Of a stretch of 64,000 nt of DNA, positions 1 through 64,000 are shown in pieces. Within the stretch, counting starts at the first letter, position 1, and each line of letters begins with the position of its first letter. Source of the DNA: Bradyrhizobium cosmicum (GTDB lineage Bacteria > Pseudomonadota > Alphaproteobacteria > Rhizobiales > Xanthobacteraceae); contig NZ_CP041656.2 of assembly GCF_007290395.2 (NCBI RefSeq), positions 6,510,001 through 6,574,000 of the forward strand, read 5' to 3'. The notes under the pieces are model-generated. The model ran no database searches, had not been told where the DNA came from, and saw nothing but the letters and a program-made list of their open reading frames with translations. Position numbers and translations under genes: made by a program.

Positions 1-1788
1 GCCTTCTTGAAGCTCCAGGATGAACTCGTGAGCACCTGCGAGTTTTGCTGCCTCGACGACCCGTTCAATCGGCATGCTCGGATCCGATAGAGCGATGTTG
101 TCGCGAATAGATTGGTTGAAGAGAACGCTTTCTTGCAACACGGACCCCACCTGTCGACGTAGCCAGGAGGTATCAACCATGGATATATCGACGCCATCGA
201 TAAGTATGCGGCCGCTCTCAGGAATGAACAGCCTCTGGATCAATTTCGCGACTGTGCTCTTCCCTGAACCGGAAGGTCCGATTATTCCGATCACCTGGCC
301 GGCAGAAACGCCAAAGCTGACGGCATGAAGTACTTCAGGGCCATCGGGACGGTATCGAAAAACAACGCGATCGAAAGTAACGTCGCCTCTAATGGACGGC
401 AACGCGGCACGGGCAGGATTAAACCGGGGTTCGGGAGGCGTGTTGAGAATGTCGCCAAGGCGATCCACCGAGATCTGCGCTTGATGAAAATCCTGCCAAA
501 TCTGCACGAGACGCAGCACCGGCTGGCTTACCCGTCCCGCCAGGATGTTGAATGCGACGAGTTCACCCACTGTCAGGTCACCAGAAATAACGAGGCGTGC
601 CCCGAAATACAGGATACCGGCGGTTACGAGCTTGTTGACGAATTGAACGCTATTGCTTGCATAGTTGCCTAGCCTAAGAACCCTGAAGCTTGCAGCGACA
701 TATCCAGCCAGCTGCTCTTCCCAGCGCCTCTGCATCTGTGGCTCAATAGCCATTGCCTTCAAAGTATCGACGCCGTTGACGCATTCCACCAAGAACGCCT
801 GATTTTCCGCACCGCGTTTAAATTTTTCGTCAAGCAATCGGCGAAATGGCGGCGTCGCGCCGGCGGAGATGCCGATATAGAACGGGAATCCGAGCAAGAC
901 GATGCCGGTCAATAGCGGGGAGTAGAAAAGCATCACGCCGAGAAACACGAACGTAAACAGGAGATCAATAACCAGCGTCAGCGCAGAACTTGTTAGGAAG
1001 TTCCGAATGTTCTCAAGCTCACGAACGCGAGCGACAGAATCGCCGACACGCCTAGCCTGAAAATACGCTGTTGGAAGCGCAAGCAGATGTTGAAACAGCC
1101 GCGCGCCGAGCTCGACATCAATACGGTTGGTCGCGTGGGAAAAAAGATAAGTACGCAAAATACCGAGAATGGTCTCGAATAGACCTATTCCGATAAGGCC
1201 GATTGCGAGCACGTCCAGCGTGCTGAGGCTTCGCTGCACCAGCACCTTGTCAATGACGGCCTGAAAGAACAGCGGTGATGCCAAGCCCAGAAGCTGCAAG
1301 AAAAAGGATCCGACCAGCACCTCAACCAATTGAGCTCGGTATTTGTGGATGGCGCCGAGAAACCAGGTCAAATCGAAACGGCGCGTGAGCTCCGTCAAGC
1401 TGGCGCGCTTGGTCATCAAAACAAGCCGCCCGTCCCAGATCGCTTCCAGATCCGCTCTGGTCAGTAATTCCGGGCGCGGCGTCCTTGTCGACTGAGCGAC
1501 GACCTTGTCATCCCCCACCTTTCCGAGAAGAATGAATCCGCCGTCCTTGAGCGCAGCGATGGCAGGCAAGGGTGTATTGAGGAGCCGCCCCCAGTCTGTT
1601 TTGAGCTCACGGGCCTTGAGCCCAAACTCTCTCGCACACCGGACCATTTCCGCAGTGCCGATATCTGCCATGCCGCAATAGTGGCGTATTTGCGCCGGGT
1701 CTGCGCTGATGCCGTGAAAACGCAGCATCATGGCGAGTGCGATGAGACCCGGGTCATTTGGCCCGGGCACGTCCATATCTGCGTTCAT
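1..1788 (-). CDS. Type I secretion ABC transporter (HlyB/RaxB-like), C-terminus cut by window edge
   Basis: Inner-membrane exporter of a type I secretion system, pairing an ATPase with a permease to push an unfolded substrate through HlyD and an outer-membrane channel. Translating the minus strand from the ATG at 1788 gives an N-terminal C39-like region (about residues 10-125). Where C39 proteases carry the catalytic Cys, this has a DPGLIALAMML stretch, so it is the non-proteolytic docking type typical of HlyB. A multi-spanning domain follows, with motifs such as LFFQAVIDKVLVQRSLSTLD. The nucleotide-binding domain then starts with Walker A GPSGSGKST. The reading frame is open to base 1, so the signature and Walker B regions lie outside. 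It is divergent from the HlyD gene at 2035; the repeat protein at 5429-11428 is the likely substrate. No TolC-type gene is in the window. Confidence 0.93.
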   Translation of the reverse strand, partial: MNADMDVPGPNDPGLIALAMMLRFHGISADPAQIRHYCGMADIGTAEMVRCAREFGLKARELKTDWGRLLNTPLPAIAALKDGGFILLGKVGDDKVVAQSTRTPRPELLTRADLEAIWDGRLVLMTKRASLTELTRRFDLTWFLGAIHKYRAQLVEVLVGSFFLQLLGLASPLFFQAVIDKVLVQRSLSTLDVLAIGLIGIGLFETILGILRTYLFSHATNRIDVELGARLFQHLLALPTAYFQARRVGDSVARVRELENIRNFLTSSALTLVIDLLFTFVFLGVMLFYSPLLTGIVLLGFPFYIGISAGATPPFRRLLDEKFKRGAENQAFLVECVNGVDTLKAMAIEPQMQRRWEEQLAGYVAASFRVLRLGNYASNSVQFVNKLVTAGILYFGARLVISGDLTVGELVAFNILAGRVSQPVLRLVQIWQDFHQAQISVDRLGDILNTPPEPRFNPARAALPSIRGDVTFDRVVFRYRPDGPEVLHAVSFGVSAGQVIGIIGPSGSGKSTVAKLIQRLFIPESGRILIDGVDISMVDTSWLRRQVGSVLQESVLFNQSIRDNIALSDPSMPIERVVEAAKLAGAHEFILELQEG

Positions 1789-1864
1789 TATCTGCCCTAT
1801 CGGCGGCACCCCCGGCCGCCTCCTGCCACTTGATGATAGCCCTTGTTGGTAAAGTTATAGCGAT

Positions 1865-1879
1865 AATCAGGCGCTGATT
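1865..1879. promoter_or_regulatory. Operator-like palindrome in the hlyB/hlyD divergent promoter region
   Basis: The 246-base gap between the two divergent secretion genes holds a perfect inverted repeat, AATCAG-GCG-CTGATT. A second AATCAG half-site lies at 1909-1914, where it runs into the palindrome TCAGCTGA (1911-1918). The surrounding stretch (about 1840-1925) is AT-rich. Position and symmetry suggest a regulator site controlling both genes. No regulator gene is adjacent and no -35/-10 pair is clear. Confidence 0.4.
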
Positions 1880-2034
1880 CGGCACGGATTTATTCAAAAA
1901 ATATCCTCAATCAGCTGAAATAACAGAGTTGGAGCTGATATAATTCGAGAATTCGCTCCGGTTGCGCCAAGGCGATTCACAATCACGCTGGTCAGGCGCA
2001 GATTACCTAATTAAATCATCGGATTAGCCGGACA

Positions 2035-3462
2035 ATGAAGTCGACTGCGAGAATCGTACAATTCCCTGGGCTGTCCAAGCCGCGCTCGACCGAAGAGCTC
2101 GAGTTTTTGCCGGCGGCCCTGGAGATCGTTGAAACTCCTCCCTCGCCGTTAGGGCGCGCCATCGGAGCCACGCTTCTCGGGCTGTTCGTGGCCAGCCTGA
2201 TATGGGCAAGTTTCGGCCGCGTTGATATCGTTGCGACTGCTACGGGAAAGGTCATTCCAACCGGCCGCAGCAAGGTCATTCAACCGTTCGAAACGGGCGT
2301 TGTGCGCGCCATTCGCGTTTCCGAGGGGCAGTTTGTCGAGTCCGGCCAGCCCCTGATTGAGCTGGACCCCACCATCAACGACGGCGAGATCAGTCATCTT
2401 CTGGGTGACCTCCGTTCAGTGCAGCTCGATATTGCTCGCTTGAGAGCGGCGCTGGCGGATACGGACGACCCGCTGAGTGCCTTTCAACCCCCAGACAAGG
2501 TCAATCCGGATCTGGTGGCAATGCAGCGTCAATTCCTGATCGCACAGGTCTCCGAGCACCGCGCCAAGATCGCGTCGCTCGACGGCCAAAAGGCGCAAAA
2601 GGAAGCGGCCCTGGCCACGATTTCCGCCACGGTCAGCAAGCTCGATGCGGTCATTCCCACCATTGAGGAGCGTGTAAACATTCGCAAAAACCTCAACGAG
2701 TTTGGATCCAAACTACAATATTATGAAGTGTTGCAGCAGCTCACCGAAAGCCAGCAAGAACGCTTGGTCCAGAAGAGCCACGCCATAGAAATGCAGGCGG
2801 CGATTGCGACCATTCTCGAAACGCGATCGCAGACGAGGGCCGAATTCCGTCGCACTTTGCTCGCAGACCTTGCTGAAGCCGAAAGGAAGGCCTCTGGATT
2901 CACCGCCGACCTTTCAAAGGCGGAGCAGCGGGCCAAGCTTCAGTCGTTGACTGCACCAGTATCCGGTACGGTGCAGCAGCTGGCTGTTCACACGATTGGC
3001 GGGGTTGTTACCCCCGCACAGGCACTCATGGTCATTGTCCCCTACGACAGCAAGTTGGAGATCGAGGCGGCTATCAACAATCGTGACATCGGCTTTGTTC
3101 ACACTGGTGACGATGTCGAAATCAAGGTCGATACCTTCGACTTCACCAGATACGGCCTCCTGCATGGAAAGGTACTTAGCATCTCATCCGACGCAGTCAC
3201 GCGCGAAGTTCCAGGAGAAAAACCGACGGACCGACAGGCGCCCGGATCCACCACCACGACGAGCGAACCCAAGGGTCAGGAAATGACCTACGTGGCGCGC
3301 ATTGCCGTTTCTAATCCCCGTATTCAGATCGACGATCGAGTGGTTAGCCTCTCGCCAGGGATGGCTGTCACGGCAGAGATCAAGACGGGCTCGCGACGGC
3401 TGATCAGCTATTTGCTGTCGCCCATCATGAAGTATAGGCAAGAGAGCATGCGCGAGCGATAA
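2035..3462 (+). CDS. HlyD family type I secretion periplasmic adaptor
   Basis: Membrane-fusion protein linking the HlyB-like ATPase to an outer-membrane channel. The 475 residues show a short cytoplasmic N-terminus, one membrane segment near residues 40-57 (ATLLGLFVASLIW) and a split lipoyl/barrel-sandwich domain. Its first half is VVRAIRVSEGQFVESGQPLIELDP, given here only as the region near residues 87-110. A long helical hairpin follows (about 125-300, rich in Glu, Lys, Gln and Ala), and a beta-barrel region carries SLTAPVSGTVQQL near residue 303. The length matches the PrtE/HlyD family. The ATG at 2035 has only a weak upstream GGA. The gene ends 4 bases before the end of the convergent caspase-like gene, so the two share a 3' boundary. 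Confidence 0.93.
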   Translation: MKSTARIVQFPGLSKPRSTEELEFLPAALEIVETPPSPLGRAIGATLLGLFVASLIWASFGRVDIVATATGKVIPTGRSKVIQPFETGVVRAIRVSEGQFVESGQPLIELDPTINDGEISHLLGDLRSVQLDIARLRAALADTDDPLSAFQPPDKVNPDLVAMQRQFLIAQVSEHRAKIASLDGQKAQKEAALATISATVSKLDAVIPTIEERVNIRKNLNEFGSKLQYYEVLQQLTESQQERLVQKSHAIEMQAAIATILETRSQTRAEFRRTLLADLAEAERKASGFTADLSKAEQRAKLQSLTAPVSGTVQQLAVHTIGGVVTPAQALMVIVPYDSKLEIEAAINNRDIGFVHTGDDVEIKVDTFDFTRYGLLHGKVLSISSDAVTREVPGEKPTDRQAPGSTTTTSEPKGQEMTYVARIAVSNPRIQIDDRVVSLSPGMAVTAEIKTGSRRLISYLLSPIMKYRQESMRER

Positions 3463-3466
3463 ACAT

Positions 3467-5284
3467 TCACCTGCTCGGCGCGAGCCTTTCGCGCGCGCCC
3501 GTACTCGATGTTGGTTGCGATCGACGCGAAGAGAGTGGCTGCCTAGTCGCCTGAAGTGAAGCTCCCGCCGTTGGGCGAGCGACTGGCAAGGGAATTCGCA
3601 CGCGCGGCGTTGCTTGAGGCTCGGTCAGAGACGGGCGAAGCGCGGGCAAGGACGTGACGGCCGTCTGGTCTGCCGGCATGTCGCGGTCGAGCGAGGCAGG
3701 AGGCACTAGAGCCCCTGTAAACGCAGGGTCATTGGAATGCAGCCCCAGCGCTGCTGTTGGCCAAAGACCAAAAGTTACCCATTCTGGAAATCGAGAGGCG
3801 AAGGCTTTGGCCAAATCGTCTTTGCGCGTCACCGGCGCCAGATCTGGATAAACCCAATAGGGCAGCCCAGCCTGCGTGTCGGAACGTCCTCCGGAAACGC
3901 TTCCCTCCGAATCGGAGGACCGAGCCCGCGGGGACGATGACGCGTTCTTTTCGAGAGAGACCGTTCTCTGATCCATCGACGAATTGCTGAGAAACGTTCT
4001 GTCTTCCGCCTCGGACGTCCGAGTTTTCGGCAAGAGGGCGGTCTCTGCAGTCGCCCCCAAGAGGCCAGCGGGCACCGGCGGCGGCGGATCGAGTCCAGCC
4101 GTCGGACCGACGAGATAGTCCGCCTCGCCCGGCAGCGGAGATGGAATATCGTACTCGGGCTGCCTGAAGCCTGCCGGAGGAACGGGGGACGCGTTGCGAC
4201 TCTTCAGAGTGCGGCGCGCTTCATCCGCGTGTGGACCGCCCGGATAACGTTCCAAATATGACCAAAAATTCTCCAACGCACCTGCGCGGCAAACCCTTTG
4301 CCACAGGAGAACCTCGCGCCGAGTCGCCAGCAGGGCGCGAACGCGCTTGGCCAACGGATTACGCCAATGATCCGCCAGAAAATCCGCGTAGGAATCGAGC
4401 GTATCGCGCAAGAGCGCCGCAAAGTAAGCATCCTGCCCGGAAAGTCCCGACATCGGTCGCAACCGCAACCGGTCCATTTCCCGAGATTCAGGCTCTTTTG
4501 ACATTCCGTGCTCATACAGTGAGAGCTGCGATAATATGCCTGAGCCGTGCCAAGGCACCTGCTCTCCGTGCGTCATTTCATTTACGCGTATACGGACACG
4601 TACAAGGCCATCGGCGAGCGTGGAATTCCTGTCCTCAATCATCTCGGCAATGGCTTTAGCGTAAAGGCCGTAACCGTCGCTGCTTCGAAAAGCGGGCGAG
4701 ATCATTCCCGGTGCCGCATTAGATGCCACGAGGACGTTAGGCGCCGTCTCGATCCATGCCAGCCCGCTGGCTGGTGGCTGCCCCGAAAGCAGAAACGTAC
4801 TTCCGCGCGCGGCATCCAGAATGACGAGAGCAGCCTGTGGGCGAAGCGCCGAAAGTGAGTGGGTGAGATCGGAGACGCGCAGGGCGAACCGGGGCAAAAT
4901 TGAGGTTTCGGCAACGTCGATATCGAAATCGGCATCGACCGGCAGCAGAAAATTTTCCCCCTGAAACTGAAGTGCATAGCCACTAAAGTACACCAGAGCA
5001 ACCGCATCGGGGCCAGCCTTCGAGACCCTCTCGACGAAGTCGAAAAATGTTTTCTTGAGGTTCGCACTATTCAGGTCACGGGTGTCGGCAACTTCAAATC
5101 CTGCCGCCCGCAACTCACCTGCAATGAGCCCGGCATCGTTTGCTGCGATCTCAACCCGCTGCTGCCCCCGATACGACGCGTTCCCGACAACGAGAGCAAT
5201 GCGCTCAGACGCAGCCATACTCGCGCGTGACTGTAGATGAACAGCGACAAAGCACAGCAACAACATTTTCAAGTATGTTTGCAT
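3467..5284 (-). CDS. Secreted caspase-like (peptidase C14) protein lacking the catalytic His and Cys
   Basis: The N-terminal half has the caspase/metacaspase fold: RIALVVGNASY opens the domain, and NDAGLIAGELRAAGFEV and ENFLLPVDADFD match family positions. Active members have His in a GHG-type motif and Cys in DACR. Here these read YFSGYALQ and LDAARGSTF, so Tyr and Ala replace the dyad; both were checked in the bases. The C-terminal half (about residue 270 on) is Pro/Ser/Arg-rich and looks disordered. The chosen start begins MQTYLKMLLLCFVAV, a plausible signal peptide ending near SMAA; the frame is open upstream to 5401. The gene lies between the secretion pair and the giant repeat protein. 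Proteolysis is unlikely, so a scaffold or binding role is inferred. Confidence 0.8.
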   Translation of the reverse strand: MQTYLKMLLLCFVAVHLQSRASMAASERIALVVGNASYRGQQRVEIAANDAGLIAGELRAAGFEVADTRDLNSANLKKTFFDFVERVSKAGPDAVALVYFSGYALQFQGENFLLPVDADFDIDVAETSILPRFALRVSDLTHSLSALRPQAALVILDAARGSTFLLSGQPPASGLAWIETAPNVLVASNAAPGMISPAFRSSDGYGLYAKAIAEMIEDRNSTLADGLVRVRIRVNEMTHGEQVPWHGSGILSQLSLYEHGMSKEPESREMDRLRLRPMSGLSGQDAYFAALLRDTLDSYADFLADHWRNPLAKRVRALLATRREVLLWQRVCRAGALENFWSYLERYPGGPHADEARRTLKSRNASPVPPAGFRQPEYDIPSPLPGEADYLVGPTAGLDPPPPVPAGLLGATAETALLPKTRTSEAEDRTFLSNSSMDQRTVSLEKNASSSPRARSSDSEGSVSGGRSDTQAGLPYWVYPDLAPVTRKDDLAKAFASRFPEWVTFGLWPTAALGLHSNDPAFTGALVPPASLDRDMPADQTAVTSLPALRPSLTEPQATPRVRIPLPVARPTAGASLQATRQPLSSRRSQPTSSTGARERLAPSR

Positions 5285-5428
5285 TTTTCTCGCTGAAATG
5301 CCTTGCAGGCTGAAGCATTGCTTTAACACAGCCGAGTCCGAAGAATCGGTCAGGTTGCGAAGAAACTGCACAGATTGATCGCGGAACCAGCGCCCAATCA
5401 CCGCTGCGGTCTGAGCGCCTTGGAAGAG

Positions 5429-8400
5429 TCAACTTGGATATTGCTGTTGGCTAATTGCTGACGTGGCCAATTGGAAGGTTGGAGTGGCACGACCAGTCTC
5501 GGAATTCACAGTGGTTCCCGAAGAGCTTGTGTCGAACGGCGAGGAAGAGAATGCAGATGCGATATGTTGCGACCAAAGTGCGAGCTTGGAGTCGATTGAA
5601 TCGAGCCATGCCGACTTGGACTCTGAGCCATTCGTCAGGACCTCGTTGCCTTGAGCCGTGGAAAGCGGTGGATCGACAAGCAACGTGCCACCATTTCCAT
5701 CGCTTGATACGATGAAGTTACCCAGCGAATAGTTGCCACTCAAGGCAATAGTGGCGGTATTGGTTCCGTCACTCACGCTGAGATTTCCAGGTGAATTATT
5801 CCCAGAATAGGTGACGGTTGCGCCGGCGCCGGCGGTAATATCCCGTAAATCGATCAAATCGCCCTTGGTGAGTTGGCCGCTGATAGTGCCACCGAATTGC
5901 GTCGACTGGTCAATTATTAGCGACCCGGTAGCTCCCGCGAAACGTACTGTACCCGAATAGGCCCCAACAAGCTCGACGCTGGCACCGCTGCCGACTATGA
6001 GCGAGTTTGATCCAATGACCGTCCCGCTACCGGACAAAACGATGATTCCATCGCCATTGAGATCCTGGTGGAGCGTGTTCTCCGCCCGCTGAAGCGCTGC
6101 GCTGCTTCCAAGCACCAAGCCAGTGTCGCTCAGATAGTTGCCATTGCTGTCGGTGGTCCAGAGGATGAACTGGTCCGTGCCAGGAGCTTGCCATGCAACC
6201 AAGTAGCCGGTGGAGGTCTGCTCCGCACCGATCGGGGTCCAAACTCCAAACTGCGCTGCGACGACGGGCGAGCCGTAATAGTTCAGCTCAAGTCCGGAGC
6301 CCCCATCAACGGGGGTCAAATTGAAACTCGTACCAACCTGCGCCAGGCTCGTGCTGCCCAATGATTCAATAGCCGTTGTCGCCGCTCCGGCAACACCGAT
6401 CACCCCATTCCCATTAAGGTCCTGATGGAAGCTGCTCTCCGCACGTTCGAACGAGGCACTGGTCCCCGAGATGACGCCCGTGTTGCTTCGATAGTTACCG
6501 CTGGAGTCCGTGTACCAGATGATGAACTGGTTCGTACCAGGCGCTTGCCAGGCGATCTGGTAGCCGCTCGACGTCTTCTCAACGGCAACCGGAGTCCAGA
6601 CACCAAACTGCTCTGCGACCACGGCCGAACCGGCGTATTTGAGTTGCGGTCCTGAACCGCCAGCCACGGGATTCAGATAGAAATTTGCGCCAACCTGCAC
6701 GAGGCTTGTGCTGCCAGAGGATTCAATCGTCGACACCGTCGTCGGGACACCGATCGTGCCGTCTCCGTTCAGATCCTGTCGAAAGCTGGTCTCCGCCTGT
6801 TCCAGGGTAATGCTGTCACCGGACAGCGCAGCTGTGTTGCTCAGATAGTTGCCTTTGGCGTCCGTGTTCCAAATGATGAACTGGTTCGAGCCAGGCGCCT
6901 GCCAAGCGATTTGATAACCGCCCGACGTCTTTTCAGCGGCAACCGGAGTCCAGACACCAAATTGCGCTGCGACCACGGACGCGTCACCATACTTCAGCAC
7001 CGGCCCTGAACCGCCACCCACGGGATTCATGTAGTAGTTGCGTCCGGCCTTAACCAGACTTGTCGCGCCCAAGGCTTCGATGGTCAGCGTCGTGGTGTCG
7101 ATCTGCAGCGTGCCGGAAGGATTGGTCACCGCGCCCGCCAGATTGGCCGTGTTGCCGGCGCTGTCCTTCACCGTCGCCGAGTTCAGGTTCACCGCCGTCA
7201 CCGCGAGGTCCGACGTATTCTGGCCAGTTCCAACCGTGTAGCTGAAGGTCAGGACCTTCGTGCCGGACCCACCCGTATAGGCTGCAACACCGCCATTGTT
7301 CAGCTTCAACGTAGGGGTGCCGCCTGCCACCGTCACTGCTTCATCGAGGTTCACCGTCAACGTCACCACGTCGCCGACATTTAGAATGCCGTTCCCCGAG
7401 GTGATCCCGGTGCCAGCGGCAGCGACCGACGATACTGTCGGCGTCGTGGTGTCGATTTGCAGCGTGCCGGAAGGATTGGTCACCGCGCCGGCCAGATTGG
7501 CAGTGTTGCCGGCGCTGTCCTTCACCGTCGCCGAGTTCAGGTTCACCGCCGTCACCGCGAGGTCCGACGTATTCTGGCCAGCTCCAACCGTGTAGCTGAA
7601 GGTCAGGACCTTCGTGCCAGACCCACCCGTGTAGGCTGCAACGCCGCCATTGTTCAGCTTCAACGTAGGGGTGCCGCCTGCCACCGTCACTGCTTCATTG
7701 AGGTTCACCGTCAAGGTCACCACGTCGCCGGCATTCAGAATGCCGTTCCCCGAAGTGATCCCGGTGCCCGAGGCCGCCAGCGACGACACCGTCGGCGCTG
7801 TGGTGTCGATCTGCAGCGTGCCGGACGGATTGGTCACCGCGCCGGCCAAGTTTGCAGTGTTGCCGGCGCCATCCTTCACTGTCGCCGAGTTCAGGTTCAC
7901 CGCCGTCACCGTGAGGTCGGAGGTGTTCTGGCCGGCTCCCACCGTATAGCTGAAAGTCAGGGCATTGGTGCCCGAACCGCCGGCATAAGTCGCCGTGCCA
8001 CCGCCGTTTAGGGCCAGCGTCGGCGTACCGCCGACCACCGTCACCGCAGAGCTCAGATTCACCGTCAACGTTACCACGTCGCCGGCATTCAGAATGCCGT
8101 TCCCCGAAGTGATCCCGGCGCCCGAAGCCGCCACCGACGATACCGTCGTTGCAGCAGTGTTGATTTGCAGCGTCCCGGACGGATTGGTCACCGCGCCAGC
8201 CAGGTTGGCAATGTTGCCAGCGCTATCCTTCGCCACCGCCGAGTTCAGATTCACCGCCGTCACCGCGAGGTCCGACGTATTCTGGCCAGCTCCAACCGTG
8301 TAGCTGAAGGCCAAGGCGTTGGTGCCTGAGCCGCCGGCATAGGTCGCCGTGCCGCCGTTATTCAGCGTCAACGTCGGCGTGCCGCCGGACACCGTCACCG

Positions 8401-11400
8401 CCTCGCTCAGGTTCATCGTCAGCGTTACCACGCCGCCGACGCCAAGCGTGCCGTTTCCAGACGTGATGCCAGAACCCGAGGCCACCAGCGACGACACCGT
8501 CGGCGCTGTGGTGTCGATCTGCAGCGTGCCGGACGGATTGGTCACCGCGCCGGCCAAGTTTGCAGTGTTGCCGGCGCCATCCTTCACTGTCGCCGAGTTC
8601 AGGTTCACCGCCGTCACCGCAAGGTCGGAGGTGTTCTGGCCGGCTCCCACTGTATAGCTGAAAGTCAGGGCATTGGTGCCCGAACCGCCGGCATAAGTCG
8701 CCGTGCCACCGCCGTTTAGGGCCAGCGTCGGCGTACCGCCGACCACCGTCACCGCAGAGCTCAGATTCACCGTCAACGTTACCACGTCGCCGGCATTCAG
8801 AATGCCGTTCCCCGAAGTGATCCCGGCGCCCGAAGCCGCCACCGACGATACCGTCGTTGCAGCAGTGTTGATTTGCAGCGTCCCGGACGGATTGGTCACC
8901 GCGCCAGCCAGGTTGGCAATGTTGCCAGCGCTATCCTTCGCCACCGCCGAGTTCAGATTCACCGCCGTCACCGCGAGGTCCGACGTATTCTGGCCAGCTC
9001 CAACCGTGTAGCTGAAGGTCAAGGCGTTGGTGCCTGAGCCGCCGGCATAGGTCGCCGTGCCGCCGTTATTCAGCGTCAACGTCGGCGTGCCGCCGGACAC
9101 CATCACCGCCTCGCTCAGGTTCATCGTCAGCGTTACTACGCCGCCGACACCAAGCGTGCCGTTTCCAGACGTGATGCCAGAACCCGAGGCCACCAGCGAC
9201 GACACCGTCGGCGCCGTGGTGTCGACCGGGGATGCAACTGTGCCGACAGTGATCGGATCCGACACCGAGCCAGAGCTAGTGCCGGCCGCATTCGTCACTT
9301 TGGCAGAGAAGTTATGGACACCATTCGTCAGGGTATTTGTCGAGAACGACCATGTATTGTTGCTGTTTATCGAGGCGGTGCCAATCTGCGTGGTGCCGTC
9401 GAAAATGGTGACTTTGCTGATCGAGTAGCCAGCTTCCACTGAGCCATAAAGAGTAACGACGTTTCCAACCAGGGCGTTACCCGTAATGGTCGGAGAAGGA
9501 GGCAGGTTCGAGTCGTTGCCGAACCCAACTCCATTTTCACTCCCGATCGCGCTGACATCTCCGAGCGAGTTAACGTTATAGGCTTGGATGCTGGTCCAGG
9601 TATTACCGGCCAACGTGGGAGTCGTAAAAGTCCAGCGCCCGTTGCTGTCGACCGGAGCGCTTCCCAACGCGGTGCCATATGAAGTCGCGAAATAGACGGT
9701 GGTATTGGCGCCCGCGGTGCCCGTGAATGTAAAGGTGCCGTTACCATTGTCCACGGGATCACCGAAGACTGGCGTCTTGACCGGCTGCGTGTCGATAATG
9801 ACCCCGGGAAACAGGACGGAAGCGCCAGTCAGGATCGCCGCATTTCCGCTGCTATCGGTAATCGATGCGCCGTTCGGCAAGTTGGCGCCGGTGATTGCAA
9901 CTCCCTTGACGATGCTATCGTTCGCTCCAACGCTGTAAGTAAATGTGAGTGTATTGGTGCCGGACCCGCCGCTGTAGACGGCCGTGCCGCCATTGTTCAG
10001 CGTCAAGGTCGGAGTTCCAGTCACCGACACAACCGAGCTCGTCTTAAGCGTGAATGTGATGGAGTTTCCGGTCACAGTCTCGCCGGTCTGAGCCGATGTC
10101 GTAACCTGCGTGACGATCGGGCCAGTAAACGCGGCGATCGTCGCACTCGCCGCCGATGCTGCTCCGACATTGCCGGCATTGTCAGTCGCTGTAGCAGAAA
10201 GGCTATGGCCGCCGACAGCCAGCGTATTGGTTTCGTAGAACCATAAACCGTTGGACGATGTCGTCGCCGTCCCCAGCTTAGTCGAACCATCGTATATCGT
10301 GATGATGCTGTTGGCCTGGGCCGTGCCGTTCAGCATCACTTGGTTGCCATTCACCACGTTTCCAAGGATGAGCGGCGCGCCGGGCTTCGTCGTAATGCTG
10401 GTATTCGCATAATCCACGGTGATGGACTGATCGCTGGACCAGCCCTCGTAGATTCCCTCTTTCCAATAGACGCCGCCGCCATATCCGAGCGCGCCGTGAT
10501 AATCGACGACCTGCTGGCCGTTGATCCAGACCTCCAGGAATCCGCTCGCATTGTTCTGGAAGTTGGCCTCGACGTGGACGTCAATAGCTTGACCGCGAAC
10601 GATCGGCGTCGGAGAAACCCAGAGATAGCCATTCAAGGGATCGCTCGGCAGCGTCGCTGCCGTCCACTCCTTCTGGCCGGGCAGGGCATAGAATGCCTGG
10701 ACGGCGAGATAATCGCCCTCCCCGGATCCGTTGGGCCCCGTCAGGTGGAACGCAAACGGCGGATTGCCGCCATTTATTGACAGGTATGTCGGGTCATTGT
10801 CGTCCGCGTGGAACTGCCCGAGAATTTGCCAATCCAAGTTGTTGCTTGTGTCGTTGAACCCGGGCTGAACCGTAAACTGATACGACAGGTCTATCGTCGA
10901 GGTCGCCGAGTAAACCGTACCACCACTGATTTCGCTGCGATGGCTGTCATTGCCTGCCCAGATGTCATTCGGGCGCACCTCGAATCGAATTGTGTGGCTG
11001 TCGAGCTGGGTGATTGCCCATGGCGCATTGCCGTTGATGTTGGCATTTTCCGCATAGTACGGCATACCTCCGACGGAGATCGGAGAGGACCATTGGTCGG
11101 TCAGCGGAGAGAAGTTGGAAATGGCCCCAGCAATCGTTTGCGTCATGGCTGAGGACGCCACGCTCGTGACGCCCGCGACCGTCGCTGTTGCCGTAAAGCT
11201 GTGCGCCCCATCCGCCAGTGAGGGTGTCGCATACGACCAGACTCCCGCGCTGTTAGCCGTCGTCGTGCCGAGCGCGGTAGTACCGTCATAGACGGTAATC
11301 GTGCTGTATGCAGTAGCCGTGCCGACAAGCGTCAGTTCATCGGAGTAACTAACACCGGGATCCTTATCGAAAGCGACATTATCCGGAGAAGCCGCCAGAA

Positions 11401-11428
11401 TTACGGGCGGATTAATCTGCGAAACCAT
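5429..11428 (-). CDS. Giant T1SS-type secreted protein: polysaccharide-lyase-like domain plus tandem Ig-like and W-rich repeats
   Basis: A 1,999-residue surface or secreted protein with no N-terminal signal peptide, as expected for a type I substrate. Rough order: Ig-like domain (5-100); a jelly-roll domain (105-345) with HRSEISGG and YWKEGIYEG, matching the Polysacc_lyase/heparin-lyase-I-like proteins at 40592 and 44368; further Ig-like modules (345-735); six near-identical 118-residue Ig-like repeats (about 736-1446); three W-rich repeats (about 1447-1797), each ending in a DLNGDG-type calcium loop; and a Gly/Ser-rich beta region. The tail is hydrophilic and lacks classical GGxGxDxxx RTX nonapeptides. 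A good ribosome site (AAGGGGG, complement of 11437-11443) precedes the ATG. Likely role: adhesion to, or trimming of, the cell's own polysaccharide. Export by the neighbouring transporter is inferred. Confidence 0.85.
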   Translation of the reverse strand: MVSQINPPVILAASPDNVAFDKDPGVSYSDELTLVGTATAYSTITVYDGTTALGTTTANSAGVWSYATPSLADGAHSFTATATVAGVTSVASSAMTQTIAGAISNFSPLTDQWSSPISVGGMPYYAENANINGNAPWAITQLDSHTIRFEVRPNDIWAGNDSHRSEISGGTVYSATSTIDLSYQFTVQPGFNDTSNNLDWQILGQFHADDNDPTYLSINGGNPPFAFHLTGPNGSGEGDYLAVQAFYALPGQKEWTAATLPSDPLNGYLWVSPTPIVRGQAIDVHVEANFQNNASGFLEVWINGQQVVDYHGALGYGGGVYWKEGIYEGWSSDQSITVDYANTSITTKPGAPLILGNVVNGNQVMLNGTAQANSIITIYDGSTKLGTATTSSNGLWFYETNTLAVGGHSLSATATDNAGNVGAASAASATIAAFTGPIVTQVTTSAQTGETVTGNSITFTLKTSSVVSVTGTPTLTLNNGGTAVYSGGSGTNTLTFTYSVGANDSIVKGVAITGANLPNGASITDSSGNAAILTGASVLFPGVIIDTQPVKTPVFGDPVDNGNGTFTFTGTAGANTTVYFATSYGTALGSAPVDSNGRWTFTTPTLAGNTWTSIQAYNVNSLGDVSAIGSENGVGFGNDSNLPPSPTITGNALVGNVVTLYGSVEAGYSISKVTIFDGTTQIGTASINSNNTWSFSTNTLTNGVHNFSAKVTNAAGTSSGSVSDPITVGTVASPVDTTAPTVSSLVASGSGITSGNGTLGVGGVVTLTMNLSEAVMVSGGTPTLTLNNGGTATYAGGSGTNALTFSYTVGAGQNTSDLAVTAVNLNSAVAKDSAGNIANLAGAVTNPSGTLQINTAATTVSSVAASGAGITSGNGILNAGDVVTLTVNLSSAVTVVGGTPTLALNGGGTATYAGGSGTNALTFSYTVGAGQNTSDLAVTAVNLNSATVKDGAGNTANLAGAVTNPSGTLQIDTTAPTVSSLVASGSGITSGNGTLGVGGVVTLTMNLSEAVTVSGGTPTLTLNNGGTATYAGGSGTNALAFSYTVGAGQNTSDLAVTAVNLNSAVAKDSAGNIANLAGAVTNPSGTLQINTAATTVSSVAASGAGITSGNGILNAGDVVTLTVNLSSAVTVVGGTPTLALNGGGTATYAGGSGTNALTFSYTVGAGQNTSDLTVTAVNLNSATVKDGAGNTANLAGAVTNPSGTLQIDTTAPTVSSLAASGTGITSGNGILNAGDVVTLTVNLNEAVTVAGGTPTLKLNNGGVAAYTGGSGTKVLTFSYTVGAGQNTSDLAVTAVNLNSATVKDSAGNTANLAGAVTNPSGTLQIDTTTPTVSSVAAAGTGITSGNGILNVGDVVTLTVNLDEAVTVAGGTPTLKLNNGGVAAYTGGSGTKVLTFSYTVGTGQNTSDLAVTAVNLNSATVKDSAGNTANLAGAVTNPSGTLQIDTTTLTIEALGATSLVKAGRNYYMNPVGGGSGPVLKYGDASVVAAQFGVWTPVAAEKTSGGYQIAWQAPGSNQFIIWNTDAKGNYLSNTAALSGDSITLEQAETSFRQDLNGDGTIGVPTTVSTIESSGSTSLVQVGANFYLNPVAGGSGPQLKYAGSAVVAEQFGVWTPVAVEKTSSGYQIAWQAPGTNQFIIWYTDSSGNYRSNTGVISGTSASFERAESSFHQDLNGNGVIGVAGAATTAIESLGSTSLAQVGTSFNLTPVDGGSGLELNYYGSPVVAAQFGVWTPIGAEQTSTGYLVAWQAPGTDQFILWTTDSNGNYLSDTGLVLGSSAALQRAENTLHQDLNGDGIIVLSGSGTVIGSNSLIVGSGASVELVGAYSGTVRFAGATGSLIIDQSTQFGGTISGQLTKGDLIDLRDITAGAGATVTYSGNNSPGNLSVSDGTNTATIALSGNYSLGNFIVSSDGNGGTLLVDPPLSTAQGNEVLTNGSESKSAWLDSIDSKLALWSQHIASAFSSSPFDTSSSGTTVNSETGRATPTFQLATSAISQQQYPS
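6037..7090 (-). repeat. Three W-rich repeats with DxNxDGxxG loops
   Basis: Three tandem units of about 113-118 codons within the giant repeat protein. Each carries a FGVWTP...YQIAWQAPG core and ends in a DLNGDGTIG-like loop (DLNGDGTIG, DLNGNGVIG, DLNGDGIIV). The core resembles the tryptophan-rich C-terminal domain family (W_rich_C), and the loops look like EF-hand/dockerin calcium sites. Boundaries are approximate. Confidence 0.7.
7090..9222 (-). repeat. Six tandem 354-bp Ig-like repeats
   Basis: Six consecutive copies of a 118-codon unit (APTVSSLVASGSGITSGNGT at its start, SGTLQIDT near its end). The period of 354 bases is visible in the recurrence of the same sequence. Copies alternate between two subtypes, NEAVTVAGG/SEAVTVSGG and SSAVTVVGG. 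Confidence 0.9.
7790..9205 (-). repeat. 708-bp two-unit tandem duplication inside the Ig-like array
   Basis: Bases near 7790-8497 and 8498-9205 are almost identical. In the roughly 700 bases compared by eye, only a handful of single-base changes appear (for example aaggcc versus aaggtc near 8310/9018). The duplicated block is two 354-bp repeats, so it is a recent copy-number step. The outer repeats are more diverged. Edges are approximate because the duplication is tandem. Confidence 0.85.
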
Positions 11429-12188
11429 TTAGTTAGCCCCCTTCGATGGCCACGAGCGCCCTGATGCAGTCGAATTACTGGATCAAATTGAGAGGCCACC
11501 TATGAATTTCGGGCTTTTTAGAATCGTAGAGTTTTAGAAAATCTTCGTGCCCATCCCGTGAATTACACCGTTTATTTCCCACGCCTTGGGCCATCTGATT
11601 TAATTGGTGCTCGGGCAGTTCGCGGCGTACCGTGCCGCAACCAGCATTTGCAGATCCCCCTATTCCAATTGAATATTCCAACGTCATCCCCTTTGCGCCG
11701 CAGGCCGCTCTAGACGCAGCCCAATACCCCGCACACCCCACCACCCGAGGCACACTATCTTGCACCCTAAAGCAGTAAAACATGGTTAATTGCCCATTGC
11801 GGCATCGCTTGGAACCCGAATTGTTCAAAATGTGACACTTCTGGTGCATGTGACGCCTTAAACCACACCATATTACCGACATCAAAGTCTACGCCGTTAA
11901 TTTGGTGCCGGAGATGAGCGGACGTCCAAATCAAACCCGAGTCGGCAACTTCTGAAATTAACTGTGTAAATCAAATATCGGGGGAATACGATTTATTGCC
12001 TCGATCGCCCGAGGCTTTGATGCAATTGCGCCGCACCTCTCGGCTCTATGTGTCCGAAAGTCCGCGAACGCAGCATCGCTCCGCCTGGAGCACGCGCGGG
12101 CCATGTGAAGTTGCGCTTACCCCGTTTCCCAGCGCTGTAGGTTGATCCGTCGGAGTTTGTCTCGTTTCGGATCTCGAAAATCTCGAAA
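11429..12188. other. 760-bp non-coding region upstream of the giant repeat protein
   Basis: No convincing gene is present. A 136-codon minus-strand frame at 11475-11885 is Cys- and Arg-rich with no family feel. The stretch is AT-rich in patches and holds GTTAATTT-type elements at 11896-11903 (plus strand) and 11954-11962 (minus strand). It probably carries a long 5' leader and the promoter of the repeat-protein gene; a clear -35/-10 pair could not be picked. Confidence 0.5.
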
Positions 12189-13544
12189 TCAGTCAACCCG
12201 CCGATATTCGACCGTCGATTTTCGCGCTTGCGATGACAACAATCGGGTCTGCTGGACCACCATACCGACAATGATCGAGGTCAGCACCGTGCTAAGGCAT
12301 TTCGTCATGAAATTGCTCTCGGAGATGTTCAGGACGAGGGTGACCGACCAGATTGCGAACGGGAAGATGTTGGTGTTCGCTTGCCCTGCGGGGTTTGCAA
12401 TAACCAAGCGGATTGCCCCCCACAAGATCGCGATGAACGCTCCGAAAATCAGCGGAGAGAACGCGTAGCCAAACTCAAGAAACTTGTCGACGTAGCCGTT
12501 GTCGACACTCCATTCGGACATATTATCAGCGATACGAGCCCCGAAGCCTCCTCCGAGCAAGCTATAACCAGAGCTATAGAAGTTTTTCAGGATGATCGGC
12601 CAGAAATCAGCCCGGCCGGTGAGATCGGTGGATTTCCCGAGGATCCCAACGATCACGTAATTTAGGATGCCGAGCTTGAACGCCACACCGAGAATGCCGA
12701 TGCCGATGCCGAATTTGACGAACATGGGTTGGCGAAGCGGATATGGCAGGCGGGTAACCAAATATGCCATCGAGAGAAACGCGGGCACGATCACCGCGGC
12801 GATCATTCCGGTAGCCGATTGCGTCCCGATCAGGCATGCGCCGCTGAAAGCCAGAAAACACGCCAGAACCGGCGCGGAAAAGATCGAAGTTCGATAGAAC
12901 AACAGAAGTCCGAGCGTGACCCCGGAAAAGTATCCAAGACCTTGCTTGTGACTGAATATGCCGCGCCACAAGCCCGCGTGAACGGTTTGGTACGGGTCAG
13001 TCAACTGGTGAATAGCAGTCTCCGGTAACAACACGACCCAGATAATACTCAGGAGGCAACCGACGGCCATGGTTCGGACTACGAATACGATCGATCGAAA
13101 GCCAGGCATCAATCCGATGATTACAAACCCAAGCAATGCCGTGGTCATGTAGGTGTTGGCGGACTGAATTGTCGCAGCACGGTTGTAGGACCATCCAGCC
13201 GAAGCAAATGCCACCAAAACCGGCAGCCAGACCGGCCAGCATTGAAAGGCGAGCGTTCTGGTGGACGGCGACATGATCAACGTTACGAACGCAAACAGCT
13301 CCGAGCTAATCGTTATGACCTGCAGCGTTGTCGAGCCTACCCAGCGACCGGTCGTCATATCCAGCGCCAACTGAATCGTAAAAGCTGGAAAGTAGAAGAT
13401 GAGAAGCAACCCTAGCACCAGACGTATCGGAAGGGGCGCGGCCTGTACCGCCGCAACAGTCGACCCCAATCCGCGCCGGACGCCCGCACGGGGCAATGCC
13501 CATTCAGTGGCGACATCCAGTGGGTGCCCCGAAAGTTCAGACAT
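12189..13544 (-). CDS. O-antigen ligase / ExoQ-like polysaccharide polymerase
   Basis: Polytopic inner-membrane protein of the O-antigen ligase/Wzy superfamily, expected to polymerise lipid-linked repeat units at the periplasmic face. The 451 residues have a soluble N-terminus of about 35 residues and then roughly 10-12 hydrophobic segments. The diagnostic loop WRGIFSHKQGLGYFSG (about residues 195-210) resembles the WxG(x)fxHKNxLG motif of ExoQ-type enzymes. A further loop, GRADFWPIILKNF, resembles the catalytic loop near TGR-x-xxW in ExoQ and WaaL families. The tail is basic and Arg-rich. It is followed upstream by a divergent Wzc-type kinase, a usual partner in Wzx/Wzy systems. Polymerase is favoured over ligase because no LPS-core genes are nearby. 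Confidence 0.85.
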   Translation of the reverse strand: MSELSGHPLDVATEWALPRAGVRRGLGSTVAAVQAAPLPIRLVLGLLLIFYFPAFTIQLALDMTTGRWVGSTTLQVITISSELFAFVTLIMSPSTRTLAFQCWPVWLPVLVAFASAGWSYNRAATIQSANTYMTTALLGFVIIGLMPGFRSIVFVVRTMAVGCLLSIIWVVLLPETAIHQLTDPYQTVHAGLWRGIFSHKQGLGYFSGVTLGLLLFYRTSIFSAPVLACFLAFSGACLIGTQSATGMIAAVIVPAFLSMAYLVTRLPYPLRQPMFVKFGIGIGILGVAFKLGILNYVIVGILGKSTDLTGRADFWPIILKNFYSSGYSLLGGGFGARIADNMSEWSVDNGYVDKFLEFGYAFSPLIFGAFIAILWGAIRLVIANPAGQANTNIFPFAIWSVTLVLNISESNFMTKCLSTVLTSIIVGMVVQQTRLLSSQARKSTVEYRRVD

Positions 13545-13804
13545 CAGCGTTTACCAACAATCATTTTCTTTTAAATACCGATTTTCCGGCCCGACGGCGA
13601 CTACCAACTTGCGATTTTAAGCCACGCCTCCCCCATTTTCAATTATTCGAGGGATTAGCCCCGACACTTCAACATCTTAACCTTTAAATCGATCATACCG
13701 CCTCAACACCCACATGCCGCAGGTTCCTCATGGAAGCAGGCAGGCAAGCGTGCTAGATTTAAATACATATCGCAAGTGCGCTCCAATTTAATTTGGGTTC
13801 TTTG
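13545..13804. promoter_or_regulatory. Divergent promoter region between polymerase and tyrosine-kinase genes
   Basis: About 250 bases of AT-rich spacer separate divergent starts. It holds TTTAATTTG at 13787-13795 just ahead of the kinase start, and runs such as cttaacctttaaatc near 13677-13691. No -35/-10 pair or operator is clear. The position implies promoters facing both ways. Confidence 0.4.
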
Positions 13805-16045
13805 ATGCTTCAGCTGAACAAAGATCGCAGGCTTTCCTCATTCGAGCCGGAACAGACGGGATCAGCGTCCGGTTCCTCCGCCGAATACATCCAGATGGTC
13901 CTAGGATTCGCGCGACGCCAAGCCTGGGTCGTATGCATCGCCATCGTATTGGCCATAGCTACAGCTACTTTCTATGTCCTGGTCGTGCCGGCGACTTACA
14001 AAGCGACAGCGACTGTAGGAATCGACACAACAAAATTCCAACTGTTTCAGCCCGCGGGCGAATTGATCATCGATACGTCGTCCGCCGTCGAGAGTCAGCT
14101 CGAGATCCTGAAATCCGAGAAGCTGGCGCTCGAAGTCATCAAGAAGCTTCGTCTGGCCGACAATATCCCGGCCGCCAATGCAGGCTGGTTCGGCTCGTCG
14201 AAGCCGCCGAGCGAATTTGCGTACACCCGGCAATTGGTGGCAGTCCTTCAGAAGCATCTGACGGTCAAGCGCCTCGGCATCGCCTGGATTATCGAGATCA
14301 GCTACGAGAGCCGTGATCCCGAGCAGGCAGCGCAGTTCGCCAATGCATTTGCCGAGGCGTACATCGCCGATCAGCTGGATTCAAAGTATCAGGCGACGCG
14401 ACAGGCGAGTGCATGGCTGGAGGGACGCGTCAAGGAGATGCGAGAGCAGACCATGGCGGCCCAACACGCCGTCGTGGAATTCAAGGTCAAGAATGGCATT
14501 GTTGATACCGGCGGGCGGCTCATGAGCGAGCAGCAACTTGCCGAGCTCAACGGCCAGTTGCTGACCGCGCGTGGACAGACATCCGAAGCTAAGGCTCGGC
14601 TTGAGCGCGTCAATGCAGTGGTTCAAGCAGCTCTTTCAGCCGATAACTCCAATGCTCTGGTGACGGACGTTCCAATCAACGAACCGATTGCCAAGCTCCG
14701 AAGCCAACTGATCGAACTTACTAATAAAGAAAAGGAATGGTCTGCGAAGTTTGGAAGCGACCATCTTGCGGTGATCAATCTGCACAGTCAGGCCAAGCAG
14801 GTTCGCTCCGCCATGATCGACGAGCTTCGCCGGGTCGGCGAGGCCTTCAAGAGCGACTACGATCTGGCCTTGCGCCGCGAAAAGGGCCTGGAAACAGAAG
14901 TGGCTCAAGCGGTTTCCCAATCGGATTCGTCCACCCGCAATCAGGTGAGGTTGCGCGAGCTCGAAAGCACAGCGGCCAGCACCAGGGAACTGTACGAGAA
15001 TCTGAACAAACGATATCTCGAATCGGTTGAGCAAAAATCGTTTCCGGTCACGGAGGCAAGAGTGATCACGCGCGCGGCGCCCGCGCTGGACCGCGAGTAC
15101 AAATCCACGATGAAGATCCTTGCCGGAATACTCGGCGGGGGAATTGCCCTCGGCCTTGGGCTGGCTTTTCTTCGTGAGTTCACTGACAATGTTTTTCGTA
15201 GCGTCGGCCAGGTTGAACGGCAGCTGCACATGAATTGCATTACGCCAGTGCCGCTCTGGAAGAACGACGAGACCGAGAATGGTCCGTCTCTGGTGCCGCC
15301 CTTAGAGGGCGAAAGGAAACTTATGCGTTCGAAGGGGCCTGCCTGGGCCACCGTCGACTCCCCTCTTTCGCACCATGCAGAAGCGATGCGCTCGATCAAG
15401 TTGGCAATAGACCTGAATTGCCCGGGCAAAGGCGCCAAGGTGATCGGCATGACCTCATCGCTGCCCAGAGAAGGTAAATCAACTGTGGCAATTTCCCTCG
15501 CGCTGACCATAGCGGCTGCCGGGGCAAAAGTGATGCTTCTGGACTTCGATCTTCGAAATCCGGCTCTGACGCGTTCATTGACCTCCAAGGCGAAGGTAGG
15601 TTTTCTCGATGTCATCTCGGGGAGAACACCCCTTGCAGATGCCGTTTGGTCCGATCAGTCCCAGTATCTTTCGTTCCTGCCGACAATCACCAATGGCCTT
15701 TTCGTTCAAAGCAACGAGATAATGGGCGCGCAGCTTACGAAGACGTTCATGGACCAACTTCGCGAGGAGTACGCTTACATCATCGTAGACTTGCCGCCCC
15801 TTGCGCCCGTTGTCGACGCAAAGGCGACGACCCACCTGATCGACGCATATCTGTTTGTCGTCGAATGGGGCGCTACGAAGGTCGACGTTGTCGAGCATGC
15901 CCTGAGCAGGGCTCCTGGCATATCGGAAAATGCGCTCGGCATCGTTCTCAACAAAGTCAATATGGATAGACTTTACAAGTACGACGGCGAGAACAGGACC
16001 TATTACGTCAACAAGCACTACGCACAATATGGCTATAACCAATAG
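13805..16045 (+). CDS. Polysaccharide chain-length tyrosine autokinase (Wzc/ExoP-like)
   Basis: Bacterial tyrosine kinase fused to a Wzz co-polymerase domain, controlling chain length and export together with Wza. The N-terminal Wzz domain has a membrane segment near residues 42-62 (CIAIVLAIATATFYVLVV), a long periplasmic coiled-coil region (about 165-420) and a second segment near 440-460 (ILAGGGIALGLGLAF lies here). The cytoplasmic BY-kinase domain has Walker A SSLPREGKST, Walker A' MLLDFDLRNP and Walker B YIIVDLPPL. The last 23 residues hold seven tyrosines, the expected autophosphorylation cluster. The ATG at 13805 is preferred to an in-frame TTG at 13793; neither has a clear ribosome site. 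A strong hairpin follows the stop codon. Confidence 0.93.
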   Translation: MLQLNKDRRLSSFEPEQTGSASGSSAEYIQMVLGFARRQAWVVCIAIVLAIATATFYVLVVPATYKATATVGIDTTKFQLFQPAGELIIDTSSAVESQLEILKSEKLALEVIKKLRLADNIPAANAGWFGSSKPPSEFAYTRQLVAVLQKHLTVKRLGIAWIIEISYESRDPEQAAQFANAFAEAYIADQLDSKYQATRQASAWLEGRVKEMREQTMAAQHAVVEFKVKNGIVDTGGRLMSEQQLAELNGQLLTARGQTSEAKARLERVNAVVQAALSADNSNALVTDVPINEPIAKLRSQLIELTNKEKEWSAKFGSDHLAVINLHSQAKQVRSAMIDELRRVGEAFKSDYDLALRREKGLETEVAQAVSQSDSSTRNQVRLRELESTAASTRELYENLNKRYLESVEQKSFPVTEARVITRAAPALDREYKSTMKILAGILGGGIALGLGLAFLREFTDNVFRSVGQVERQLHMNCITPVPLWKNDETENGPSLVPPLEGERKLMRSKGPAWATVDSPLSHHAEAMRSIKLAIDLNCPGKGAKVIGMTSSLPREGKSTVAISLALTIAAAGAKVMLLDFDLRNPALTRSLTSKAKVGFLDVISGRTPLADAVWSDQSQYLSFLPTITNGLFVQSNEIMGAQLTKTFMDQLREEYAYIIVDLPPLAPVVDAKATTHLIDAYLFVVEWGATKVDVVEHALSRAPGISENALGIVLNKVNMDRLYKYDGENRTYYVNKHYAQYGYNQ

Positions 16046-16060
16046 CAACAGGCAGTCGCG

Positions 16061-16092
16061 ATCGGACGGGCCCTTAGCCAGGCCCGCCCGAT
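16061..16092 (+). terminator. Strong hairpin after the Wzc-like gene
   Basis: A 12-base stem (ATCGGACGGGCC and GGCCCGCCCGAT) with one mismatch and an 8-base loop begins 15 bases after the stop codon. No U-tract follows, so it is either a Rho-assisted or a U-less terminator. Confidence 0.6.
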
Positions 16093-16485
16093 AAGCCGTT
16101 CCCAAATTCTGGCTCGGGCAACAGCTGGCACGAATCTCTCAGCGCCAGCTGTCCGTCTTCATGCTCGACTAGGTGCGGCCAGTGTGTTTCTCCTGTGCGC
16201 GCGCCGTGCCCGGCCTGCTCGATCCGGCTTTTGGACACCCGCCCATCGCATCATTCTGTTTCCCGATTGGTCGCATCGCAATCGTCGAGGCCTCTCGAGC
16301 TACCGCAAAGGACATGCCTAGCGATCCCTTTTCCCCTTCGCGCGCGTAGGTGTAATGGACCTATGGACGCTTTGAGGAACCGCCGGTGCGGATCTGACTT
16401 CCTCCACGTAACGCTCTAAACATCGGAGCGCAGAGCATTTGAGCAGATATGCGAGTTCGAGATGAGCCGCCGATCTCATGGAATT
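16093..16485. other. Non-coding gap between convergent genes
   Basis: About 390 bases with no convincing gene. A 74-codon frame at 16195-16419 has a composition unlike a protein and no recognisable features. A short hairpin (GAGAT/ATCTC arms at about 16457-16475) near the flippase stop could help terminate the minus-strand operon. Nothing else was seen. Confidence 0.5.
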
Positions 16486-17796
16486 CTAGTAGGCTCCTAC
16501 GTGCCGTTGTCGGCGTGCCGATAGGTTGAGAGCGAGCCATAGTCCCCCGCCCCGTAAGATGTCGGAGAAATAAAGGGCTGCGTAGATTCCGGACGTGCCG
16601 TTGCTAGTGCCCAGCAAAACCACCATCAAGGCGCCAACGGCATTTGCGACACCGCTTACGACCGTCGACATCTTATGGTGCTCCGCGGCATTGAGCGCGT
16701 CGAACGCTAGGAATTGGATGGCGGTCGGGATCACCGTCCACGCGAGGATTCTGACGACGTCCGATGACGCGACAAAAGCTTGGCCGAACACGTATGGCAT
16801 GTAAGGTGCGATCAGGAACAGGCCGACGCTTGTCACCGCACTGATGCCGACCGAGTAGGGAAGGTATTTCGTTGCGAGCGCAAGGCTGGACTGAGGCCCA
16901 TCTCGGCCAGCAACGGCGAGTTTCCCGTAAATGACACGATCAAAAGAGCCCGGCACGACGAGTGCGGCACCTATCAATCTCCGGCCCGCACCATAGACGC
17001 CAACGAATTCGGGCGAGGTGACAGCACTCAGCACGAGAACGTCCACGCTGTGCCGAAGCATGATGAGGAAGCTCGAAAACGCAAGGCTTCCGCCTAACCA
17101 CAACTCTCGGCGGAGCACGCACAATTGGGGGCGCCCAAAACGCCAGATCAGGGCAACGCAGACAACGCCGATGGCGACGTGGACCGCCGCCCACCACACG
17201 GCCCAGTTGTCCAATGAAGTCACCCCAAAGAGACCACACGCCGCGACCGCAGCCAGGGCGCGAACCACACCGGTTCCGCCGTTGATCAAGTTGGCCGTTT
17301 TAAAATCCCCGCGGGCCAGAAAGATGTTTTCGACCAGGCTGAAGAAGGAGGGGAATGCAACATTGACCGGCACCAGAAGAAGCAGAACCTGAAGCCAGGC
17401 ACCCCGGCTGCCACTGTGAATTCCCGGCGCAAAAAACATGCAGGGAACGACCACGACCGTCAGTACGGTACCCGTGACAAGGATGACGAGGAGCGTATGA
17501 CCAAGCGCCTCGGCATATCGCGCAGGGTCGCGGCTCACGATCCGGCGTAGCGCCTCTCCCGGCCCAAATCCGCACCAGGTGTTTGCAAGCGCCGTCACAG
17601 CGCTGATCGTCGTCAGTTCGCCAAACTGCGCCGCGCCCAGGGAGCGGGCAAGAAGGATAAAAGCGATCGCCTGCGCAACAACACCAGTAGCCAGACTTCC
17701 GATTGATCCCGCGAGGAGCCTGACCATGGGTAGCTTCGGTCTGAAAAACGTTGCAATCTGAGACATGCTCAATATTTTTCTTATGCCATCAATCAA
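16486..17796 (-). CDS. Polysaccharide flippase (Wzx/MOP superfamily)
   Basis: Inner-membrane translocase expected to flip undecaprenyl-linked repeat units. The 436 residues show about 12 hydrophobic helices spread over the whole length. The first is typical of the family: GSIGSLATGVVAQAIAFILLARSLGAAQFGE, seen near residues 30-62. The stretch GVYGAGRRLIGAALVVPG near residue 270 fits the mid-protein family pattern. It is the last gene of the minus-strand run that starts with the NRPS genes, 91 bases after the methyltransferase start codon's gene end. A second flippase of the same superfamily lies at 53435, so either two different substrates are flipped or one is a paralogue with a specialised role. 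ATG at 17796; a later Met at residue 11 is possible. Confidence 0.88.
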   Translation of the reverse strand: MIDGIRKILSMSQIATFFRPKLPMVRLLAGSIGSLATGVVAQAIAFILLARSLGAAQFGELTTISAVTALANTWCGFGPGEALRRIVSRDPARYAEALGHTLLVILVTGTVLTVVVVPCMFFAPGIHSGSRGAWLQVLLLLVPVNVAFPSFFSLVENIFLARGDFKTANLINGGTGVVRALAAVAACGLFGVTSLDNWAVWWAAVHVAIGVVCVALIWRFGRPQLCVLRRELWLGGSLAFSSFLIMLRHSVDVLVLSAVTSPEFVGVYGAGRRLIGAALVVPGSFDRVIYGKLAVAGRDGPQSSLALATKYLPYSVGISAVTSVGLFLIAPYMPYVFGQAFVASSDVVRILAWTVIPTAIQFLAFDALNAAEHHKMSTVVSGVANAVGALMVVLLGTSNGTSGIYAALYFSDILRGGGLWLALNLSARRQRHVGAY

Positions 17797-17887
17797 GGCG
17801 CCCGCCGTCGCCTTTCAATGAAATGAGGCGGCCAGGCGACGCGGCGAATACTACCGGATAAATCAGCTTCGTCGTCAAAACAACGAG

Positions 17888-18688
17888 CTAGACCAACCGC
17901 AATCTTGCATAATAGCCACGGCTGGACGAGCGGCCCAAATGCGGGTGGGTCTGAATTGTCCTGCACAAGCTTGGAATCGACCATTCGTCGACGATGTCGT
18001 ACCCGAGCTTGTCGAGGCTGGCGAGGAACTCCGCCCTGTTGCGAATCTGATACGGGATCTCCGCGCACTCGAAGTTTTCAAGTGTCACGACCGTTGGGCC
18101 TTCACGGGTTTGAACCTTGTTGAGAAGCAGATGACGCGGCAACGATGGCAACTTTTTGAGAAAGGCGTCAAAGGGGACATCGAGATATTGCAGCAAGCCC
18201 GAGGCGAGGAGAACGTCGGTTTCCCGAGCCTTGGCCAGATCATCTATGAACGTAGGTCCACTCAATTTCCCTTCGTCCAAAAAGCGGCGTCCAGCTCGGA
18301 CGATCGCGGGCAAGTCATAGATGACCCAATCGACCCTTCCTCTCAGTTCCAGGTGCCTGCCGAAGGCCCGGTATTTGGTCCCCAGGTGACCGCCGGCGTC
18401 GAGAATGGTCTCCGGTGCAAGACGATTTAGCCAGAACAGAATCGGGTAGTCTTCGAGCTTGAGTTCCGACATGTACTCCAAGGAGTGCATGACAACTTCG
18501 TCGTTGTTGTAGCCGACAAGTGCGCCGCTCCGAACCGCCGCAGCGGCCTCGTCAAATGTCGCATACGCGCCGCGATGCCTGAGATACGATGATCTGAACA
18601 GGGCGAGCAGATGCCCCATCATGCCTCGAACAAAGAGAACCGGGCGCGCGGAAAGAAGATACTGCAATGGTGCGGGCAACTTGGACAT
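17888..18688 (-). CDS. Putative SAM-dependent methyltransferase, TIGR04325 type
   Basis: The protein matches the TIGR04325 (LIC12133-like) putative methyltransferase family, often found in surface-polysaccharide and NRPS clusters. The opening DEAAAAVRSGALVGYNNDEVV is seen near residues 45-65. A SAM-binding-like motif I reads ILDAGGHLGTKY, and WVIYDLPAIVRAGRRF is the second strand region. LASGLLQYLD corresponds to the post-motif region. The start chosen is the Met of MSKLPAPLQ at 18688; the frame is open to 18799 but the extra 37 residues are Arg/His-rich and unlikely. The gene sits between the membrane esterase and the flippase. A substrate cannot be named; sugar or peptide methylation are both possible. 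Confidence 0.8.
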   Translation of the reverse strand: MSKLPAPLQYLLSARPVLFVRGMMGHLLALFRSSYLRHRGAYATFDEAAAAVRSGALVGYNNDEVVMHSLEYMSELKLEDYPILFWLNRLAPETILDAGGHLGTKYRAFGRHLELRGRVDWVIYDLPAIVRAGRRFLDEGKLSGPTFIDDLAKARETDVLLASGLLQYLDVPFDAFLKKLPSLPRHLLLNKVQTREGPTVVTLENFECAEIPYQIRNRAEFLASLDKLGYDIVDEWSIPSLCRTIQTHPHLGRSSSRGYYARLRLV

Positions 18689-18998
18689 GTTTATTATGAG
18701 TTTCGGATTGCCAGTTTGGTGATTGCCGGCCCGGAAAGCTCTTCTTGCCAGCCTCGAACGCGAATATCTCCACGAGCCATGGGAGGTGTGCCTTCCCATG
18801 CAAGAACGAAGTTACAGGTCAAACTTGACGTCGGCCGATGATCATCAGGATATCGTTCGTTCCAAGTATCCGGGGATTTTTGCTCCATTTTGGTTAACCC
18901 CACTACCGCCACTGCGGGATGCTGTGTTCAAGATAATTGTGCACGTGTCTTTGCCGACCACCCAGTTGTCGGCATTGCAGAGATGCTTCCAGCCGGGA
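18689..18998. other. 310-bp spacer between esterase and methyltransferase genes
   Basis: Several short overlapping frames exist but none has credible protein character. On the minus strand it would be the leader of the methyltransferase gene. No terminator or operator was recognised, so an internal promoter is possible but not shown. Confidence 0.4.
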
Positions 18999-20426
18999 CT
19001 AGGGCTTGGCCTCGACATGAGATATTGCCCTTTCGAAGCGAAAGTCCGTTCCATTTGAATCCGGTTCATCCGCCAACGGACGGGGATTGCCCTTCAGGTA
19101 GAACTCGAAGAACGCAAGGGTGTGCTGGCCGATCGTGCGGGCTGCTGTCTCCGGATCGATGTTCCCGGAGCGACTGAAAAGATGCAACGGGGACGAAAAT
19201 GCATAATCGGAAAAGTTGAAATGCTTCGCTCGATCGATCGTCAACCAATATCCACCGAACGTGGAAAAAAGCTCCCTGGCTTGAGCAAACTGTTCCCAGT
19301 ACAGCTCCTTCTCGCGACGCTTCGCCGGACTAATATCGGTAGGATAAGGCGGTGGGCTTGGGTCGACCTCGCTCATGAAAAACAATGGGGCAATCGCACC
19401 GCTCTTAAATGATTCCCCCGCCATCAAACCATCCATGTTGAGGCATGCCTTGAACCTCCGGTCGAGCCAGCAGGTCTGCGCCGCAACTCCCCCTCCCAGG
19501 GAGAAGCCGAATATCCCAACGTGGTCAAGATCGAGACGATGCGCGATGGGATCCGTCTGATCCGCGGCATCGAGCCGCTCCAAGGCACTCAGCACAAATC
19601 GGGCATCTTCCGCTCTGTTGCGCACTTCCGTTTCGGCTGTCTTCAGAAACCGATCGAAGGAGGCATCCGTCCTGAAGAACTCTTCGTCCAACAGCCTGCT
19701 TGCAATCACGCGGCCATCGGGAAACACAGTAGAGAAGGAACTGTAAGGATGGTCTATTCCGACCACCACATAACCTTGGCTTGCCAACTCCTCGGCCAAA
19801 TGCGTGTTTTCGGTTCTCATACCGTTCCACGATGGTACATATAATATGACCGGATAGCGCCCGTTCGCCCCAGCGACAGCAGCGTCAACGACAGAATGCG
19901 TTCTCACGAGCGAAAAGCGCGCGTTCCAGAACGTGGTGGTGGCTCTATCCTGGTAAGCTGCCCGTCTACCCTTGGGTGTCTCATCAGCCGGATACCAGAT
20001 CTGCACCATCAGCTCTCGCGGAAAGTCGGGCTGGGCCAGCTCCACGCGAGTTCGGTCAACCAGATGTCGAATGCTGGTACCGACAGCGTAAGGGCCTCTC
20101 GGCGCTGGAAGTTGGAATACAGGGAAACTCGTACTCAGGAGAATGCCGGCACCAATGCAGCACAATCCGAACGACGCGACGATATAATGCGTCTGGATGT
20201 CCATCGTCCGCTGAGCCGTCATTTCCTGATATACGCTGGCCACGAACGTGAAATAGATCGGGGCCATCTCCCACCGGGGCCCTTCGAACTGGACATGAAG
20301 CGCGACGATTGGAATGCACAGGAACGGAAGATAGGCCAGCCAAGGATAATCGTTGCGATACGGCGAAAGTGCGTAAATGACATAAGCGATCAGCACGATG
20401 CCCGCAGAAAGCTCCCAAATGCGCAT
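18999..20426 (-). CDS. Membrane-anchored PAF-acetylhydrolase-like alpha/beta hydrolase
   Basis: The first 100 residues hold four hydrophobic segments (for example LSAGIVLIAYVIYAL and IVASFGLCCIGAGILLS), followed by a serine hydrolase domain. Features of the platelet-activating-factor acetylhydrolase/dienelactone-hydrolase group are visible: YPVILYVPSWNG (strand and oxyanion region), the nucleophile elbow GFSLGGG, NMDGLM, and a late DRAKHFNFSDYAF supplying His. It probably cleaves an ester at the membrane, acting on an acyl, acetyl or peptidyl substrate. A clear AGGAGG ribosome site (complement of 20434-20439) precedes the ATG. It begins 77 bases after the thioesterase-bearing NRPS gene in the same direction, so a tailoring or release role in that pathway is plausible. 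Confidence 0.8.
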   Translation of the reverse strand: MRIWELSAGIVLIAYVIYALSPYRNDYPWLAYLPFLCIPIVALHVQFEGPRWEMAPIYFTFVASVYQEMTAQRTMDIQTHYIVASFGLCCIGAGILLSTSFPVFQLPAPRGPYAVGTSIRHLVDRTRVELAQPDFPRELMVQIWYPADETPKGRRAAYQDRATTTFWNARFSLVRTHSVVDAAVAGANGRYPVILYVPSWNGMRTENTHLAEELASQGYVVVGIDHPYSSFSTVFPDGRVIASRLLDEEFFRTDASFDRFLKTAETEVRNRAEDARFVLSALERLDAADQTDPIAHRLDLDHVGIFGFSLGGGVAAQTCWLDRRFKACLNMDGLMAGESFKSGAIAPLFFMSEVDPSPPPYPTDISPAKRREKELYWEQFAQARELFSTFGGYWLTIDRAKHFNFSDYAFSSPLHLFSRSGNIDPETAARTIGQHTLAFFEFYLKGNPRPLADEPDSNGTDFRFERAISHVEAKP

Positions 20427-20503
20427 CGGTCCGCCTCCTCGCGGTCAAGTCGCGCGGCAGTCCTTTTCAGGCTCAGAATCCACGTCGACCGCAATCATGA
20501 TCG

Positions 20504-23500
20504 CTAGCCAAGATATTCCTCCAGCCGTTCCGCCACTTTCGAAACATGTGGCTCGTGCATGAACGACAGATGGTCCCCGGCGACGTAGTTGACGCTCACG
20601 CCCTTCAGTGCGACCAGCTCCCAGCCCAAAGATTCATTGAGGCTATATTCCGGATCCCGCTCGTCGACCCGGAAAAGGACAATCCGCGCCGGGATTGGCG
20701 CAGGTTCATACGATCTCGCCAAAGCCTTGAACATCGTCTGATTGTCGCGCAGTTGAACCGGCATCGGCCGGTTTGCCAGGCGAGCGAAACGCCGTGTTAG
20801 CGTCCACAGTCGCAGATGTAGGTTCTTTCTGACAAAGAAGAATGCGCTGGAGAGAGCGACGTCGACCCGGTGGTCCGCTATCCTGCGATAGTATCGCCTC
20901 ACGCGATCAACGCACCGAACGCTCCAGAAGCGGCACCATTCCTTGAACGGCAGGTGCCTATAATATCCCCTATTGCCCGTATCCAGCATCACAAGGATGG
21001 GCACTTCCTCCCCTTCCTCGATCAACTGCTTCGCCATCTCGAATGCGACGACTCCGCCGAACGAATAGCCGCATATCCGATATGGCCCCTTCGCCTGCAG
21101 ACGCCTTATCTCGCTGTTGTAAAATCTCGCCAGCTCATCGATGGTCATCGCTTTCTGAGCGCCGTCGAGCTCTGGCGACGCCAGTCCGTACACCGGCTGA
21201 TCGTGAGGAAGCGCCTTGGCAAGCTCTTCATAGCCAAGCACATGGCCACCACCACCGTGTACGCAAAATAGCGGCGCCCTTGTCCCGGACGCCCGAAGAG
21301 GAATCAAGGACGAGCGCGGGCCTTCATCCTCCCCGGCTATCGCGGCGGCGATCTGCTCGATGGTGCGGTCGACGAGCAACTTTGAGAGATCAATCTTTAC
21401 GCCGAATTCTTTCTTGATCTCGCCGATCAACGATGCTGCCAGCAGCGAGTGCCCGCCCAGATCGAAGAAATCGTCGCTGACCCCGACTTTTGGCAAGTCG
21501 AACAGCCTCTCCCATATGGCCGCCAGCTTAGCCTCGCATGGATTGCGCGGCGCAAGATAATCTGTCCGCCCCGACGAGGTCGTCTCGACCGACATCGACG
21601 GTCGCGGGACGAGCGGCGGCGTCAGATCAACAATCCGCTTGCCTGGATTCTTTGCAATCTCTTCGAGTATCGATTGATAGAACGAAAGAATGTTACGTAT
21701 CGATGTAGCTTCGAACAGACCTCGATCGTATTCGAGGTTCAGCCACACGCTCCCTTCGCGCTCGATGATCGCGAGTTGCAACTCGAACGGATTGCCGACG
21801 CTGGTCGTCGGAATCGGTGTAATGGCCAGGCCGCCCGCCTCGCGACGCTGAAGAAATGCCGATTGGTAGAGAAAGTAGAATTGAAAGAGAGGGTTTCTGC
21901 CACGAACCGACCGCATCTTGAGTTTGGCCATAATGCTTTCAAACGGAAAGGTCGCGTGGTCAAGTGCATCCATGATCAGTTGGCTGGCGTGCCTCAGCGC
22001 ATCGCTCAGTTTCTCCTGACCGCCCAGATTGAGCCGAATGGCGATCGGTCCCGAAAACGGCCCGATGACGTTCTCCGTCTGGGTGCTTCGGTTTGCACTT
22101 GGGGAGCCGATCGTCAGATCTTGCTGACCGGTGTAGCGCTCCAACAACACCGCGAATGCCGCCAAGGTTAGCATGTACATCGTTACGTTTGCCGCGCGGC
22201 TCCGGTCCTTCAGCTGCTCGGTCAGATCGGCAGGCAAGCAGAGCCGTTCTATCGCACCGCGGACCTGCTGGCGCTGTCCCGGCGGGTGATCGGTCGGAAA
22301 ATCCAACACGGGAAGCGGCCCAGTGAGCGACTTCATCCAGTAGGAAAGATGCCCATTGGCTTCTTCAGAGTTAAGCCAATCGCGCTGCCAGACCGCAAAA
22401 TCAGCGTACTGAATTGGTATGGGCGCAAGGACGGGCTGCCGGCCCGTTACGAGCGCTTCGTACGTCACCCAGATCTCTCGCTGTAGAATGCTTTGCGACC
22501 AACCGTCAGAAATGATGTGGTGTACGGTGATTGCGAGCACGTGGTCCTCAGGACCGAGACGAAGCAGGAGCGCTCTTGCAAGAGGTCCACGTTCGAGATC
22601 AAATGGCTCTTGTGCCTCTTCGCGCAGAAGATCCCCAACTTCGAAATCCGCCTGCTGCGACATCTCGCTCAGATCGGAGAAGTGAAGCTCGCAGTCTGTT
22701 CGGCTCGATATGATCTGCTTCAGTTCGCCTTCGGCCTCCCTGAAGGTCGTGCGAAGGCCTTCGTGCCTCTCGACGAGTGACGTCAGGCTCTTTTGGAGAA
22801 GGTCGATCGAGAGTGGGCCTGCAATTCGAACCGAGGCAGGCATGTTGAACGCGGCGCTATCAGGCCGCAACCTCGATAGATTCCAGAATCTGAGTTGACT
22901 GACGCTTGCCGGCAGCTCGCAGCTGTCATCCGCAAGCGCCGATTCCTCTGGCTCTGCCAACGATACGACGACCCCTTCGTGCCCTGGCGCCGTGGATGGT
23001 TCCGAATCGGCGGGATGGACGGCAGTCAGTGTGGAAAGCTTCAGGGAAGAATCTACGGCGACCGCTTGAAGAATCTGCACCATGCCTTCGACCAGCAGAT
23101 TTGCCGTGGCTTCGGTGTAGAGATCCGTGTCGTACTCAAGCGACAGACGCCACCCTTCAGCCCTTTCGACAAGGAAGAAGTTGAGATCATAGAGAGCTCC
23201 CGGAGACTTCGACGGAATCGGCGAAACACGCACTCCTGCAAAATCAAACTCGGAATTGACGGCGCCGCCAAATGCGCGCTGGCAGACGAAATTGACGGAG
23301 CAAAATTGCCCGTTTCGCGGTCTGTCGTCCTCCGGTAGCTCAGCGATGACGCTCTCGAATGGAACAACCTGATGACCGAGCGCATCCCATACCTCGTCCC
23401 GGGCATGAGCAGCCAGTTGGTCAAATCCCGGGTCGCCCGAAAGATCGAGCCGCAGGGCGATCTGGTTGACAAACAGCCCGACCAGATTCTCAAGTTCGGT

Positions 23501-24409
23501 GAGGCTTCGGCCCGCGAGCGGAGTCCACATCGCGATATTAGTCGCGCCGGTGTGTCGGTGGAGTATTGCAGCGCAAGCCGCGAACGCAGTGCTGAACATC
23601 GTTCCGCCGTACTTTTCGTTGAACGATTTCAGGGCATTTGTCATGTCCTTCGGCAGCAGGCGCGAGACGATCGCTCCGTTCGTTGTTGCTCCGCCGCGAT
23701 GATGCACTGTCGGCGCCAGCCTGACCGGCCGGTAACCCCGCAACTTACGCTTCCAATAGCCAATTTCACGATCCCACGCTTCTTCCGCACGTTCCGCGCT
23801 CCAGATCACATAATCCGGAAATTGAATGGGAAGCGCAGGCAGCTCGGCCGCCCTGCACTCGGCGCGAGCGGTATAGAGCTCCTTCAGCTCGCGCAGGATG
23901 ACGCTGATCGACCAACCATCGCAAATGATGTGATGGAGTGTCAGCATCAGCACATACCGAACCTCACCGACGCGGAGCAGGGCAACGCGGATCAACGGCC
24001 CCTTTTCGATATTGAATGGCCGGGTCGCTTCGGCCGCACACATCCGCTCGATCTCGGCGTCTTTTCCTGACGCCGGTCGATTCCGGAGATCGGTAACCGG
24101 GATGAGCAACCTCAACGTAGGGGAAATCAATTGACGGACATCACCGTCAATCCAGGCGAAGGTGGCTCTGAGGACCTCGTGCCGAGCCACAATCTCGTTG
24201 AAACATCGCTGCAACGCCGAAGGATCCAAATGACCTTCCAGACTCCAGCGAAATGAAGCGTTATAGGCCGAATTCCCGGGCCGCTCTTCGTTTTGAAGCC
24301 AGATTCGCTTCTGCGCAGGCGAGACCGGAAACGCGAAGATGTCCTCATCCGCTCTGACAGAGGCGCCTGAACTGCCAAGTCCTCCTTGCATGGGACTCAA
24401 AACGGGCAT
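20504..24409 (-). CDS. NRPS with tandem condensation domains and terminal thioesterase (C-C-PCP-TE), no adenylation domain
   Basis: Terminal NRPS subunit of 1,301 residues. Condensation domain 1 spans about 25-465 with the intact motif HHIICDG (159-165). Condensation domain 2 spans about 495-930 with HHIISDG near 633. A carrier domain follows directly, with the phosphopantetheine serine in DLGGHSLL near 985. The thioesterase (about 1050-1295) has FCVHGGGG, the nucleophile elbow GYSFGG near 1117 and a terminal His in GDHLSFM. There is no adenylation domain between the second C domain and the carrier, so that carrier must be loaded in trans, or the second C domain joins upstream chains or forms an ester. 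It starts 19 bases after the PKS/NRPS stop, so the two are one transcript. The thioesterase marks chain release here. Confidence 0.92.
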   Translation of the reverse strand: MPVLSPMQGGLGSSGASVRADEDIFAFPVSPAQKRIWLQNEERPGNSAYNASFRWSLEGHLDPSALQRCFNEIVARHEVLRATFAWIDGDVRQLISPTLRLLIPVTDLRNRPASGKDAEIERMCAAEATRPFNIEKGPLIRVALLRVGEVRYVLMLTLHHIICDGWSISVILRELKELYTARAECRAAELPALPIQFPDYVIWSAERAEEAWDREIGYWKRKLRGYRPVRLAPTVHHRGGATTNGAIVSRLLPKDMTNALKSFNEKYGGTMFSTAFAACAAILHRHTGATNIAMWTPLAGRSLTELENLVGLFVNQIALRLDLSGDPGFDQLAAHARDEVWDALGHQVVPFESVIAELPEDDRPRNGQFCSVNFVCQRAFGGAVNSEFDFAGVRVSPIPSKSPGALYDLNFFLVERAEGWRLSLEYDTDLYTEATANLLVEGMVQILQAVAVDSSLKLSTLTAVHPADSEPSTAPGHEGVVVSLAEPEESALADDSCELPASVSQLRFWNLSRLRPDSAAFNMPASVRIAGPLSIDLLQKSLTSLVERHEGLRTTFREAEGELKQIISSRTDCELHFSDLSEMSQQADFEVGDLLREEAQEPFDLERGPLARALLLRLGPEDHVLAITVHHIISDGWSQSILQREIWVTYEALVTGRQPVLAPIPIQYADFAVWQRDWLNSEEANGHLSYWMKSLTGPLPVLDFPTDHPPGQRQQVRGAIERLCLPADLTEQLKDRSRAANVTMYMLTLAAFAVLLERYTGQQDLTIGSPSANRSTQTENVIGPFSGPIAIRLNLGGQEKLSDALRHASQLIMDALDHATFPFESIMAKLKMRSVRGRNPLFQFYFLYQSAFLQRREAGGLAITPIPTTSVGNPFELQLAIIEREGSVWLNLEYDRGLFEATSIRNILSFYQSILEEIAKNPGKRIVDLTPPLVPRPSMSVETTSSGRTDYLAPRNPCEAKLAAIWERLFDLPKVGVSDDFFDLGGHSLLAASLIGEIKKEFGVKIDLSKLLVDRTIEQIAAAIAGEDEGPRSSLIPLRASGTRAPLFCVHGGGGHVLGYEELAKALPHDQPVYGLASPELDGAQKAMTIDELARFYNSEIRRLQAKGPYRICGYSFGGVVAFEMAKQLIEEGEEVPILVMLDTGNRGYYRHLPFKEWCRFWSVRCVDRVRRYYRRIADHRVDVALSSAFFFVRKNLHLRLWTLTRRFARLANRPMPVQLRDNQTMFKALARSYEPAPIPARIVLFRVDERDPEYSLNESLGWELVALKGVSVNYVAGDHLSFMHEPHVSKVAERLEEYLG

Positions 24410-24428
24410 GCGGTCTCCATCCTCGCTG

Positions 24429-27400
24429 TTAGTCCTGAACCTTCCTGCCCCGGGAGACTTCGCGCCTCACGCGATACATGCCGCGCTCCACCGGAGTTAT
24501 TACGTGCGACGCCACTGGCTGATCTCTATCGAGTTCAGCCAAGACCCCGGCAATTGTACGCTGTTGAAGCACCAACTTTGGCGTGATCGGTAGACCAGCC
24601 TTAGCCGCCCGCGAGGTTATTTGGAAAACGTGAAGCGAATCGGCTCCAAGCTCAAACAGATTGTCCGTCGTACCGACGACATCGAGCTTCAATATTTCGC
24701 AAACGATCTTTGCGAGGCTTTGCTCCTGCGAGGTCGTAGGTGCAACGTATTCGCGTCCCTGGCTCGCCACGTCGGGATCCGGCGTAGGAAGTCGGGCCTG
24801 ATCGACCTTGCCGTTTATCGTCAAGGGGATGGCATCGATGGCGACGCACGCGTGCGGAATCATATGTGCGGGCAACTTGTCCAGAAGATGTTGCCGCAAC
24901 TCCGCAGGTGTAATGTGCTTCCCTGGCTTGGCCACATAATAGGCAAAGAGCCTCGCAGCCCCTCCATCGTCCTTGCGTACGACGACCGCCGCTTGCTGCA
25001 CCCCAGGATGTTCGACCGAGGCGACCTCGATTTCTCCGGGCTCGATACGAAATCCGCGAATCTTGAGTTGCGCATCGGCGCGACCCAGATATTCGATGTC
25101 GCCCGACGATAGCATCCGGGCGAGATCGCCCGATCTATACATCCGCGCATCCGGACCCGTGACGAACGGATCAGGAAGGAAGCGATCTGCAGAGAGTTCA
25201 GGCCGGTTCAGATAGCCGCCTGCGACACCGGCCCCGCCGACATAGATTTCACCAGTCACGCCCGGGGGCACCGGACGCTGCTTCGCATCCAGCACATAGA
25301 GACGAAGGTCGGGTATCGGCGTTCCGATGAGACTACGGGCCTCTCCCGACACATCGGTCGCGTTCAGCGGCCGATAGGTTACGTGCACCGTCGTTTCAGT
25401 GATGCCGTACATGTTGATCAACTGCGGACTGCGATCGCCATGGCGGTCGACCCAAGGACGGAGGCTCGCGAAATTCAGCGCCTCCCCGCCGAAGATCACG
25501 TATCTAAGGGACAATGGCTTGAGAAGACCCGCCTCCTCCACCTGGATCAGCTGATAGAATGCAGCCGGCGTCTGATTGAGAACCGTGACTCTCTCGTCAG
25601 CGAGCAGGTTGTAAAAGTCCTGCGGCGAACGCGTGACAAAATACGGCACGATGACCAGACGTCCACCGGTCAGGAGGCAGCCCCAAATTTCCCAAACAGA
25701 AAAGTCGAATGAGGAGGAGTGGAACAGCGTCCACACGTCGGTCTCTGCGAAATTGAACCAATGATTGGTCGATTTCAGCAGCCTCGCGACATTGTGGTGG
25801 TTAACGACAACACCCTTCGGCTTCCCGGTAGACCCAGAAGTGTAGATCACATAGGCAGGAACGTCCGAACGGGACAATGACGGCAAATTGGTCGAATCCT
25901 CCAGGCCGATATCGAGCCGTTCCTTGTCGACACAAATCACCTTTGGTCCGCTGTTCGGCAGTTTGCCTTCGAGCGTGGCCTGGGTGAGCAGGACAGACGG
26001 TCTTGCGTCATCGACGAGTGTGGTCAACCGCTCGATAGGATAGGACGAATCGAGCGGCACGTAGGCGGCCCCTGCCTTGAGGGTCGCCAGCATCGCTACG
26101 ATCATCTCGACCGATCGTTCGAAGCTGGTCGCCACCATCGACGACGGCTTGACTCCCAGCCGCTGCAAATAACGCGCGAGCTGATTTGCCCGCGTGTTGA
26201 GCTCATCGTAAGTCAGGCGGATATCGCCCATCTGCACGGCAATACTGCCTGGCGTGCGGGCGGCCTGCCGTTCGAACATATCGACGATCGACTCCGTCGC
26301 GCTCGCATCAATCGAATTCGGATTCAGCCTTGCAAGCACCGAAGAGGTCTGCTCGCGGCTCATGAGCGTCAGGTCATCGACGGCTTTCGACGCATTGGAG
26401 ACTGCATCGAGCAAGAGAGCTTCATAGTATCGCATCCAGAGCGATATCGTGCTTTCGTCGAAAAGGTCCGCATTGTAGTCGCAATCGATCATCAGCCCCT
26501 GATCGGACTCGACGACGTTGAAGAAGACATCGAAAATTACGGAAGCCTTGGGGTTCGGCTCGACCGCCGTTTCGAGACCCTCAAATCGAGCACCCGCTCC
26601 GAGGCGCTCGAGATTGAACTGGACCTCCATGAGCGGCATCCGCGCGGGATTGCGGGGGACGCCGAGCTTTCTCACGAGGGTTCCATAAGTATAGGTCTGG
26701 TGGTCATACGCGTCGAGCAAAACTCGTTTTGCATCGCTCAGAGTTGCCGCAAACGAGGCGTTCGGGTCGATGCGAGTTCGAAGGGGGAGGAAGTTGACAC
26801 AGTGGCCTACGAGATTTCCGTTGTCGAGCAGACTCTGCCCCGCGGCGGGAATGCCGACAACAATATCGGTCTGGCTGCTGAGCCGATGAAGGAGCACGCA
26901 AAATCCCGCAAGCAACGTCGCAAAAAGCGTACAACCATTCTTCGCGCCAAGTTGCTTGATCCTGGAGTAGGACGCAGCGTCGAGGTGATGCCGAGCCGTG
27001 GCACCCGTGTGTGTCTTCACTGACGGCCGCGGGCGATCGGTTGGCAGCGCCAGTTGCTCGGGCAAGTCGCGGAACTGATCGAGCCAATATCTTTCAACAT
27101 CAGTATTCTTGCCGGCGTCTTGAAGCTCGACTTGCTCGCGGGCATACTGGCAGAAACGCGCCGCCACGGGGAGATCGGCATCCCTTCTGCCAACCTTTGC
27201 CGTGTAGAGCCTTGCCAGTTCATCGACGAGCACATTGGTCGACCACCCGTCGCACACTAGATGGTGGGCCGTAATCGCCAACTGATAATGGCCTTGTTCT
27301 AGGCGCACGATCTCCGCACGAATCAGCGGCCCCTTGACGAGATCGAAGGGCCTTCGTGCGTCCGCCGCCAGAGTGCGCCGGTATTCGTTCTCGCGCTCGG

Positions 27401-30400
27401 ACGGTTCAAACGAGGTCAGGTCTCGCACTGGCACGTTGAGCCGTAATTGCGGCTGAACATGCATGATGCCACCATCCGCATCAACCGTGGAACGAAGTGC
27501 CTCGTGTCGCTCGATCAGTTCGTTCACGGCCTCTCGCAACAAGCCAATCTGCAAATCGCCCTTCAGGCTGATGCTGAACGATTCGTTGAAGGCGGAGGAC
27601 GCGTCACTCCCCAAGACAGCAGCGAGAAATATCTCACGCTGCGCTTCAGTCAGAGGAATCTGCTGTGGCGCTGCGGGAGCCGGATCTTCCAGTCTGGAAA
27701 CGGCCGCCGTGGAAGAAGCGAGATTGCCCGCCGTTGAGAAGAAGTCGCCCTCGCGCATCTCGACCGCGCTGGCTCTGAACGCGCTTACAATGTTTTCCAT
27801 GTCCTCATCGCTGTGCGACGTGGTCATGAAGCAGGGGAAACCCTCCCGGATATGAATGCCTTTGTCGCGAAGGTAGAAATAGTAGAGGCTGGCGAGCCGC
27901 TCGGAGGCCGGGAAGCTGAAGTAGAAGAAACTCGCGAACGTCTCAATATGGGTCGGAACCTGTTCGGCCTGCAGGACCTCATTGAGCCGATGAACGAGGT
28001 CTGAGGTTCGCCTGTTCAATTGCTCCTGGAGAGCGGGCCCGTGCTCCTTCAAATGCAGCAAGACAGCGTACATTGCCGCAAGGACGAGGGGATGACGCAC
28101 GAACGTTCCTGCGAAGAACGTGACGCCGACCTCAGGATAGGAATCGTCTCCAAACTGCCAGGTGCCGCCATCGAGAGCATCCATGAAACGGCGTGTGCCG
28201 GCCAGAATACCCACGGGCATGCCACCCGCTATCACTTTTCCATAGGTCGCAAGGTCCGCCTGGATCCCGAACAGCGCCTGACACCCACCTGGATGGACGC
28301 GGAATCCAGTGACGACCTCATCGAAGATCAAGGCGGCGTCCGATTGTGTCGCAATCTTCCGGAGCTCCTTCAGGAACTCCAGCGGCTGTAGCGCGGGGTG
28401 ACGGCTTTGAACAGGTTCAACCAGAATCGCCGCAATATCGCCAGCGTTCTTCCGGATCCATTCGAGAGACTCGTCTGCCCCGTAGTCGAGGACGACCATG
28501 TTGGACACGCTTTGCCGCGGGATGCCGGGCGCGATCGGGAACACAACTGGTTCACCGGCTTTGTCCCGGAGGCCTTTGACGAGAACTTCGTCAACCAAGC
28601 CATGATAGTCGCCATTGAACATGACGACTTTGCTACGGCCCGTTACGGTGCGGGCAACACGTAAAGCTGCGAGAACTGCCTCCGACCCGGTGTTACAGAA
28701 CGCCATGCGTTCGTTGCCGGTCATCTCGCAGAACATCTTCGCGACTTCGCCGGCTAGCGCGCTCTGCGGGCCGGTCTCAAAGCCGGCATGCAGCTGCTTT
28801 TCTATAGCGTCCTGGACGAACGCGGGACGATGGCCGAGCATGATCGGGCCGAAGCCGTTTACAAGGTCGATGTACTCGTTACCGTCGATATCCCAGATGC
28901 GAGACCCCTTGGATCGGTCCGTGACGATCGGGTAGACCATCTCCTTCCACTGGTCGCGGAAACCAGAAACCACACGGGGATCAGCGAGCACACTGCGGTA
29001 TTTTTCGGTGTAACTCTTGGATTTCCCGGTGCGCTGCGTCACCCGCTCGATGAGCCTCTTAAGCTGACTCTTTTGCGTTGCCGTCAAATCCTGGGACACC
29101 CCAATCTGCGGCGGCTTGTATGGACCGTGAGCCCTGCCGACATCCGACCGGGTGATCTCCTGGGCAACGATAGCCGGCGCTGCCTGCGGGACTGGCGGCA
29201 GAGGAACAATTGACGCACTAGAGACCACTGGGATCGCAGCTTGTGAGACTGCGACCTGCATCGTCTCGAGCTGCTTCGCGAGCAATTGATTCATCGCATG
29301 CAGTTGATCTCGCATGAGCTGTCCAACCGCGTCTCCAGCCAGGGACGACGGGGCACCTGGCGCAGCAGACGCAGGTCGAGACTCTTGCGCGGCGACGGAG
29401 GCAGCCGCGATGGCCGTCACGGTACCGGTCTCATCTGGACGCTTCGGAGTACTTGGCGGTTCGCAGAACGCATCGGGCGCCAACTCGCCCTGGACATAGT
29501 TGGTCAATGCCGCCAGGCTCGATATGTCATTGAGCAACTGCCGAAACGTGATCTTGATCGCGAACTTCTCCTGCACGGCTTGCGCGAGCTGCGTGAGGAA
29601 CAGAGAGTCGAAGCCCAATTCGAGAAATGTTATCGAGCTATCGACCGAGGCGACGTCCACCCCGGAGAGTTCGCGCAACAATTCAGCAATCGCGGTCTGA
29701 ATTTTGGACGAGCGAGCCGATAGCGACGTCAAAGCTGACTGCGATCCATTTTTGGGCGCCATGTTCGCGACTTCCGTTTCCTGTGTAGGCTGAAGATTGC
29801 GCACGGTGCGATCCGACCCGGAGGCCCCTGCGGATGATGTCGGATCTTCTCCACCGATCGCCTCTGGGACCATTTCGAGCCAAAAGCGCTTTCGTTCGAA
29901 CGGATAAGTCGGCAATGGAAGGCGCAGACGGCGCTCGCCATTGTGCAAGCCCTTCCAGTCCGGCCGAACTCCGCCAAGCCATAGAGCGCCTACGGCGGAT
30001 AGGAGCGCTTCGACATCGCGCCCACCGGAGTGTTGATCTGAAAGCGACGACACGATGATCTGGTCTTGCGGGCCGCCGTGCTGCCGCGCAAGCGTAGCCA
30101 GGACATTCCCTGGTCCCACCTCCAGGAGCATCGCTTTTGGATTCTGCCGGATCACCTGAACAACGGACGAAAATCGGACCGGCTCGCGCGCATGTCGCGC
30201 CCAATAATGAGGATCGGTTGCGTCCTCGTCGGTAATCCAATCCCCAGTAACGCCAGAAACATAGGGGATCCGAGGCTGGTTGAGCTTCGTCTCGGCGATT
30301 GCCTCCGCCAATGGATCAACGAGAGGATCCATCATCGCAGAATGAAACGCGTGAGACGTTACCAACCGCCGATAAACGACCTTCTGATCGCCCAACTCGC

Positions 30401-32543
30401 GCTCAAGGTCGGCGATCGCTTCAAGCGGGCCTGCAACCACGCAGAGCGACGGAGAGTTGACCGCAGCAATCGAAAGGGGCCCGCGCAGAATGCCGTGAAG
30501 CTTCGCCTCTGGTAGCCGGACCGAGAGCATGCCGCCTGCAGGCAGCTGCTGCATCAAACGTCCCCGCACAGCAACGAGTTTCAGCGCATCTTCCAATGAC
30601 ATGACGCCCGCGAGGCATGCTGCGACAAACTCACCAATGCTGTGGCCGGCCATCGTTGTTGGCCGGACTCCCCAACTCATCCAGAGTTGCGCCAAGGCGT
30701 ATTCGATTGTGAAGATGGCCGGCTGCGCGATGATTGTTTCGGTTACGGCGCGCTTTGTCTGGTCATTCGCTCCCTCCGGCGGATATAACACGCTTCGAAG
30801 ATCGACCCCAAGGTGCGGGATGAGCATCTCGGAACAACGGTCAACGACCTCCCGAAAGATCGGCTCGGCTGCGTAGACCTCACGCGCCATGTCGACGTGC
30901 TGCGAACCCTGCCCAGGGAACATGAAGCAGATTTCGGGCGTGTCGTATGGCTTGGAGCGTGTCTGTATTCGTTCCCGCTTTGACAATGCGAGGACAGCTT
31001 CATCGACGTCTCCTGCCACCACCATCCGGCGGCAAGAAAATTCGTGCCTACCCTCCTGTAAGGTCCAGGCGACGTCCGCAAGGTCGAGCTCAGGGTGCTG
31101 CCGCAGATGCTCTGCTAGATTGTCGGTAGCGCTCTCGAGGGCGGTCGGCGAACGCGCGGACAGCACCAGCAACTGCGATGATCTGGTCGAGTGCGTCGGC
31201 TCTCTCTGTGGCGCCTGCTCAAGCACCAGATGCGCGTTGGTTCCACCGACGCCGAAAGCGCTCACTCCCGCTCGTCGCGGACCATCGCCGCAATTCCATT
31301 CCGTACGCTCGGTGATGACCCTGAACGGGCTGCTCGCCAAATCGAATTTTGGATTGGGACTCTTGAAATGCAAAGTCGGCGGGAACACACCGTGTTCTAC
31401 GATGTGAGAGGCATTGATCAATCCCGTTACGCCGGCAGCGATATCCAGATGCCCAACATTGGTTTTAGCTGTTCCAATTGCGCAGAACTGCTTGCGTCCA
31501 GTAGAGAGACGAAATGCTTTGGTCAGGCCAATCAGCTCTATCGGGTCGCCCATCGGCGTCCCTGTTCCGTGAGCCTCGATATAGCCTATCGTATCCGGGT
31601 CGACATCCGCCGCCTCATGGGCCATGGCAATGACGCTGGTCTGCCCTTCCACACTTGGCGCCGTGTAGCCGACTTTCGCCGATCCATCGTTATTGACGGC
31701 GAAGCCACGGATGACAGAGTGGATTTGATCGCCATCGCGGATCGCATCGTCTAGTCTCTTCAGCAGCACAACACCAACGCCGCTTCCAAAGACCGTCCCT
31801 TGCGCGGCCGCGTCGAAGGCCCGACAGTGACCATCAGGTGAGACCATCCCCCCTTCCTGATACTGATAGCCGCGCTCCTGGGGAAGGGTGATCGAAACGC
31901 CACCCGCCAGGGCCATATCCGTCTGGTAGGTCAATAGCGATTGGCACGCCTGGGTCACCGATAGCAGCGATGTCGAACAGGCAGACAGCATGGTGAAACT
32001 TGGTCCGCGCAGGTTTAGCTTGTACGACACGCGGGTAGACAGGAAATCCAGGCTGTTTCCCATCATCTCGACGTAGTTCGAGACCTGGTAACCGGAGGTA
32101 AATTTCGCGATGAACCCCGGCGTCGCACACAGCCGTGAGAGAAAATACGAAGAAAGACTGGATCCGGCATACACGCCAATCAGGCCGGGATACGACTCAG
32201 GCACGTAGCCGGCGTTCTCGATCGCCTCCCAACAGCATTCGAGAAATAGACGCTGCTGAGGATCCATCAATTCGGCTTCGCGCGGATAAATCCCAAAAAA
32301 CTCTGCGTCGAAAAGTTCGATGTCGTCGATAATCGACCGCGCGTTCACAATACCCGCGCCCGCCGCCGGCGCGCCCTGGCTAGGTCCCTCCGGCGAGCCA
32401 GCTCCGAAGCGAGAGATCGCCTCTACCCCATCCAGTTGGTTCCGCCAGAACTCCGCCACGCTACGCGCGCCGGGAAACCGTCCCGCCATTCCGATGATTG
32501 CTACGCCTTCCGCAGCTTCACGCTCTGCCTTCCCATCGCTCAC
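24429..32543 (-). CDS. Hybrid PKS-NRPS: KS-AT-ACP-aminotransferase-C-A(Thr)-PCP
   Basis: A 2,704-residue hybrid megasynthase. Ketosynthase (10-430): Cys189 in LSACSTS, His325 in EAHGTGT, His365 in NVGHLD. Acyltransferase (535-850): Ser635 in GHSIGEF, with HAFHS at 731-735, the malonyl-type motif. ACP: Ser980 in LGFDSL. After a Pro/Ala linker comes a class III PLP aminotransferase (about 1165-1610) with Lys1436 in TYGKVIAGG, of the kind that converts a beta-keto thioester to a beta-amine in MycA-type synthases. Then C (HHLVCDG near 1763), A (about 2100-2590) and PCP (ELGADSL near 2634). Specificity residues read from the A domain give DFWNIGMVHK, the threonine code. No KR, DH or ER is present. 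The GTG start overlaps the upstream A-PCP gene by 4 bases (GTGA), implying translational coupling. Confidence 0.95.
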   Translation of the reverse strand: MSDGKAEREAAEGVAIIGMAGRFPGARSVAEFWRNQLDGVEAISRFGAGSPEGPSQGAPAAGAGIVNARSIIDDIELFDAEFFGIYPREAELMDPQQRLFLECCWEAIENAGYVPESYPGLIGVYAGSSLSSYFLSRLCATPGFIAKFTSGYQVSNYVEMMGNSLDFLSTRVSYKLNLRGPSFTMLSACSTSLLSVTQACQSLLTYQTDMALAGGVSITLPQERGYQYQEGGMVSPDGHCRAFDAAAQGTVFGSGVGVVLLKRLDDAIRDGDQIHSVIRGFAVNNDGSAKVGYTAPSVEGQTSVIAMAHEAADVDPDTIGYIEAHGTGTPMGDPIELIGLTKAFRLSTGRKQFCAIGTAKTNVGHLDIAAGVTGLINASHIVEHGVFPPTLHFKSPNPKFDLASSPFRVITERTEWNCGDGPRRAGVSAFGVGGTNAHLVLEQAPQREPTHSTRSSQLLVLSARSPTALESATDNLAEHLRQHPELDLADVAWTLQEGRHEFSCRRMVVAGDVDEAVLALSKRERIQTRSKPYDTPEICFMFPGQGSQHVDMAREVYAAEPIFREVVDRCSEMLIPHLGVDLRSVLYPPEGANDQTKRAVTETIIAQPAIFTIEYALAQLWMSWGVRPTTMAGHSIGEFVAACLAGVMSLEDALKLVAVRGRLMQQLPAGGMLSVRLPEAKLHGILRGPLSIAAVNSPSLCVVAGPLEAIADLERELGDQKVVYRRLVTSHAFHSAMMDPLVDPLAEAIAETKLNQPRIPYVSGVTGDWITDEDATDPHYWARHAREPVRFSSVVQVIRQNPKAMLLEVGPGNVLATLARQHGGPQDQIIVSSLSDQHSGGRDVEALLSAVGALWLGGVRPDWKGLHNGERRLRLPLPTYPFERKRFWLEMVPEAIGGEDPTSSAGASGSDRTVRNLQPTQETEVANMAPKNGSQSALTSLSARSSKIQTAIAELLRELSGVDVASVDSSITFLELGFDSLFLTQLAQAVQEKFAIKITFRQLLNDISSLAALTNYVQGELAPDAFCEPPSTPKRPDETGTVTAIAAASVAAQESRPASAAPGAPSSLAGDAVGQLMRDQLHAMNQLLAKQLETMQVAVSQAAIPVVSSASIVPLPPVPQAAPAIVAQEITRSDVGRAHGPYKPPQIGVSQDLTATQKSQLKRLIERVTQRTGKSKSYTEKYRSVLADPRVVSGFRDQWKEMVYPIVTDRSKGSRIWDIDGNEYIDLVNGFGPIMLGHRPAFVQDAIEKQLHAGFETGPQSALAGEVAKMFCEMTGNERMAFCNTGSEAVLAALRVARTVTGRSKVVMFNGDYHGLVDEVLVKGLRDKAGEPVVFPIAPGIPRQSVSNMVVLDYGADESLEWIRKNAGDIAAILVEPVQSRHPALQPLEFLKELRKIATQSDAALIFDEVVTGFRVHPGGCQALFGIQADLATYGKVIAGGMPVGILAGTRRFMDALDGGTWQFGDDSYPEVGVTFFAGTFVRHPLVLAAMYAVLLHLKEHGPALQEQLNRRTSDLVHRLNEVLQAEQVPTHIETFASFFYFSFPASERLASLYYFYLRDKGIHIREGFPCFMTTSHSDEDMENIVSAFRASAVEMREGDFFSTAGNLASSTAAVSRLEDPAPAAPQQIPLTEAQREIFLAAVLGSDASSAFNESFSISLKGDLQIGLLREAVNELIERHEALRSTVDADGGIMHVQPQLRLNVPVRDLTSFEPSERENEYRRTLAADARRPFDLVKGPLIRAEIVRLEQGHYQLAITAHHLVCDGWSTNVLVDELARLYTAKVGRRDADLPVAARFCQYAREQVELQDAGKNTDVERYWLDQFRDLPEQLALPTDRPRPSVKTHTGATARHHLDAASYSRIKQLGAKNGCTLFATLLAGFCVLLHRLSSQTDIVVGIPAAGQSLLDNGNLVGHCVNFLPLRTRIDPNASFAATLSDAKRVLLDAYDHQTYTYGTLVRKLGVPRNPARMPLMEVQFNLERLGAGARFEGLETAVEPNPKASVIFDVFFNVVESDQGLMIDCDYNADLFDESTISLWMRYYEALLLDAVSNASKAVDDLTLMSREQTSSVLARLNPNSIDASATESIVDMFERQAARTPGSIAVQMGDIRLTYDELNTRANQLARYLQRLGVKPSSMVATSFERSVEMIVAMLATLKAGAAYVPLDSSYPIERLTTLVDDARPSVLLTQATLEGKLPNSGPKVICVDKERLDIGLEDSTNLPSLSRSDVPAYVIYTSGSTGKPKGVVVNHHNVARLLKSTNHWFNFAETDVWTLFHSSSFDFSVWEIWGCLLTGGRLVIVPYFVTRSPQDFYNLLADERVTVLNQTPAAFYQLIQVEEAGLLKPLSLRYVIFGGEALNFASLRPWVDRHGDRSPQLINMYGITETTVHVTYRPLNATDVSGEARSLIGTPIPDLRLYVLDAKQRPVPPGVTGEIYVGGAGVAGGYLNRPELSADRFLPDPFVTGPDARMYRSGDLARMLSSGDIEYLGRADAQLKIRGFRIEPGEIEVASVEHPGVQQAAVVVRKDDGGAARLFAYYVAKPGKHITPAELRQHLLDKLPAHMIPHACVAIDAIPLTINGKVDQARLPTPDPDVASQGREYVAPTTSQEQSLAKIVCEILKLDVVGTTDNLFELGADSLHVFQITSRAAKAGLPITPKLVLQQRTIAGVLAELDRDQPVASHVITPVERGMYRVRREVSRGRKVQD

Positions 32544-34483
32544 GATGCATCTCCGATGCGGAATGGCCGCTTTCGGCCAAACGCTGCGCGTTGCCTTTGC
32601 GCTCTAGACCGCGCGTCCGCGAGGCCCGTCTGCCGCGCGGTGCTCGCATTCAGATGCCGCGCGAGACCGCGTATCGTGGTGAACTCGAACAGGTCGGTAA
32701 TGGGAATATCGAGCTGCAACTCTTGTTGCATCCGAACATGAACTCTCGCGAGCAGGAAGGAGTCTCCGCCAACATCGAAAAAATTGTCGTCGATACCAAC
32801 CGCTTCTATACCTAGAGCCTTGCGCCAGATGTTTGCGATCTCTACCTCCAAGGGCACCGAGGCACGTACAGGCTCGACGTGAGCCACTCGTTTGGGCGCA
32901 GGAAGAGCGGCACGATCTATTTTGCCATTCACCGTCAGCGGGAAGGATTCGAGCATTTCGTAGGCATAAGGCACCATATGCTCGGGAAGGCGCGACTTGA
33001 GAAAATCACGCAAGTTCGGCGTGGAGACAGATACAGACGGTTTGCTGATAATATAAGCTACGAGCTTCGGCTCACCCGGCTGACCGTCTCTTCGCGCCAT
33101 AACAACGGCCTGCGCAACGGACGGATGATCCGCAAGCGTAGCCTCGATCTCTCCCAGCTCTATCCGGTAGCCGCGAATCTTGACCTGCAAATCACCCCGG
33201 CCGAGATATTCGAGATCTCCGTCCTCGGTGGCGCGTGCCAGATCGCCGGTTCTGTACATGACGTTCAACGGCCCGGCTGCAAACGGATCCCGAACAAAGC
33301 GTTCCGCCGTCAACTCCGCGCGATTCAGATAGCCCCGCGCTACGCCAGCGCCACCGACATAGATCTCTCCGACACTGCCATTGGCGACCGGCCGCATTTC
33401 CGAGTCGAGCAAATAGAGCTTCAAATCCGGAATAGGAACGCCGATCAGGCTTCTTGTTTCTGCTTGGGCGTCTATTGCCCTGACGGGTCTGTAAGTTACG
33501 TGAACGGTCGTTTCCGTTATCCCGTACATGTTGATTAGCCGTGGCGTCTGGTCGCCATGACGTTCGAACCAGGGACGGAGATTTGCGAAATTGAGTGCTT
33601 CGCCGCCGAAAATGACATAGCGAAGTTTCAACAGTTCAACGACGCCGGATTCTTCAAGTTGGACCAATTGATAGAATGCGGCCGGCGTCTGGTTGAGTAC
33701 GGTGACCTGATCCTGGGCCAACAAGCGATAGAAATCGCTCGGCGAGCGGGCTACCCAGTGCGGTACACAGACCAGCCGACCTCCACTCAGCAGGCAGCCC
33801 CAGATCTCCCAGACCGAAAAATCGAATGCCGATGAGTGAAACAAGGTCCATACATCGCTCGGCCCGAAATTGAACCAATGCGCAGTCGAGGTAAAAAGGC
33901 GGGCCGCATTCAGATGGGTGACCATTACCCCCTTGGGGCGGCCCGTCGATCCCGAGGTGTAAATCACATACGCAAGATTATCTGGCGAAGCGATCTCCTC
34001 CAATCGATCCGGGCTCTGCTCGTCGATCTCACGACGGTCCCGATCGACGCAGATGACCGTCCCGCAGTCTCTCTGTCCGAGCCTCCCGGCCAACATTTCC
34101 TGTGTCAGGATCGCAGACGGGTTTGCATCGGCGAGCAACATCGAGATTCGTTCGAGCGGGTACGACGGATCGATCGGGAGATAGCCGGCACCCGCCTTGA
34201 GGACGGCAAGCATGGAAATGACCAGGTCAAACGACCTTTCAAAGCACACAGCAACCAGACTATCTGGCTGCAGATCCAGGTTGCGCAAAAGGCGTGCGAG
34301 TTGGTTGGAGCGTTCGTCGAGTTTACGATAAGTGAGGCATTCGTCCCCAAGCTTAATCGCGACGTTATCTGGCGTTTGAGCTGCTTGCCGTTCGAAGGAC
34401 CGGCACAATGTTTCAAGACGGAACGGCGCGCGTGCTTGCGTCTCCATCCCTATCACCAGCGAGTCAGCATCTGGCCACGCCAT
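32540..34483 (-). CDS. NRPS loading protein: threonine-type adenylation domain plus carrier (A-PCP)
   Basis: A stand-alone A-PCP protein of 647 residues that should activate and tether the starter amino acid for the following ketosynthase. The A domain has core motifs YTSGSTGRPKG (near 178), FDFSVWE (near 223), MYGITETT, MYRTGDLAR and NGKIDR. Specificity positions read D-F-W-N-I-G-M-V-H-K, the classical threonine signature and the same code as in the downstream synthase. The carrier has VGGDSFLL near 568. A short basic tail of about 30 residues ends the protein and could be a docking segment. The ATG at 34483 has an upstream GAGG; a second Met (METQARA) lies 12 residues in. It appears to be the first gene of the NRPS/PKS operon. 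Confidence 0.94.
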   Translation of the reverse strand: MAWPDADSLVIGMETQARAPFRLETLCRSFERQAAQTPDNVAIKLGDECLTYRKLDERSNQLARLLRNLDLQPDSLVAVCFERSFDLVISMLAVLKAGAGYLPIDPSYPLERISMLLADANPSAILTQEMLAGRLGQRDCGTVICVDRDRREIDEQSPDRLEEIASPDNLAYVIYTSGSTGRPKGVMVTHLNAARLFTSTAHWFNFGPSDVWTLFHSSAFDFSVWEIWGCLLSGGRLVCVPHWVARSPSDFYRLLAQDQVTVLNQTPAAFYQLVQLEESGVVELLKLRYVIFGGEALNFANLRPWFERHGDQTPRLINMYGITETTVHVTYRPVRAIDAQAETRSLIGVPIPDLKLYLLDSEMRPVANGSVGEIYVGGAGVARGYLNRAELTAERFVRDPFAAGPLNVMYRTGDLARATEDGDLEYLGRGDLQVKIRGYRIELGEIEATLADHPSVAQAVVMARRDGQPGEPKLVAYIISKPSVSVSTPNLRDFLKSRLPEHMVPYAYEMLESFPLTVNGKIDRAALPAPKRVAHVEPVRASVPLEVEIANIWRKALGIEAVGIDDNFFDVGGDSFLLARVHVRMQQELQLDIPITDLFEFTTIRGLARHLNASTARQTGLADARSRAQRQRAAFGRKRPFRIGDAS

Positions 34484-34702
34484 ATGTACAATCGCCTCTT
34501 CGAGCCAGTCTCCAGGAAAAAAAACCGAGACGGCGTACTAAAAAATACAAAAATCTTGGTGGAATATAATCGACCGGGACCTAATAGTCAGCTTGTTCGC
34601 GATTTCGCCCCGATAACATGGCCTCCTTGGTTAATTCGCAATATTGTCGCGTATTTCATTGCTGCCTTAATCGACGAACGCGCTGCTCATGAATTCGTTA
34701 TC
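34484..34702. promoter_or_regulatory. AT-rich leader upstream of the NRPS/PKS operon
   Basis: 219 bases between the acyltransferase stop and the A-PCP start. The region 34520-34680 is markedly AT-rich (aaaaaatac, ttggttaattcgcaatattg) against GC-rich genes on both sides. It is the best place for an operon promoter. No specific -35/-10 pair is claimed. Confidence 0.4.
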
Positions 34703-35389
34703 TCACTCGATATTTTCAGATCGATGAAGGGCCAAGTCAGGCGCTCGCGCATGGCCGTCCTCATTTCGACGGATTTGATGCTTCCTTCCCGAACTCTCGG
34801 CGCTCATCGGCGCTCGATTCATGACGTCAGGAGGCACGCCTGTCTTGAGAACCCTCGCAGGATTTCCGGCAACGATGGAGTGCGCCGGAACATCCCTCGT
34901 GACGACACTTCCCGCACCGATGATCGCGCCGTTTCCGATATTGATCCCGCCGACAATGATGGCCTGCGGCCCGATCCAAACATCGTCTCCAACAACGGGG
35001 TATTCCGTTACGCGCCCTTCGGGTGTGATTCTGTCCTTGCGGCCAATCACGACACCGTTGAACAGGGTCACGTTCGAGCCGATGATGGCATCGCGGTTCA
35101 CAACCAAACCCCAACCATGCACGATAGTGAGACCGGCGCCGGCACGGACCACCGACGGCATATCGATTCCTGCTTTCGCCGACGCGAAGCGATGCAGCAC
35201 TCTCGCTAGTAGATTCAGAGCTGAAGAATGATCCGCGCTCCACTGACAGAGCCTCATGGTCAAGATTGGCCGGAAATTGCGATTGAACAACGCAAGCGCA
35301 AACACCGAACCGCTCGAGGGAGTTTTGCCCTTAACGCGGTAGGCGTCTGCTCTGACCTTTGTCCAAAACGAGGGCATGGCCCAACTCAT
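34703..35389 (-). CDS. Serine-acetyltransferase-like hexapeptide acyltransferase
   Basis: Left-handed beta-helix acyltransferase, likely O-acetylating or otherwise acylating a sugar of the polymer. The N-terminal third is helical, as in CysE-like members. The hexapeptide ladder begins near residue 80: [28 protein letters not shown] covers residues from about 88. It continues with [17 protein letters not shown] and [26 protein letters not shown], the last being the usual cap (AGNPARVL). The C-terminal 35 residues are Arg/His-rich and not part of the fold. Its start overlaps the stop of the upstream GT4 gene by 4 bases, so it belongs to the algD-like/GT4 operon. CysE itself is unlikely given this setting. 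Confidence 0.85.
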
Positions 35390-36705
35390 TTTCTAGTTGC
35401 AAGCGGACTCAGTAGTCGCCTCACCAGGTTTTCGGGCACGAGACCAGCGCCATGGCTACTCGCAACTTGCCCTCTGGATTGACCATGCACTGCCAGGCCA
35501 CCCTCGAAAAGGACTTCGTACGCATTGAGGAGCTTCGGCTCCTCATGCGGCCAGGCGAGCTGCTCCATGACTCTCGCCCTGCCGAACTCACCAAGTTGCT
35601 TCCGTCGCTCCGCGTTGCTCAGCAACTCAAGTATCTTAACCGCGAAATCGATTGAATCATTGGCGGCTGCGTAAAGCGAGGCGTTCTGCGCCGTGTACCT
35701 GCCCTCCGTGAGATCGAACTGAACGATCGGCTTCGCAAGCGCCATGTATTCCATGATCTTGTTCATGGTCGACTTGTCATTCATCGCATTGCATTCGTCC
35801 GAGTTTACGCAGACGTCCGCTGTATTGAGAATCCTGAGCAGTTCGTCGTCCGAGACCCTGCCATGGAATGTAACGTACTCGTCTATTTCCAGTTTGATTG
35901 CGAGCGCCTTGAGCCGCTCGAGCTCGGGCCCGCCGCCTGCGATGCAGAATTGAATGTCATTGCGCTTCAGATCGCGGACGATATGCCTCGCTGCCTCAAG
36001 AAGATAGTTGATCCCTTCCTGTGCACCGAGCACTCCAACGTAGCCGACGCAATACGCACGCCCCTTCCTTACGGATGGATCTGGAGGAACGATCCTGAGC
36101 CGCTCCAGATTTGGGCCGGAACGCACGACGAAGACTCGAGAGGGATCCATCTTGCCACGCTCAAGGGCAATCGAGCGGTAGGAGAGATTGGTCGCTAGCG
36201 AAATGTCCGAAATAGCGAAAGTGCAACGCTCAAGGGCGACCACGACTCGATAGAGCAGATTGCGCTTACCGAACTTCGCTTCGAACAACTCGGGATTGAT
36301 GTCGTGGTGATCGAAGACAAACTTCTTTCCAAGAAGCAGTTTGAAGAATCCTCCGATCAGGAAAATCAAATCGGGTGGATTGCATGCGTGAATGACGTCG
36401 AAGCCCCGCTCGAAGAGCACGCGCCATGCCAGCAGGAACTCCCAGAACAGTGCAACAGCGTATTCGACGAAGTAAAAGGAGACGCTGCGCGCTTCAATGA
36501 TGGGATGCCGGTAGATATGAATGCCATCGATGACTTCGCGGCGAGCCGACGCTCCGTGTCCCACTGGACAGATCACGCTGACCTCGTAGCCAGCCTTGAC
36601 CAGAGCGGTGGCCTCGTTCCAGACTCGGCGGTCGAACGGCACCGGAAGATTCTCGACGATGATCAATATTCGTCTTGGCCGCAATGATTTACCAGCTAAT
36701 ACCAT
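35386..36705 (-). CDS. Glycosyltransferase family 4
   Basis: Cytoplasmic or peripheral GT-B glycosyltransferase adding a sugar to the lipid-linked repeat unit. The N-terminal domain opens with [21 protein letters not shown], a start common in WbuB-like GT4 enzymes (residues 12-32). [10 protein letters not shown] and [12 protein letters not shown] lie in the acceptor half. The donor half has [19 protein letters not shown] and [14 protein letters not shown], and [16 protein letters not shown] supplies the conserved Glu region. Overlaps of 17 bases with the upstream GDP-mannose dehydrogenase gene and 4 bases with the downstream acyltransferase show tight operon packing. Sugar specificity cannot be read from sequence. 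Confidence 0.9.
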
Positions 36706-38008
36706 TGTAATTTCCTACTAATCGAGAGTGATCCTTGATGCGGACCAGATCAACGACAAATTGACCAGGTCGCAAGCGATCACCGATCGTCCGAAATTCA
36801 GGATCGGCATTCCCAACGACTATGATTCCACCGTGCAAAAGAGCTTCATCCAGGGTCTCGACGAGCAATGACGAGACATGGGGGATCATACGCAGAAGAT
36901 AATCCTTGTTGGCACCTACCAGCTTGGACAAGCTAATGTTGCGATCGAAAATGCGGATGTCATAGCCCTTTCCGATCAGTCGCTCGACTATCTCAAGGAT
37001 CGGGCTCTCACGAAGATCGTCCGTGCCGGCTTTAAAGCTCATGCCCAGGATACTCACGGGCCGTTTTTCGAGTTGGACGATCATCTCGAAGCCGCGACTT
37101 GTTTGGCGTTCGTTGGAAGGCAGTACCGCCCCAAGCAGCGGAAGATCAAGGTCCAGAGATTTGGCCTTGTGCACCAAGGCTCGGACGTCCTTGGGCAAGC
37201 ACGAACCTCCAAACGAGAAACCGGGCTTGAGGTAATAGCTGGACAGGTTCAGTTTGGTATCTCTGCAGAAGACGTCCATCACTTCATGGCTGTCGATGGA
37301 AAGGCTCTTGCAGAAAACACCAATCTCGTTGGCAAAGGCGACCTTCACCGCGTGCCAGACGTTGTCGGAGTATTTGATCATCTCCGCCACTTCGATCGAC
37401 GTTCGAATGATCGGCGCCTCGATCGGGCCATAGAGCGCTTCCAGCGCGCTGGCAGTCCGATCGTCCTCGACGCCGATAACAGTCTTGGGTGGCGCGAAGA
37501 AATCTTCAAGGGCTGTCCCTTCACGGAGAAACTCCGGATTCGAGCCAACCCCGAAATCTACACCTGCCTTTTTGCCGCTCGCCTTCTCCAGCTCCGGAAT
37601 AATAACACTCCGTATGGTGCCGGGCAGCACAGTCGATCGGATAATCACCGAATGATATGAGTCTTTCTCGACAAGTGCGCTACCGATCTCGGCACAGACG
37701 AATCTTAGAGCTGCAGTGTCGAGATCGCCGTTCCGCTTGCTTGGCGTTCCAACGCAGATAAGCGACAAATCAGTTCCGAGCACGGCATCCCGCGCGTCGC
37801 GGGTTGCCCTGAGCTGCCCGTTGGAGACTGCAGCAGAAATCTTCTCGCCAAGGCCCTTCTCGATAACGGGCGGCTTGCCTTCATTTATCAGGGCGACCTT
37901 GGCCTCGGCGGGATCAACCCCAATCACGGAATGGCCGAACGAGCTGAGACATCCGGCCGTTACAGCCCCGACATACCCTAACCCAAAAACACTGACTCTC
38001 ATGTTCAA
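36689..38008 (-). CDS. algD: GDP-mannose 6-dehydrogenase, AlgD-like
   Basis: NAD-dependent four-electron oxidation of GDP-mannose to GDP-mannuronate, the committed step of mannuronate-containing polymers. The 439 residues follow AlgD closely over their length: SVFGLGYVGAVTAGCL at the start, ICVGTPSKRNGDLD, RSTVLPGTIRSVIIP, KAGVDFGVGSNPEFLREGTA, VAEMIKYSDNVWHAVKV, the catalytic Cys in FGGSCLPKDVRAL, SFKAGTDDLRESPILE and IPHVSSLLV. These match Pseudomonas AlgD better than UDP-glucose dehydrogenase patterns, so GDP-mannose is the likely substrate. Two in-frame ATGs begin the gene (38008 and 38002), neither with a strong ribosome site. No other alginate genes (Alg8/44/K/E/G) are in the window, so the polymer need not be alginate. 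Confidence 0.88.
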   Translation of the reverse strand: MNMRVSVFGLGYVGAVTAGCLSSFGHSVIGVDPAEAKVALINEGKPPVIEKGLGEKISAAVSNGQLRATRDARDAVLGTDLSLICVGTPSKRNGDLDTAALRFVCAEIGSALVEKDSYHSVIIRSTVLPGTIRSVIIPELEKASGKKAGVDFGVGSNPEFLREGTALEDFFAPPKTVIGVEDDRTASALEALYGPIEAPIIRTSIEVAEMIKYSDNVWHAVKVAFANEIGVFCKSLSIDSHEVMDVFCRDTKLNLSSYYLKPGFSFGGSCLPKDVRALVHKAKSLDLDLPLLGAVLPSNERQTSRGFEMIVQLEKRPVSILGMSFKAGTDDLRESPILEIVERLIGKGYDIRIFDRNISLSKLVGANKDYLLRMIPHVSSLLVETLDEALLHGGIIVVGNADPEFRTIGDRLRPGQFVVDLVRIKDHSRLVGNYNGISW

Positions 38009-38172
38009 ATCACTACTAAATAAATCGATCCGCCAAAGTAGTTATCCTATTTAAAATACGCCGGGCAACAATTAACGCAACATGTTTAATTAGTGAACCT
38101 TTTCAAGCGCGCCGCGACCTAACATTTATTGCCTGCACGTCGGGTTCCCGGTAAGACCTCCAAAGCCAGGAC
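38009..38172. promoter_or_regulatory. AT-rich leader of the algD-like operon
   Basis: Spacer upstream of the dehydrogenase, strongly AT-rich. It contains TATTTAAAATACGCCGGGCA and then ACAATTAACG (38048-38077), which resembles the spacer ahead of the initiating transferase at 45676. A promoter is expected here; the exact boxes are not assigned. Confidence 0.45.
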
Positions 38173-39273
38173 TTAGCTGTGTAATGGAGCGGCGGCGCTC
38201 CGCCATATCTCTATTAATCGTGGCACATAGACCCCGATTTCATATTTCGAAGCGTGATCAGCCTTGGCGGCCACCCCAAGCGCGACACGAAGGCGGTGAT
38301 CGACAATCAGCCTGCGAAGAGCAGACGCAAGTGCATCCACATCCCCTGTCGGAACAAGCAGGCCGTTCGTGCCATCGATGATCACGTCGGCCACAGCGCC
38401 AACCGGTGTCGCAACGACGGCAAGCCCATAGGCAAAAGCTTCGAGGATCGACATCGGCAGATTTTCCGCAAATGACGGAAGGACGAATACATCGGAACCT
38501 CGCAGGACCCTCTTCGTCGCCTCGGCATCCAGCCAGCCCGGCACCTTGACCCGGTCCGCAATGCCTAGCTGCTCCACTCGAGCCTTGGTCTCCTGAATTT
38601 TTCCGTTTCCAGCGATCGTCGCCGTCCAATCCAGATCGCCATTCAGGCGCCCCAACGCTTCGACGAGTTGCGGCGTACCTTTTCGGCTTCCGAGTTCACC
38701 GAGGAACGAGATCCTAACACTCCCGTTCCACGGCGCATCGCAGGCAAAATCGGCTGGCAAAGTCGCGTTTGGAAGGATGATTATTCGGCTCTGGACTTGA
38801 GGCACATGCGCCAGAACCAAATCCGACCAGACCTTTCCGAGGACAATCACGGCCGAACTCTCCGCAAAGAGTCGATCAACCCACATGCGCACGCGAGGAC
38901 TTGCCGACGGCCAGAACTCCTGAAACCGCGAACCATGAAGATGAACGACGTAAGGTATCCCCAGACCCCGCGCAAAGCGCGCCAGAAACGCCTTTCGAAT
39001 AGCGCTTCCATCGGCGGCCACATTGATATGCAGTATGTCGACATCGCCTCGTTGTTTGGCGATCCAGAGACGGGCCAAGGCCCGGCCGAAAACGAACGGC
39101 GCCATGATCCGCGCACCGGGACCGCGCGTAACCAATCTGGAAACTCCGGCGCGCGCTGAATGACCCTCGCTGATCTTCGCAACGATCAAATCCGTCAAGC
39201 GGTCGATCCCCCCCCTTTGATGCTCCCCGAACGGGGTGGCAATCATCACCTTGATCGGCCGGGCAGAAACCAT
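38173..39273 (-). CDS. Glycosyltransferase family 4
   Basis: Second GT-B enzyme of the cluster. The N-terminal half has ATPFGEHQRGGIDRLTDLI (sugar-acceptor loop), VDILHINVAADGSA and YVVHLHGSRFQEFW. The C-terminal half has ISFLGELGSRKGTPQLVEAL, WTATIAGNGKI and VFVLPSFAENLPMSILEAFA, giving the two conserved glutamates of retaining GT4 enzymes, then GLAVVATPVGAVADVI. An AAGGGG ribosome site (complement of 39282-39287) precedes the ATG. It has its own upstream region shared with the divergent deacetylase gene and precedes the algD-like operon by 164 bases. Linkage and donor are unknown. Confidence 0.9.
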   Translation of the reverse strand: MVSARPIKVMIATPFGEHQRGGIDRLTDLIVAKISEGHSARAGVSRLVTRGPGARIMAPFVFGRALARLWIAKQRGDVDILHINVAADGSAIRKAFLARFARGLGIPYVVHLHGSRFQEFWPSASPRVRMWVDRLFAESSAVIVLGKVWSDLVLAHVPQVQSRIIILPNATLPADFACDAPWNGSVRISFLGELGSRKGTPQLVEALGRLNGDLDWTATIAGNGKIQETKARVEQLGIADRVKVPGWLDAEATKRVLRGSDVFVLPSFAENLPMSILEAFAYGLAVVATPVGAVADVIIDGTNGLLVPTGDVDALASALRRLIVDHRLRVALGVAAKADHASKYEIGVYVPRLIEIWRSAAAPLHS

Positions 39274-39702
39274 TGGAAGTACCCCTTGTTGTAGAATTAA
39301 CGTGCGTTTCTAACTCGGAGCGAGGCAAGGCAAATCCTACAATCGGCAGACGATCAATTGGACAAGGGTTAATTTCGCCTCGGCAACTCGCCTCCCAAAG
39401 GTCAAAATTATATCTCCGCCACGGATGGAGGAAGCGCGTTAAGCTCAAATAGAAGAACGAATTTATTTCTGGTGTTCCATAGGTATTTTTAGTTTAATGC
39501 ACCGCCATATATATTTGGAGTGCGGTTGTTACCACCGCCTTTGGGATGCGATTTGCATCGAAGTCAACATACCCGCGGGATCCTTACGGTCACTTGATCG
39601 TCCGATCACAAAACGAGGCGTCGAGCAGCTCCAACTGCGTGCGTCGTTTCACAGCTTTCGACCAGATCTAGCAAGGTCGGCTGCTAAATTGCGAGACTGC
39701 AT
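39274..39702. promoter_or_regulatory. Divergent promoter region between GT4 and deacetylase genes
   Basis: About 430 bases with no credible gene; a 69-codon frame at 39497-39706 has no protein-like features. It contains GTTAATTTCGCCTCGGCAAC at 39368-39387, similar to spacers at 45622-45637 and 55172-55180. A second AT-rich patch lies at 39455-39500. Promoters facing both ways are expected. Confidence 0.45.
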
Positions 39703-40566
39703 GTGACTAGCTTATGGGACTACGCACGACGAGAATTGGACATCTGGGCGGATTCCAGTTCTTCAAAGGCTCATTTCTGGATTCGCGACGACGATGCCGT
39801 TGAGACGTCAACAAATCTGAAGCGCCTCAGCGACGTGGCTACTCGACACGAGACCAAGATCGGGTTGGCAGTTATTCCGGGAGAAATAACTACGGGCCTC
39901 CAAGAATACCTGGCCGAAAGCGTTCATCAATTCTACCCGATGTGCCACGGCTGGAAGCACATCAATCACAACCTTGGAAAAAAGCCCGCCGAGTTTGGCC
40001 CCGACCGACCGATTGCCAGCATGATCGAGGACGCAGAGGTTGCATTGCGCTCCTTCCGACAGTTCTTTGGCTCGTCGCAGCCAATATTTGTTCCGCCCTT
40101 CAACCGTATTACGCCTGCGTTGGTCAGCGCCTTGCCGCAAGTCGGATTCGCTGGAGTTTCGCTCATGCCTAGCTATTTCGAGCGGAAGCTCTTGCAGTTG
40201 AGTTCTCGCATGCAATGGCGTGGAATTGTCAGAATGCCGGAATTCAAGGACGGTCATCGGATCGACGTTCACCTGGACATCATCGATTGGAAGGCGAGAA
40301 CGGCTCAGAGCGTCGAAGTCGTCTCTGACTGCCTTGTCCAGCAATTGCGGGGTAGAAGGCTCGGCCTCTTGAAGTCCGATGCGCCGATCGGGATTCTGAC
40401 ACATCACCTGGTGCACGATGAGCCTGTCTGGCACGCTCTCGAGAGCTTGTTGGACTTCCTCAGATCGCACGCATCGGTGGAATTCATAGACGTCGGCCAG
40501 TGGATTGACGGCTACGCCGCAGATCAACGTCGCGTCGCCTGCAGGCAAGCCACGCAGGGAGGCTAA
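39703..40566 (+). CDS. Polysaccharide deacetylase family protein
   Basis: NodB-homology carbohydrate esterase (CE4-like), predicted to remove N- or O-acetyl groups from the polymer or its precursor. Expected metal and catalytic features are visible: FWIRDDDAVE (the Asp-Asp pair near residue 27), YPMCHGWKHINH (His motif), IFVPPFNRITPALV (the Pro-rich motif 3) and IGILTHHLVHDE (terminal His). No signal peptide is seen, so it is cytoplasmic or exported by another route. The GTG start at 39703 reads MTSLWDYARRE. It is followed closely by a secreted lyase gene, so the two probably form an operon acting on the same glycan. Confidence 0.85.
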   Translation: MTSLWDYARRELDIWADSSSSKAHFWIRDDDAVETSTNLKRLSDVATRHETKIGLAVIPGEITTGLQEYLAESVHQFYPMCHGWKHINHNLGKKPAEFGPDRPIASMIEDAEVALRSFRQFFGSSQPIFVPPFNRITPALVSALPQVGFAGVSLMPSYFERKLLQLSSRMQWRGIVRMPEFKDGHRIDVHLDIIDWKARTAQSVEVVSDCLVQQLRGRRLGLLKSDAPIGILTHHLVHDEPVWHALESLLDFLRSHASVEFIDVGQWIDGYAADQRRVACRQATQGG

Positions 40567-40591
40567 TATCCCTCGAATGAGAGGCTCAATC

Positions 40592-41383
40592 ATGCGGATC
40601 GCACACCGGCTCGCCACTGCGGTGACAACCACGTTCTTCGCCATCCTGCTGCCGGTGAACTGCTCCTCCAAAGCGCAGGATGCACCGCCAATGAGATGGA
40701 CGTCCGTCGGAAGCTCGGAAGGACCTATCACCATCCGGGGCACGCCGTACGTAGCTGAAACAGCCGGCGCAGACTGGAGTATCCGCAGGGCATCAGTCGA
40801 CACGACCGATATAACGCGCTTCGAAGTGCGGGCGGGGGATGTTTGGGGTGAGGACCGCTCTTCTGGCGAAAACAAAGAGCGTTCCGAGCTTGATGGCTAC
40901 AAGCGTCGCTATGAGTACGGCTCGGACGTTTGGGGTGCCTACTCGTTCCTGATTGAGCCTGGCGCTGAATACCAATCCGACTGGACAGCCATCAGCCAGA
41001 TGCACGGATCCAAAATTCGGCCATTCCACATACACTTCAAGGCTGGTCGGCTGATCATCTACAGTGAGGCATCGGGATCCCGCTCAGGGCCGGAGACAAG
41101 CATTCGCTACAACCAAATGCTCAGCCGCAACGAATGGCACCACGTGGTATTCCACCTGCGCGAGGGATCGACCAACGGGCAGCTCGAAATCTGGCTCGAT
41201 GGCAAAAAGGCCGTCGATTTTTCGGGGATGATCGGGGCGCCGGGTAACCAAGCCTACTGGAAGTATGGGATTTACCGTGGCTACGGCCCGATCACCACGC
41301 CCCTCGCTATTCAATTCGCCAACATGGAGGTCGGAAAGTCCGAGCTTGTCGCAAGGGTGGCGACGCCGCTGCCGGTCAAATAG
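40592..41383 (+). CDS. Secreted polysaccharide lyase-like protein (heparin-lyase-I/Polysacc_lyase type)
   Basis: Secreted jelly-roll protein expected to cleave a uronate-containing polysaccharide by beta-elimination. A Sec signal peptide opens the protein (MRIAHRLATAVTTTFFAILL). The mature part has KERSELDGYKRRYEYGSDVW, the RSE-type motif of the family, then ISQMHG, EWHHVVFHLREG, LEIWLDGKKAVDF and YWKYGIYRGYG. The same motif order occurs in the giant repeat protein's lyase-like domain and in the protein at 44368. The ATG at 40592 is chosen because GAGAGG (40579-40584) sits 7 bases upstream; the frame is open further back but overlaps the deacetylase. Exact substrate is unknown; a glucuronan- or mannuronan-like chain fits the algD-like gene. 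Confidence 0.8.
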   Translation: MRIAHRLATAVTTTFFAILLPVNCSSKAQDAPPMRWTSVGSSEGPITIRGTPYVAETAGADWSIRRASVDTTDITRFEVRAGDVWGEDRSSGENKERSELDGYKRRYEYGSDVWGAYSFLIEPGAEYQSDWTAISQMHGSKIRPFHIHFKAGRLIIYSEASGSRSGPETSIRYNQMLSRNEWHHVVFHLREGSTNGQLEIWLDGKKAVDFSGMIGAPGNQAYWKYGIYRGYGPITTPLAIQFANMEVGKSELVARVATPLPVK

Positions 41384-41556
41384 GACCAACTAAGCGAGCC
41401 GCCACAGACACTCGGGGGCACCCGCCGTACAATGAACGGTCATGCATATGGCCACTTAGTGCTCTGCCACAAGTCGGCGGCGTGCCAACTGCGGGGCAAA
41501 TCAAGTCCCCCACGTTTCAACAGGGCCAGCCGAGCACCGAGGACATTTTCGGTAGC

Positions 41557-42750
41557 TTAGTTACCTGCGCTTATGGGCTGGGTCACAATAGTGGTTCCGC
41601 CGCCCGTGCTAAGCGCTTTCGCCGAGTTCGCGAGTGTGACCGGGTCTTGAACGGTCGCCACGATCGTCCTGACAAAATTCAGGAACTTTGTCGATTCAAC
41701 AGCCGCGGCGTTCGAAACATAGATCACGTCCTTGTTGCGCATTTCGAACCGTGAGGTCAGAAAATAGCCGCCGGGATCGCGCAAATCGGCCTGATAAATG
41801 ATCGGGATAACAGGTCCCTCGAAGCGAGAAATGTCGACCCCAAGTTGCGCTGCAACCTCGCGCGTTTCGCCGCGATAGAGGAACACGGAGGCCGGGTCTG
41901 CCGTCAGGTCGCTCAAGCCGGTCGCTTTTGCGATAGCTTCGGACAACGAAACACGCCACGCTTCGAACGGGAACTGCCCCTGGCGGCCCGATGCCCCGAA
42001 GGCGAGGAACGTGCGCGGCTCGCGATACAGGTAGATCAAGTCACGCGGACGAACGTAAATGTTGTTCCCGGGTTCGTCGATGAGAGCGCCAAAGGGGCTG
42101 ACAGCCTTTTTACCGTTCCTCTCAAGCACCACCCATGATTCGTTGCCTGCCCCCAAAAGACCGCCAGCACGTCCAATCGCTTCGAGCAGGCGTTCTCCGC
42201 CGGCATTTGCAGCATAACGGCCAGCCGCACGAACGTCTCCCAATACCGTATAGGCGGAGGAACGCTGGTCGAGAAGGGTGACAACAGCATTGGGCTCAAG
42301 CGATCGCTTTTTCAGGGCCGCGACAATCTCGCGCTCGATCTCAGCCGTCGTCCGCCCCTTTGCAGGTATGGGCCCTGCCGACGGTACCGTTATGTTGCCG
42401 TCCGGGCCGACCGCTTGGGGCGGGACGGTGAAGAAGTTGCCCGGTCGCACTCCCAGATCGTTCTGCACAAACAGGCCGGCGCCCGTTTCGTAGACGGTCA
42501 CACCGAGAATGTCCCCAATCTCCACGACAACCCGCTGGGGCCCCCGCCCGTCGGCAATTCTGCCTGCGATCCTCGGCGCGTGGGCCGCCAGGATATTGAG
42601 TGCCTCTGGCCGCAATCGAACAAGGGCATAGGGAAGATCACCCTGCCCGGACGTGATGTCCCAGCTTTGCGGACCCGCAACCGGCATGATCGCGCACCCA
42701 CCTACCAACGTTGCAATAAGCGCTGTCAGAAACGCTAGGCGGAAATGCAT
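41557..42750 (-). CDS. Polysaccharide export outer-membrane lipoprotein (Wza-like)
   Basis: Outer-membrane auxiliary export protein forming the exit channel that pairs with the Wzc-like kinase. The lipoprotein signal MHFRLAFLTALIATLVGGC ends in the lipobox VGGC. The poly-export domain is recognisable: VVEIGDILGVTVYETG, FTVPPQAVGPDGNITVP and AEIEREIVAALKKRSLEPNA. SLBB-type repeats follow, for example YTVLGDVRAAGRYA with LLEAIGRAGGL, and FEAWRVSLSEAIAKATGLSD. The chosen start at 42750 has AGGGGC just upstream; the frame is open to 42936, but that extension would bury the signal peptide. It is transcribed alone, between convergent and divergent neighbours. Confidence 0.92.
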   Translation of the reverse strand: MHFRLAFLTALIATLVGGCAIMPVAGPQSWDITSGQGDLPYALVRLRPEALNILAAHAPRIAGRIADGRGPQRVVVEIGDILGVTVYETGAGLFVQNDLGVRPGNFFTVPPQAVGPDGNITVPSAGPIPAKGRTTAEIEREIVAALKKRSLEPNAVVTLLDQRSSAYTVLGDVRAAGRYAANAGGERLLEAIGRAGGLLGAGNESWVVLERNGKKAVSPFGALIDEPGNNIYVRPRDLIYLYREPRTFLAFGASGRQGQFPFEAWRVSLSEAIAKATGLSDLTADPASVFLYRGETREVAAQLGVDISRFEGPVIPIIYQADLRDPGGYFLTSRFEMRNKDVIYVSNAAAVESTKFLNFVRTIVATVQDPVTLANSAKALSTGGGTTIVTQPISAGN

Positions 42751-43127
42751 GCCCCTACCCCTGTGTTGCTCCGCTCTAACACGGAGAGACTGCAGAGGAG
42801 GATGACCTGAAAGCCTGCGATTTAATATTTTCAACCAAGTGTTTCCCGAAAAGCACAGAAAAAGCCGTAATAGACGCGAAGAAACCCCGACCGAAGGGAT
42901 ATTTTGGCCGCGGAAATGCATATTCGGCCGTCTCACGCTGAGTTTTTGCCTGATTCAGGTAAATGGTTCGCTATTGCGGGTCGTCTTCCCCGGCATTGGA
43001 CCGCTCGAGCCGATCGTCCGAATCACCTACCTGCGTGGTTTACGCGCTCCTCGGGGAAAGCCGCGCTTCGCCCCTCCGCCGGAACGGCCGCTCGCAAGGC
43101 CGAGAAGCTTAACAGTAATCTGGAGGG
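42751..43127. other. Spacer between GT2 and Wza-like genes
   Basis: About 380 bases between the end of the GT2 gene and the Wza-like start. Plus-strand frames at 42839-43288 overlap it but read as Arg/Pro-rich antisense without family features. It should hold the promoter of the Wza-like gene; no boxes are assigned. Confidence 0.4.
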
Positions 43128-44222
43128 CTATCGTTGTGCAGCCGGCTGCTTCGACCAAACGGGATAGATCCCTGATTCGAGACCTGCACCGGCGTACAAT
43201 GGGCCTCTTCCGGTATCAGCGGCGTCACGTTCAACTGAATGGACAAGGCGGCTTGCAATTACTGCGTTGGGAGAACAACGAGATCTAAGAACTCCAACGA
43301 CAAACCCACCGGCTGAAAGATGCCAGGTGATGACGCTGAAGAGTCCGAGGTTTAATGACTTTGTGCGGACGGCCATTGCGATGACCGGTATTCCCAGGGC
43401 GACGAGCAGAGTCAAAGACGGCAAGGCCGATTGGGCCACTACGATGGCGAGCGCCCAATAAACCCATACGCCAATCGAGAGTGGAACAATTCTTACCTCC
43501 CGTAGCAGGCGTCCGACGTACTGACCTGCCATCGCCGCGCGGAAGAGTTCACCGCAGCTCAAAAAGCGGCCGCTGAGGACGCGGTGCCAAAGGAGGGACC
43601 ACGTTCCCATAACGTAGCTGTAGTGGTCGACGGCCTTGTCTTCCAACAGCACAAGGCGCCACCCCGCGCCGCGAAGCCGTGCTCCCAAGTCGTATTCCTC
43701 AAATGCATGCAGATTGCGGTCGGACAGATACCCGATCTGCGAAATGGCGACCCGCCGATACAGCCCGCCGCCATTCAGGCAATCAACATCAAGCTTATCC
43801 TTCCTGCGCGCGCGCTGGAAGCGCTTGACCCGCCCTTTGAGCTCGAGATTGTCGGTCCGCATCTCATGGATATATCCGCCTACGCCTGCCACGTCGTGTT
43901 GATGATCCAGGATGTCGACTGCCTTGCGGATGAAGCCGGCATCGAGCTCCATGTCACCATCGAGGATGTAAATATATTCGCCCTTGCAGTACTGATAGCC
44001 CAGTTGGGGCCCAACGCCACATCGTCGCTGTGAGGCACTCTCCAGCACGACAACAGACGTCGGGAACTGCCTCGCGATCGCGACTGTTTCATCCGTTGAA
44101 GCGCTGTCGGCGACAATGACTTCGCCCTCGTAGTCTGCAATAGCGGCGAGCGCGCTCTGGACGGCCCTCGCGATGTTCGTCGCCTCGTTAAGGGTTTTGA
44201 TAATAATACTGATCTTACTCAT
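43128..44222 (-). CDS. Glycosyltransferase family 2, membrane-associated
   Basis: GT-A glycosyltransferase using a nucleotide sugar to extend the lipid-linked repeat. Motifs in order: ISIIIKTLNEATNIARAVQS at the start, VIVADSASTDETV (DxD-type acidic strand), YIYILDGDMELD (metal-binding region) and NGGGLYRRVAI with FEEYDLGARL (acceptor loop and ED-type catalytic region). Two or three hydrophobic segments in the C-terminal third (IGVWVYWALAIVVAQSALP and LTLLVALGIPVIAMAV) place it at the membrane. The start used is MSKISIII at 44222; the open frame continues to 44522 but overlaps no conserved sequence. The final 40 residues are unconserved. Confidence 0.88.
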   Translation of the reverse strand: MSKISIIIKTLNEATNIARAVQSALAAIADYEGEVIVADSASTDETVAIARQFPTSVVVLESASQRRCGVGPQLGYQYCKGEYIYILDGDMELDAGFIRKAVDILDHQHDVAGVGGYIHEMRTDNLELKGRVKRFQRARRKDKLDVDCLNGGGLYRRVAISQIGYLSDRNLHAFEEYDLGARLRGAGWRLVLLEDKAVDHYSYVMGTWSLLWHRVLSGRFLSCGELFRAAMAGQYVGRLLREVRIVPLSIGVWVYWALAIVVAQSALPSLTLLVALGIPVIAMAVRTKSLNLGLFSVITWHLSAGGFVVGVLRSRCSPNAVIASRLVHSVERDAADTGRGPLYAGAGLESGIYPVWSKQPAAQR

Positions 44223-44367
44223 TTTGCGCCCTGTGCACTCCGAAGCCGCGCCAAAGCTCAACTGTAGCAAGAGAATGGGATTTAATCCATTGAGACTGGG
44301 TCGCGCGTTCAACATGCTGAACGCGTTTGACCATGATCGCGCCGATGCCCGGATGGGCAGGGCCAAC

Positions 44368-45333
44368 CTAGTCATGATCGTCAAGACGACCGTCTCTGGT
44401 GCCAAACGCTTGCCGCTCGACTCCGGAAAAGGTGGCGCCTCGAATCGTTGGACCGATCCAAAGGACGTCCGTCCGCCCCTCGACCCTGCCACCGCGATAA
44501 AGTCCCTGCTTGACATAGACACGTCTGCCAGACGGAGCCGGAGCAGTTCCCTCCAGCGCTAGTTTGAACTGCTTCTCGCCTTCGTCCCGCCGCCAGATGG
44601 CGAAGGCGCCACTACGCCAGTCCACCCTAAAAACAAAATCAGTCCATCGACCTAGTGTCACGAACCCGCCATCCGACAAAGCAGCTTGATTGAATGTATA
44701 TCGCTGAGGGCCGCCCATGGTATGTTGAGCTGCTGCCAGTCCTCCCCACCCGTAGAATTGCCAAACAAAGGACCAGCTATTGCAAGCATTTCCGCCGTCG
44801 GCCGAGCAGTCGGCAGGGGCGAACGCGGACCAAGGGAGTTGCTGCCCCTCCCAATTGCTTGGGAAATAGTAACTGGTGGCATAGTATTGCAGTCCGCTCG
44901 CAGGTCCTTCCCTAATCTCTGTTCCGCTGCTGTCTTGCATCGAAAACATTTCGGCGCGCTCGCTGTTGGAGTTGAGCGAAAGCGGGTCGTCGTTAGGCTG
45001 CACTTCGATGCGGACGGCCGGCTTGCCGTGCCAAGTCTGGAAACCATCCACCTGCACCCGACAATCGTCCACGGCCTGTTGACCGTACCAGCCGCCTGTT
45101 CGAAGCTCCCCCCAGTTCGTCGCGAAGGTGACGCTTTCATCCAGGGGCCCGCTGCTGGGAGGGAGCCGATAGGTCACGCGCCTCCCTCCACGAGGCGCCA
45201 TCTGGCATTGCTTCGATGATTCTGGCGTAACAGCCGCCGCTCCATTCCGCAGAACGCGCTCCCCAACGGGCCATGCCTGAATTGCGGCTGCAAGGGCGGC
45301 GACACCAAACAGAAAAGACAAGCATTTTATCAA
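44368..45333 (-). CDS. Secreted heparin-lyase-I-like polysaccharide lyase
   Basis: Second stand-alone lyase-like protein of the cluster, 321 residues. It begins with an uncleaved or cleaved signal (CLSFLFGVAALAAAIQAW). The jelly-roll core has VRIEVQPNDDP, SNSERAEMFSMQDSSG (family RAE/RSE motif), YYATSYYFPSNWEGQQLPW, WSFVWQFYGWG, FVFRVDWRSGAFAIWRRDEG and VYVKQGLYRGG near the end. These match the heparin lyase I family proteins often found in rhizobial EPS loci. It is divergent from the initiating transferase at 45676 and 145 bases upstream of the GT2 start. Expected role: trimming or release of the polymer in the periplasm or outside. Catalytic residues were not assigned. Confidence 0.8.
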   Translation of the reverse strand: MIKCLSFLFGVAALAAAIQAWPVGERVLRNGAAAVTPESSKQCQMAPRGGRRVTYRLPPSSGPLDESVTFATNWGELRTGGWYGQQAVDDCRVQVDGFQTWHGKPAVRIEVQPNDDPLSLNSNSERAEMFSMQDSSGTEIREGPASGLQYYATSYYFPSNWEGQQLPWSAFAPADCSADGGNACNSWSFVWQFYGWGGLAAAQHTMGGPQRYTFNQAALSDGGFVTLGRWTDFVFRVDWRSGAFAIWRRDEGEKQFKLALEGTAPAPSGRRVYVKQGLYRGGRVEGRTDVLWIGPTIRGATFSGVERQAFGTRDGRLDDHD

Positions 45334-45675
45334 GGCCGGGTGCCTCCAGCGGCGCTCGGACCGTCAGATGGACTGAGCATATTACCTAGGCACCGGCTCT
45401 CAACAGGCCATTTGGGTGGACGGCGCAACAGGTCGATGATTCAAGCCACGAAGGCCGTATCGCCCCCATCCCTTCAGACCTCTGGATCAACCGATCGTTT
45501 CCTGCCCCACGGCACCAACTGCCTCTGACGGCCCGAGGGCGCAAGAACACCCTATGCACCGACCAATTATTTAATGTTGCACCAAGTCGTCACTTGGCTA
45601 TAGTAGCATAGTTAATTCTTATTTAATTTCCCGGCAACATTAATATCCATCATATTCAATTGGTTCGGTGCTAAT
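45334..45675. promoter_or_regulatory. Divergent promoter region ahead of the initiating glycosylphosphotransferase
   Basis: No gene is seen in these 342 bases. The last 120 bases are strongly AT-rich. GTTAATTCTTATTTAATTTC and then CCGGCAACATTAAT (45611-45644) resemble elements upstream of the algD-like operon and the 39703 deacetylase. The region should drive the lyase gene leftward and the transferase rightward. Confidence 0.45.
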
Positions 45676-47136
45676 TTGACAAACGGCTCGGATTTCTCAG
45701 GCGACGTTGGTCGACTCGAGCGCTGGTCTTCAGGAACGCGTTTTCGCGTTTCGGAGAGCGTCGTACCCTATTTGCTGTCGGCGCTCGATTTAACGGTCAT
45801 CCTCCTTTCGTGCGCCGTTGCAGGAGGTGGCTATCAGATGCTGGTCAATCATGACCTGCCAAACCTGTCTTCCTATTGCGCGATAGGGACCCTCGCTGGG
45901 CTGCTTTACGTGCTCCGAATGGGAGGGCGTGGACATTACGGGCTTCCCGAAGCGATGGCGCCCGCCCTTGAGACCGGCGCAATCCTGTCTTCCTGGTTTG
46001 TGACGGCGCTCTTGCTGGCGCTCCTTGCTTTCCTGCTCAAGATTGGTCCGAGCTACTCCCGTGGCGCATTCGTTGCCTTCAACCTTCTCACGCCGTTGCT
46101 TCTGTTGGCGGCGCGTAGCCTCTCGAAAGCATCCCTGTCCATTGCCGTTTCTCACAAAATCGTTGGCTGGCGTCCAATCGTATTGATTGGCTTTTCGGAT
46201 GAGATTGCCGCGTTGAGAGAGCAACGCCTTCTGACTCGCGTTGGCGCGGGTGATATCAAGACCTTTGTGCTAAGCGAGCTAGCAAGTCCGGTGACCACGC
46301 TTGCCGAAGCAAATATCCTGCGTTCGGCATGCGACTTCGCGAGACGTCAAGACTGCCGGGAAATTCTACTCGCTTTGCCTTGGAATGACGCTGGGCGCCT
46401 CGAACGCGTCCGGGGTTACTTAAAGACCCTTCCGGTAACCGTCTGGCTTCTGCCCGACGCCAATATCCGTCTGCTGACGCGTGATGCAGCGTCCGAGTGC
46501 ATTCGTACCCTTGCCTTTCACGTCCAACGTGCTCCGCTCAGCGAAGCCGAATGCCTGATCAAACGTACGGTCGACATCGTTCTTTCCACCTTGGCTCTGC
46601 TCTTCTTTTCGCCACTCCTGGCCATTACAGCGATCGCCATCAAATTGGACAGTCCGGGTCCGATCATTTTCCGGCAAGAACGAAAAGGCTTCAACAAGAA
46701 GCATTTTACCATATTCAAGTTTCGAACGATGACTGTTCAGGAGAACGGTCCGGCGGTCGCGCAAGCCATCCGGGACGATCCGCGGGTGACAGATCTCGGG
46801 CGCATATTGCGATCCATGAGCGTCGACGAACTGCCGCAACTGTTCAATGTCTTGAAGGGGGACATGTCCCTGGTCGGACCGCGTCCTCACGCACTGGCCC
46901 ACGACGACCAGTTTGAAAAAATACTGAGCAACTATTCGAATCGCCAACACGTCAAGCCGGGCATTACCGGATGGGCTCAATGTAACGGCGCCAGAGGCGC
47001 TACTCCATCGGTCGACCATATTGCGCAAAGAGTTCGACTGGACCTTTGGTATATCAACAACTGGAGCCTGAAACTGGACGCCAGGATCCTGATCAAAACG
47101 CTTTCGGAAGTTTTGAAACAACGGAATGCATATTAA
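45676..47136 (+). CDS. Undecaprenyl-phosphate glycosylphosphotransferase (WcaJ/ExoY-type EPS initiator)
   Basis: Integral-membrane enzyme that starts repeat-unit synthesis by transferring sugar-1-phosphate to undecaprenyl phosphate. The N-terminal half has about four hydrophobic segments (residues 30-140) and a CoA-binding-like Rossmann region (about 165-270), the usual PglC/WcaJ long form. The catalytic C-terminal domain is well marked: KRTVDIVLSTLALLFFSPLL, DSPGPIIFRQERKGFN, FTIFKFRTMTV, LRSMSVDELPQLFNVLKGDM, SLVGPRPH and KPGITGWAQCNGARG. The start is TTG (MTNGSDFSG) with no obvious ribosome site, so an internal start cannot be excluded. Its 3' end overlaps a convergent lipoprotein gene by 44 bases. 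Confidence 0.93.
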   Translation: MTNGSDFSGDVGRLERWSSGTRFRVSESVVPYLLSALDLTVILLSCAVAGGGYQMLVNHDLPNLSSYCAIGTLAGLLYVLRMGGRGHYGLPEAMAPALETGAILSSWFVTALLLALLAFLLKIGPSYSRGAFVAFNLLTPLLLLAARSLSKASLSIAVSHKIVGWRPIVLIGFSDEIAALREQRLLTRVGAGDIKTFVLSELASPVTTLAEANILRSACDFARRQDCREILLALPWNDAGRLERVRGYLKTLPVTVWLLPDANIRLLTRDAASECIRTLAFHVQRAPLSEAECLIKRTVDIVLSTLALLFFSPLLAITAIAIKLDSPGPIIFRQERKGFNKKHFTIFKFRTMTVQENGPAVAQAIRDDPRVTDLGRILRSMSVDELPQLFNVLKGDMSLVGPRPHALAHDDQFEKILSNYSNRQHVKPGITGWAQCNGARGATPSVDHIAQRVRLDLWYINNWSLKLDARILIKTLSEVLKQRNAY

Positions 47137-47572
47137 TAGGCGTTGGAAAAGGACGGGCCGATTCCTCCCTTGAGATGCCTTGCAGGTAAGACGCGGAAGA
47201 CTCCGTTCGATCTTCATCCGCGGGGGATAAACAACCACGGCAGATGATAAGCTTCTTGCTCAACCTCTCATCGGCCGCGCGGTTCATAGCATCAAGTGCA
47301 GTTCCCCACTCTTTGGAGTACGGCTTGAGCTTAGCAAGATCGGCTTCCGTGGGAACCTCATCTCGCGTTACTTGCTGCAAGTTAGCAGCCCCCGTGCTTG
47401 CATCGCGAAGACTACCCGGCCGATGGGGGGTGGGAAGGAAAACCGGCACGGCGGCGCGTGCACCCCGCTCTAGGCCCGCATTCTTGGACAACTGTACGTA
47501 GCCTCTTGTCTCCCCGCAGCACCCGCAGAGACACAAAGCCATCGCCAGCAAGATCACGATGCGCTCGGCCAT
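47093..47572 (-). CDS. Hypothetical lipoprotein
   Basis: Small predicted lipoprotein of unknown function. MAERIVILLAMALCLCGCC gives a short signal with a lipobox-like LCGC. The mature part is Ala/Arg/Pro-rich with no recognised domain; KPYSKEWGTALDAMNRAADERLSKKLIICRGC lies around residues 82-113 and looks ordered. The Met at 47572 is chosen so that the signal is N-terminal; the frame opens four codons earlier. It is convergent with, and overlaps, the end of the initiating transferase gene. A chance frame is possible, but the signal, lipobox and codon usage favour a gene. Confidence 0.6.
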   Translation of the reverse strand: MAERIVILLAMALCLCGCCGETRGYVQLSKNAGLERGARAAVPVFLPTPHRPGSLRDASTGAANLQQVTRDEVPTEADLAKLKPYSKEWGTALDAMNRAADERLSKKLIICRGCLSPADEDRTESSASYLQGISREESARPFPTPINMHSVVSKLPKAF

Positions 47573-47764
47573 ACGGGTCAACACCCCTGGCTCACAGTGA
47601 TGATTAACGATTTAAATATAACAGTAAGGTTAATATTCAGTTAGCCAAAACGCGATGCACGCACCAAATCGGTTCTGTCGAGTGATTTCACGCACGACTG
47701 TCCGCTTACGGCTCACGATAAAGCGGACCTCGATTATGTGAGTATTGCGTGGATAGACGCTTGC

Positions 47765-47992
47765 CTATTTAAAAGCGTACGAGAGCTGAGCCGCCGGCTC
47801 GCCATCGCTGGCGCCCCGGACTTCCTCTCTCAGAGCGTTTACCGTGCTCACCATTTTGAAACCATCGGGAAACTCGATGAGGCAGGCATACATGGTTCCC
47901 ACCGCGAGAAGGCGGCATTGCTGCCCCTGCCGGCCCCCGTTCATCCACCGATAGGTATACGGAAAATCGGAGTAGGAAGGATGCTCGCTCAT
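47765..47992 (-). CDS. Small hypothetical protein
   Basis: A 75-residue protein with no signal or membrane segment. The stretch RWMNGGRQGQQCRLLAVGTM followed by YACLIEFPDGFKMVSTVNALRE reads as a compact beta-rich domain like small hypothetical proteins common in Bradyrhizobium. An overlapping frame in another register (47769-48002) is less protein-like. Function unknown. It lies in a run of short genes between the initiating transferase and the second GT2, and no link to polysaccharide synthesis is shown. Confidence 0.65.
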   Translation of the reverse strand: MSEHPSYSDFPYTYRWMNGGRQGQQCRLLAVGTMYACLIEFPDGFKMVSTVNALREEVRGASDGEPAAQLSYAFK

Positions 47993-48068
47993 AAGTCAGC
48001 AACCTGACTGCCTGTTTGCAGCGGACAAGGCGTCAATGTTCTCTCCACGACGCCGCCTCGGATCCGAT

Positions 48069-48389
48069 CTAGTTGCAGAATTGTTGATTGCCATAACGCT
48101 GGCAGGCACGACCATTGCTGAAGATAGTTGTGTTGCCGTAAGTCTGCGCCGTCGTACCGTTGCTGAAATACGTGCTGTTGCCAAAGCTTTGGAAGGTCGT
48201 TCCATCACTACTATAGTTTGTACTCCCAAAGCGCCGCGAGGTGTCGCCGTCGCTCCAATAGGTAACGGCTCCGTTGCGCGTCCCGGAATAGCCATCGGAC
48301 CCGCAAGAGGCCTGCCCAGCCGCTGACTGGCAATTCTGAGCCTGAGCCGACGACCCCCACAACAACAGCACCGCAAGAACTAGCCGCAT
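48069..48389 (-). CDS. Small secreted Gly/Ser/Asn/Thr-rich repeat protein
   Basis: Secreted protein of about 107 residues. The signal peptide is MRLVLAVLLLWGSSAQAQ, cleaved after AQA. The mature part holds a short repeat in which SxGTTxxxxGNxTxxSNG recurs: SSDGTTFQSFGNSTYFSNG, then a second unit with QTYGNTTIFSNG. Four Cys (NCQSAAGQASCG near the start, RACQRYGNQQFC near the end) could pair. Such proteins are frequent in Bradyrhizobium; function is unknown. The frame is open to 48500, but the Met at 48389 places the signal correctly. Confidence 0.8.
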   Translation of the reverse strand: MRLVLAVLLLWGSSAQAQNCQSAAGQASCGSDGYSGTRNGAVTYWSDGDTSRRFGSTNYSSDGTTFQSFGNSTYFSNGTTAQTYGNTTIFSNGRACQRYGNQQFCN

Positions 48390-48728
48390 GGTCACCTCCC
48401 GTGCACAAAACACGATCCCGTGCTTGTACCCTATACTTCTACGCAGAACTTGCCAGTCTTCTTGTCGTGAAAGGTCTAAGCCGGATGGCGGGTGGCGCAT
48501 GCGATCGTTTCACAGCTCTCGATCACAGGACTGGTTCCCCGCCCTCGGGCGCCAGCCGCGCTCACCGAGTCTTCCGTCCATCCTATTCGGCTGTCGATCC
48601 GGCAGTCCTTGATCGAACGATCGATAACCAACCGTGCATTTAAACCTATAAAACGGGCTCTCTTGATGCTAACAATTACGTATTTCAAGTCGCGTTTTGT
48701 CGCACCCTTGAGTTTTCGGTGGTGAATA
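48390..48728. other. Spacer between divergent small secreted-protein gene and GT2 gene
   Basis: About 340 bases. Several overlapping short frames exist on both strands; none has a credible start plus protein-like composition. Bases 48630-48720 are AT-rich and probably hold the promoter of the GT2 gene. No other element was recognised. Confidence 0.4.
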
Positions 48729-49556
48729 GTGAAACCAATTGATTTCACAGTCGTAATTCCAACGTTCCGCCGTCCGCTCGAACTCCGGGAAGCTATCTCG
48801 AGCGTACTCGATCAGCGCGATGTGGAGATTGAGATATTTGTGGTCGATGACAGCCCGGAGGGGTCAGCCGAGTCAGTGGTCGCAAGCCTGAACGACCAGC
48901 GAATAGTATATATGGCCAACCCCAAACCGACAGGTGGCTTCCCCAGCGCCGTAAGAAATTTGGGCTGGCCATCCGGGCGCGGAGACTTTGTCCATTTTCT
49001 CGACGACGATGATATTATTCCTCAGGGGCATTATGCAGCCGTCAAGCACCTTTTCGCCAAGCACACCGATGTCGGCGTCGTTTTCTGCCGTATCGATCCC
49101 TTCGGCAACTGTTCACCAACACAGTTGCACCAAGAAAAATTGTACTTCGAGAAAGCAGCGCGGCTTGCAAACTTCTGCCAGCGCCTTCGCTCGCGACGTG
49201 CCTTTGTCGCCTGCCTCATGTTCCATTGGGCACTACTCGTCTGCAGCGCAGGAGTCCTGCGTCGACGGTGCGTCGATCAACTCGGCGGCTTCGATCCGCA
49301 ACTTCGGCTCCGCGAAGATGTAGATTTTTATGCGAGAGCTATGCGACAATTTGACGTGTGCTTTCTCGATCGGGTTGGACTTAGATATCGCATTGGAAGC
49401 CCCTCACTCATGCATGCGCCCAACCTCACGCAATGCGATGTGGACGATCTTCGCGCAGCTCAGCATCGAACAAATACACGGTACAAGTCGACCTGGGGTG
49501 TCTTCGAATTTTATGCCTTAAAGATATTTGCTCGCACAGTATTCAAGTTCGTATGA
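48729..49556 (+). CDS. Glycosyltransferase family 2
   Basis: Soluble GT-A enzyme. FTVVIPTFRRPLELREAISS opens the nucleotide-binding domain, EIFVVDDSPEGSAESVV supplies the first acidic pair, and VHFLDDDDIIPQGHY is the metal-binding motif. RLREDVDFYARAMRQFDV carries the ED-type catalytic base region. No membrane segments. The start is GTG at 48729. The next gene begins 25 bases after its stop and probably shares the transcript, pairing a glycosyltransferase with an acyltransferase. Donor and acceptor are unknown. Confidence 0.88.
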   Translation: MKPIDFTVVIPTFRRPLELREAISSVLDQRDVEIEIFVVDDSPEGSAESVVASLNDQRIVYMANPKPTGGFPSAVRNLGWPSGRGDFVHFLDDDDIIPQGHYAAVKHLFAKHTDVGVVFCRIDPFGNCSPTQLHQEKLYFEKAARLANFCQRLRSRRAFVACLMFHWALLVCSAGVLRRRCVDQLGGFDPQLRLREDVDFYARAMRQFDVCFLDRVGLRYRIGSPSLMHAPNLTQCDVDDLRAAQHRTNTRYKSTWGVFEFYALKIFARTVFKFV

Positions 49557-49581
49557 GGCAAAAAGCTTATATGGCAAAGCG

Positions 49582-50691
49582 ATGTCATTGATCGTCAACA
49601 GGCTATCACAGTCAACGGCCTTTGGGCAGCTGCAACACGAGTGGGAGAATCTCGACAGTAGTTTGTCGCCCCGGACTCCATTTACTTCGCCGGTCTGGAA
49701 CGAACTATGGTGGAAACACTTTTCTCGATCTGGATTGTTGCGGCGTGACGAATTCTTGCTCCATGAAATCCGCCGTCCCGATGGAGAACTCGTCGCGATT
49801 GCCCCGATGATGCGAACTTATGAGCCCGGCTTCGGACCAGTCCGTTTGTGCAAGGTGCAGTTCTTCGGCACTGACCCGAGCCTTACCGAGGTGCGGGGGC
49901 TGGTGTGCAGGGCCGAACATCAAAGCGATGCGCTATATGCGCTCGCCAAGCATTTTAGCGAGAATGAAAACAATTGGGATGTATTCAAGTGGAGCGGTCT
50001 TCGGTCCGACGCGCTCAGTCAACTTCCTCATGACAAACTAAGAACCGAGCGGATCCTCCCTGACTACGTTGTGAATTTGCCCGACCGTTGGGAAGCGCTC
50101 CACGCGACCCTCTCCAACAATACCCGCAAGAGCATTCGGAAGGGGTATGAGTTTCTTGATCGAGACGGGCACAGATTGGCGTTACGCGTAGCCGATTCCG
50201 CTAACATCGACGCTGAAACCTTGCACCGCTTCTTTCGACTTCATCAGGCGCGATCGTCGGCCGCCGATATGAAGCAGCATCGAGACAACTTCCATACCGC
50301 TCAGAGCCGAGGTTTCCTAGACGATGTCATAGGTAAATTGGCGTCGCGAGGGCTGGTACGCGTTTTCGAACTCGAGGTTAATGGCGAGGTTGTTGCGTCC
50401 CGGATTGCCTTTGCCCTCGGCCGAGACATCTATCTCTACTTCTCCGGTTTTGAGCCGAGCTGGAAGAAGTATGGAGTGATGACCACTCTTGTCGTGGAGA
50501 TCATCAAATGGGCGATCGAGCAGGGCTTCTCAGCGCTCAACCTGTCGACTGGCAAGGACCAATCAAAGTTGCGCTGGATGCCGACGGAGATCGTTCTGCA
50601 CGACATCGTACAGTCGAGGGAATCAATGCGGAGTCAGCTGGTCGCTCGATCTGAGCTCTGGCGACGGCGCGGTCTCAAAGCGGTGCCGTAG
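49582..50691 (+). CDS. GNAT/BioF2-type acyltransferase (CelD-like)
   Basis: Acetyltransf_6 (BioF2/CelD-like) protein of the wider GNAT/FemAB fold, widespread in EPS loci. Visible signs are FGQLQHEWENLDSSL and PVWNELWWKHF in the N-terminal GNAT half, and NTRKSIRKGYEFL with EVVASRIAFALGRDIYLYFSG in the C-terminal half. LNLSTGKDQSKLRWMPTE near the end is the most diagnostic segment. It probably acylates a sugar or sugar-linked amine; FemAB-type aminoacyl transfer is an alternative worth noting in this NRPS-rich locus. The Met of MSLIVNRLSQ at 49582 is preferred; the frame begins inside the upstream GT2 gene. Confidence 0.82.
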   Translation: MSLIVNRLSQSTAFGQLQHEWENLDSSLSPRTPFTSPVWNELWWKHFSRSGLLRRDEFLLHEIRRPDGELVAIAPMMRTYEPGFGPVRLCKVQFFGTDPSLTEVRGLVCRAEHQSDALYALAKHFSENENNWDVFKWSGLRSDALSQLPHDKLRTERILPDYVVNLPDRWEALHATLSNNTRKSIRKGYEFLDRDGHRLALRVADSANIDAETLHRFFRLHQARSSAADMKQHRDNFHTAQSRGFLDDVIGKLASRGLVRVFELEVNGEVVASRIAFALGRDIYLYFSGFEPSWKKYGVMTTLVVEIIKWAIEQGFSALNLSTGKDQSKLRWMPTEIVLHDIVQSRESMRSQLVARSELWRRRGLKAVP

Positions 50692-50800
50692 CGTTGGATT
50701 CCAACGTCCGATGAGGTGGCGGTTATGGGAGGAGAAGCCGCGCCTTTGAGTAGATCGTCAGTCACAATTGGGCCGCGATTGATTTTGAAAGGCTTTTCAC

Positions 50801-51199
50801 ATGAAGTATTTCGGCAATTCACCTTTACTTCGTGCCAATCGGCCTCGTCCTCATCGACGCAGAAGGCCTCAAGCTCCTGGTGATCTGCTTAAGCAAGTCG
50901 AGAAACATCTGCAGAATGGATTAGGTGGCGAATTGCTTCCCGACAATCCCGCTATGGAGGAGGATTTCATCCGGTTGCGGACGCACTACAACAATATCTG
51001 CCGCTATCGTGAATTGAAGGCGACAACGCTTACCTCGTTGGAGAGCGAGTTTATCGAACGCCGATTGATGGAGGAAAGCTTCGCTCTGGCAGCTCTCATG
51101 TCGGCAGCTGTACAGCAGTATGATGAGGGCTCGGCCCAGCCAGGCTCCATCGCGATCGACTTACCTCGATCAGAAGGCTGCGACCACAATTCCCTCTGA
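50801..51199 (+). CDS. Hypothetical protein
   Basis: A 132-residue protein with a very basic N-terminus (RPRPHRRRRPQAP) followed by a predicted helical region (GDLLKQVEKHLQNGL, then MEEDFIRLRTHYNNI and FIERRLMEESFALAALM). No known family. It is convergent with the membrane-anchored protein at 51232, with 32 bases between stops. Helical periodicity and normal composition favour a real gene, but no homologue is recognised. Confidence 0.5.
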   Translation: MKYFGNSPLLRANRPRPHRRRRPQAPGDLLKQVEKHLQNGLGGELLPDNPAMEEDFIRLRTHYNNICRYRELKATTLTSLESEFIERRLMEESFALAALMSAAVQQYDEGSAQPGSIAIDLPRSEGCDHNSL

Positions 51200-51231
51200 C
51201 AAGGTCAAGTGTTCGGCGCTTCGTCGCCCCT

Positions 51232-51999
51232 TCAAGTTTTACGGATACTATCCTGGCCACCAGGTCGGTCGCGCGGTGTGGCGAAAGGATTGTCGTTATC
51301 CTCAATTGAAGCCAATTTTTCGAAGAGTTCTTTGAGGTTGTTCTGGTCATCGAAGTCGAGCACAGGAGACGTCGTGGCGATCTCGCCGATCGCCGTCTTG
51401 TGACCGTCCCACACTTCCTCAAACGCGCGGGACGGCATTATGCCATCCTCTGCGGCGTCGCACGATCCGCCGGTGAGCAAGGAGGAAGGCAGTCGAGCAG
51501 CCGGCGATACAGGTGTTGTAGCCTCCGCGTTATCCGCACAGATGATTACTTGCGCCGGCAACTTTGCTGCCTCGCTCTGTTTGGCATCAAGTCTTGCGGC
51601 GCTGAGGATCAGCTCGAGTATGGCAGGCAGAAGCTCTCTTCGGTTGATCGCCATGTACACTCGGGCGAGTTGATCAACATATTGGGAGCCAAATCGGCCG
51701 AGGACTGTCGCGACGCTTGCGAGCTCCGAATCGGATCTCAAAAGAAGCTCCCACCGTTCCTTATGCTCAATTCCACTTGCCATCTTGGACGGGATGGCAA
51801 GTTCATTGGGTGAGACGTCCAGGAAATTTGGTTGAACCAATTTTTCTTCCAGTTCGATCGGCGGACGTTTGGCGGCGACTTGGAGGAAAATCAGGCCAAG
51901 TCCCATGGCAACAAACCCGATCGTTGCCCAAGCGATCGAGATGCATAGGAAGAATCCGAAAATCAGCAACAATGCCCCTGCAACATTCATTTCGCACAA
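51232..51999 (-). CDS. Membrane-anchored hypothetical protein
   Basis: 255 residues with two close hydrophobic segments at the N-terminus (GALLLIFGFFLCISIAWATI and FVAMGLGLIFLQVA, about 7-40), then a long soluble part. Predicted helices include RWELLLRSDSELASVATVL and YVDQLARVYMAINRRELLPA; a Pro/Ser-rich linker and an acidic end follow. No recognised family. Starts at 51999 (MCEMN) or 51990 (MNVAG) are both possible. It stands between a short hypothetical gene and a small secreted protein and does not look like part of the polysaccharide operons. Confidence 0.6.
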   Translation of the reverse strand: MCEMNVAGALLLIFGFFLCISIAWATIGFVAMGLGLIFLQVAAKRPPIELEEKLVQPNFLDVSPNELAIPSKMASGIEHKERWELLLRSDSELASVATVLGRFGSQYVDQLARVYMAINRRELLPAILELILSAARLDAKQSEAAKLPAQVIICADNAEATTPVSPAARLPSSLLTGGSCDAAEDGIMPSRAFEEVWDGHKTAIGEIATTSPVLDFDDQNNLKELFEKLASIEDNDNPFATPRDRPGGQDSIRKT

Positions 52000-52263
52000 T
52001 CGCCAATTAAACGAATAAAGACTCGATGGTATTTAATTGCGACAGTATTCGCAAGGTATGGCCTGATGGCCCCGACCGCAGGTCTCTCAAGGGGAAGTTT
52101 AGTCTCGAAGGGGGGCCGGATGAACCGCTCCAAAAGATTGGCCAATCGGAAAGTAAATGTGAAAGACAATGCGGCGGTTCTGCTACACTGCGTTCAACAA
52201 TAGCCCGACCATCGCGCGCGAATCGCCGTTGCTTGGACAAGGACGACATGAAAGGGAAGGTAC

Positions 52264-52590
52264 ATGGTGAAAGCTGCTCCCCGCTTCAGCATAGCCGGCA
52301 CGTTCGGATTGCTCCTGCTGGTTCTTCTACCCGCGTCCGCAGATGCCAAATCACGACGCGCTTCCGGGCCGTACAATTACGGGGCGACAAATGCCTTTTC
52401 CTGGGGACCTGACTTTCAGTACTACAATTACCCGCTCTATGCCGGTTGCCCGAAAGATGGCGGCCCTCCGCGCTACCCTGTCATTGCGACGAGCACCTTC
52501 AGCAATCAACCGGTGAGGACGACGGTCGGTTCGTGGAGCTATCGCGAAGTTTCATACGGCTTTCCCCAGCAATGGTGCCGCCTTCAATGA
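52264..52590 (+). CDS. Small secreted hypothetical protein
   Basis: 108 residues with a good Sec signal peptide (FGLLLLVLLPASADA, cleavage after ADA). The mature part is rich in Tyr, Gly, Ser and Pro (SGPYNYGATNAFSWGPDFQY), with two Cys (AGCPKDGG and the final WCRLQ) that may pair. No known domain. An in-frame ATG at 52249 would lengthen the N-region by five residues. Likely a small periplasmic or secreted protein; function unknown. Confidence 0.7.
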   Translation: MVKAAPRFSIAGTFGLLLLVLLPASADAKSRRASGPYNYGATNAFSWGPDFQYYNYPLYAGCPKDGGPPRYPVIATSTFSNQPVRTTVGSWSYREVSYGFPQQWCRLQ

Positions 52591-52980
52591 GCATAGGGTG
52601 ATTGATCGAGGCTCTGGACTTGCAATTACTCTGAGCATGCACAGTGTGGACTTTAGGCGCGCCTTCGCGGGGCGTCGGTAGTGGCGCGGCGTTCAATCAA
52701 TCCACAACCGCGTTTCGGGTGAACCCGAAGCCTAGGGGGCAATAAGTACTTATCACCCCCAAAGGCGATTTGATCCCGCGCCCCCCCAATCTCCTGCGAC
52801 GGCTAGGTAACTTCATCTTGGGGTTGAGCGGCGTCCATTATGTATCCGCTAAGCGAATGACGTCAGGCCCCTAAGCCGCCTAATTCCTGTACCACCCTTA
52901 CCGACGGTGGCTGATTGCGACACGATTCGCTCAGGAATGTTGAACATGCCGATGCGCGGCGTGGTGCCTAGGGGACCCTA
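52591..52980. other. Non-coding spacer with two adjacent inverted repeats
   Basis: About 390 bases without a credible gene. Two symmetric elements lie side by side: TTCGGGT-GA-ACCCGAA (52714-52729), a perfect 7-base stem, and GGGGGCAATAAGTACTTATC with ACCCCC (52735-52760), an interrupted palindrome centred on AAGTACTT. The first could end transcription of the secreted-protein gene. The second looks more like a protein-binding site or mobile-element end. The rest shows nothing recognisable. Confidence 0.5.
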
Positions 52981-53187
52981 ATGTCGGTAATGTGGATCTT
53001 GCTCGCATGCGCTTGCACGCTCATAGGCGTGAGCATTGCGATCGCAATTTACGCGAGCTCTATGATAGCGCGTTCTGAGGCTGAACGGAGGGATCGCGTT
53101 AGCATACTAAGCGGCGATAAACCTGCTCCTACAAAGCCCGATCCGCACCCGTCTCATTCAGTGCATCGGACTGCCCATTCCTCGTGA
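52981..53187 (+). CDS. Small single-pass membrane protein, hypothetical
   Basis: 68 residues with one strong N-terminal hydrophobic segment (MWILLACACTLIGVSIAIAI), then a charged RSEAERRDRVSI stretch and a Pro/His/Ser-rich tail. AGGGGACC upstream (52971-52978) could serve as ribosome site. No family is recognised. Supported mainly by the membrane segment and the upstream site; a chance frame is possible. Confidence 0.5.
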   Translation: MSVMWILLACACTLIGVSIAIAIYASSMIARSEAERRDRVSILSGDKPAPTKPDPHPSHSVHRTAHSS

Positions 53188-53434
53188 GGGGTCGACCGAA
53201 CGTCGGTTGCGCTCAGAAAGCGCGGCCCTGCGGCCAAAAGGCACCCGCTTGCCTCGTAGGTTGCGGGCTAGAATTCAAACTCCGCGATATTAAATGCCCC
53301 ACAAATCATCCTTGCTCAAGGAGCTACGTTTCTTTCCAAGAACACCGCAACTCGATCCCCCGTTCGCCCGAATCTAACGATGGTTTGATTGAGAAGGTGT
53401 GGATCGGCATCGATCGTTCTCAAGTTTTTACTGG

Positions 53435-54889
53435 TTAAGACATCTGCACGGCAACCTTTCGCCTTAAAATTACACATGCTCGTACCAGTTGCTGAAGAAG
53501 GGGATGGTGCGTGATGACCAGTCCAATGCCCCACCCGGCTAACGAGAGTGATACACCGAGCGCCCCTGCTTCGATCGAAAGGCTGTCAGGCCCGCCATGA
53601 GTGAAGATCAAATAAGTCGGGCCAAGGCTACTTAAAATCGAAAGCAAAATGCTTTTGCGAAGTGCGCCGAAGAAATCGCCCCAGCCAAAATCAAGATATC
53701 GACGAACGACCGCAACGGCGATCAGCGCGTTCAAGGGCACGATGCCGACCAAACACCACGAGATCGCCAAAAGACCATGTCCGGCAACCAAAGCAACGGC
53801 CGCCGTATTCAGCACCGCCTGCACAGCCACCAGAAAGGGCAACTTTCTCACGGCCCCGACCGCCACGAGAACGGGATACTGAAGAGCCCAAGGAAAGGAA
53901 AAGGCCGCGGCAAGACACAGGATCCTCACAAGCGGCGCAACGTCCAGCCACTGAGGCCCGAGGAGAAGCGAGATTAACGGCGTCGAAAGCGCGGCCAACA
54001 ACACCAAGCAGGGCCAATGCACTGCCGTAATTAATTCAAGCGCACTGAGATAGATCGCTTTCGTATCTGACTTGTCGCGTACACTTTGTGAGAAGATCGG
54101 AAGCATGACTGCTCCGACGCCAGCGAGGATCACGCGCTCCGGAAACACGGAAATAAGTACGGCGCGCTGCGCAAGTCCGACGCTTGCAGAATCCAGCGTC
54201 CGCCCGATAATTAGATAAGGCGCATATTCACCAATCGCTGAAACTAGGGCTGCGGCGCTGTCGAAGGCCCCAAACCCCATCACGCTGCGCCATTCGCTCA
54301 ACGACGGCCGGTAGATCGAGCGGTCTGCATAAAGAAGAAGGCAGAGAATGCTCCCCGAGGCAGCCGAAGCGGTCGCCGCCCAAGCGAGCGACAGGAAGCC
54401 GAAACCCAACTTTGCCAACCAAATACTTGTGAGCCCTCCGGAAAGGGCCATCAGTATGTTGATCAACGCAAAGGTTCGAAATTCCATTTCACGGTTCAGC
54501 AACGCAAAAACCGGAAAGACGAAAGAGCCAAGAAGATATCCGATGGTAGCGATCTTAATATAACGACCGACCTCAGTAAGACCGTAGAAATTCGCGATAA
54601 AACCCGCGGAGAAATACAGGCAGAGGGAAATCGCCACTGATACGAGAATGCTTATCGTGATGCTCGTGCGGACCTTTTTCGGAGTAAGCCCCTTCTGCTG
54701 AATCAGATAGGCGCCTCCGCCGAATTCTCTAAAGGCTTCTGCGATCACGAAGACTGAACTGCCGAGAACTGAAACGCCGAAGGCGGCGGGGCCGATCAAC
54801 CTTGCGACGACAATTGCGACCGCAAGATTGATCGACATAACGAGATATCGCCCGAACGATGCCCAGAGGAACGCACCCCTCACCCCCAT
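53435..54889 (-). CDS. Second polysaccharide flippase (Wzx/MOP superfamily)
   Basis: About 484 residues with roughly 12-14 hydrophobic helices. The N-terminus (VRGAFLWASFGRYLVMSINL, then AVAIVVARLIGPAAFGVSVL) and FREFGGGAYLIQQKGL match the WzxC/LPS-biosynthesis flippase branch, differing from the protein at 16486. FALINREMEFRTFALI-type stretches and LAQRAVLISVFPERVI mid-protein also fit. Start at 54889 (MGVRG) is preferred: the frame opens at 55006, but its first 39 residues are Cys/Arg-rich and unlike a flippase. It is divergent from the second NRPS gene across a 315-base gap, so it may translocate a product related to that NRPS or a second polymer. Confidence 0.85.
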   Translation of the reverse strand: MGVRGAFLWASFGRYLVMSINLAVAIVVARLIGPAAFGVSVLGSSVFVIAEAFREFGGGAYLIQQKGLTPKKVRTSITISILVSVAISLCLYFSAGFIANFYGLTEVGRYIKIATIGYLLGSFVFPVFALLNREMEFRTFALINILMALSGGLTSIWLAKLGFGFLSLAWAATASAASGSILCLLLYADRSIYRPSLSEWRSVMGFGAFDSAAALVSAIGEYAPYLIIGRTLDSASVGLAQRAVLISVFPERVILAGVGAVMLPIFSQSVRDKSDTKAIYLSALELITAVHWPCLVLLAALSTPLISLLLGPQWLDVAPLVRILCLAAAFSFPWALQYPVLVAVGAVRKLPFLVAVQAVLNTAAVALVAGHGLLAISWCLVGIVPLNALIAVAVVRRYLDFGWGDFFGALRKSILLSILSSLGPTYLIFTHGGPDSLSIEAGALGVSLSLAGWGIGLVITHHPLLQQLVRACVILRRKVAVQMS

Positions 54890-55204
54890 CCTGCTCGCTC
54901 CATGGAACCGGTCGCGAATGCCCTGATGGTAATGTCTTCCCGCGCAACAGGCTCCGGGTTCAACGGGCAGCCATAAAACGCGGCAGAATCGGCGGCAAAT
55001 CGACACACCCGATCAGTCCAGCATATATGCACCCTAGGCAAAGTCGCTCCGGTTCCAGGCTAATCGGTCTATTAATCCTATGACGCGGATGTGGGCATCG
55101 GCGGAATTATTCCAGTATTATGCAATCTGTGATACTCCGATAGCTTAGCCACGGACACTTAGTTTTACATCGTTAATTTCGAGTGGGCCAGGAGCAGACT
55201 CCCC
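54890..55204. promoter_or_regulatory. Divergent promoter region between flippase and second NRPS gene
   Basis: No gene is seen in these 315 bases. The NRPS-side half is AT-rich with GTTAATTTC at 55172-55180, the same word found in other spacers of the cluster. AGGAG at 55190-55194 sits 10 bases ahead of the TTG start and supports that start. Confidence 0.5.
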
Positions 55205-58200
55205 TTGGACTTCGATAATTCCAATTTCGATAATTCGAAACTTCTCCCGTTATCGCAAGGCCAGCTCAGTATCTGGCTGGCCCAAATGCTCGACGAGAAC
55301 GATCCCGCGTTCAATATCGGCGAGTGCGTCGAAATTTGCGGTGCCGTCGACAAGGAACGTTTCGAATTGGCTCTGCGTGAAGCAGTTATGGAGGCGGACG
55401 CGCTTCACCTTCGAGTGGTGGATACGAATGACGGGCCCCGGCAATACCTTGGAAGAGACGACGACTGGGCTATGCCGTTCGTCGACTTTACGCCGCAGGA
55501 TAATCCCCGTTCGGCGGCCGAAGCATGGATGCGGACGGATATGTCTCGCAGCTTCGACCTTGCTCGCGGCCCCTTGTTTCGATTCTCTCTCCTTCGCATC
55601 GGCACTGCCTGCTACTTTTGGTATGCCGTCAACCATCATTTGGTCAACGACGGCGCTGGCTGGACGCTCCTGCTCCGCCGCGTCGCGGAACTGTACGGCC
55701 ATCTGACCAGCCGTAGCGACTACGAACCTCAGCGCTTCGCCACTCAGGACGACCTGATCGAAGCCGAACGAGCGTATCGCGAATCCCAACATTTCGTGCG
55801 CGATCGAAACTATTGGCTGACCGTCCTTAGGAATCGACCGAAGACTGCAAGTCTTTCAACCATCAGCGCCACGCGACAGGGCGTGCGGCAGCTCACCGGG
55901 TGGATTCCCGGCGACGTGGAGATTGAGCGCCTCAGCCGTGCTTACGGATCGAGTGCCGCGGCCGTGATGATGGCCGGCATCGCTCTTTATTTTTGTCGCA
56001 TGACGGGAGCCCGCGACATCGTGCTCGGGATGCAGGTATCGGCGAGACTTGGAAGTCAATCGAGACGCGCCGTCGGCATGGCGGCCAACGTCATCCCCCT
56101 TCGCCTCAACGTAAACCTAGACGAGGATTTCGATGCCCTGTTGCAACGTACCGTTCGAGCAATGCGGGGGGCCTTCCGTCATCAGTTATACCGGATCGAA
56201 GACCTCAGGCGCGATCTGGGGATCTTGCCGCAGAACGACATTTTTTCTGTCTTCGCGAATTATATGCCGCTTGATGAGGATATCGAATTCGCAGACTACC
56301 CCATCCGCCGCGCTCCGCTGGGTAATTGGCGCGTGGAGGATATCCAATTTGTCTATTATGGAGGTTCGGTCCAAACCGGATACCGGATCGACATTGTCGG
56401 CAATTCCGCCAAATATACCGTCGAGCAACTCGATCAGCACCTTCACAAACTCTGCGACTTGATAAATCAGTGCACCGCAAGGCCAAGCACGATTTGCGGT
56501 CGCGCTAATCTGCTCACATCCACTGAGCGAGAGCGGATACTGATCGGTTTCGCCGGCAATCGCGACGGCCATGCTGGCGATACGCTTGTTCACCGGCTCT
56601 TCGAGCGGCAGGTGAAAGCTAGTCCGAATGCGATTGCAGTCTGCTTTGAAGATATCAGTCTGACCTACTCTCAATTGAATGTTCTTTCCAACAAGCTCGC
56701 CCACCGTCTGCGTAGTGAAGGAGTCGGGCCAGAGGTCTTGGTTCCCGTCTACCTCTGCCAGTCCATCGACATGCTGGTGGCTGTCATCGCTGTCTTGAAG
56801 GCGGGGGGAGCCTATGTCCCGATCGATCCGGATCTGGCATCGGACCAAATGGCATCCTTGCTCCGGGCAATCGATCCGTCGGTCGTGCTGACCGCAGGTC
56901 ACCTGCGGGCGCACCTGCAGGACACTCGCTATAAAGTCATCTCTATCGATGAAGCAGACCTTGCGCAATTCGCCGGGCCCGACCTTGAGGACGAGGCGAT
57001 GAGATTGGCGCCCGGCAACCTCGCCGCCGTGATATTTGCGCCGGGCCCCACGGGCGACCTAAAGGGAATGCAGCACGAGCACCAGGGGATTGTAAGTCGG
57101 TTGCAGTGGATGCAGGACCAATATCGTCTATCGGACAATGACTGCGTTCTGCAAAAGACATCGCTGCAACTGTCCGCATCCGTTTGGGAATTCTTCTGGC
57201 CACTCACGGTTGGGGCGAAACTTGTCGTGGCGAAACCTCGCGGATATCTCGAGCCGCTGTATCTAAAACAGTTGATCCGCGCGCATAGCGTCACGACCAT
57301 CCACTTCTTTGCGTCGGCCCTGTCGTCGTTCCTCAATTGTGCCGACATGGATAGCTGCAGGTCCATCCGCCGCATTCTCTGTAGCGGCGAACGGCTTTCG
57401 CCGCAGGTTTCGCGACGCTGCCTCGAGCTTCTGCCGGATATAAGGCTTTACGACCTCTATCAGCCAACCGACGGAGCGTCCGAGGCCTCTCACCGTGAGT
57501 GTCTAGCTGCTGATCTAAGTTCAAACACAATTGGACGTCCGATCACGAATACCCAAATCTATATTCTCGATCAATTGATGCAGCCGGTACCAGTAGGAGC
57601 CACGGGCGAGATCTACATCGCCGATGCCGGCATCGGGCGGGGCTATTTCCGGCAACCGGCGCTCAATGAAGAGCGGTTCGTTTCGTCAATCGTTGCCCCG
57701 GACGATCCGGATATCCGGCTCTATAAGACCGGCGACTCTGGACGGTGGCAACCAGACGGCTCGGTGGAACTGATGGGCCGCCGCAACGGCCAAATTGAGC
57801 TTCACGGCATCTGGATGAACCTGAATGAAGTCGAGAGATGCCTAAAGCAAGTCAAGCGGGTGAAAGACGCAGCAGTCGTTTTGCGCGAGAACACTGTGTG
57901 TATGCGCGAGCTGCTAGCTTATTTCACCGAGACCGATGCAGACCCGGCCGCGCTCGGCCATCCAGACCCGCTCACGATCTCAGCTATGCAGCGGGCGTCG
58001 TCCCACAGCCTTCCCGTTCACTGGAGGCCGACCCGATATTTACCCGTCGCAGCGCTGCCTTTAACCGCCGACGGAAAGGTGGACCGACCCTCGCTCGCCG
58101 CACGACATCCACCCCAAGAAGATGCTGTCGCCGATTTCGCGCCCCAGGGAAGTACAGAAATTGCCCTCCATGCGATCTGGCAAGAGGTGCTTCGGATCGA

Positions 58201-61200
58201 GCATTTTGGACGGTACGACAATTTCTTCGAGTTGGGCGGCCACTCCCTACTGGCAACCCAAGTCGCCTCGCGCCTATCCCGAATTTTCAATCTTGAAATT
58301 CCGCTTCACATGATCTTCGAAGCTCAGACCTTGAACGATCTGGCGCGACAAATCGAGCAAGCCATAGGAGCGACCAAACAGTCCGTTGTGCAGTCCCGCG
58401 GTGTTGGTCATCGATCGCCGGATTCCGATTCGGATGGAAGCGATAAATCGCTTACGCGTATCGTCGCTCCAATAGCTCCATCAGTGGAAGTGCCTTCGAC
58501 ACTCTCTTATTCACAGCAACGAATGTGGCTCATACAGTCACTCGATCCGAAAAATACAGCCTACAATCTGAGTGGTGCTGTACGTTTATTCGGCGATCTG
58601 GATGGAGAGGCTCTTTCTCGCGCCCTGGATGAGATGCGCCGGCGGCATGAAAATTTGCGGACTACGTTTCAAGAGGTGAACGGCGAAGTACGGCAACAGA
58701 TCAACGCTTGGCAGCCTCAAGAACTCAGCGCGACCGATCTGCGCTTTCTCGGGAACTCGGCACTGGCCGAGGCAATGCGGATGGCTCAAGCAGCCGCGCA
58801 AACTCCAATTGATCTATCCCGCGGCCCGGTCTTTCAGACGTCACTGTTCCAGATCGCAGACAAAGAACATCTGCTTCAGCTGACCCTGCACCATATTTCG
58901 GGCGACCAATGGTCGGTCGGAATCGTTGCACGAGAATTGGCCGCCGCATACAATGCGTTACGGATCGGACAAAGCGTGGCGCTTGAACCACTCAAGCTTC
59001 GCTATCACGATTATGTAGCGTGGCAGCGACAGCAGCAAAGCCACCATGAGACGCAGTTGGCGTATTGGCGCGAGCAACTGCAAGGGCTGCCCGCACTTGA
59101 GCTTCCGACCGATTTCGTTCGACCGCAAGTACGTGGATTGAATGGCGCGAGCTATCTGACATCGATAGACCCGTCGGTACTGTCGAAGCTGGATCGACTG
59201 AGTAAGCGTGAGGGATGCACCCTTTTCATGACGACCTTGGCGGCGTTCGCTCTTCAGTTGTATCGCTTGACCGGGCAAGACGATTTCGCGATCGGAGTGC
59301 CGATCGCGAATCGTACCCACAGCGATTTGGAGAACCTCGTAGGGACATTCGTCAATACTCTTGCCCTACGCATTGATCTCTCGGACAGGCCCAGCTTTCT
59401 AGCGCTCCTAAAGCGGGTCCGCACTGTTGCACTCGATGCTTACGCCCGGCAGGACGTTTCCTTCGACAGATTGGTGCAGGACATTTCGGCCGCACGGGAA
59501 AACAACAGAGCACCTCTCGTGCAGGTGATGTTCAATATGCTGAACGCCCCGTTTCACGGCGTTTCATTTGACGGGTTGAAGTGGGAGCCGGCCGTCATCG
59601 ACCGCGGGGGCGCTCAATTCGAACTGAGCCTGTCTATGGATGCTCAAGTGTCGCACAGCATCACGTTCGAGTACAATACGGATCTGTTCGAGCAGCGCAC
59701 GATCGAGCGTTTTGCGGCCCAGTACCTTCGCATTCTCGAACAGCTCGCGGACGACCCTACCTCCAATGTCGCATCGGTTCCGATTTTACCTGAGGTGGAG
59801 CGCACTCAGCTTCTACGCTACGCGGGTACTTGTATTACGCCGTGCGCAAGCAGGCCGCGATTCATAACGATGTTCGAAGAGCAGGTCGTCCGGTCCCCCG
59901 ACGCACCCGCGATATCCTTCTGCGGGCAAACGATCACCTACGCTGCTCTCAACGCGCGCGCCGGCGTCGTCGCAAATAATCTGCGTAGTCTCGGTATCCA
60001 ACCAGGCGCCGGAATAGCGCTTTGTATGGCCCGATCGATCGACATGGTCGTGCTCCTGCTCGGGATACAAAAGGCGGAAGCATACTATGTCCCCCTTGAT
60101 CCGTCATTCCCCGCAAACCGACTGTCGTATATGCTGACCGATAGCAAGGTTCGCGCCTTGATTACGGACGCGGATTCCAACGACCATATTGTTGCGCCTG
60201 ACGACATACTTCACTTCGATAGCAGCTCCCTCACGATCGTCACCGGAGCCGCAAGCGACCGCGGATGCCCGATCGACTCGTCGAAGGAAAGAACCGCCTA
60301 CATTATTTATACGTCGGGATCGACGGGGCGACCGAAGGGCGTCGTCGTCGGCCATCATTCACTATCGAATTTCCTCTCTTCGATGTCACGACGCCCGGGC
60401 TTGCATCCCACCGACGTGATGGCTGCCGTCACGACCATTTCGTTCGATATCGCCGGGCTCGAACTTTATTTGCCCCTGAGTATCGGCGCATGTATCGAGC
60501 TGGCTTCCAAGACCACGGCGTCCGATGCGACCGCGCTATCCCAATTGCTTGCGGACAGTGGTGCTACCGTTATGCAGGCGACGCCGGCAACTTGGCGCAT
60601 GCTCATTGACGGCGGCTGGAAAGGTGACGGAAAGCTGCGTGCCTTGTGCGGCGGTGAACCGCTCTCTCGCGATCTCGCGGACGCGCTACTCGCCCGAGTG
60701 GGCGAATTGTGGAACTTGTATGGGCCGACCGAGACGACGATCTGGTCGACTGTTGCGCGAATTGAGCCGGGCGACGGGCCCATTTCGATAGGCGGCCCGA
60801 TCGAGAACACTCGCATTTACATTGCGGATCGAGAAGGTGAACTATGTCCGATAGGAATTCCCGGCGAAATTCTGATCGCCGGCGACGGTGTCGCAATTGG
60901 ATATCAGGACCTCCCGGAAGCCACTGCAGAGCGGTTTTTGCAGGATCCATTCAACGGACGCGAGGGAGAACGACTTTACAAGACCGGTGACCTGGGCAAA
61001 TGGAGTTCAAACGGCGAGCTTTTTCACCTTGGCCGCATTGATAGTCAGGTCAAAGTGCGGGGCTTTCGGATCGAAATCGGCGAGATCGAGTCGGTGTTGC
61101 GACAGCATCCTGCTGTAGCTGACACGGTCGTCGTCGCACGGGAACTGAGTTCGTCAGATTGCCGGCTGGTCGCCTATGTCGTTTACAGGGACGAAGATGT

Positions 61201-61600
61201 AATCGTCAGTGAGTTGCGAAACTACCTCCGGAATCACCTTCCGGACTACATGATCCCGGCCGTTGTGGTGCCGATAGACAACATCCCTATGACGCCGAAC
61301 AGAAAGGTCGATCGCAAGGCCTTGCCGGATCCTTTCATGGCCCAAGTACGGATGGATCCGGAGCGAATCGATCCGGCCTCAGCCATCGAGAAACTGGTCG
61401 CCGACGTCTGGCGTGAGTTGCTCCATGTGAGGGAAATCGGTGCAGACGACAATTTCTTTGAATTGGGTGGACACTCTCTGCTGGCGGTAAGAATGGTCAG
61501 CATCATCAAACAGCGCACTGGGCGCACATTAGATCCACGAACCCTCTACTTCAAGACTCTGCGGCAATTCGCCGAATACGCCAATCGTGAAAACGAGTAA
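55205..61600 (+). CDS. NRPS: C-A*(degenerate)-PCP-C-A(Gly)-PCP
   Basis: A 2,131-residue two-module NRPS without thioesterase. Module 1: C (about 12-440, HHLVNDG near 143, EntF-like opening LPLSQGQLSIWLAQ), A* (about 460-960), PCP (ELGGHSLL near 1010). In A* the P-loop motif is FAPGPTGDLKG, FDxSVWE is LSASVWE (the amino-group-binding Asp is Ser), YGPTE is YQPTD, and the hinge region reads ELHGIWMN. The A7 motif YKTGD and the A10 Lys in DGKVDR remain. Module 2: C (HHISGDQ near 1229), A with intact YTSGSTGRPKG (near 1698), FDIAGLE and LYGPTETT, PCP (ELGGHSLL near 2088). Specificity residues read D-I-L-Q-L-G-L-I-W-K, the glycine code. TTG start, with AGGAG 10 bases upstream. The chain must be passed on or released by another protein. 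Confidence 0.93.
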   Translation: MDFDNSNFDNSKLLPLSQGQLSIWLAQMLDENDPAFNIGECVEICGAVDKERFELALREAVMEADALHLRVVDTNDGPRQYLGRDDDWAMPFVDFTPQDNPRSAAEAWMRTDMSRSFDLARGPLFRFSLLRIGTACYFWYAVNHHLVNDGAGWTLLLRRVAELYGHLTSRSDYEPQRFATQDDLIEAERAYRESQHFVRDRNYWLTVLRNRPKTASLSTISATRQGVRQLTGWIPGDVEIERLSRAYGSSAAAVMMAGIALYFCRMTGARDIVLGMQVSARLGSQSRRAVGMAANVIPLRLNVNLDEDFDALLQRTVRAMRGAFRHQLYRIEDLRRDLGILPQNDIFSVFANYMPLDEDIEFADYPIRRAPLGNWRVEDIQFVYYGGSVQTGYRIDIVGNSAKYTVEQLDQHLHKLCDLINQCTARPSTICGRANLLTSTERERILIGFAGNRDGHAGDTLVHRLFERQVKASPNAIAVCFEDISLTYSQLNVLSNKLAHRLRSEGVGPEVLVPVYLCQSIDMLVAVIAVLKAGGAYVPIDPDLASDQMASLLRAIDPSVVLTAGHLRAHLQDTRYKVISIDEADLAQFAGPDLEDEAMRLAPGNLAAVIFAPGPTGDLKGMQHEHQGIVSRLQWMQDQYRLSDNDCVLQKTSLQLSASVWEFFWPLTVGAKLVVAKPRGYLEPLYLKQLIRAHSVTTIHFFASALSSFLNCADMDSCRSIRRILCSGERLSPQVSRRCLELLPDIRLYDLYQPTDGASEASHRECLAADLSSNTIGRPITNTQIYILDQLMQPVPVGATGEIYIADAGIGRGYFRQPALNEERFVSSIVAPDDPDIRLYKTGDSGRWQPDGSVELMGRRNGQIELHGIWMNLNEVERCLKQVKRVKDAAVVLRENTVCMRELLAYFTETDADPAALGHPDPLTISAMQRASSHSLPVHWRPTRYLPVAALPLTADGKVDRPSLAARHPPQEDAVADFAPQGSTEIALHAIWQEVLRIEHFGRYDNFFELGGHSLLATQVASRLSRIFNLEIPLHMIFEAQTLNDLARQIEQAIGATKQSVVQSRGVGHRSPDSDSDGSDKSLTRIVAPIAPSVEVPSTLSYSQQRMWLIQSLDPKNTAYNLSGAVRLFGDLDGEALSRALDEMRRRHENLRTTFQEVNGEVRQQINAWQPQELSATDLRFLGNSALAEAMRMAQAAAQTPIDLSRGPVFQTSLFQIADKEHLLQLTLHHISGDQWSVGIVARELAAAYNALRIGQSVALEPLKLRYHDYVAWQRQQQSHHETQLAYWREQLQGLPALELPTDFVRPQVRGLNGASYLTSIDPSVLSKLDRLSKREGCTLFMTTLAAFALQLYRLTGQDDFAIGVPIANRTHSDLENLVGTFVNTLALRIDLSDRPSFLALLKRVRTVALDAYARQDVSFDRLVQDISAARENNRAPLVQVMFNMLNAPFHGVSFDGLKWEPAVIDRGGAQFELSLSMDAQVSHSITFEYNTDLFEQRTIERFAAQYLRILEQLADDPTSNVASVPILPEVERTQLLRYAGTCITPCASRPRFITMFEEQVVRSPDAPAISFCGQTITYAALNARAGVVANNLRSLGIQPGAGIALCMARSIDMVVLLLGIQKAEAYYVPLDPSFPANRLSYMLTDSKVRALITDADSNDHIVAPDDILHFDSSSLTIVTGAASDRGCPIDSSKERTAYIIYTSGSTGRPKGVVVGHHSLSNFLSSMSRRPGLHPTDVMAAVTTISFDIAGLELYLPLSIGACIELASKTTASDATALSQLLADSGATVMQATPATWRMLIDGGWKGDGKLRALCGGEPLSRDLADALLARVGELWNLYGPTETTIWSTVARIEPGDGPISIGGPIENTRIYIADREGELCPIGIPGEILIAGDGVAIGYQDLPEATAERFLQDPFNGREGERLYKTGDLGKWSSNGELFHLGRIDSQVKVRGFRIEIGEIESVLRQHPAVADTVVVARELSSSDCRLVAYVVYRDEDVIVSELRNYLRNHLPDYMIPAVVVPIDNIPMTPNRKVDRKALPDPFMAQVRMDPERIDPASAIEKLVADVWRELLHVREIGADDNFFELGGHSLLAVRMVSIIKQRTGRTLDPRTLYFKTLRQFAEYANRENE

Positions 61601-61608
61601 CTCTTGCG

Positions 61609-62379
61609 ATGTTGCCGTTCTTCTTCGGATCAAAGAAACGCTCCCTGTTCGGCTCCTTCGAACCGGCAACGCACCGCGGTGGCGCAGGCGCTGCGCTGCT
61701 GTGCGGATCATGGGGGACAGAATATACCAACGCACATCGAGCGATGCGGGTTCTTTCTAAGCGACTTTGCGCCGCGGGCTTTGACACATTGAGGTTCGAC
61801 TACTTCGGCGCAGGCGATTCCGGCGGAGAGACCATTGACGCGGAACTCGACGGCTGGAAGAACGATATCGGCACGGCGTTAAGGGAATTGACGGAAATGA
61901 GTGGAACGTCGCGTATCGCCATCATCGGCATGCGGCTCGGCGCCACACTCGTCGTGGAAGCGGCACCGCAGTTGCCCGCCAGGGTCGACAGCGTCGTCCT
62001 GTGGGATCCAATTTTGTGCGGAACCGACTACCTCAAGTCACTCCAAACTCCGCAAGGCGATCGCCGCGAAACCACGCCCGTTTCTCCAATGTGTGGACCG
62101 CCGGAGGTTGCTGCATCCCAACTGGGAGGCCTTCTTGTTTCATCATCTTTTATCGATGGCTTGAGGTCCATTGATCTGTCCTCGCGTGAAGTGCGGCTCC
62201 CCTCGAATGTCTTGACGATTTTCAGCAACAATCAGCATCGAGAGTGCAACATCGGCAGCGCCTCGAAGGACAGCGAAGTTGCGATCCTCGAAGCCCCCTC
62301 ACCCTGGAGGGATTCTGCAGACCAAGAAGAGGGTTTGCCAGTCGAGGTATTTGAACGGATCCTGAAGTGGCTTCGGTAA
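61609..62379 (+). CDS. Alpha/beta hydrolase-fold protein with Arg at the nucleophile position
   Basis: 256 residues of alpha/beta-hydrolase fold, beginning 8 bases after the NRPS stop. AALLCGSWGTEYTNAHRAMR and FDTLRFDYFGAGDSGG are the first strands. The elbow normally reading GxSxG is IGMRLGATLV, so Ser is replaced by Arg. This resembles the exosortase-A-associated hydrolase 2 (S33-like) proteins, which carry a similar GLRLGA. VVLWDPILCG supplies the next strand. Classical serine esterase activity is therefore doubtful. It overlaps the next hydrolase gene by 13 bases, and the pair resembles the hydrolase 1/2 pair of exosortase loci. A type II thioesterase or helper role for the NRPS is plausible but unproven. 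Confidence 0.8.
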   Translation: MLPFFFGSKKRSLFGSFEPATHRGGAGAALLCGSWGTEYTNAHRAMRVLSKRLCAAGFDTLRFDYFGAGDSGGETIDAELDGWKNDIGTALRELTEMSGTSRIAIIGMRLGATLVVEAAPQLPARVDSVVLWDPILCGTDYLKSLQTPQGDRRETTPVSPMCGPPEVAASQLGGLLVSSSFIDGLRSIDLSSREVRLPSNVLTIFSNNQHRECNIGSASKDSEVAILEAPSPWRDSADQEEGLPVEVFERILKWLR

Positions 62380-63290
62380 CACACATTGTCGAGAAGATCG
62401 CCCAATTCGGTCGCGAGAAGGGGCTGGTTGGAATCGTTGCGGATCCAGCTGTGCCGTCCAACGAAAACAGACTGGCCGTCGTCATCCTGAACACTGGAAC
62501 AATTCACCGCGTCGGCCATCACCGCATGTACGTCGGAATGTCCCGGAAGCTTGCTCGAACCGGCATCACGGTCCTGCGGTTCGACTTCTCCGGTCTTGGC
62601 GACAGCTCGCCCCATTTGTCGGATCAGCCGCTTCTTCAGTCCAATTTGACGGACATCGAGGCCGCTCTGGAATGGCTGCAGACAACGCGCGGGATTTCGC
62701 GGGTCGTGCTGATCGGCCTTTGTTCCGGGGCCGATCACGCAATCCTGTACGGGTTTTCCGATCCTCGCGTCGTCGGGCTGGTATTGATTGATCCTTACAT
62801 CCCGCCAACCGCCCGCTACTTCTTCGACTATCTCTCACACCGTTTGCGGGACGTCAGGAACTGGAGGAATTTTCGCCTACACAAGAGCAAGCTTCTGAGG
62901 CGCCTGTTCGAACATATTTCGCGGACCCTGCATCTGGACGGGGGCCCATTGCACCTAGAATATCATGGATTAGACCCTCGCGCTTCACTCGAGAAAGCCT
63001 ATGAGGCCACTGCCCAGGCAGGGGTGAAATTTCTTGTGATTTGCACGGGGCAGCATCATGCGCCTCGGCAAACCTACCGCGAACAGTTCATCAACGCCTT
63101 CTCCAAGGTTTCGTTCGGCGATTCCTTGCAATTGGAGTTTTTTCAGAACGCTGATCACACTTTCAGCTCCATCAGGTCGAGGAGCGAACTCGACGAACTG
63201 GTGGCAAGCTGGTGCAAAAACACGCCATTCGAACGCTCGACGCCGCTGACGCCACCTATTGCAGACGTTACAGCGCTTTGGTCAGCATGA
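62367..63290 (+). CDS. Alpha/beta hydrolase with Cys-containing elbow (GLCSGAD)
   Basis: 307-residue partner of the preceding hydrolase. LAVVILNTGTIHRVGHHRMY and LRFDFSGLGDSSPH mark the fold start. The elbow reads IGLCSGADHAILYG, a Cys where the nucleophile Ser is expected, as in exosortase-A-associated hydrolase 1 (GLCDGA-like). VGLVLIDPYIPP follows, and NADHTFSSIRSR near the end supplies a candidate His. The GTG start lies inside the preceding gene, suggesting coupled translation. Together with that gene and the NRPS it forms a compact operon. Possible roles are thioester or acyl-chain editing, or a transacylase using Cys. Catalytic competence cannot be judged from the sequence alone. Confidence 0.82.
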   Translation: MASVTHIVEKIAQFGREKGLVGIVADPAVPSNENRLAVVILNTGTIHRVGHHRMYVGMSRKLARTGITVLRFDFSGLGDSSPHLSDQPLLQSNLTDIEAALEWLQTTRGISRVVLIGLCSGADHAILYGFSDPRVVGLVLIDPYIPPTARYFFDYLSHRLRDVRNWRNFRLHKSKLLRRLFEHISRTLHLDGGPLHLEYHGLDPRASLEKAYEATAQAGVKFLVICTGQHHAPRQTYREQFINAFSKVSFGDSLQLEFFQNADHTFSSIRSRSELDELVASWCKNTPFERSTPLTPPIADVTALWSA

Positions 63291-63384
63291 CAGATATTGC
63301 CTCGCGCGCATCGTCAGCGCGGACGAACCTCAGCTCAGTTCATTCCTCGTTCATTCAACGAGCGAGCAGAACGACAGATCCAAT

Positions 63385-63830
63385 CACCCCATCGGCCGCG
63401 CCGCCTGCTCGAGATGATGCGCGCCCGATTGGCGCGAATTTCGTCTCACGACGGCGTTGATCTTGGTCCTCAGTTCTCCACGAGAGCGGGCCTTGGTGTG
63501 AATCCGTGCGCCCCTTTTTGCTACCGGCTGCAAGCTGGTGTGAACGCGAATGACCGAGGAGTCTATGAAGTGCAGGGATAGGGATGATTGCAACAGATGT
63601 CTCGAAAATCCGCGGCCCGCCCGATGCCAGCCTTTGGCCAGCGGTTGTAGCGATTATTGATGGTCGCTGAGGTCCGTATCGATTGGGCAGATCCTGCCAA
63701 GACGATCCCATCTCGAGACATAAAAGATCGCATTGATGATGAGTCGGTCATCCACCCGCGCCACGCACGCGCGGTTTGTTGGGCGGCAGGGGCTGTGATC
63801 AAACGCCAATCTTCTCGGAGACATCGTACC
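63385..63830 (-). pseudogene. IS5-family transposase remnant (frameshifted)
   Basis: Minus-strand translation in shifting frames gives pieces typical of IS5-type DDE transposases: SSWQDLPNRYGPQ, then INNRYNRWPKAGIG in a neighbouring frame, FIDSSVIRVHTSLQPVAKRG (the first-Asp region) and RSRGELRTKINAVV. The order is right for the family but frames change at least twice and neither end is complete. No inverted-repeat termini were identified. It is a decayed element at the edge of the NRPS operon, consistent with past transfer or rearrangement. Confidence 0.7.
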
Positions 63831-63904
63831 GACTCGTGATTGAAGGTCGTCCAGGGACCTTGAATTACGACCACTCAGACGCTCAATGATTATACCTAGA
63901 GTGC

Positions 63905-64000
63905 CTAGTCCTCATCGAGATAAATGTCTTCGGGCAAGTTGAAGGCGATGTACAGGACGAAGGCAAGTACAGCGACCACTAATGAAATCGACGCTATCCC
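63905..64000 (-). CDS. C-terminal fragment of a small membrane protein
   Basis: Running in from the right edge on the minus strand, an open frame ends in a TAG at 63907-63905. It reads GIASISLVVAVLAFVLYIAF then NLPEDIYLDED, one hydrophobic segment followed by an acidic tail. The start is outside the window. It looks like a short single-pass protein; function unknown. Confidence 0.45.
   Translation of the reverse strand, partial: GIASISLVVAVLAFVLYIAFNLPEDIYLDED

Follow-up and report, generated by a model that had tools for sequence, protein, structure and literature searches.

What would a hybrid nonribosomal peptide-polyketide assembly line make when its genes lie among those of a polysaccharide locus, and what would the product be for? 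The question is raised by three genes of the soil bacterium Bradyrhizobium cosmicum in the window analysed here, a stretch of 64,000 nucleotides (NZ_CP041656.2, positions 6,510,001 to 6,574,000). They form an operon-like run on the minus strand, and the first two, as called mechanically, overlap by 4 bases (32540-32543). The proteins and domains of this run are as follows.

32540..34483, minus strand: stand-alone A-PCP, 647 aa, code DFWNIGMVHK (PF00501, PF13193, PF00550), with A at about 32921-34396 and PCP at about 32651-32842
24429..32543, minus strand: hybrid KS-AT-ACP-AMT-C-A-PCP, 2704 aa, its domain order matching that of relatives (Pfam)
31365..32510, minus strand: KS domain of the hybrid, residues 12-393 (PF00109, PF02801)
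30075..30926, minus strand: AT domain of the hybrid, with HAFH (PF00698)
29493..29693, minus strand: ACP domain of the hybrid (PF00550)
27843..28934, minus strand: class-III PLP aminotransferase (AMT), MycA type, residues 1204-1567 (PF00202; 6kfm, E 1.2e-133)
26343..27665, minus strand: condensation domain of the hybrid, C_h (PF00668), sharing a clade with the post-AMT C domains of relatives
24807..26276, minus strand: second A domain, in the hybrid, DFWNIGMVHK, with a core resembling that of Thr-type starter A domains (code and comparison)
24504..24713, minus strand: PCP of the hybrid, with GADSLH and approximate bounds (two PP-binding stretches)
20504..24409, minus strand: C-C-PCP-TE, 1301 aa (Pfam)

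A sequence-only reading of the first two genes had reported the same specificity code in both A domains and, in the hybrid, KS, an AT with HAFH, ACP and an aminotransferase with no ketoreductase. This observation is real. We read DFWNIGMVHK at the ten specificity positions of both A domains, the positions being picked by motif, and take it to be the threonine code. Pfam gives the reported order, with KS, AT, ACP and a class-III AMT in one protein and a C domain behind them, and finds the hybrid free of KR, DH, ER and methyltransferase domains. The top-ranked solved structures for the KS are PKS ketosynthases, and the AT contains both GHSIGE and HAFH, the latter presumably of malonyl type. Among the 120 relatives of the hybrid listed, active-site residues are conserved at every aligned position that is not a gap: the KS cysteine in 110 (10 gaps), HAFH in 113 (7 gaps), the ACP serine in 119 (1 gap), the AMT lysine motif in all 120 and HHxxxDG of the C domain in 118 (2 gaps). 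Judged from this alignment, the conservation is far greater than chance would give. The C-C-PCP-TE protein has intact motifs in both C domains (HHIICDG and HHIISDG) and no A domain by Pfam; because the earlier reading stopped short of it, the chain may hold one residue more than had been drawn.

From this order of domains we propose the following chemistry. Threonine would be loaded on the stand-alone A-PCP and handed to the KS, and one malonyl extension would give 4-amino-5-hydroxy-3-oxohexanoyl-ACP. The AMT would then turn the 3-keto group into an amine, yielding a 3,4-diamino-5-hydroxyhexanoyl thioester, and C_h would couple this unit to a second threonine, giving 3,4-diamino-5-hydroxyhexanoyl-Thr. 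The C-C-PCP-TE protein would take over the chain, perhaps add one residue loaded in trans, and release it to serve the surrounding polysaccharide locus as a polymer substituent or a co-exported molecule. The diamino unit is predicted from domain order; the reactions, the identities of the substrates, the loading in trans and the link to the polymer are likewise predictions, drawn from what the sequences show: the order of domains, the A-domain codes, the active-site residues, the fusions found in relatives and the gene neighbourhood. We hold with moderate confidence the scheme as a whole, in which a Thr-malonyl-Thr diamino peptide is produced for an exopolysaccharide or leaves the cell alongside it; the interpretation offered by the sequence-only reading is partly supported. 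The rest of the window contains the following genes.

12189..16045, no strand assigned: possible polymerase (12189-13544) and Wzz/tyrosine-kinase transport protein (13793-16045), with relatives in the superlocus
16486..17796, minus strand: polysaccharide flippase-like protein (PF01943)
17888..18799, minus strand: TIGR04325 methyltransferase (NCBIfam, 207.9 bits, cut-off 80)
18999..20426, minus strand: PAF-acetylhydrolase-like alpha/beta hydrolase (PF03403), a frequent family neighbour, the same cluster being present in 23 of 80 loci
34703..39273, minus strand: GT4, UDP-sugar dehydrogenase, GT4 and hexapeptide acetyltransferase, upstream on the same strand (Pfam, NCBIfam)
41557..50691, no strand assigned: polysaccharide export protein, GT2, polysaccharide-lyase-like protein, WcaJ-type sugar transferase, GT2 and Acetyltransf_6 (profile matches)
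53435..55006, minus strand: second flippase (PF13440; MOP flippase family match)
55205..63290, plus strand: second NRPS, C-A-PCP-C-A-PCP, 2131 aa, and two exosortase-A-associated-like hydrolases (2, 1), both below cut-off

The sugar transferase, flippase, chain-length protein and export protein of a Wzx/Wzy-type exopolysaccharide locus are all present. The WcaJ match, to an undecaprenyl-phosphate sugar transferase at 45676-47136, scored 423.5 bits, above its cut-off of 410.75, and the protein at 12189-13544, with no Pfam or NCBIfam match, is a Wzy candidate by place only. The two hydrolases scored below the curated cut-offs that would assign them to an XrtA/PEP-CTERM system (61609-62379, 94.1 bits for hydrolase 2 against 202.75; 62367-63290, 111.4 bits for hydrolase 1 against 168.45), and no exosortase was found among the scanned proteins, a subset of those in the window. 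We rejected the second NRPS as a direct continuation of the line, since its first C domain falls outside the C_h domains. Two genomes, G288 and G320, do have a C-A-PCP-C-A-PCP protein next after a PKS-AMT protein.

Of 74 family loci, 36 have polysaccharide genes in their flanks, as against 0 of 20 random stretches of the genus (best E-value, ORFs of at least 150 aa). The comparison favours the family, because its seeds were taken from the window and family loci: the polysaccharide seeds from the window, L016, L031, L043 and L069, and the others from L018, L022 and L025. The 74 were drawn from 80 loci, six of which had no countable neighbour ORF, and gene calling replaced a real gene by a long antisense ORF in at least L041, L057, L059, L080 and L085. 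Neighbouring loci of one clade cannot be counted as independent, for instance L069-L091, which come mostly from Rhizobiaceae and Phyllobacteriaceae, and the same holds for several control loci. Under slightly different criteria (domains scoring 20 bits or more, ORFs of at least 120 aa), none of 20 other NRPS loci in the genus had such neighbours; these loci were hand-picked, mostly single large genes, several of them alike and two shorter than 20 kb. By these same criteria polysaccharide genes appeared in 1 of 20 random stretches drawn from four more genomes, and nine further family loci, representing 9 of 15 other genomes found, included four with no listed polysaccharide gene, two of which end at a contig edge. 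The link to polysaccharide is not universal, because these four of nine and 38 of the 74 loci show no listed gene, the latter in short flanks.

Those 38 loci suit a rival account, in which the product is a free diffusible small molecule (a signal, chelator or antimetabolite) and the polysaccharide genes are a mere neighbourhood effect. The terminal TE would suggest ordinary release, and G024, a relative of the genus that carries the Gly form, is without the Thr-form superlocus and has other immediate neighbours. However, polysaccharide genes are present in G024 and G034 as well (60 and 36 kb read, respectively), and the other NRPS loci of the genus had no such neighbours. Four Thr-type genomes, moreover, hold nearly the same superlocus with its two NRPS systems together despite rearrangement in one; G042 and G397 keep nearly the whole polysaccharide and two-NRPS set, and G030 does so in changed order. 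We regard a free molecule as plausible, with somewhat less than an even chance of being correct.

The earlier assignment of the AMT to the MycA type holds up. Against solved structures it scored 449.5 bits to the MycA aminotransferase domain and 189.6 bits to the next kind, glutamate-1-semialdehyde aminomutase; the alignment to the former spans the catalytic lysine region, and the grouping with primary-metabolism enzymes that had been named as counter-evidence was not seen. It is possible that the AMT is present and amination does not proceed as drawn, either because the chain is released prematurely in the form of a lactam or tetramic acid, or because another carbonyl is the substrate, and 4-amino thioesters can indeed cyclise to a five-membered lactam. 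The invariant lysine motif argues against this, as does the distinct clade of condensation domains after the AMT (in a tree of 70 C-domain rows, a branch with support 100 separates the 31 C_h rows from the others), and we consider it improbable.

The A-PCP had also been proposed to feed the KS. This it most likely does, because 8 of 80 related loci (L022, L031, L032, L045, L058, L062, L064 and L074) carry an A domain fused in front of the KS; the scan flagged a PCP between the two in all of these except L064. The same fusion is found in G034, G429, G395 and G280, of which G429 and G280 alone had the PCP flagged. In G030 the starter A core is missing, the corresponding PCP is present together with a hybrid of 2710 aa and a terminal protein of 1322 aa, and the second A domain reads Thr. 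Such a pattern is what one would expect to see were the A domain that is left able to serve both carriers, and could equally mark the onset of decay. That the A-PCP instead gives threonine to the terminal PCP, after the manner of SyrB1 and SyrE, would fit the lack of an A domain in the terminal protein here and its whole, reduced or absent state across relatives, but the eight fusions speak against it and we think it quite improbable.

Relatives of the line occur in soil Proteobacteria, Acidobacteria and others. Their second-module code is Gly in 41 of 51 loci with readable codes, and Thr in this Bradyrhizobium lineage. Neither this Gly-reading majority nor the polysaccharide setting had figured in the sequence-only reading. 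A pure A-core swap with clean borders, suggested by sliding identity, was rejected, as it is opposed by the flank tree, in which the Thr-type hybrid A domains also group with four Bradyrhizobium starters. The C and PCP parts of Thr-type hybrids lean to the Thr set too, in a comparison of ten Thr-type proteins picked for AMT identity <0.72, so that the AMT contrast there is by design; some rows are not independent (L014 and G042 are the same record, and A cores are identical in P0003/L014 and P0005/L015). The only claim we make is that Thr specificity appears to have arrived with a replaced stretch, and we leave its borders and donor unspecified. Tentatively, a broader picture might be drawn, in which a widespread soil NRPS-PKS line attaches a beta,gamma-diamino peptide to exopolysaccharide as a peptide-polysaccharide conjugate, Thr took the place of Gly in the Bradyrhizobium peptide through a replaced C-A-PCP part or A core, and the second NRPS adds another decoration; in its entirety we think this unlikely.

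The source names of the 120 listed hybrid relatives name no product. In a literature search covering titles and abstract beginnings for part of the matches, with some terms perhaps too strict, we found no fitting product, and the predicted vicinal-diamine building block was not met there. Two matches for diamino-5-hydroxyhexano were rejected, being 2,6-diamino (PMC11509612) and 3,6-diamino (PMC12797225) in the text available; PMC10044939 is a third match for the term, in a similarly partial text. As related lines are found in many soil lineages, the product may be a common, unseen soil compound. If the polysaccharide link is true, nonribosomal chemistry would be tied to extracellular polymers.

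Several known systems share part of this arrangement. In syringomycin biosynthesis, the stand-alone A-PCP SyrB1 supplies threonine to the A-less terminal module of SyrE; both elements recur here, but some relatives of this line have the A domain fused in front of the KS. Exosortase A (XrtA/PEP-CTERM) exopolysaccharide loci have in common with the window hydrolases nearest TIGR03101 and TIGR03100 beside an amino-acid-activating system in a polysaccharide locus; here, in contrast, the hydrolases lie below the curated cut-offs and the system comprises a full NRPS and an NRPS-PKS. McyE has a methylation domain, and we know of no McyE or PuwE cluster in a polysaccharide locus. According to the portions available of the source papers, McyE (microcystin) and PuwE (puwainaphycin) join a PKS module, an aminotransferase and then an NRPS module in one protein (PMC2885083, PMC4219810), PuwE with a monooxygenase domain (PMC4219810). 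The hybrid here is likewise PKS, aminotransferase and following NRPS module in a single protein, whereas McyE and PuwE use polyketide or fatty acyl donors and belong to cyanobacterial toxin or lipopeptide clusters. MycA (mycosubtilin, iturin family) shares the PKS module with class-III AMT and the NRPS part, and the same partial text describes its fatty-acyl ligase and beta-amino fatty acid product (PMC4219810). The fatty-acyl ligase and ACP that begin an iturin-family synthetase are replaced here by an A-PCP with an amino-acid code; unlike that of MycA, this KS would be fed by an aminoacyl-PCP, and the predicted product is a beta,gamma-diamine.

The 64-kb window belongs to a genome of 7.27 Mb on a single contig, and its assembly line lies within a minus-strand run that reads GT4, UDP-sugar dehydrogenase, second GT4, hexapeptide acetyltransferase, A-PCP, hybrid, C-C-PCP-TE, PAF-acetylhydrolase-like protein, TIGR04325 methyltransferase and flippase-like protein, across which we infer a single transcript. 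The main features of the window are as follows.

20504-24409, minus strand: terminal protein, C-C-PCP-TE
24429-32543, minus strand: hybrid, KS-AT-ACP-AMT-C-A-PCP (AMT, class-III aminotransferase domain)
32540-34483, minus strand: starter, stand-alone A-PCP
55205-61600: second NRPS, C-A-PCP-C-A-PCP, without TE
61609-63290: two hydrolases adjoining the second NRPS, whose nearest families, exosortase-A-associated hydrolases 2 and 1, are matched below cut-off in both cases

Domain searches confirmed the A-PCP protein and PKS-AMT-NRPS hybrid described in the sequence-only reading. Starter and hybrid A domains alike read DFWNIGMVHK, which we take to be the classical Thr code, the AT of the hybrid contains HAFH, presumably a malonyl signature, and no KR was found in the hybrid. 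Beyond that reading, the line belongs to a widespread family that has a tie to polysaccharide loci, and within this family it is a re-coded form. With hybrid residues 1020-1640 as query, 7394 of 7994 scored candidates matched at E <= 0.001, an upper bound for the family because more distant AMT proteins are counted in; the best 120 of the 7394 were studied as relatives. Named genomes, when scanned, yielded 571 stretches, of which 562 held up as AMT-region relatives at E 1e-3; the top 80 serve here as the loci (L014, for example, is B. centrolobii NZ_LUUB01000034.1). These 80 fall in Bradyrhizobium, Rhizobiaceae, Paraburkholderia, Beijerinckiaceae, Acidobacteria, Gemmatimonadetes, Planctomycetota, Eremiobacterota and other lineages. 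Counting the window's own genome, 16 of the 397 genomes sampled from the phylum had an AMT match at E <= 1e-120, and 5 of 48 of the genus had one at 1e-80; at 1e-80 it was found in 0 of 32 other genomes of the order. No description of this hybrid family was found in the open-licence paper listings searched, which leave out most subscription journals.

The hybrid A codes of the best 120 relatives were Gly-like in 77 (DILQ type, which we take to specify Gly), Thr-like in 28, DAFWLGGTFK (presumably Val) in 7, DALRLGGTFK in 2, and gapped or mostly gapped in 6. One starter and one hybrid code could be paired at 51 loci, the rest of the 80 being without one of these or having two. The starter/hybrid pairs were other/Gly (18), Val/Gly (17), Thr/Gly (6), Val/other (4), Thr/Thr (2), other/Val (2), Val/Val (1) and Val/partial (1), and Thr/Thr is therefore a minority form.

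We examined the origin of the second Thr code with trees and a sliding comparison. In a tree of 102 selected A cores, in which a few Thr-group rows are one protein entered twice, 32 Thr-type hybrid rows and 8 Thr-type starter rows grouped together (40 rows, support 99), and the Gly-type hybrid rows fell away from this group. The window hybrid was compared along its length with ten Gly-type relatives and with ten Thr-type relatives selected to be less alike in the AMT, a choice that sets the contrast in AMT identity (0.78 versus 0.70). Over residues 2250-2450 the order reversed, with 0.75-0.82 for the Thr-type and 0.27-0.50 for the Gly-type set. The hybrid C and PCP parts also leaned to the Thr set in this comparison, and in the flank tree the Thr-type hybrids were joined by four Bradyrhizobium starters (36 rows, 97). 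We therefore claim, without assigning borders or a donor, that the stretch with the Thr code is a replacement. One compared genome, G030, is without the starter A core; a 214-aa protein of A C-terminal part and PCP remains (46511-47152, L142-L145 joined into one stretch). It adjoins a 2710-aa hybrid with the Thr code, and neither this hybrid nor the terminal protein is shortened. The deletion fits early decay as well as a Thr A domain that now serves both carriers.

The polysaccharide genes of the window include a WcaJ-type sugar transferase (above cut-off), flippases, Wzz/kinase, an export protein and several glycosyltransferases. Counting flippase, glycosyltransferase, sugar-transferase, Wzz, Wza, pyruvyltransferase or GINT-like neighbours, we found them at 36 of 74 family loci (59 of 444 ORFs), versus 0/20 random 20-kb stretches of the genus (0/300 ORFs) and 0/20 of its other NRPS loci. 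Random stretches from four genomes (G397 of the genus and three other phylum members) gave a polysaccharide gene in 1/20, and five of nine further family loci had at least one. None of the listed genes occurred at G443, G320, G362 or G238, of which G443 and G238 stop at a contig edge. We treat the contrast with the controls as descriptive, since the window and family loci supplied the seeds and the loci depend on one another. Stronger evidence for the link than these counts is retention of the superlocus, the polysaccharide genes with two NRPS systems, in the window, G042 (same genus) and G397, and with rearranged order in G030. Its shared set comprises the hybrid, terminal protein, second NRPS, two flippases, Wzz, Wza, a polymerase-like gene, glycosyltransferases, UDP-sugar dehydrogenase and two hydrolases. 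The sets are not fully equal, as no sugar-transferase match is listed in G030's 80 kb; no second GT4 match is listed for G397. G024 and G034, the two genus genomes examined with a Gly-type hybrid, are without the superlocus, yet have polysaccharide genes around. At the edge of the locus lies a caspase-like (peptidase C14) protein (3467-5401), and 5429-11428 encodes a 1999-aa protein with polysaccharide-lyase, Ig-like and Trp-rich C-terminal repeats and relatives in G042, G030 and G397. A neighbour cluster, one member matching Cupin_8, occurs in 15 loci (L018, L025, L028, L031, L032, L036 and others).

The A domains of the second NRPS read SAWHLSLSEK, without Asp at the first position (DVWHISLIDK in G042), and DILQLGLIWK (Gly-like). 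In the tree, the first C domain of this NRPS was placed in a small clade separate from the hybrid C domains. Hydrolases related to the adjoining pair occur near the PKS-AMT protein of G320, and a phosphopantetheinyl transferase lies close to the second NRPS, just beyond the window (G000:C1:6575442-6576116). No terminal A domain was found in the window's C-C-PCP-TE protein by domain search. Elsewhere the terminal A code was Gly-like (L035, L062, L072), Val-like (L044, L093) or unreadable (L022, L024, L025, L028, L053), and at L083 the C-terminal part alone remains. The second histidine of HHxxxDG is gone (HQ, HS or HA) in 34/50 one-C terminal proteins (set from L014-L093); both C motifs are intact in the window, G042, G030 and G397, and the first reads HLLIADG in G024. 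The terminal PCP may be loaded with a residue in trans.

The starter A-PCP most likely feeds the KS of the hybrid, because an A domain is fused to the KS in relatives: the two share one polypeptide at 8 of 80 loci, the scan flagging an intervening PCP in 7 of the 8, and in G034, G429, G395 and G280. By the domain rule, Thr and a malonyl unit would give a 4-amino-5-hydroxy-3-oxohexanoyl thioester, which would be converted to a 3,4-diamino-5-hydroxyhexanoyl thioester and then coupled to a second Thr. This predicted diamino unit, the main chemical inference of the sequence-only reading, survives the checks made, yet is unproven. No second AMT match at E 1e-80 was found in the window's own genome. 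The AMT does not group with primary-metabolism enzymes: among solved structures, the AMT domain of MycA (mycosubtilin) matched the AMT region at 449.5 bits and the highest-scoring glutamate-1-semialdehyde aminomutase at 189.6 bits. Its lysine motif aligns with that of MycA and is kept in 120/120 of the best 120 relatives. Beta-amino acid formation has been proposed, in passages of PMC4219810 and PMC2885083, for the AMT domains of such hybrids in the puwainaphycin, iturin-type and microcystin pathways.
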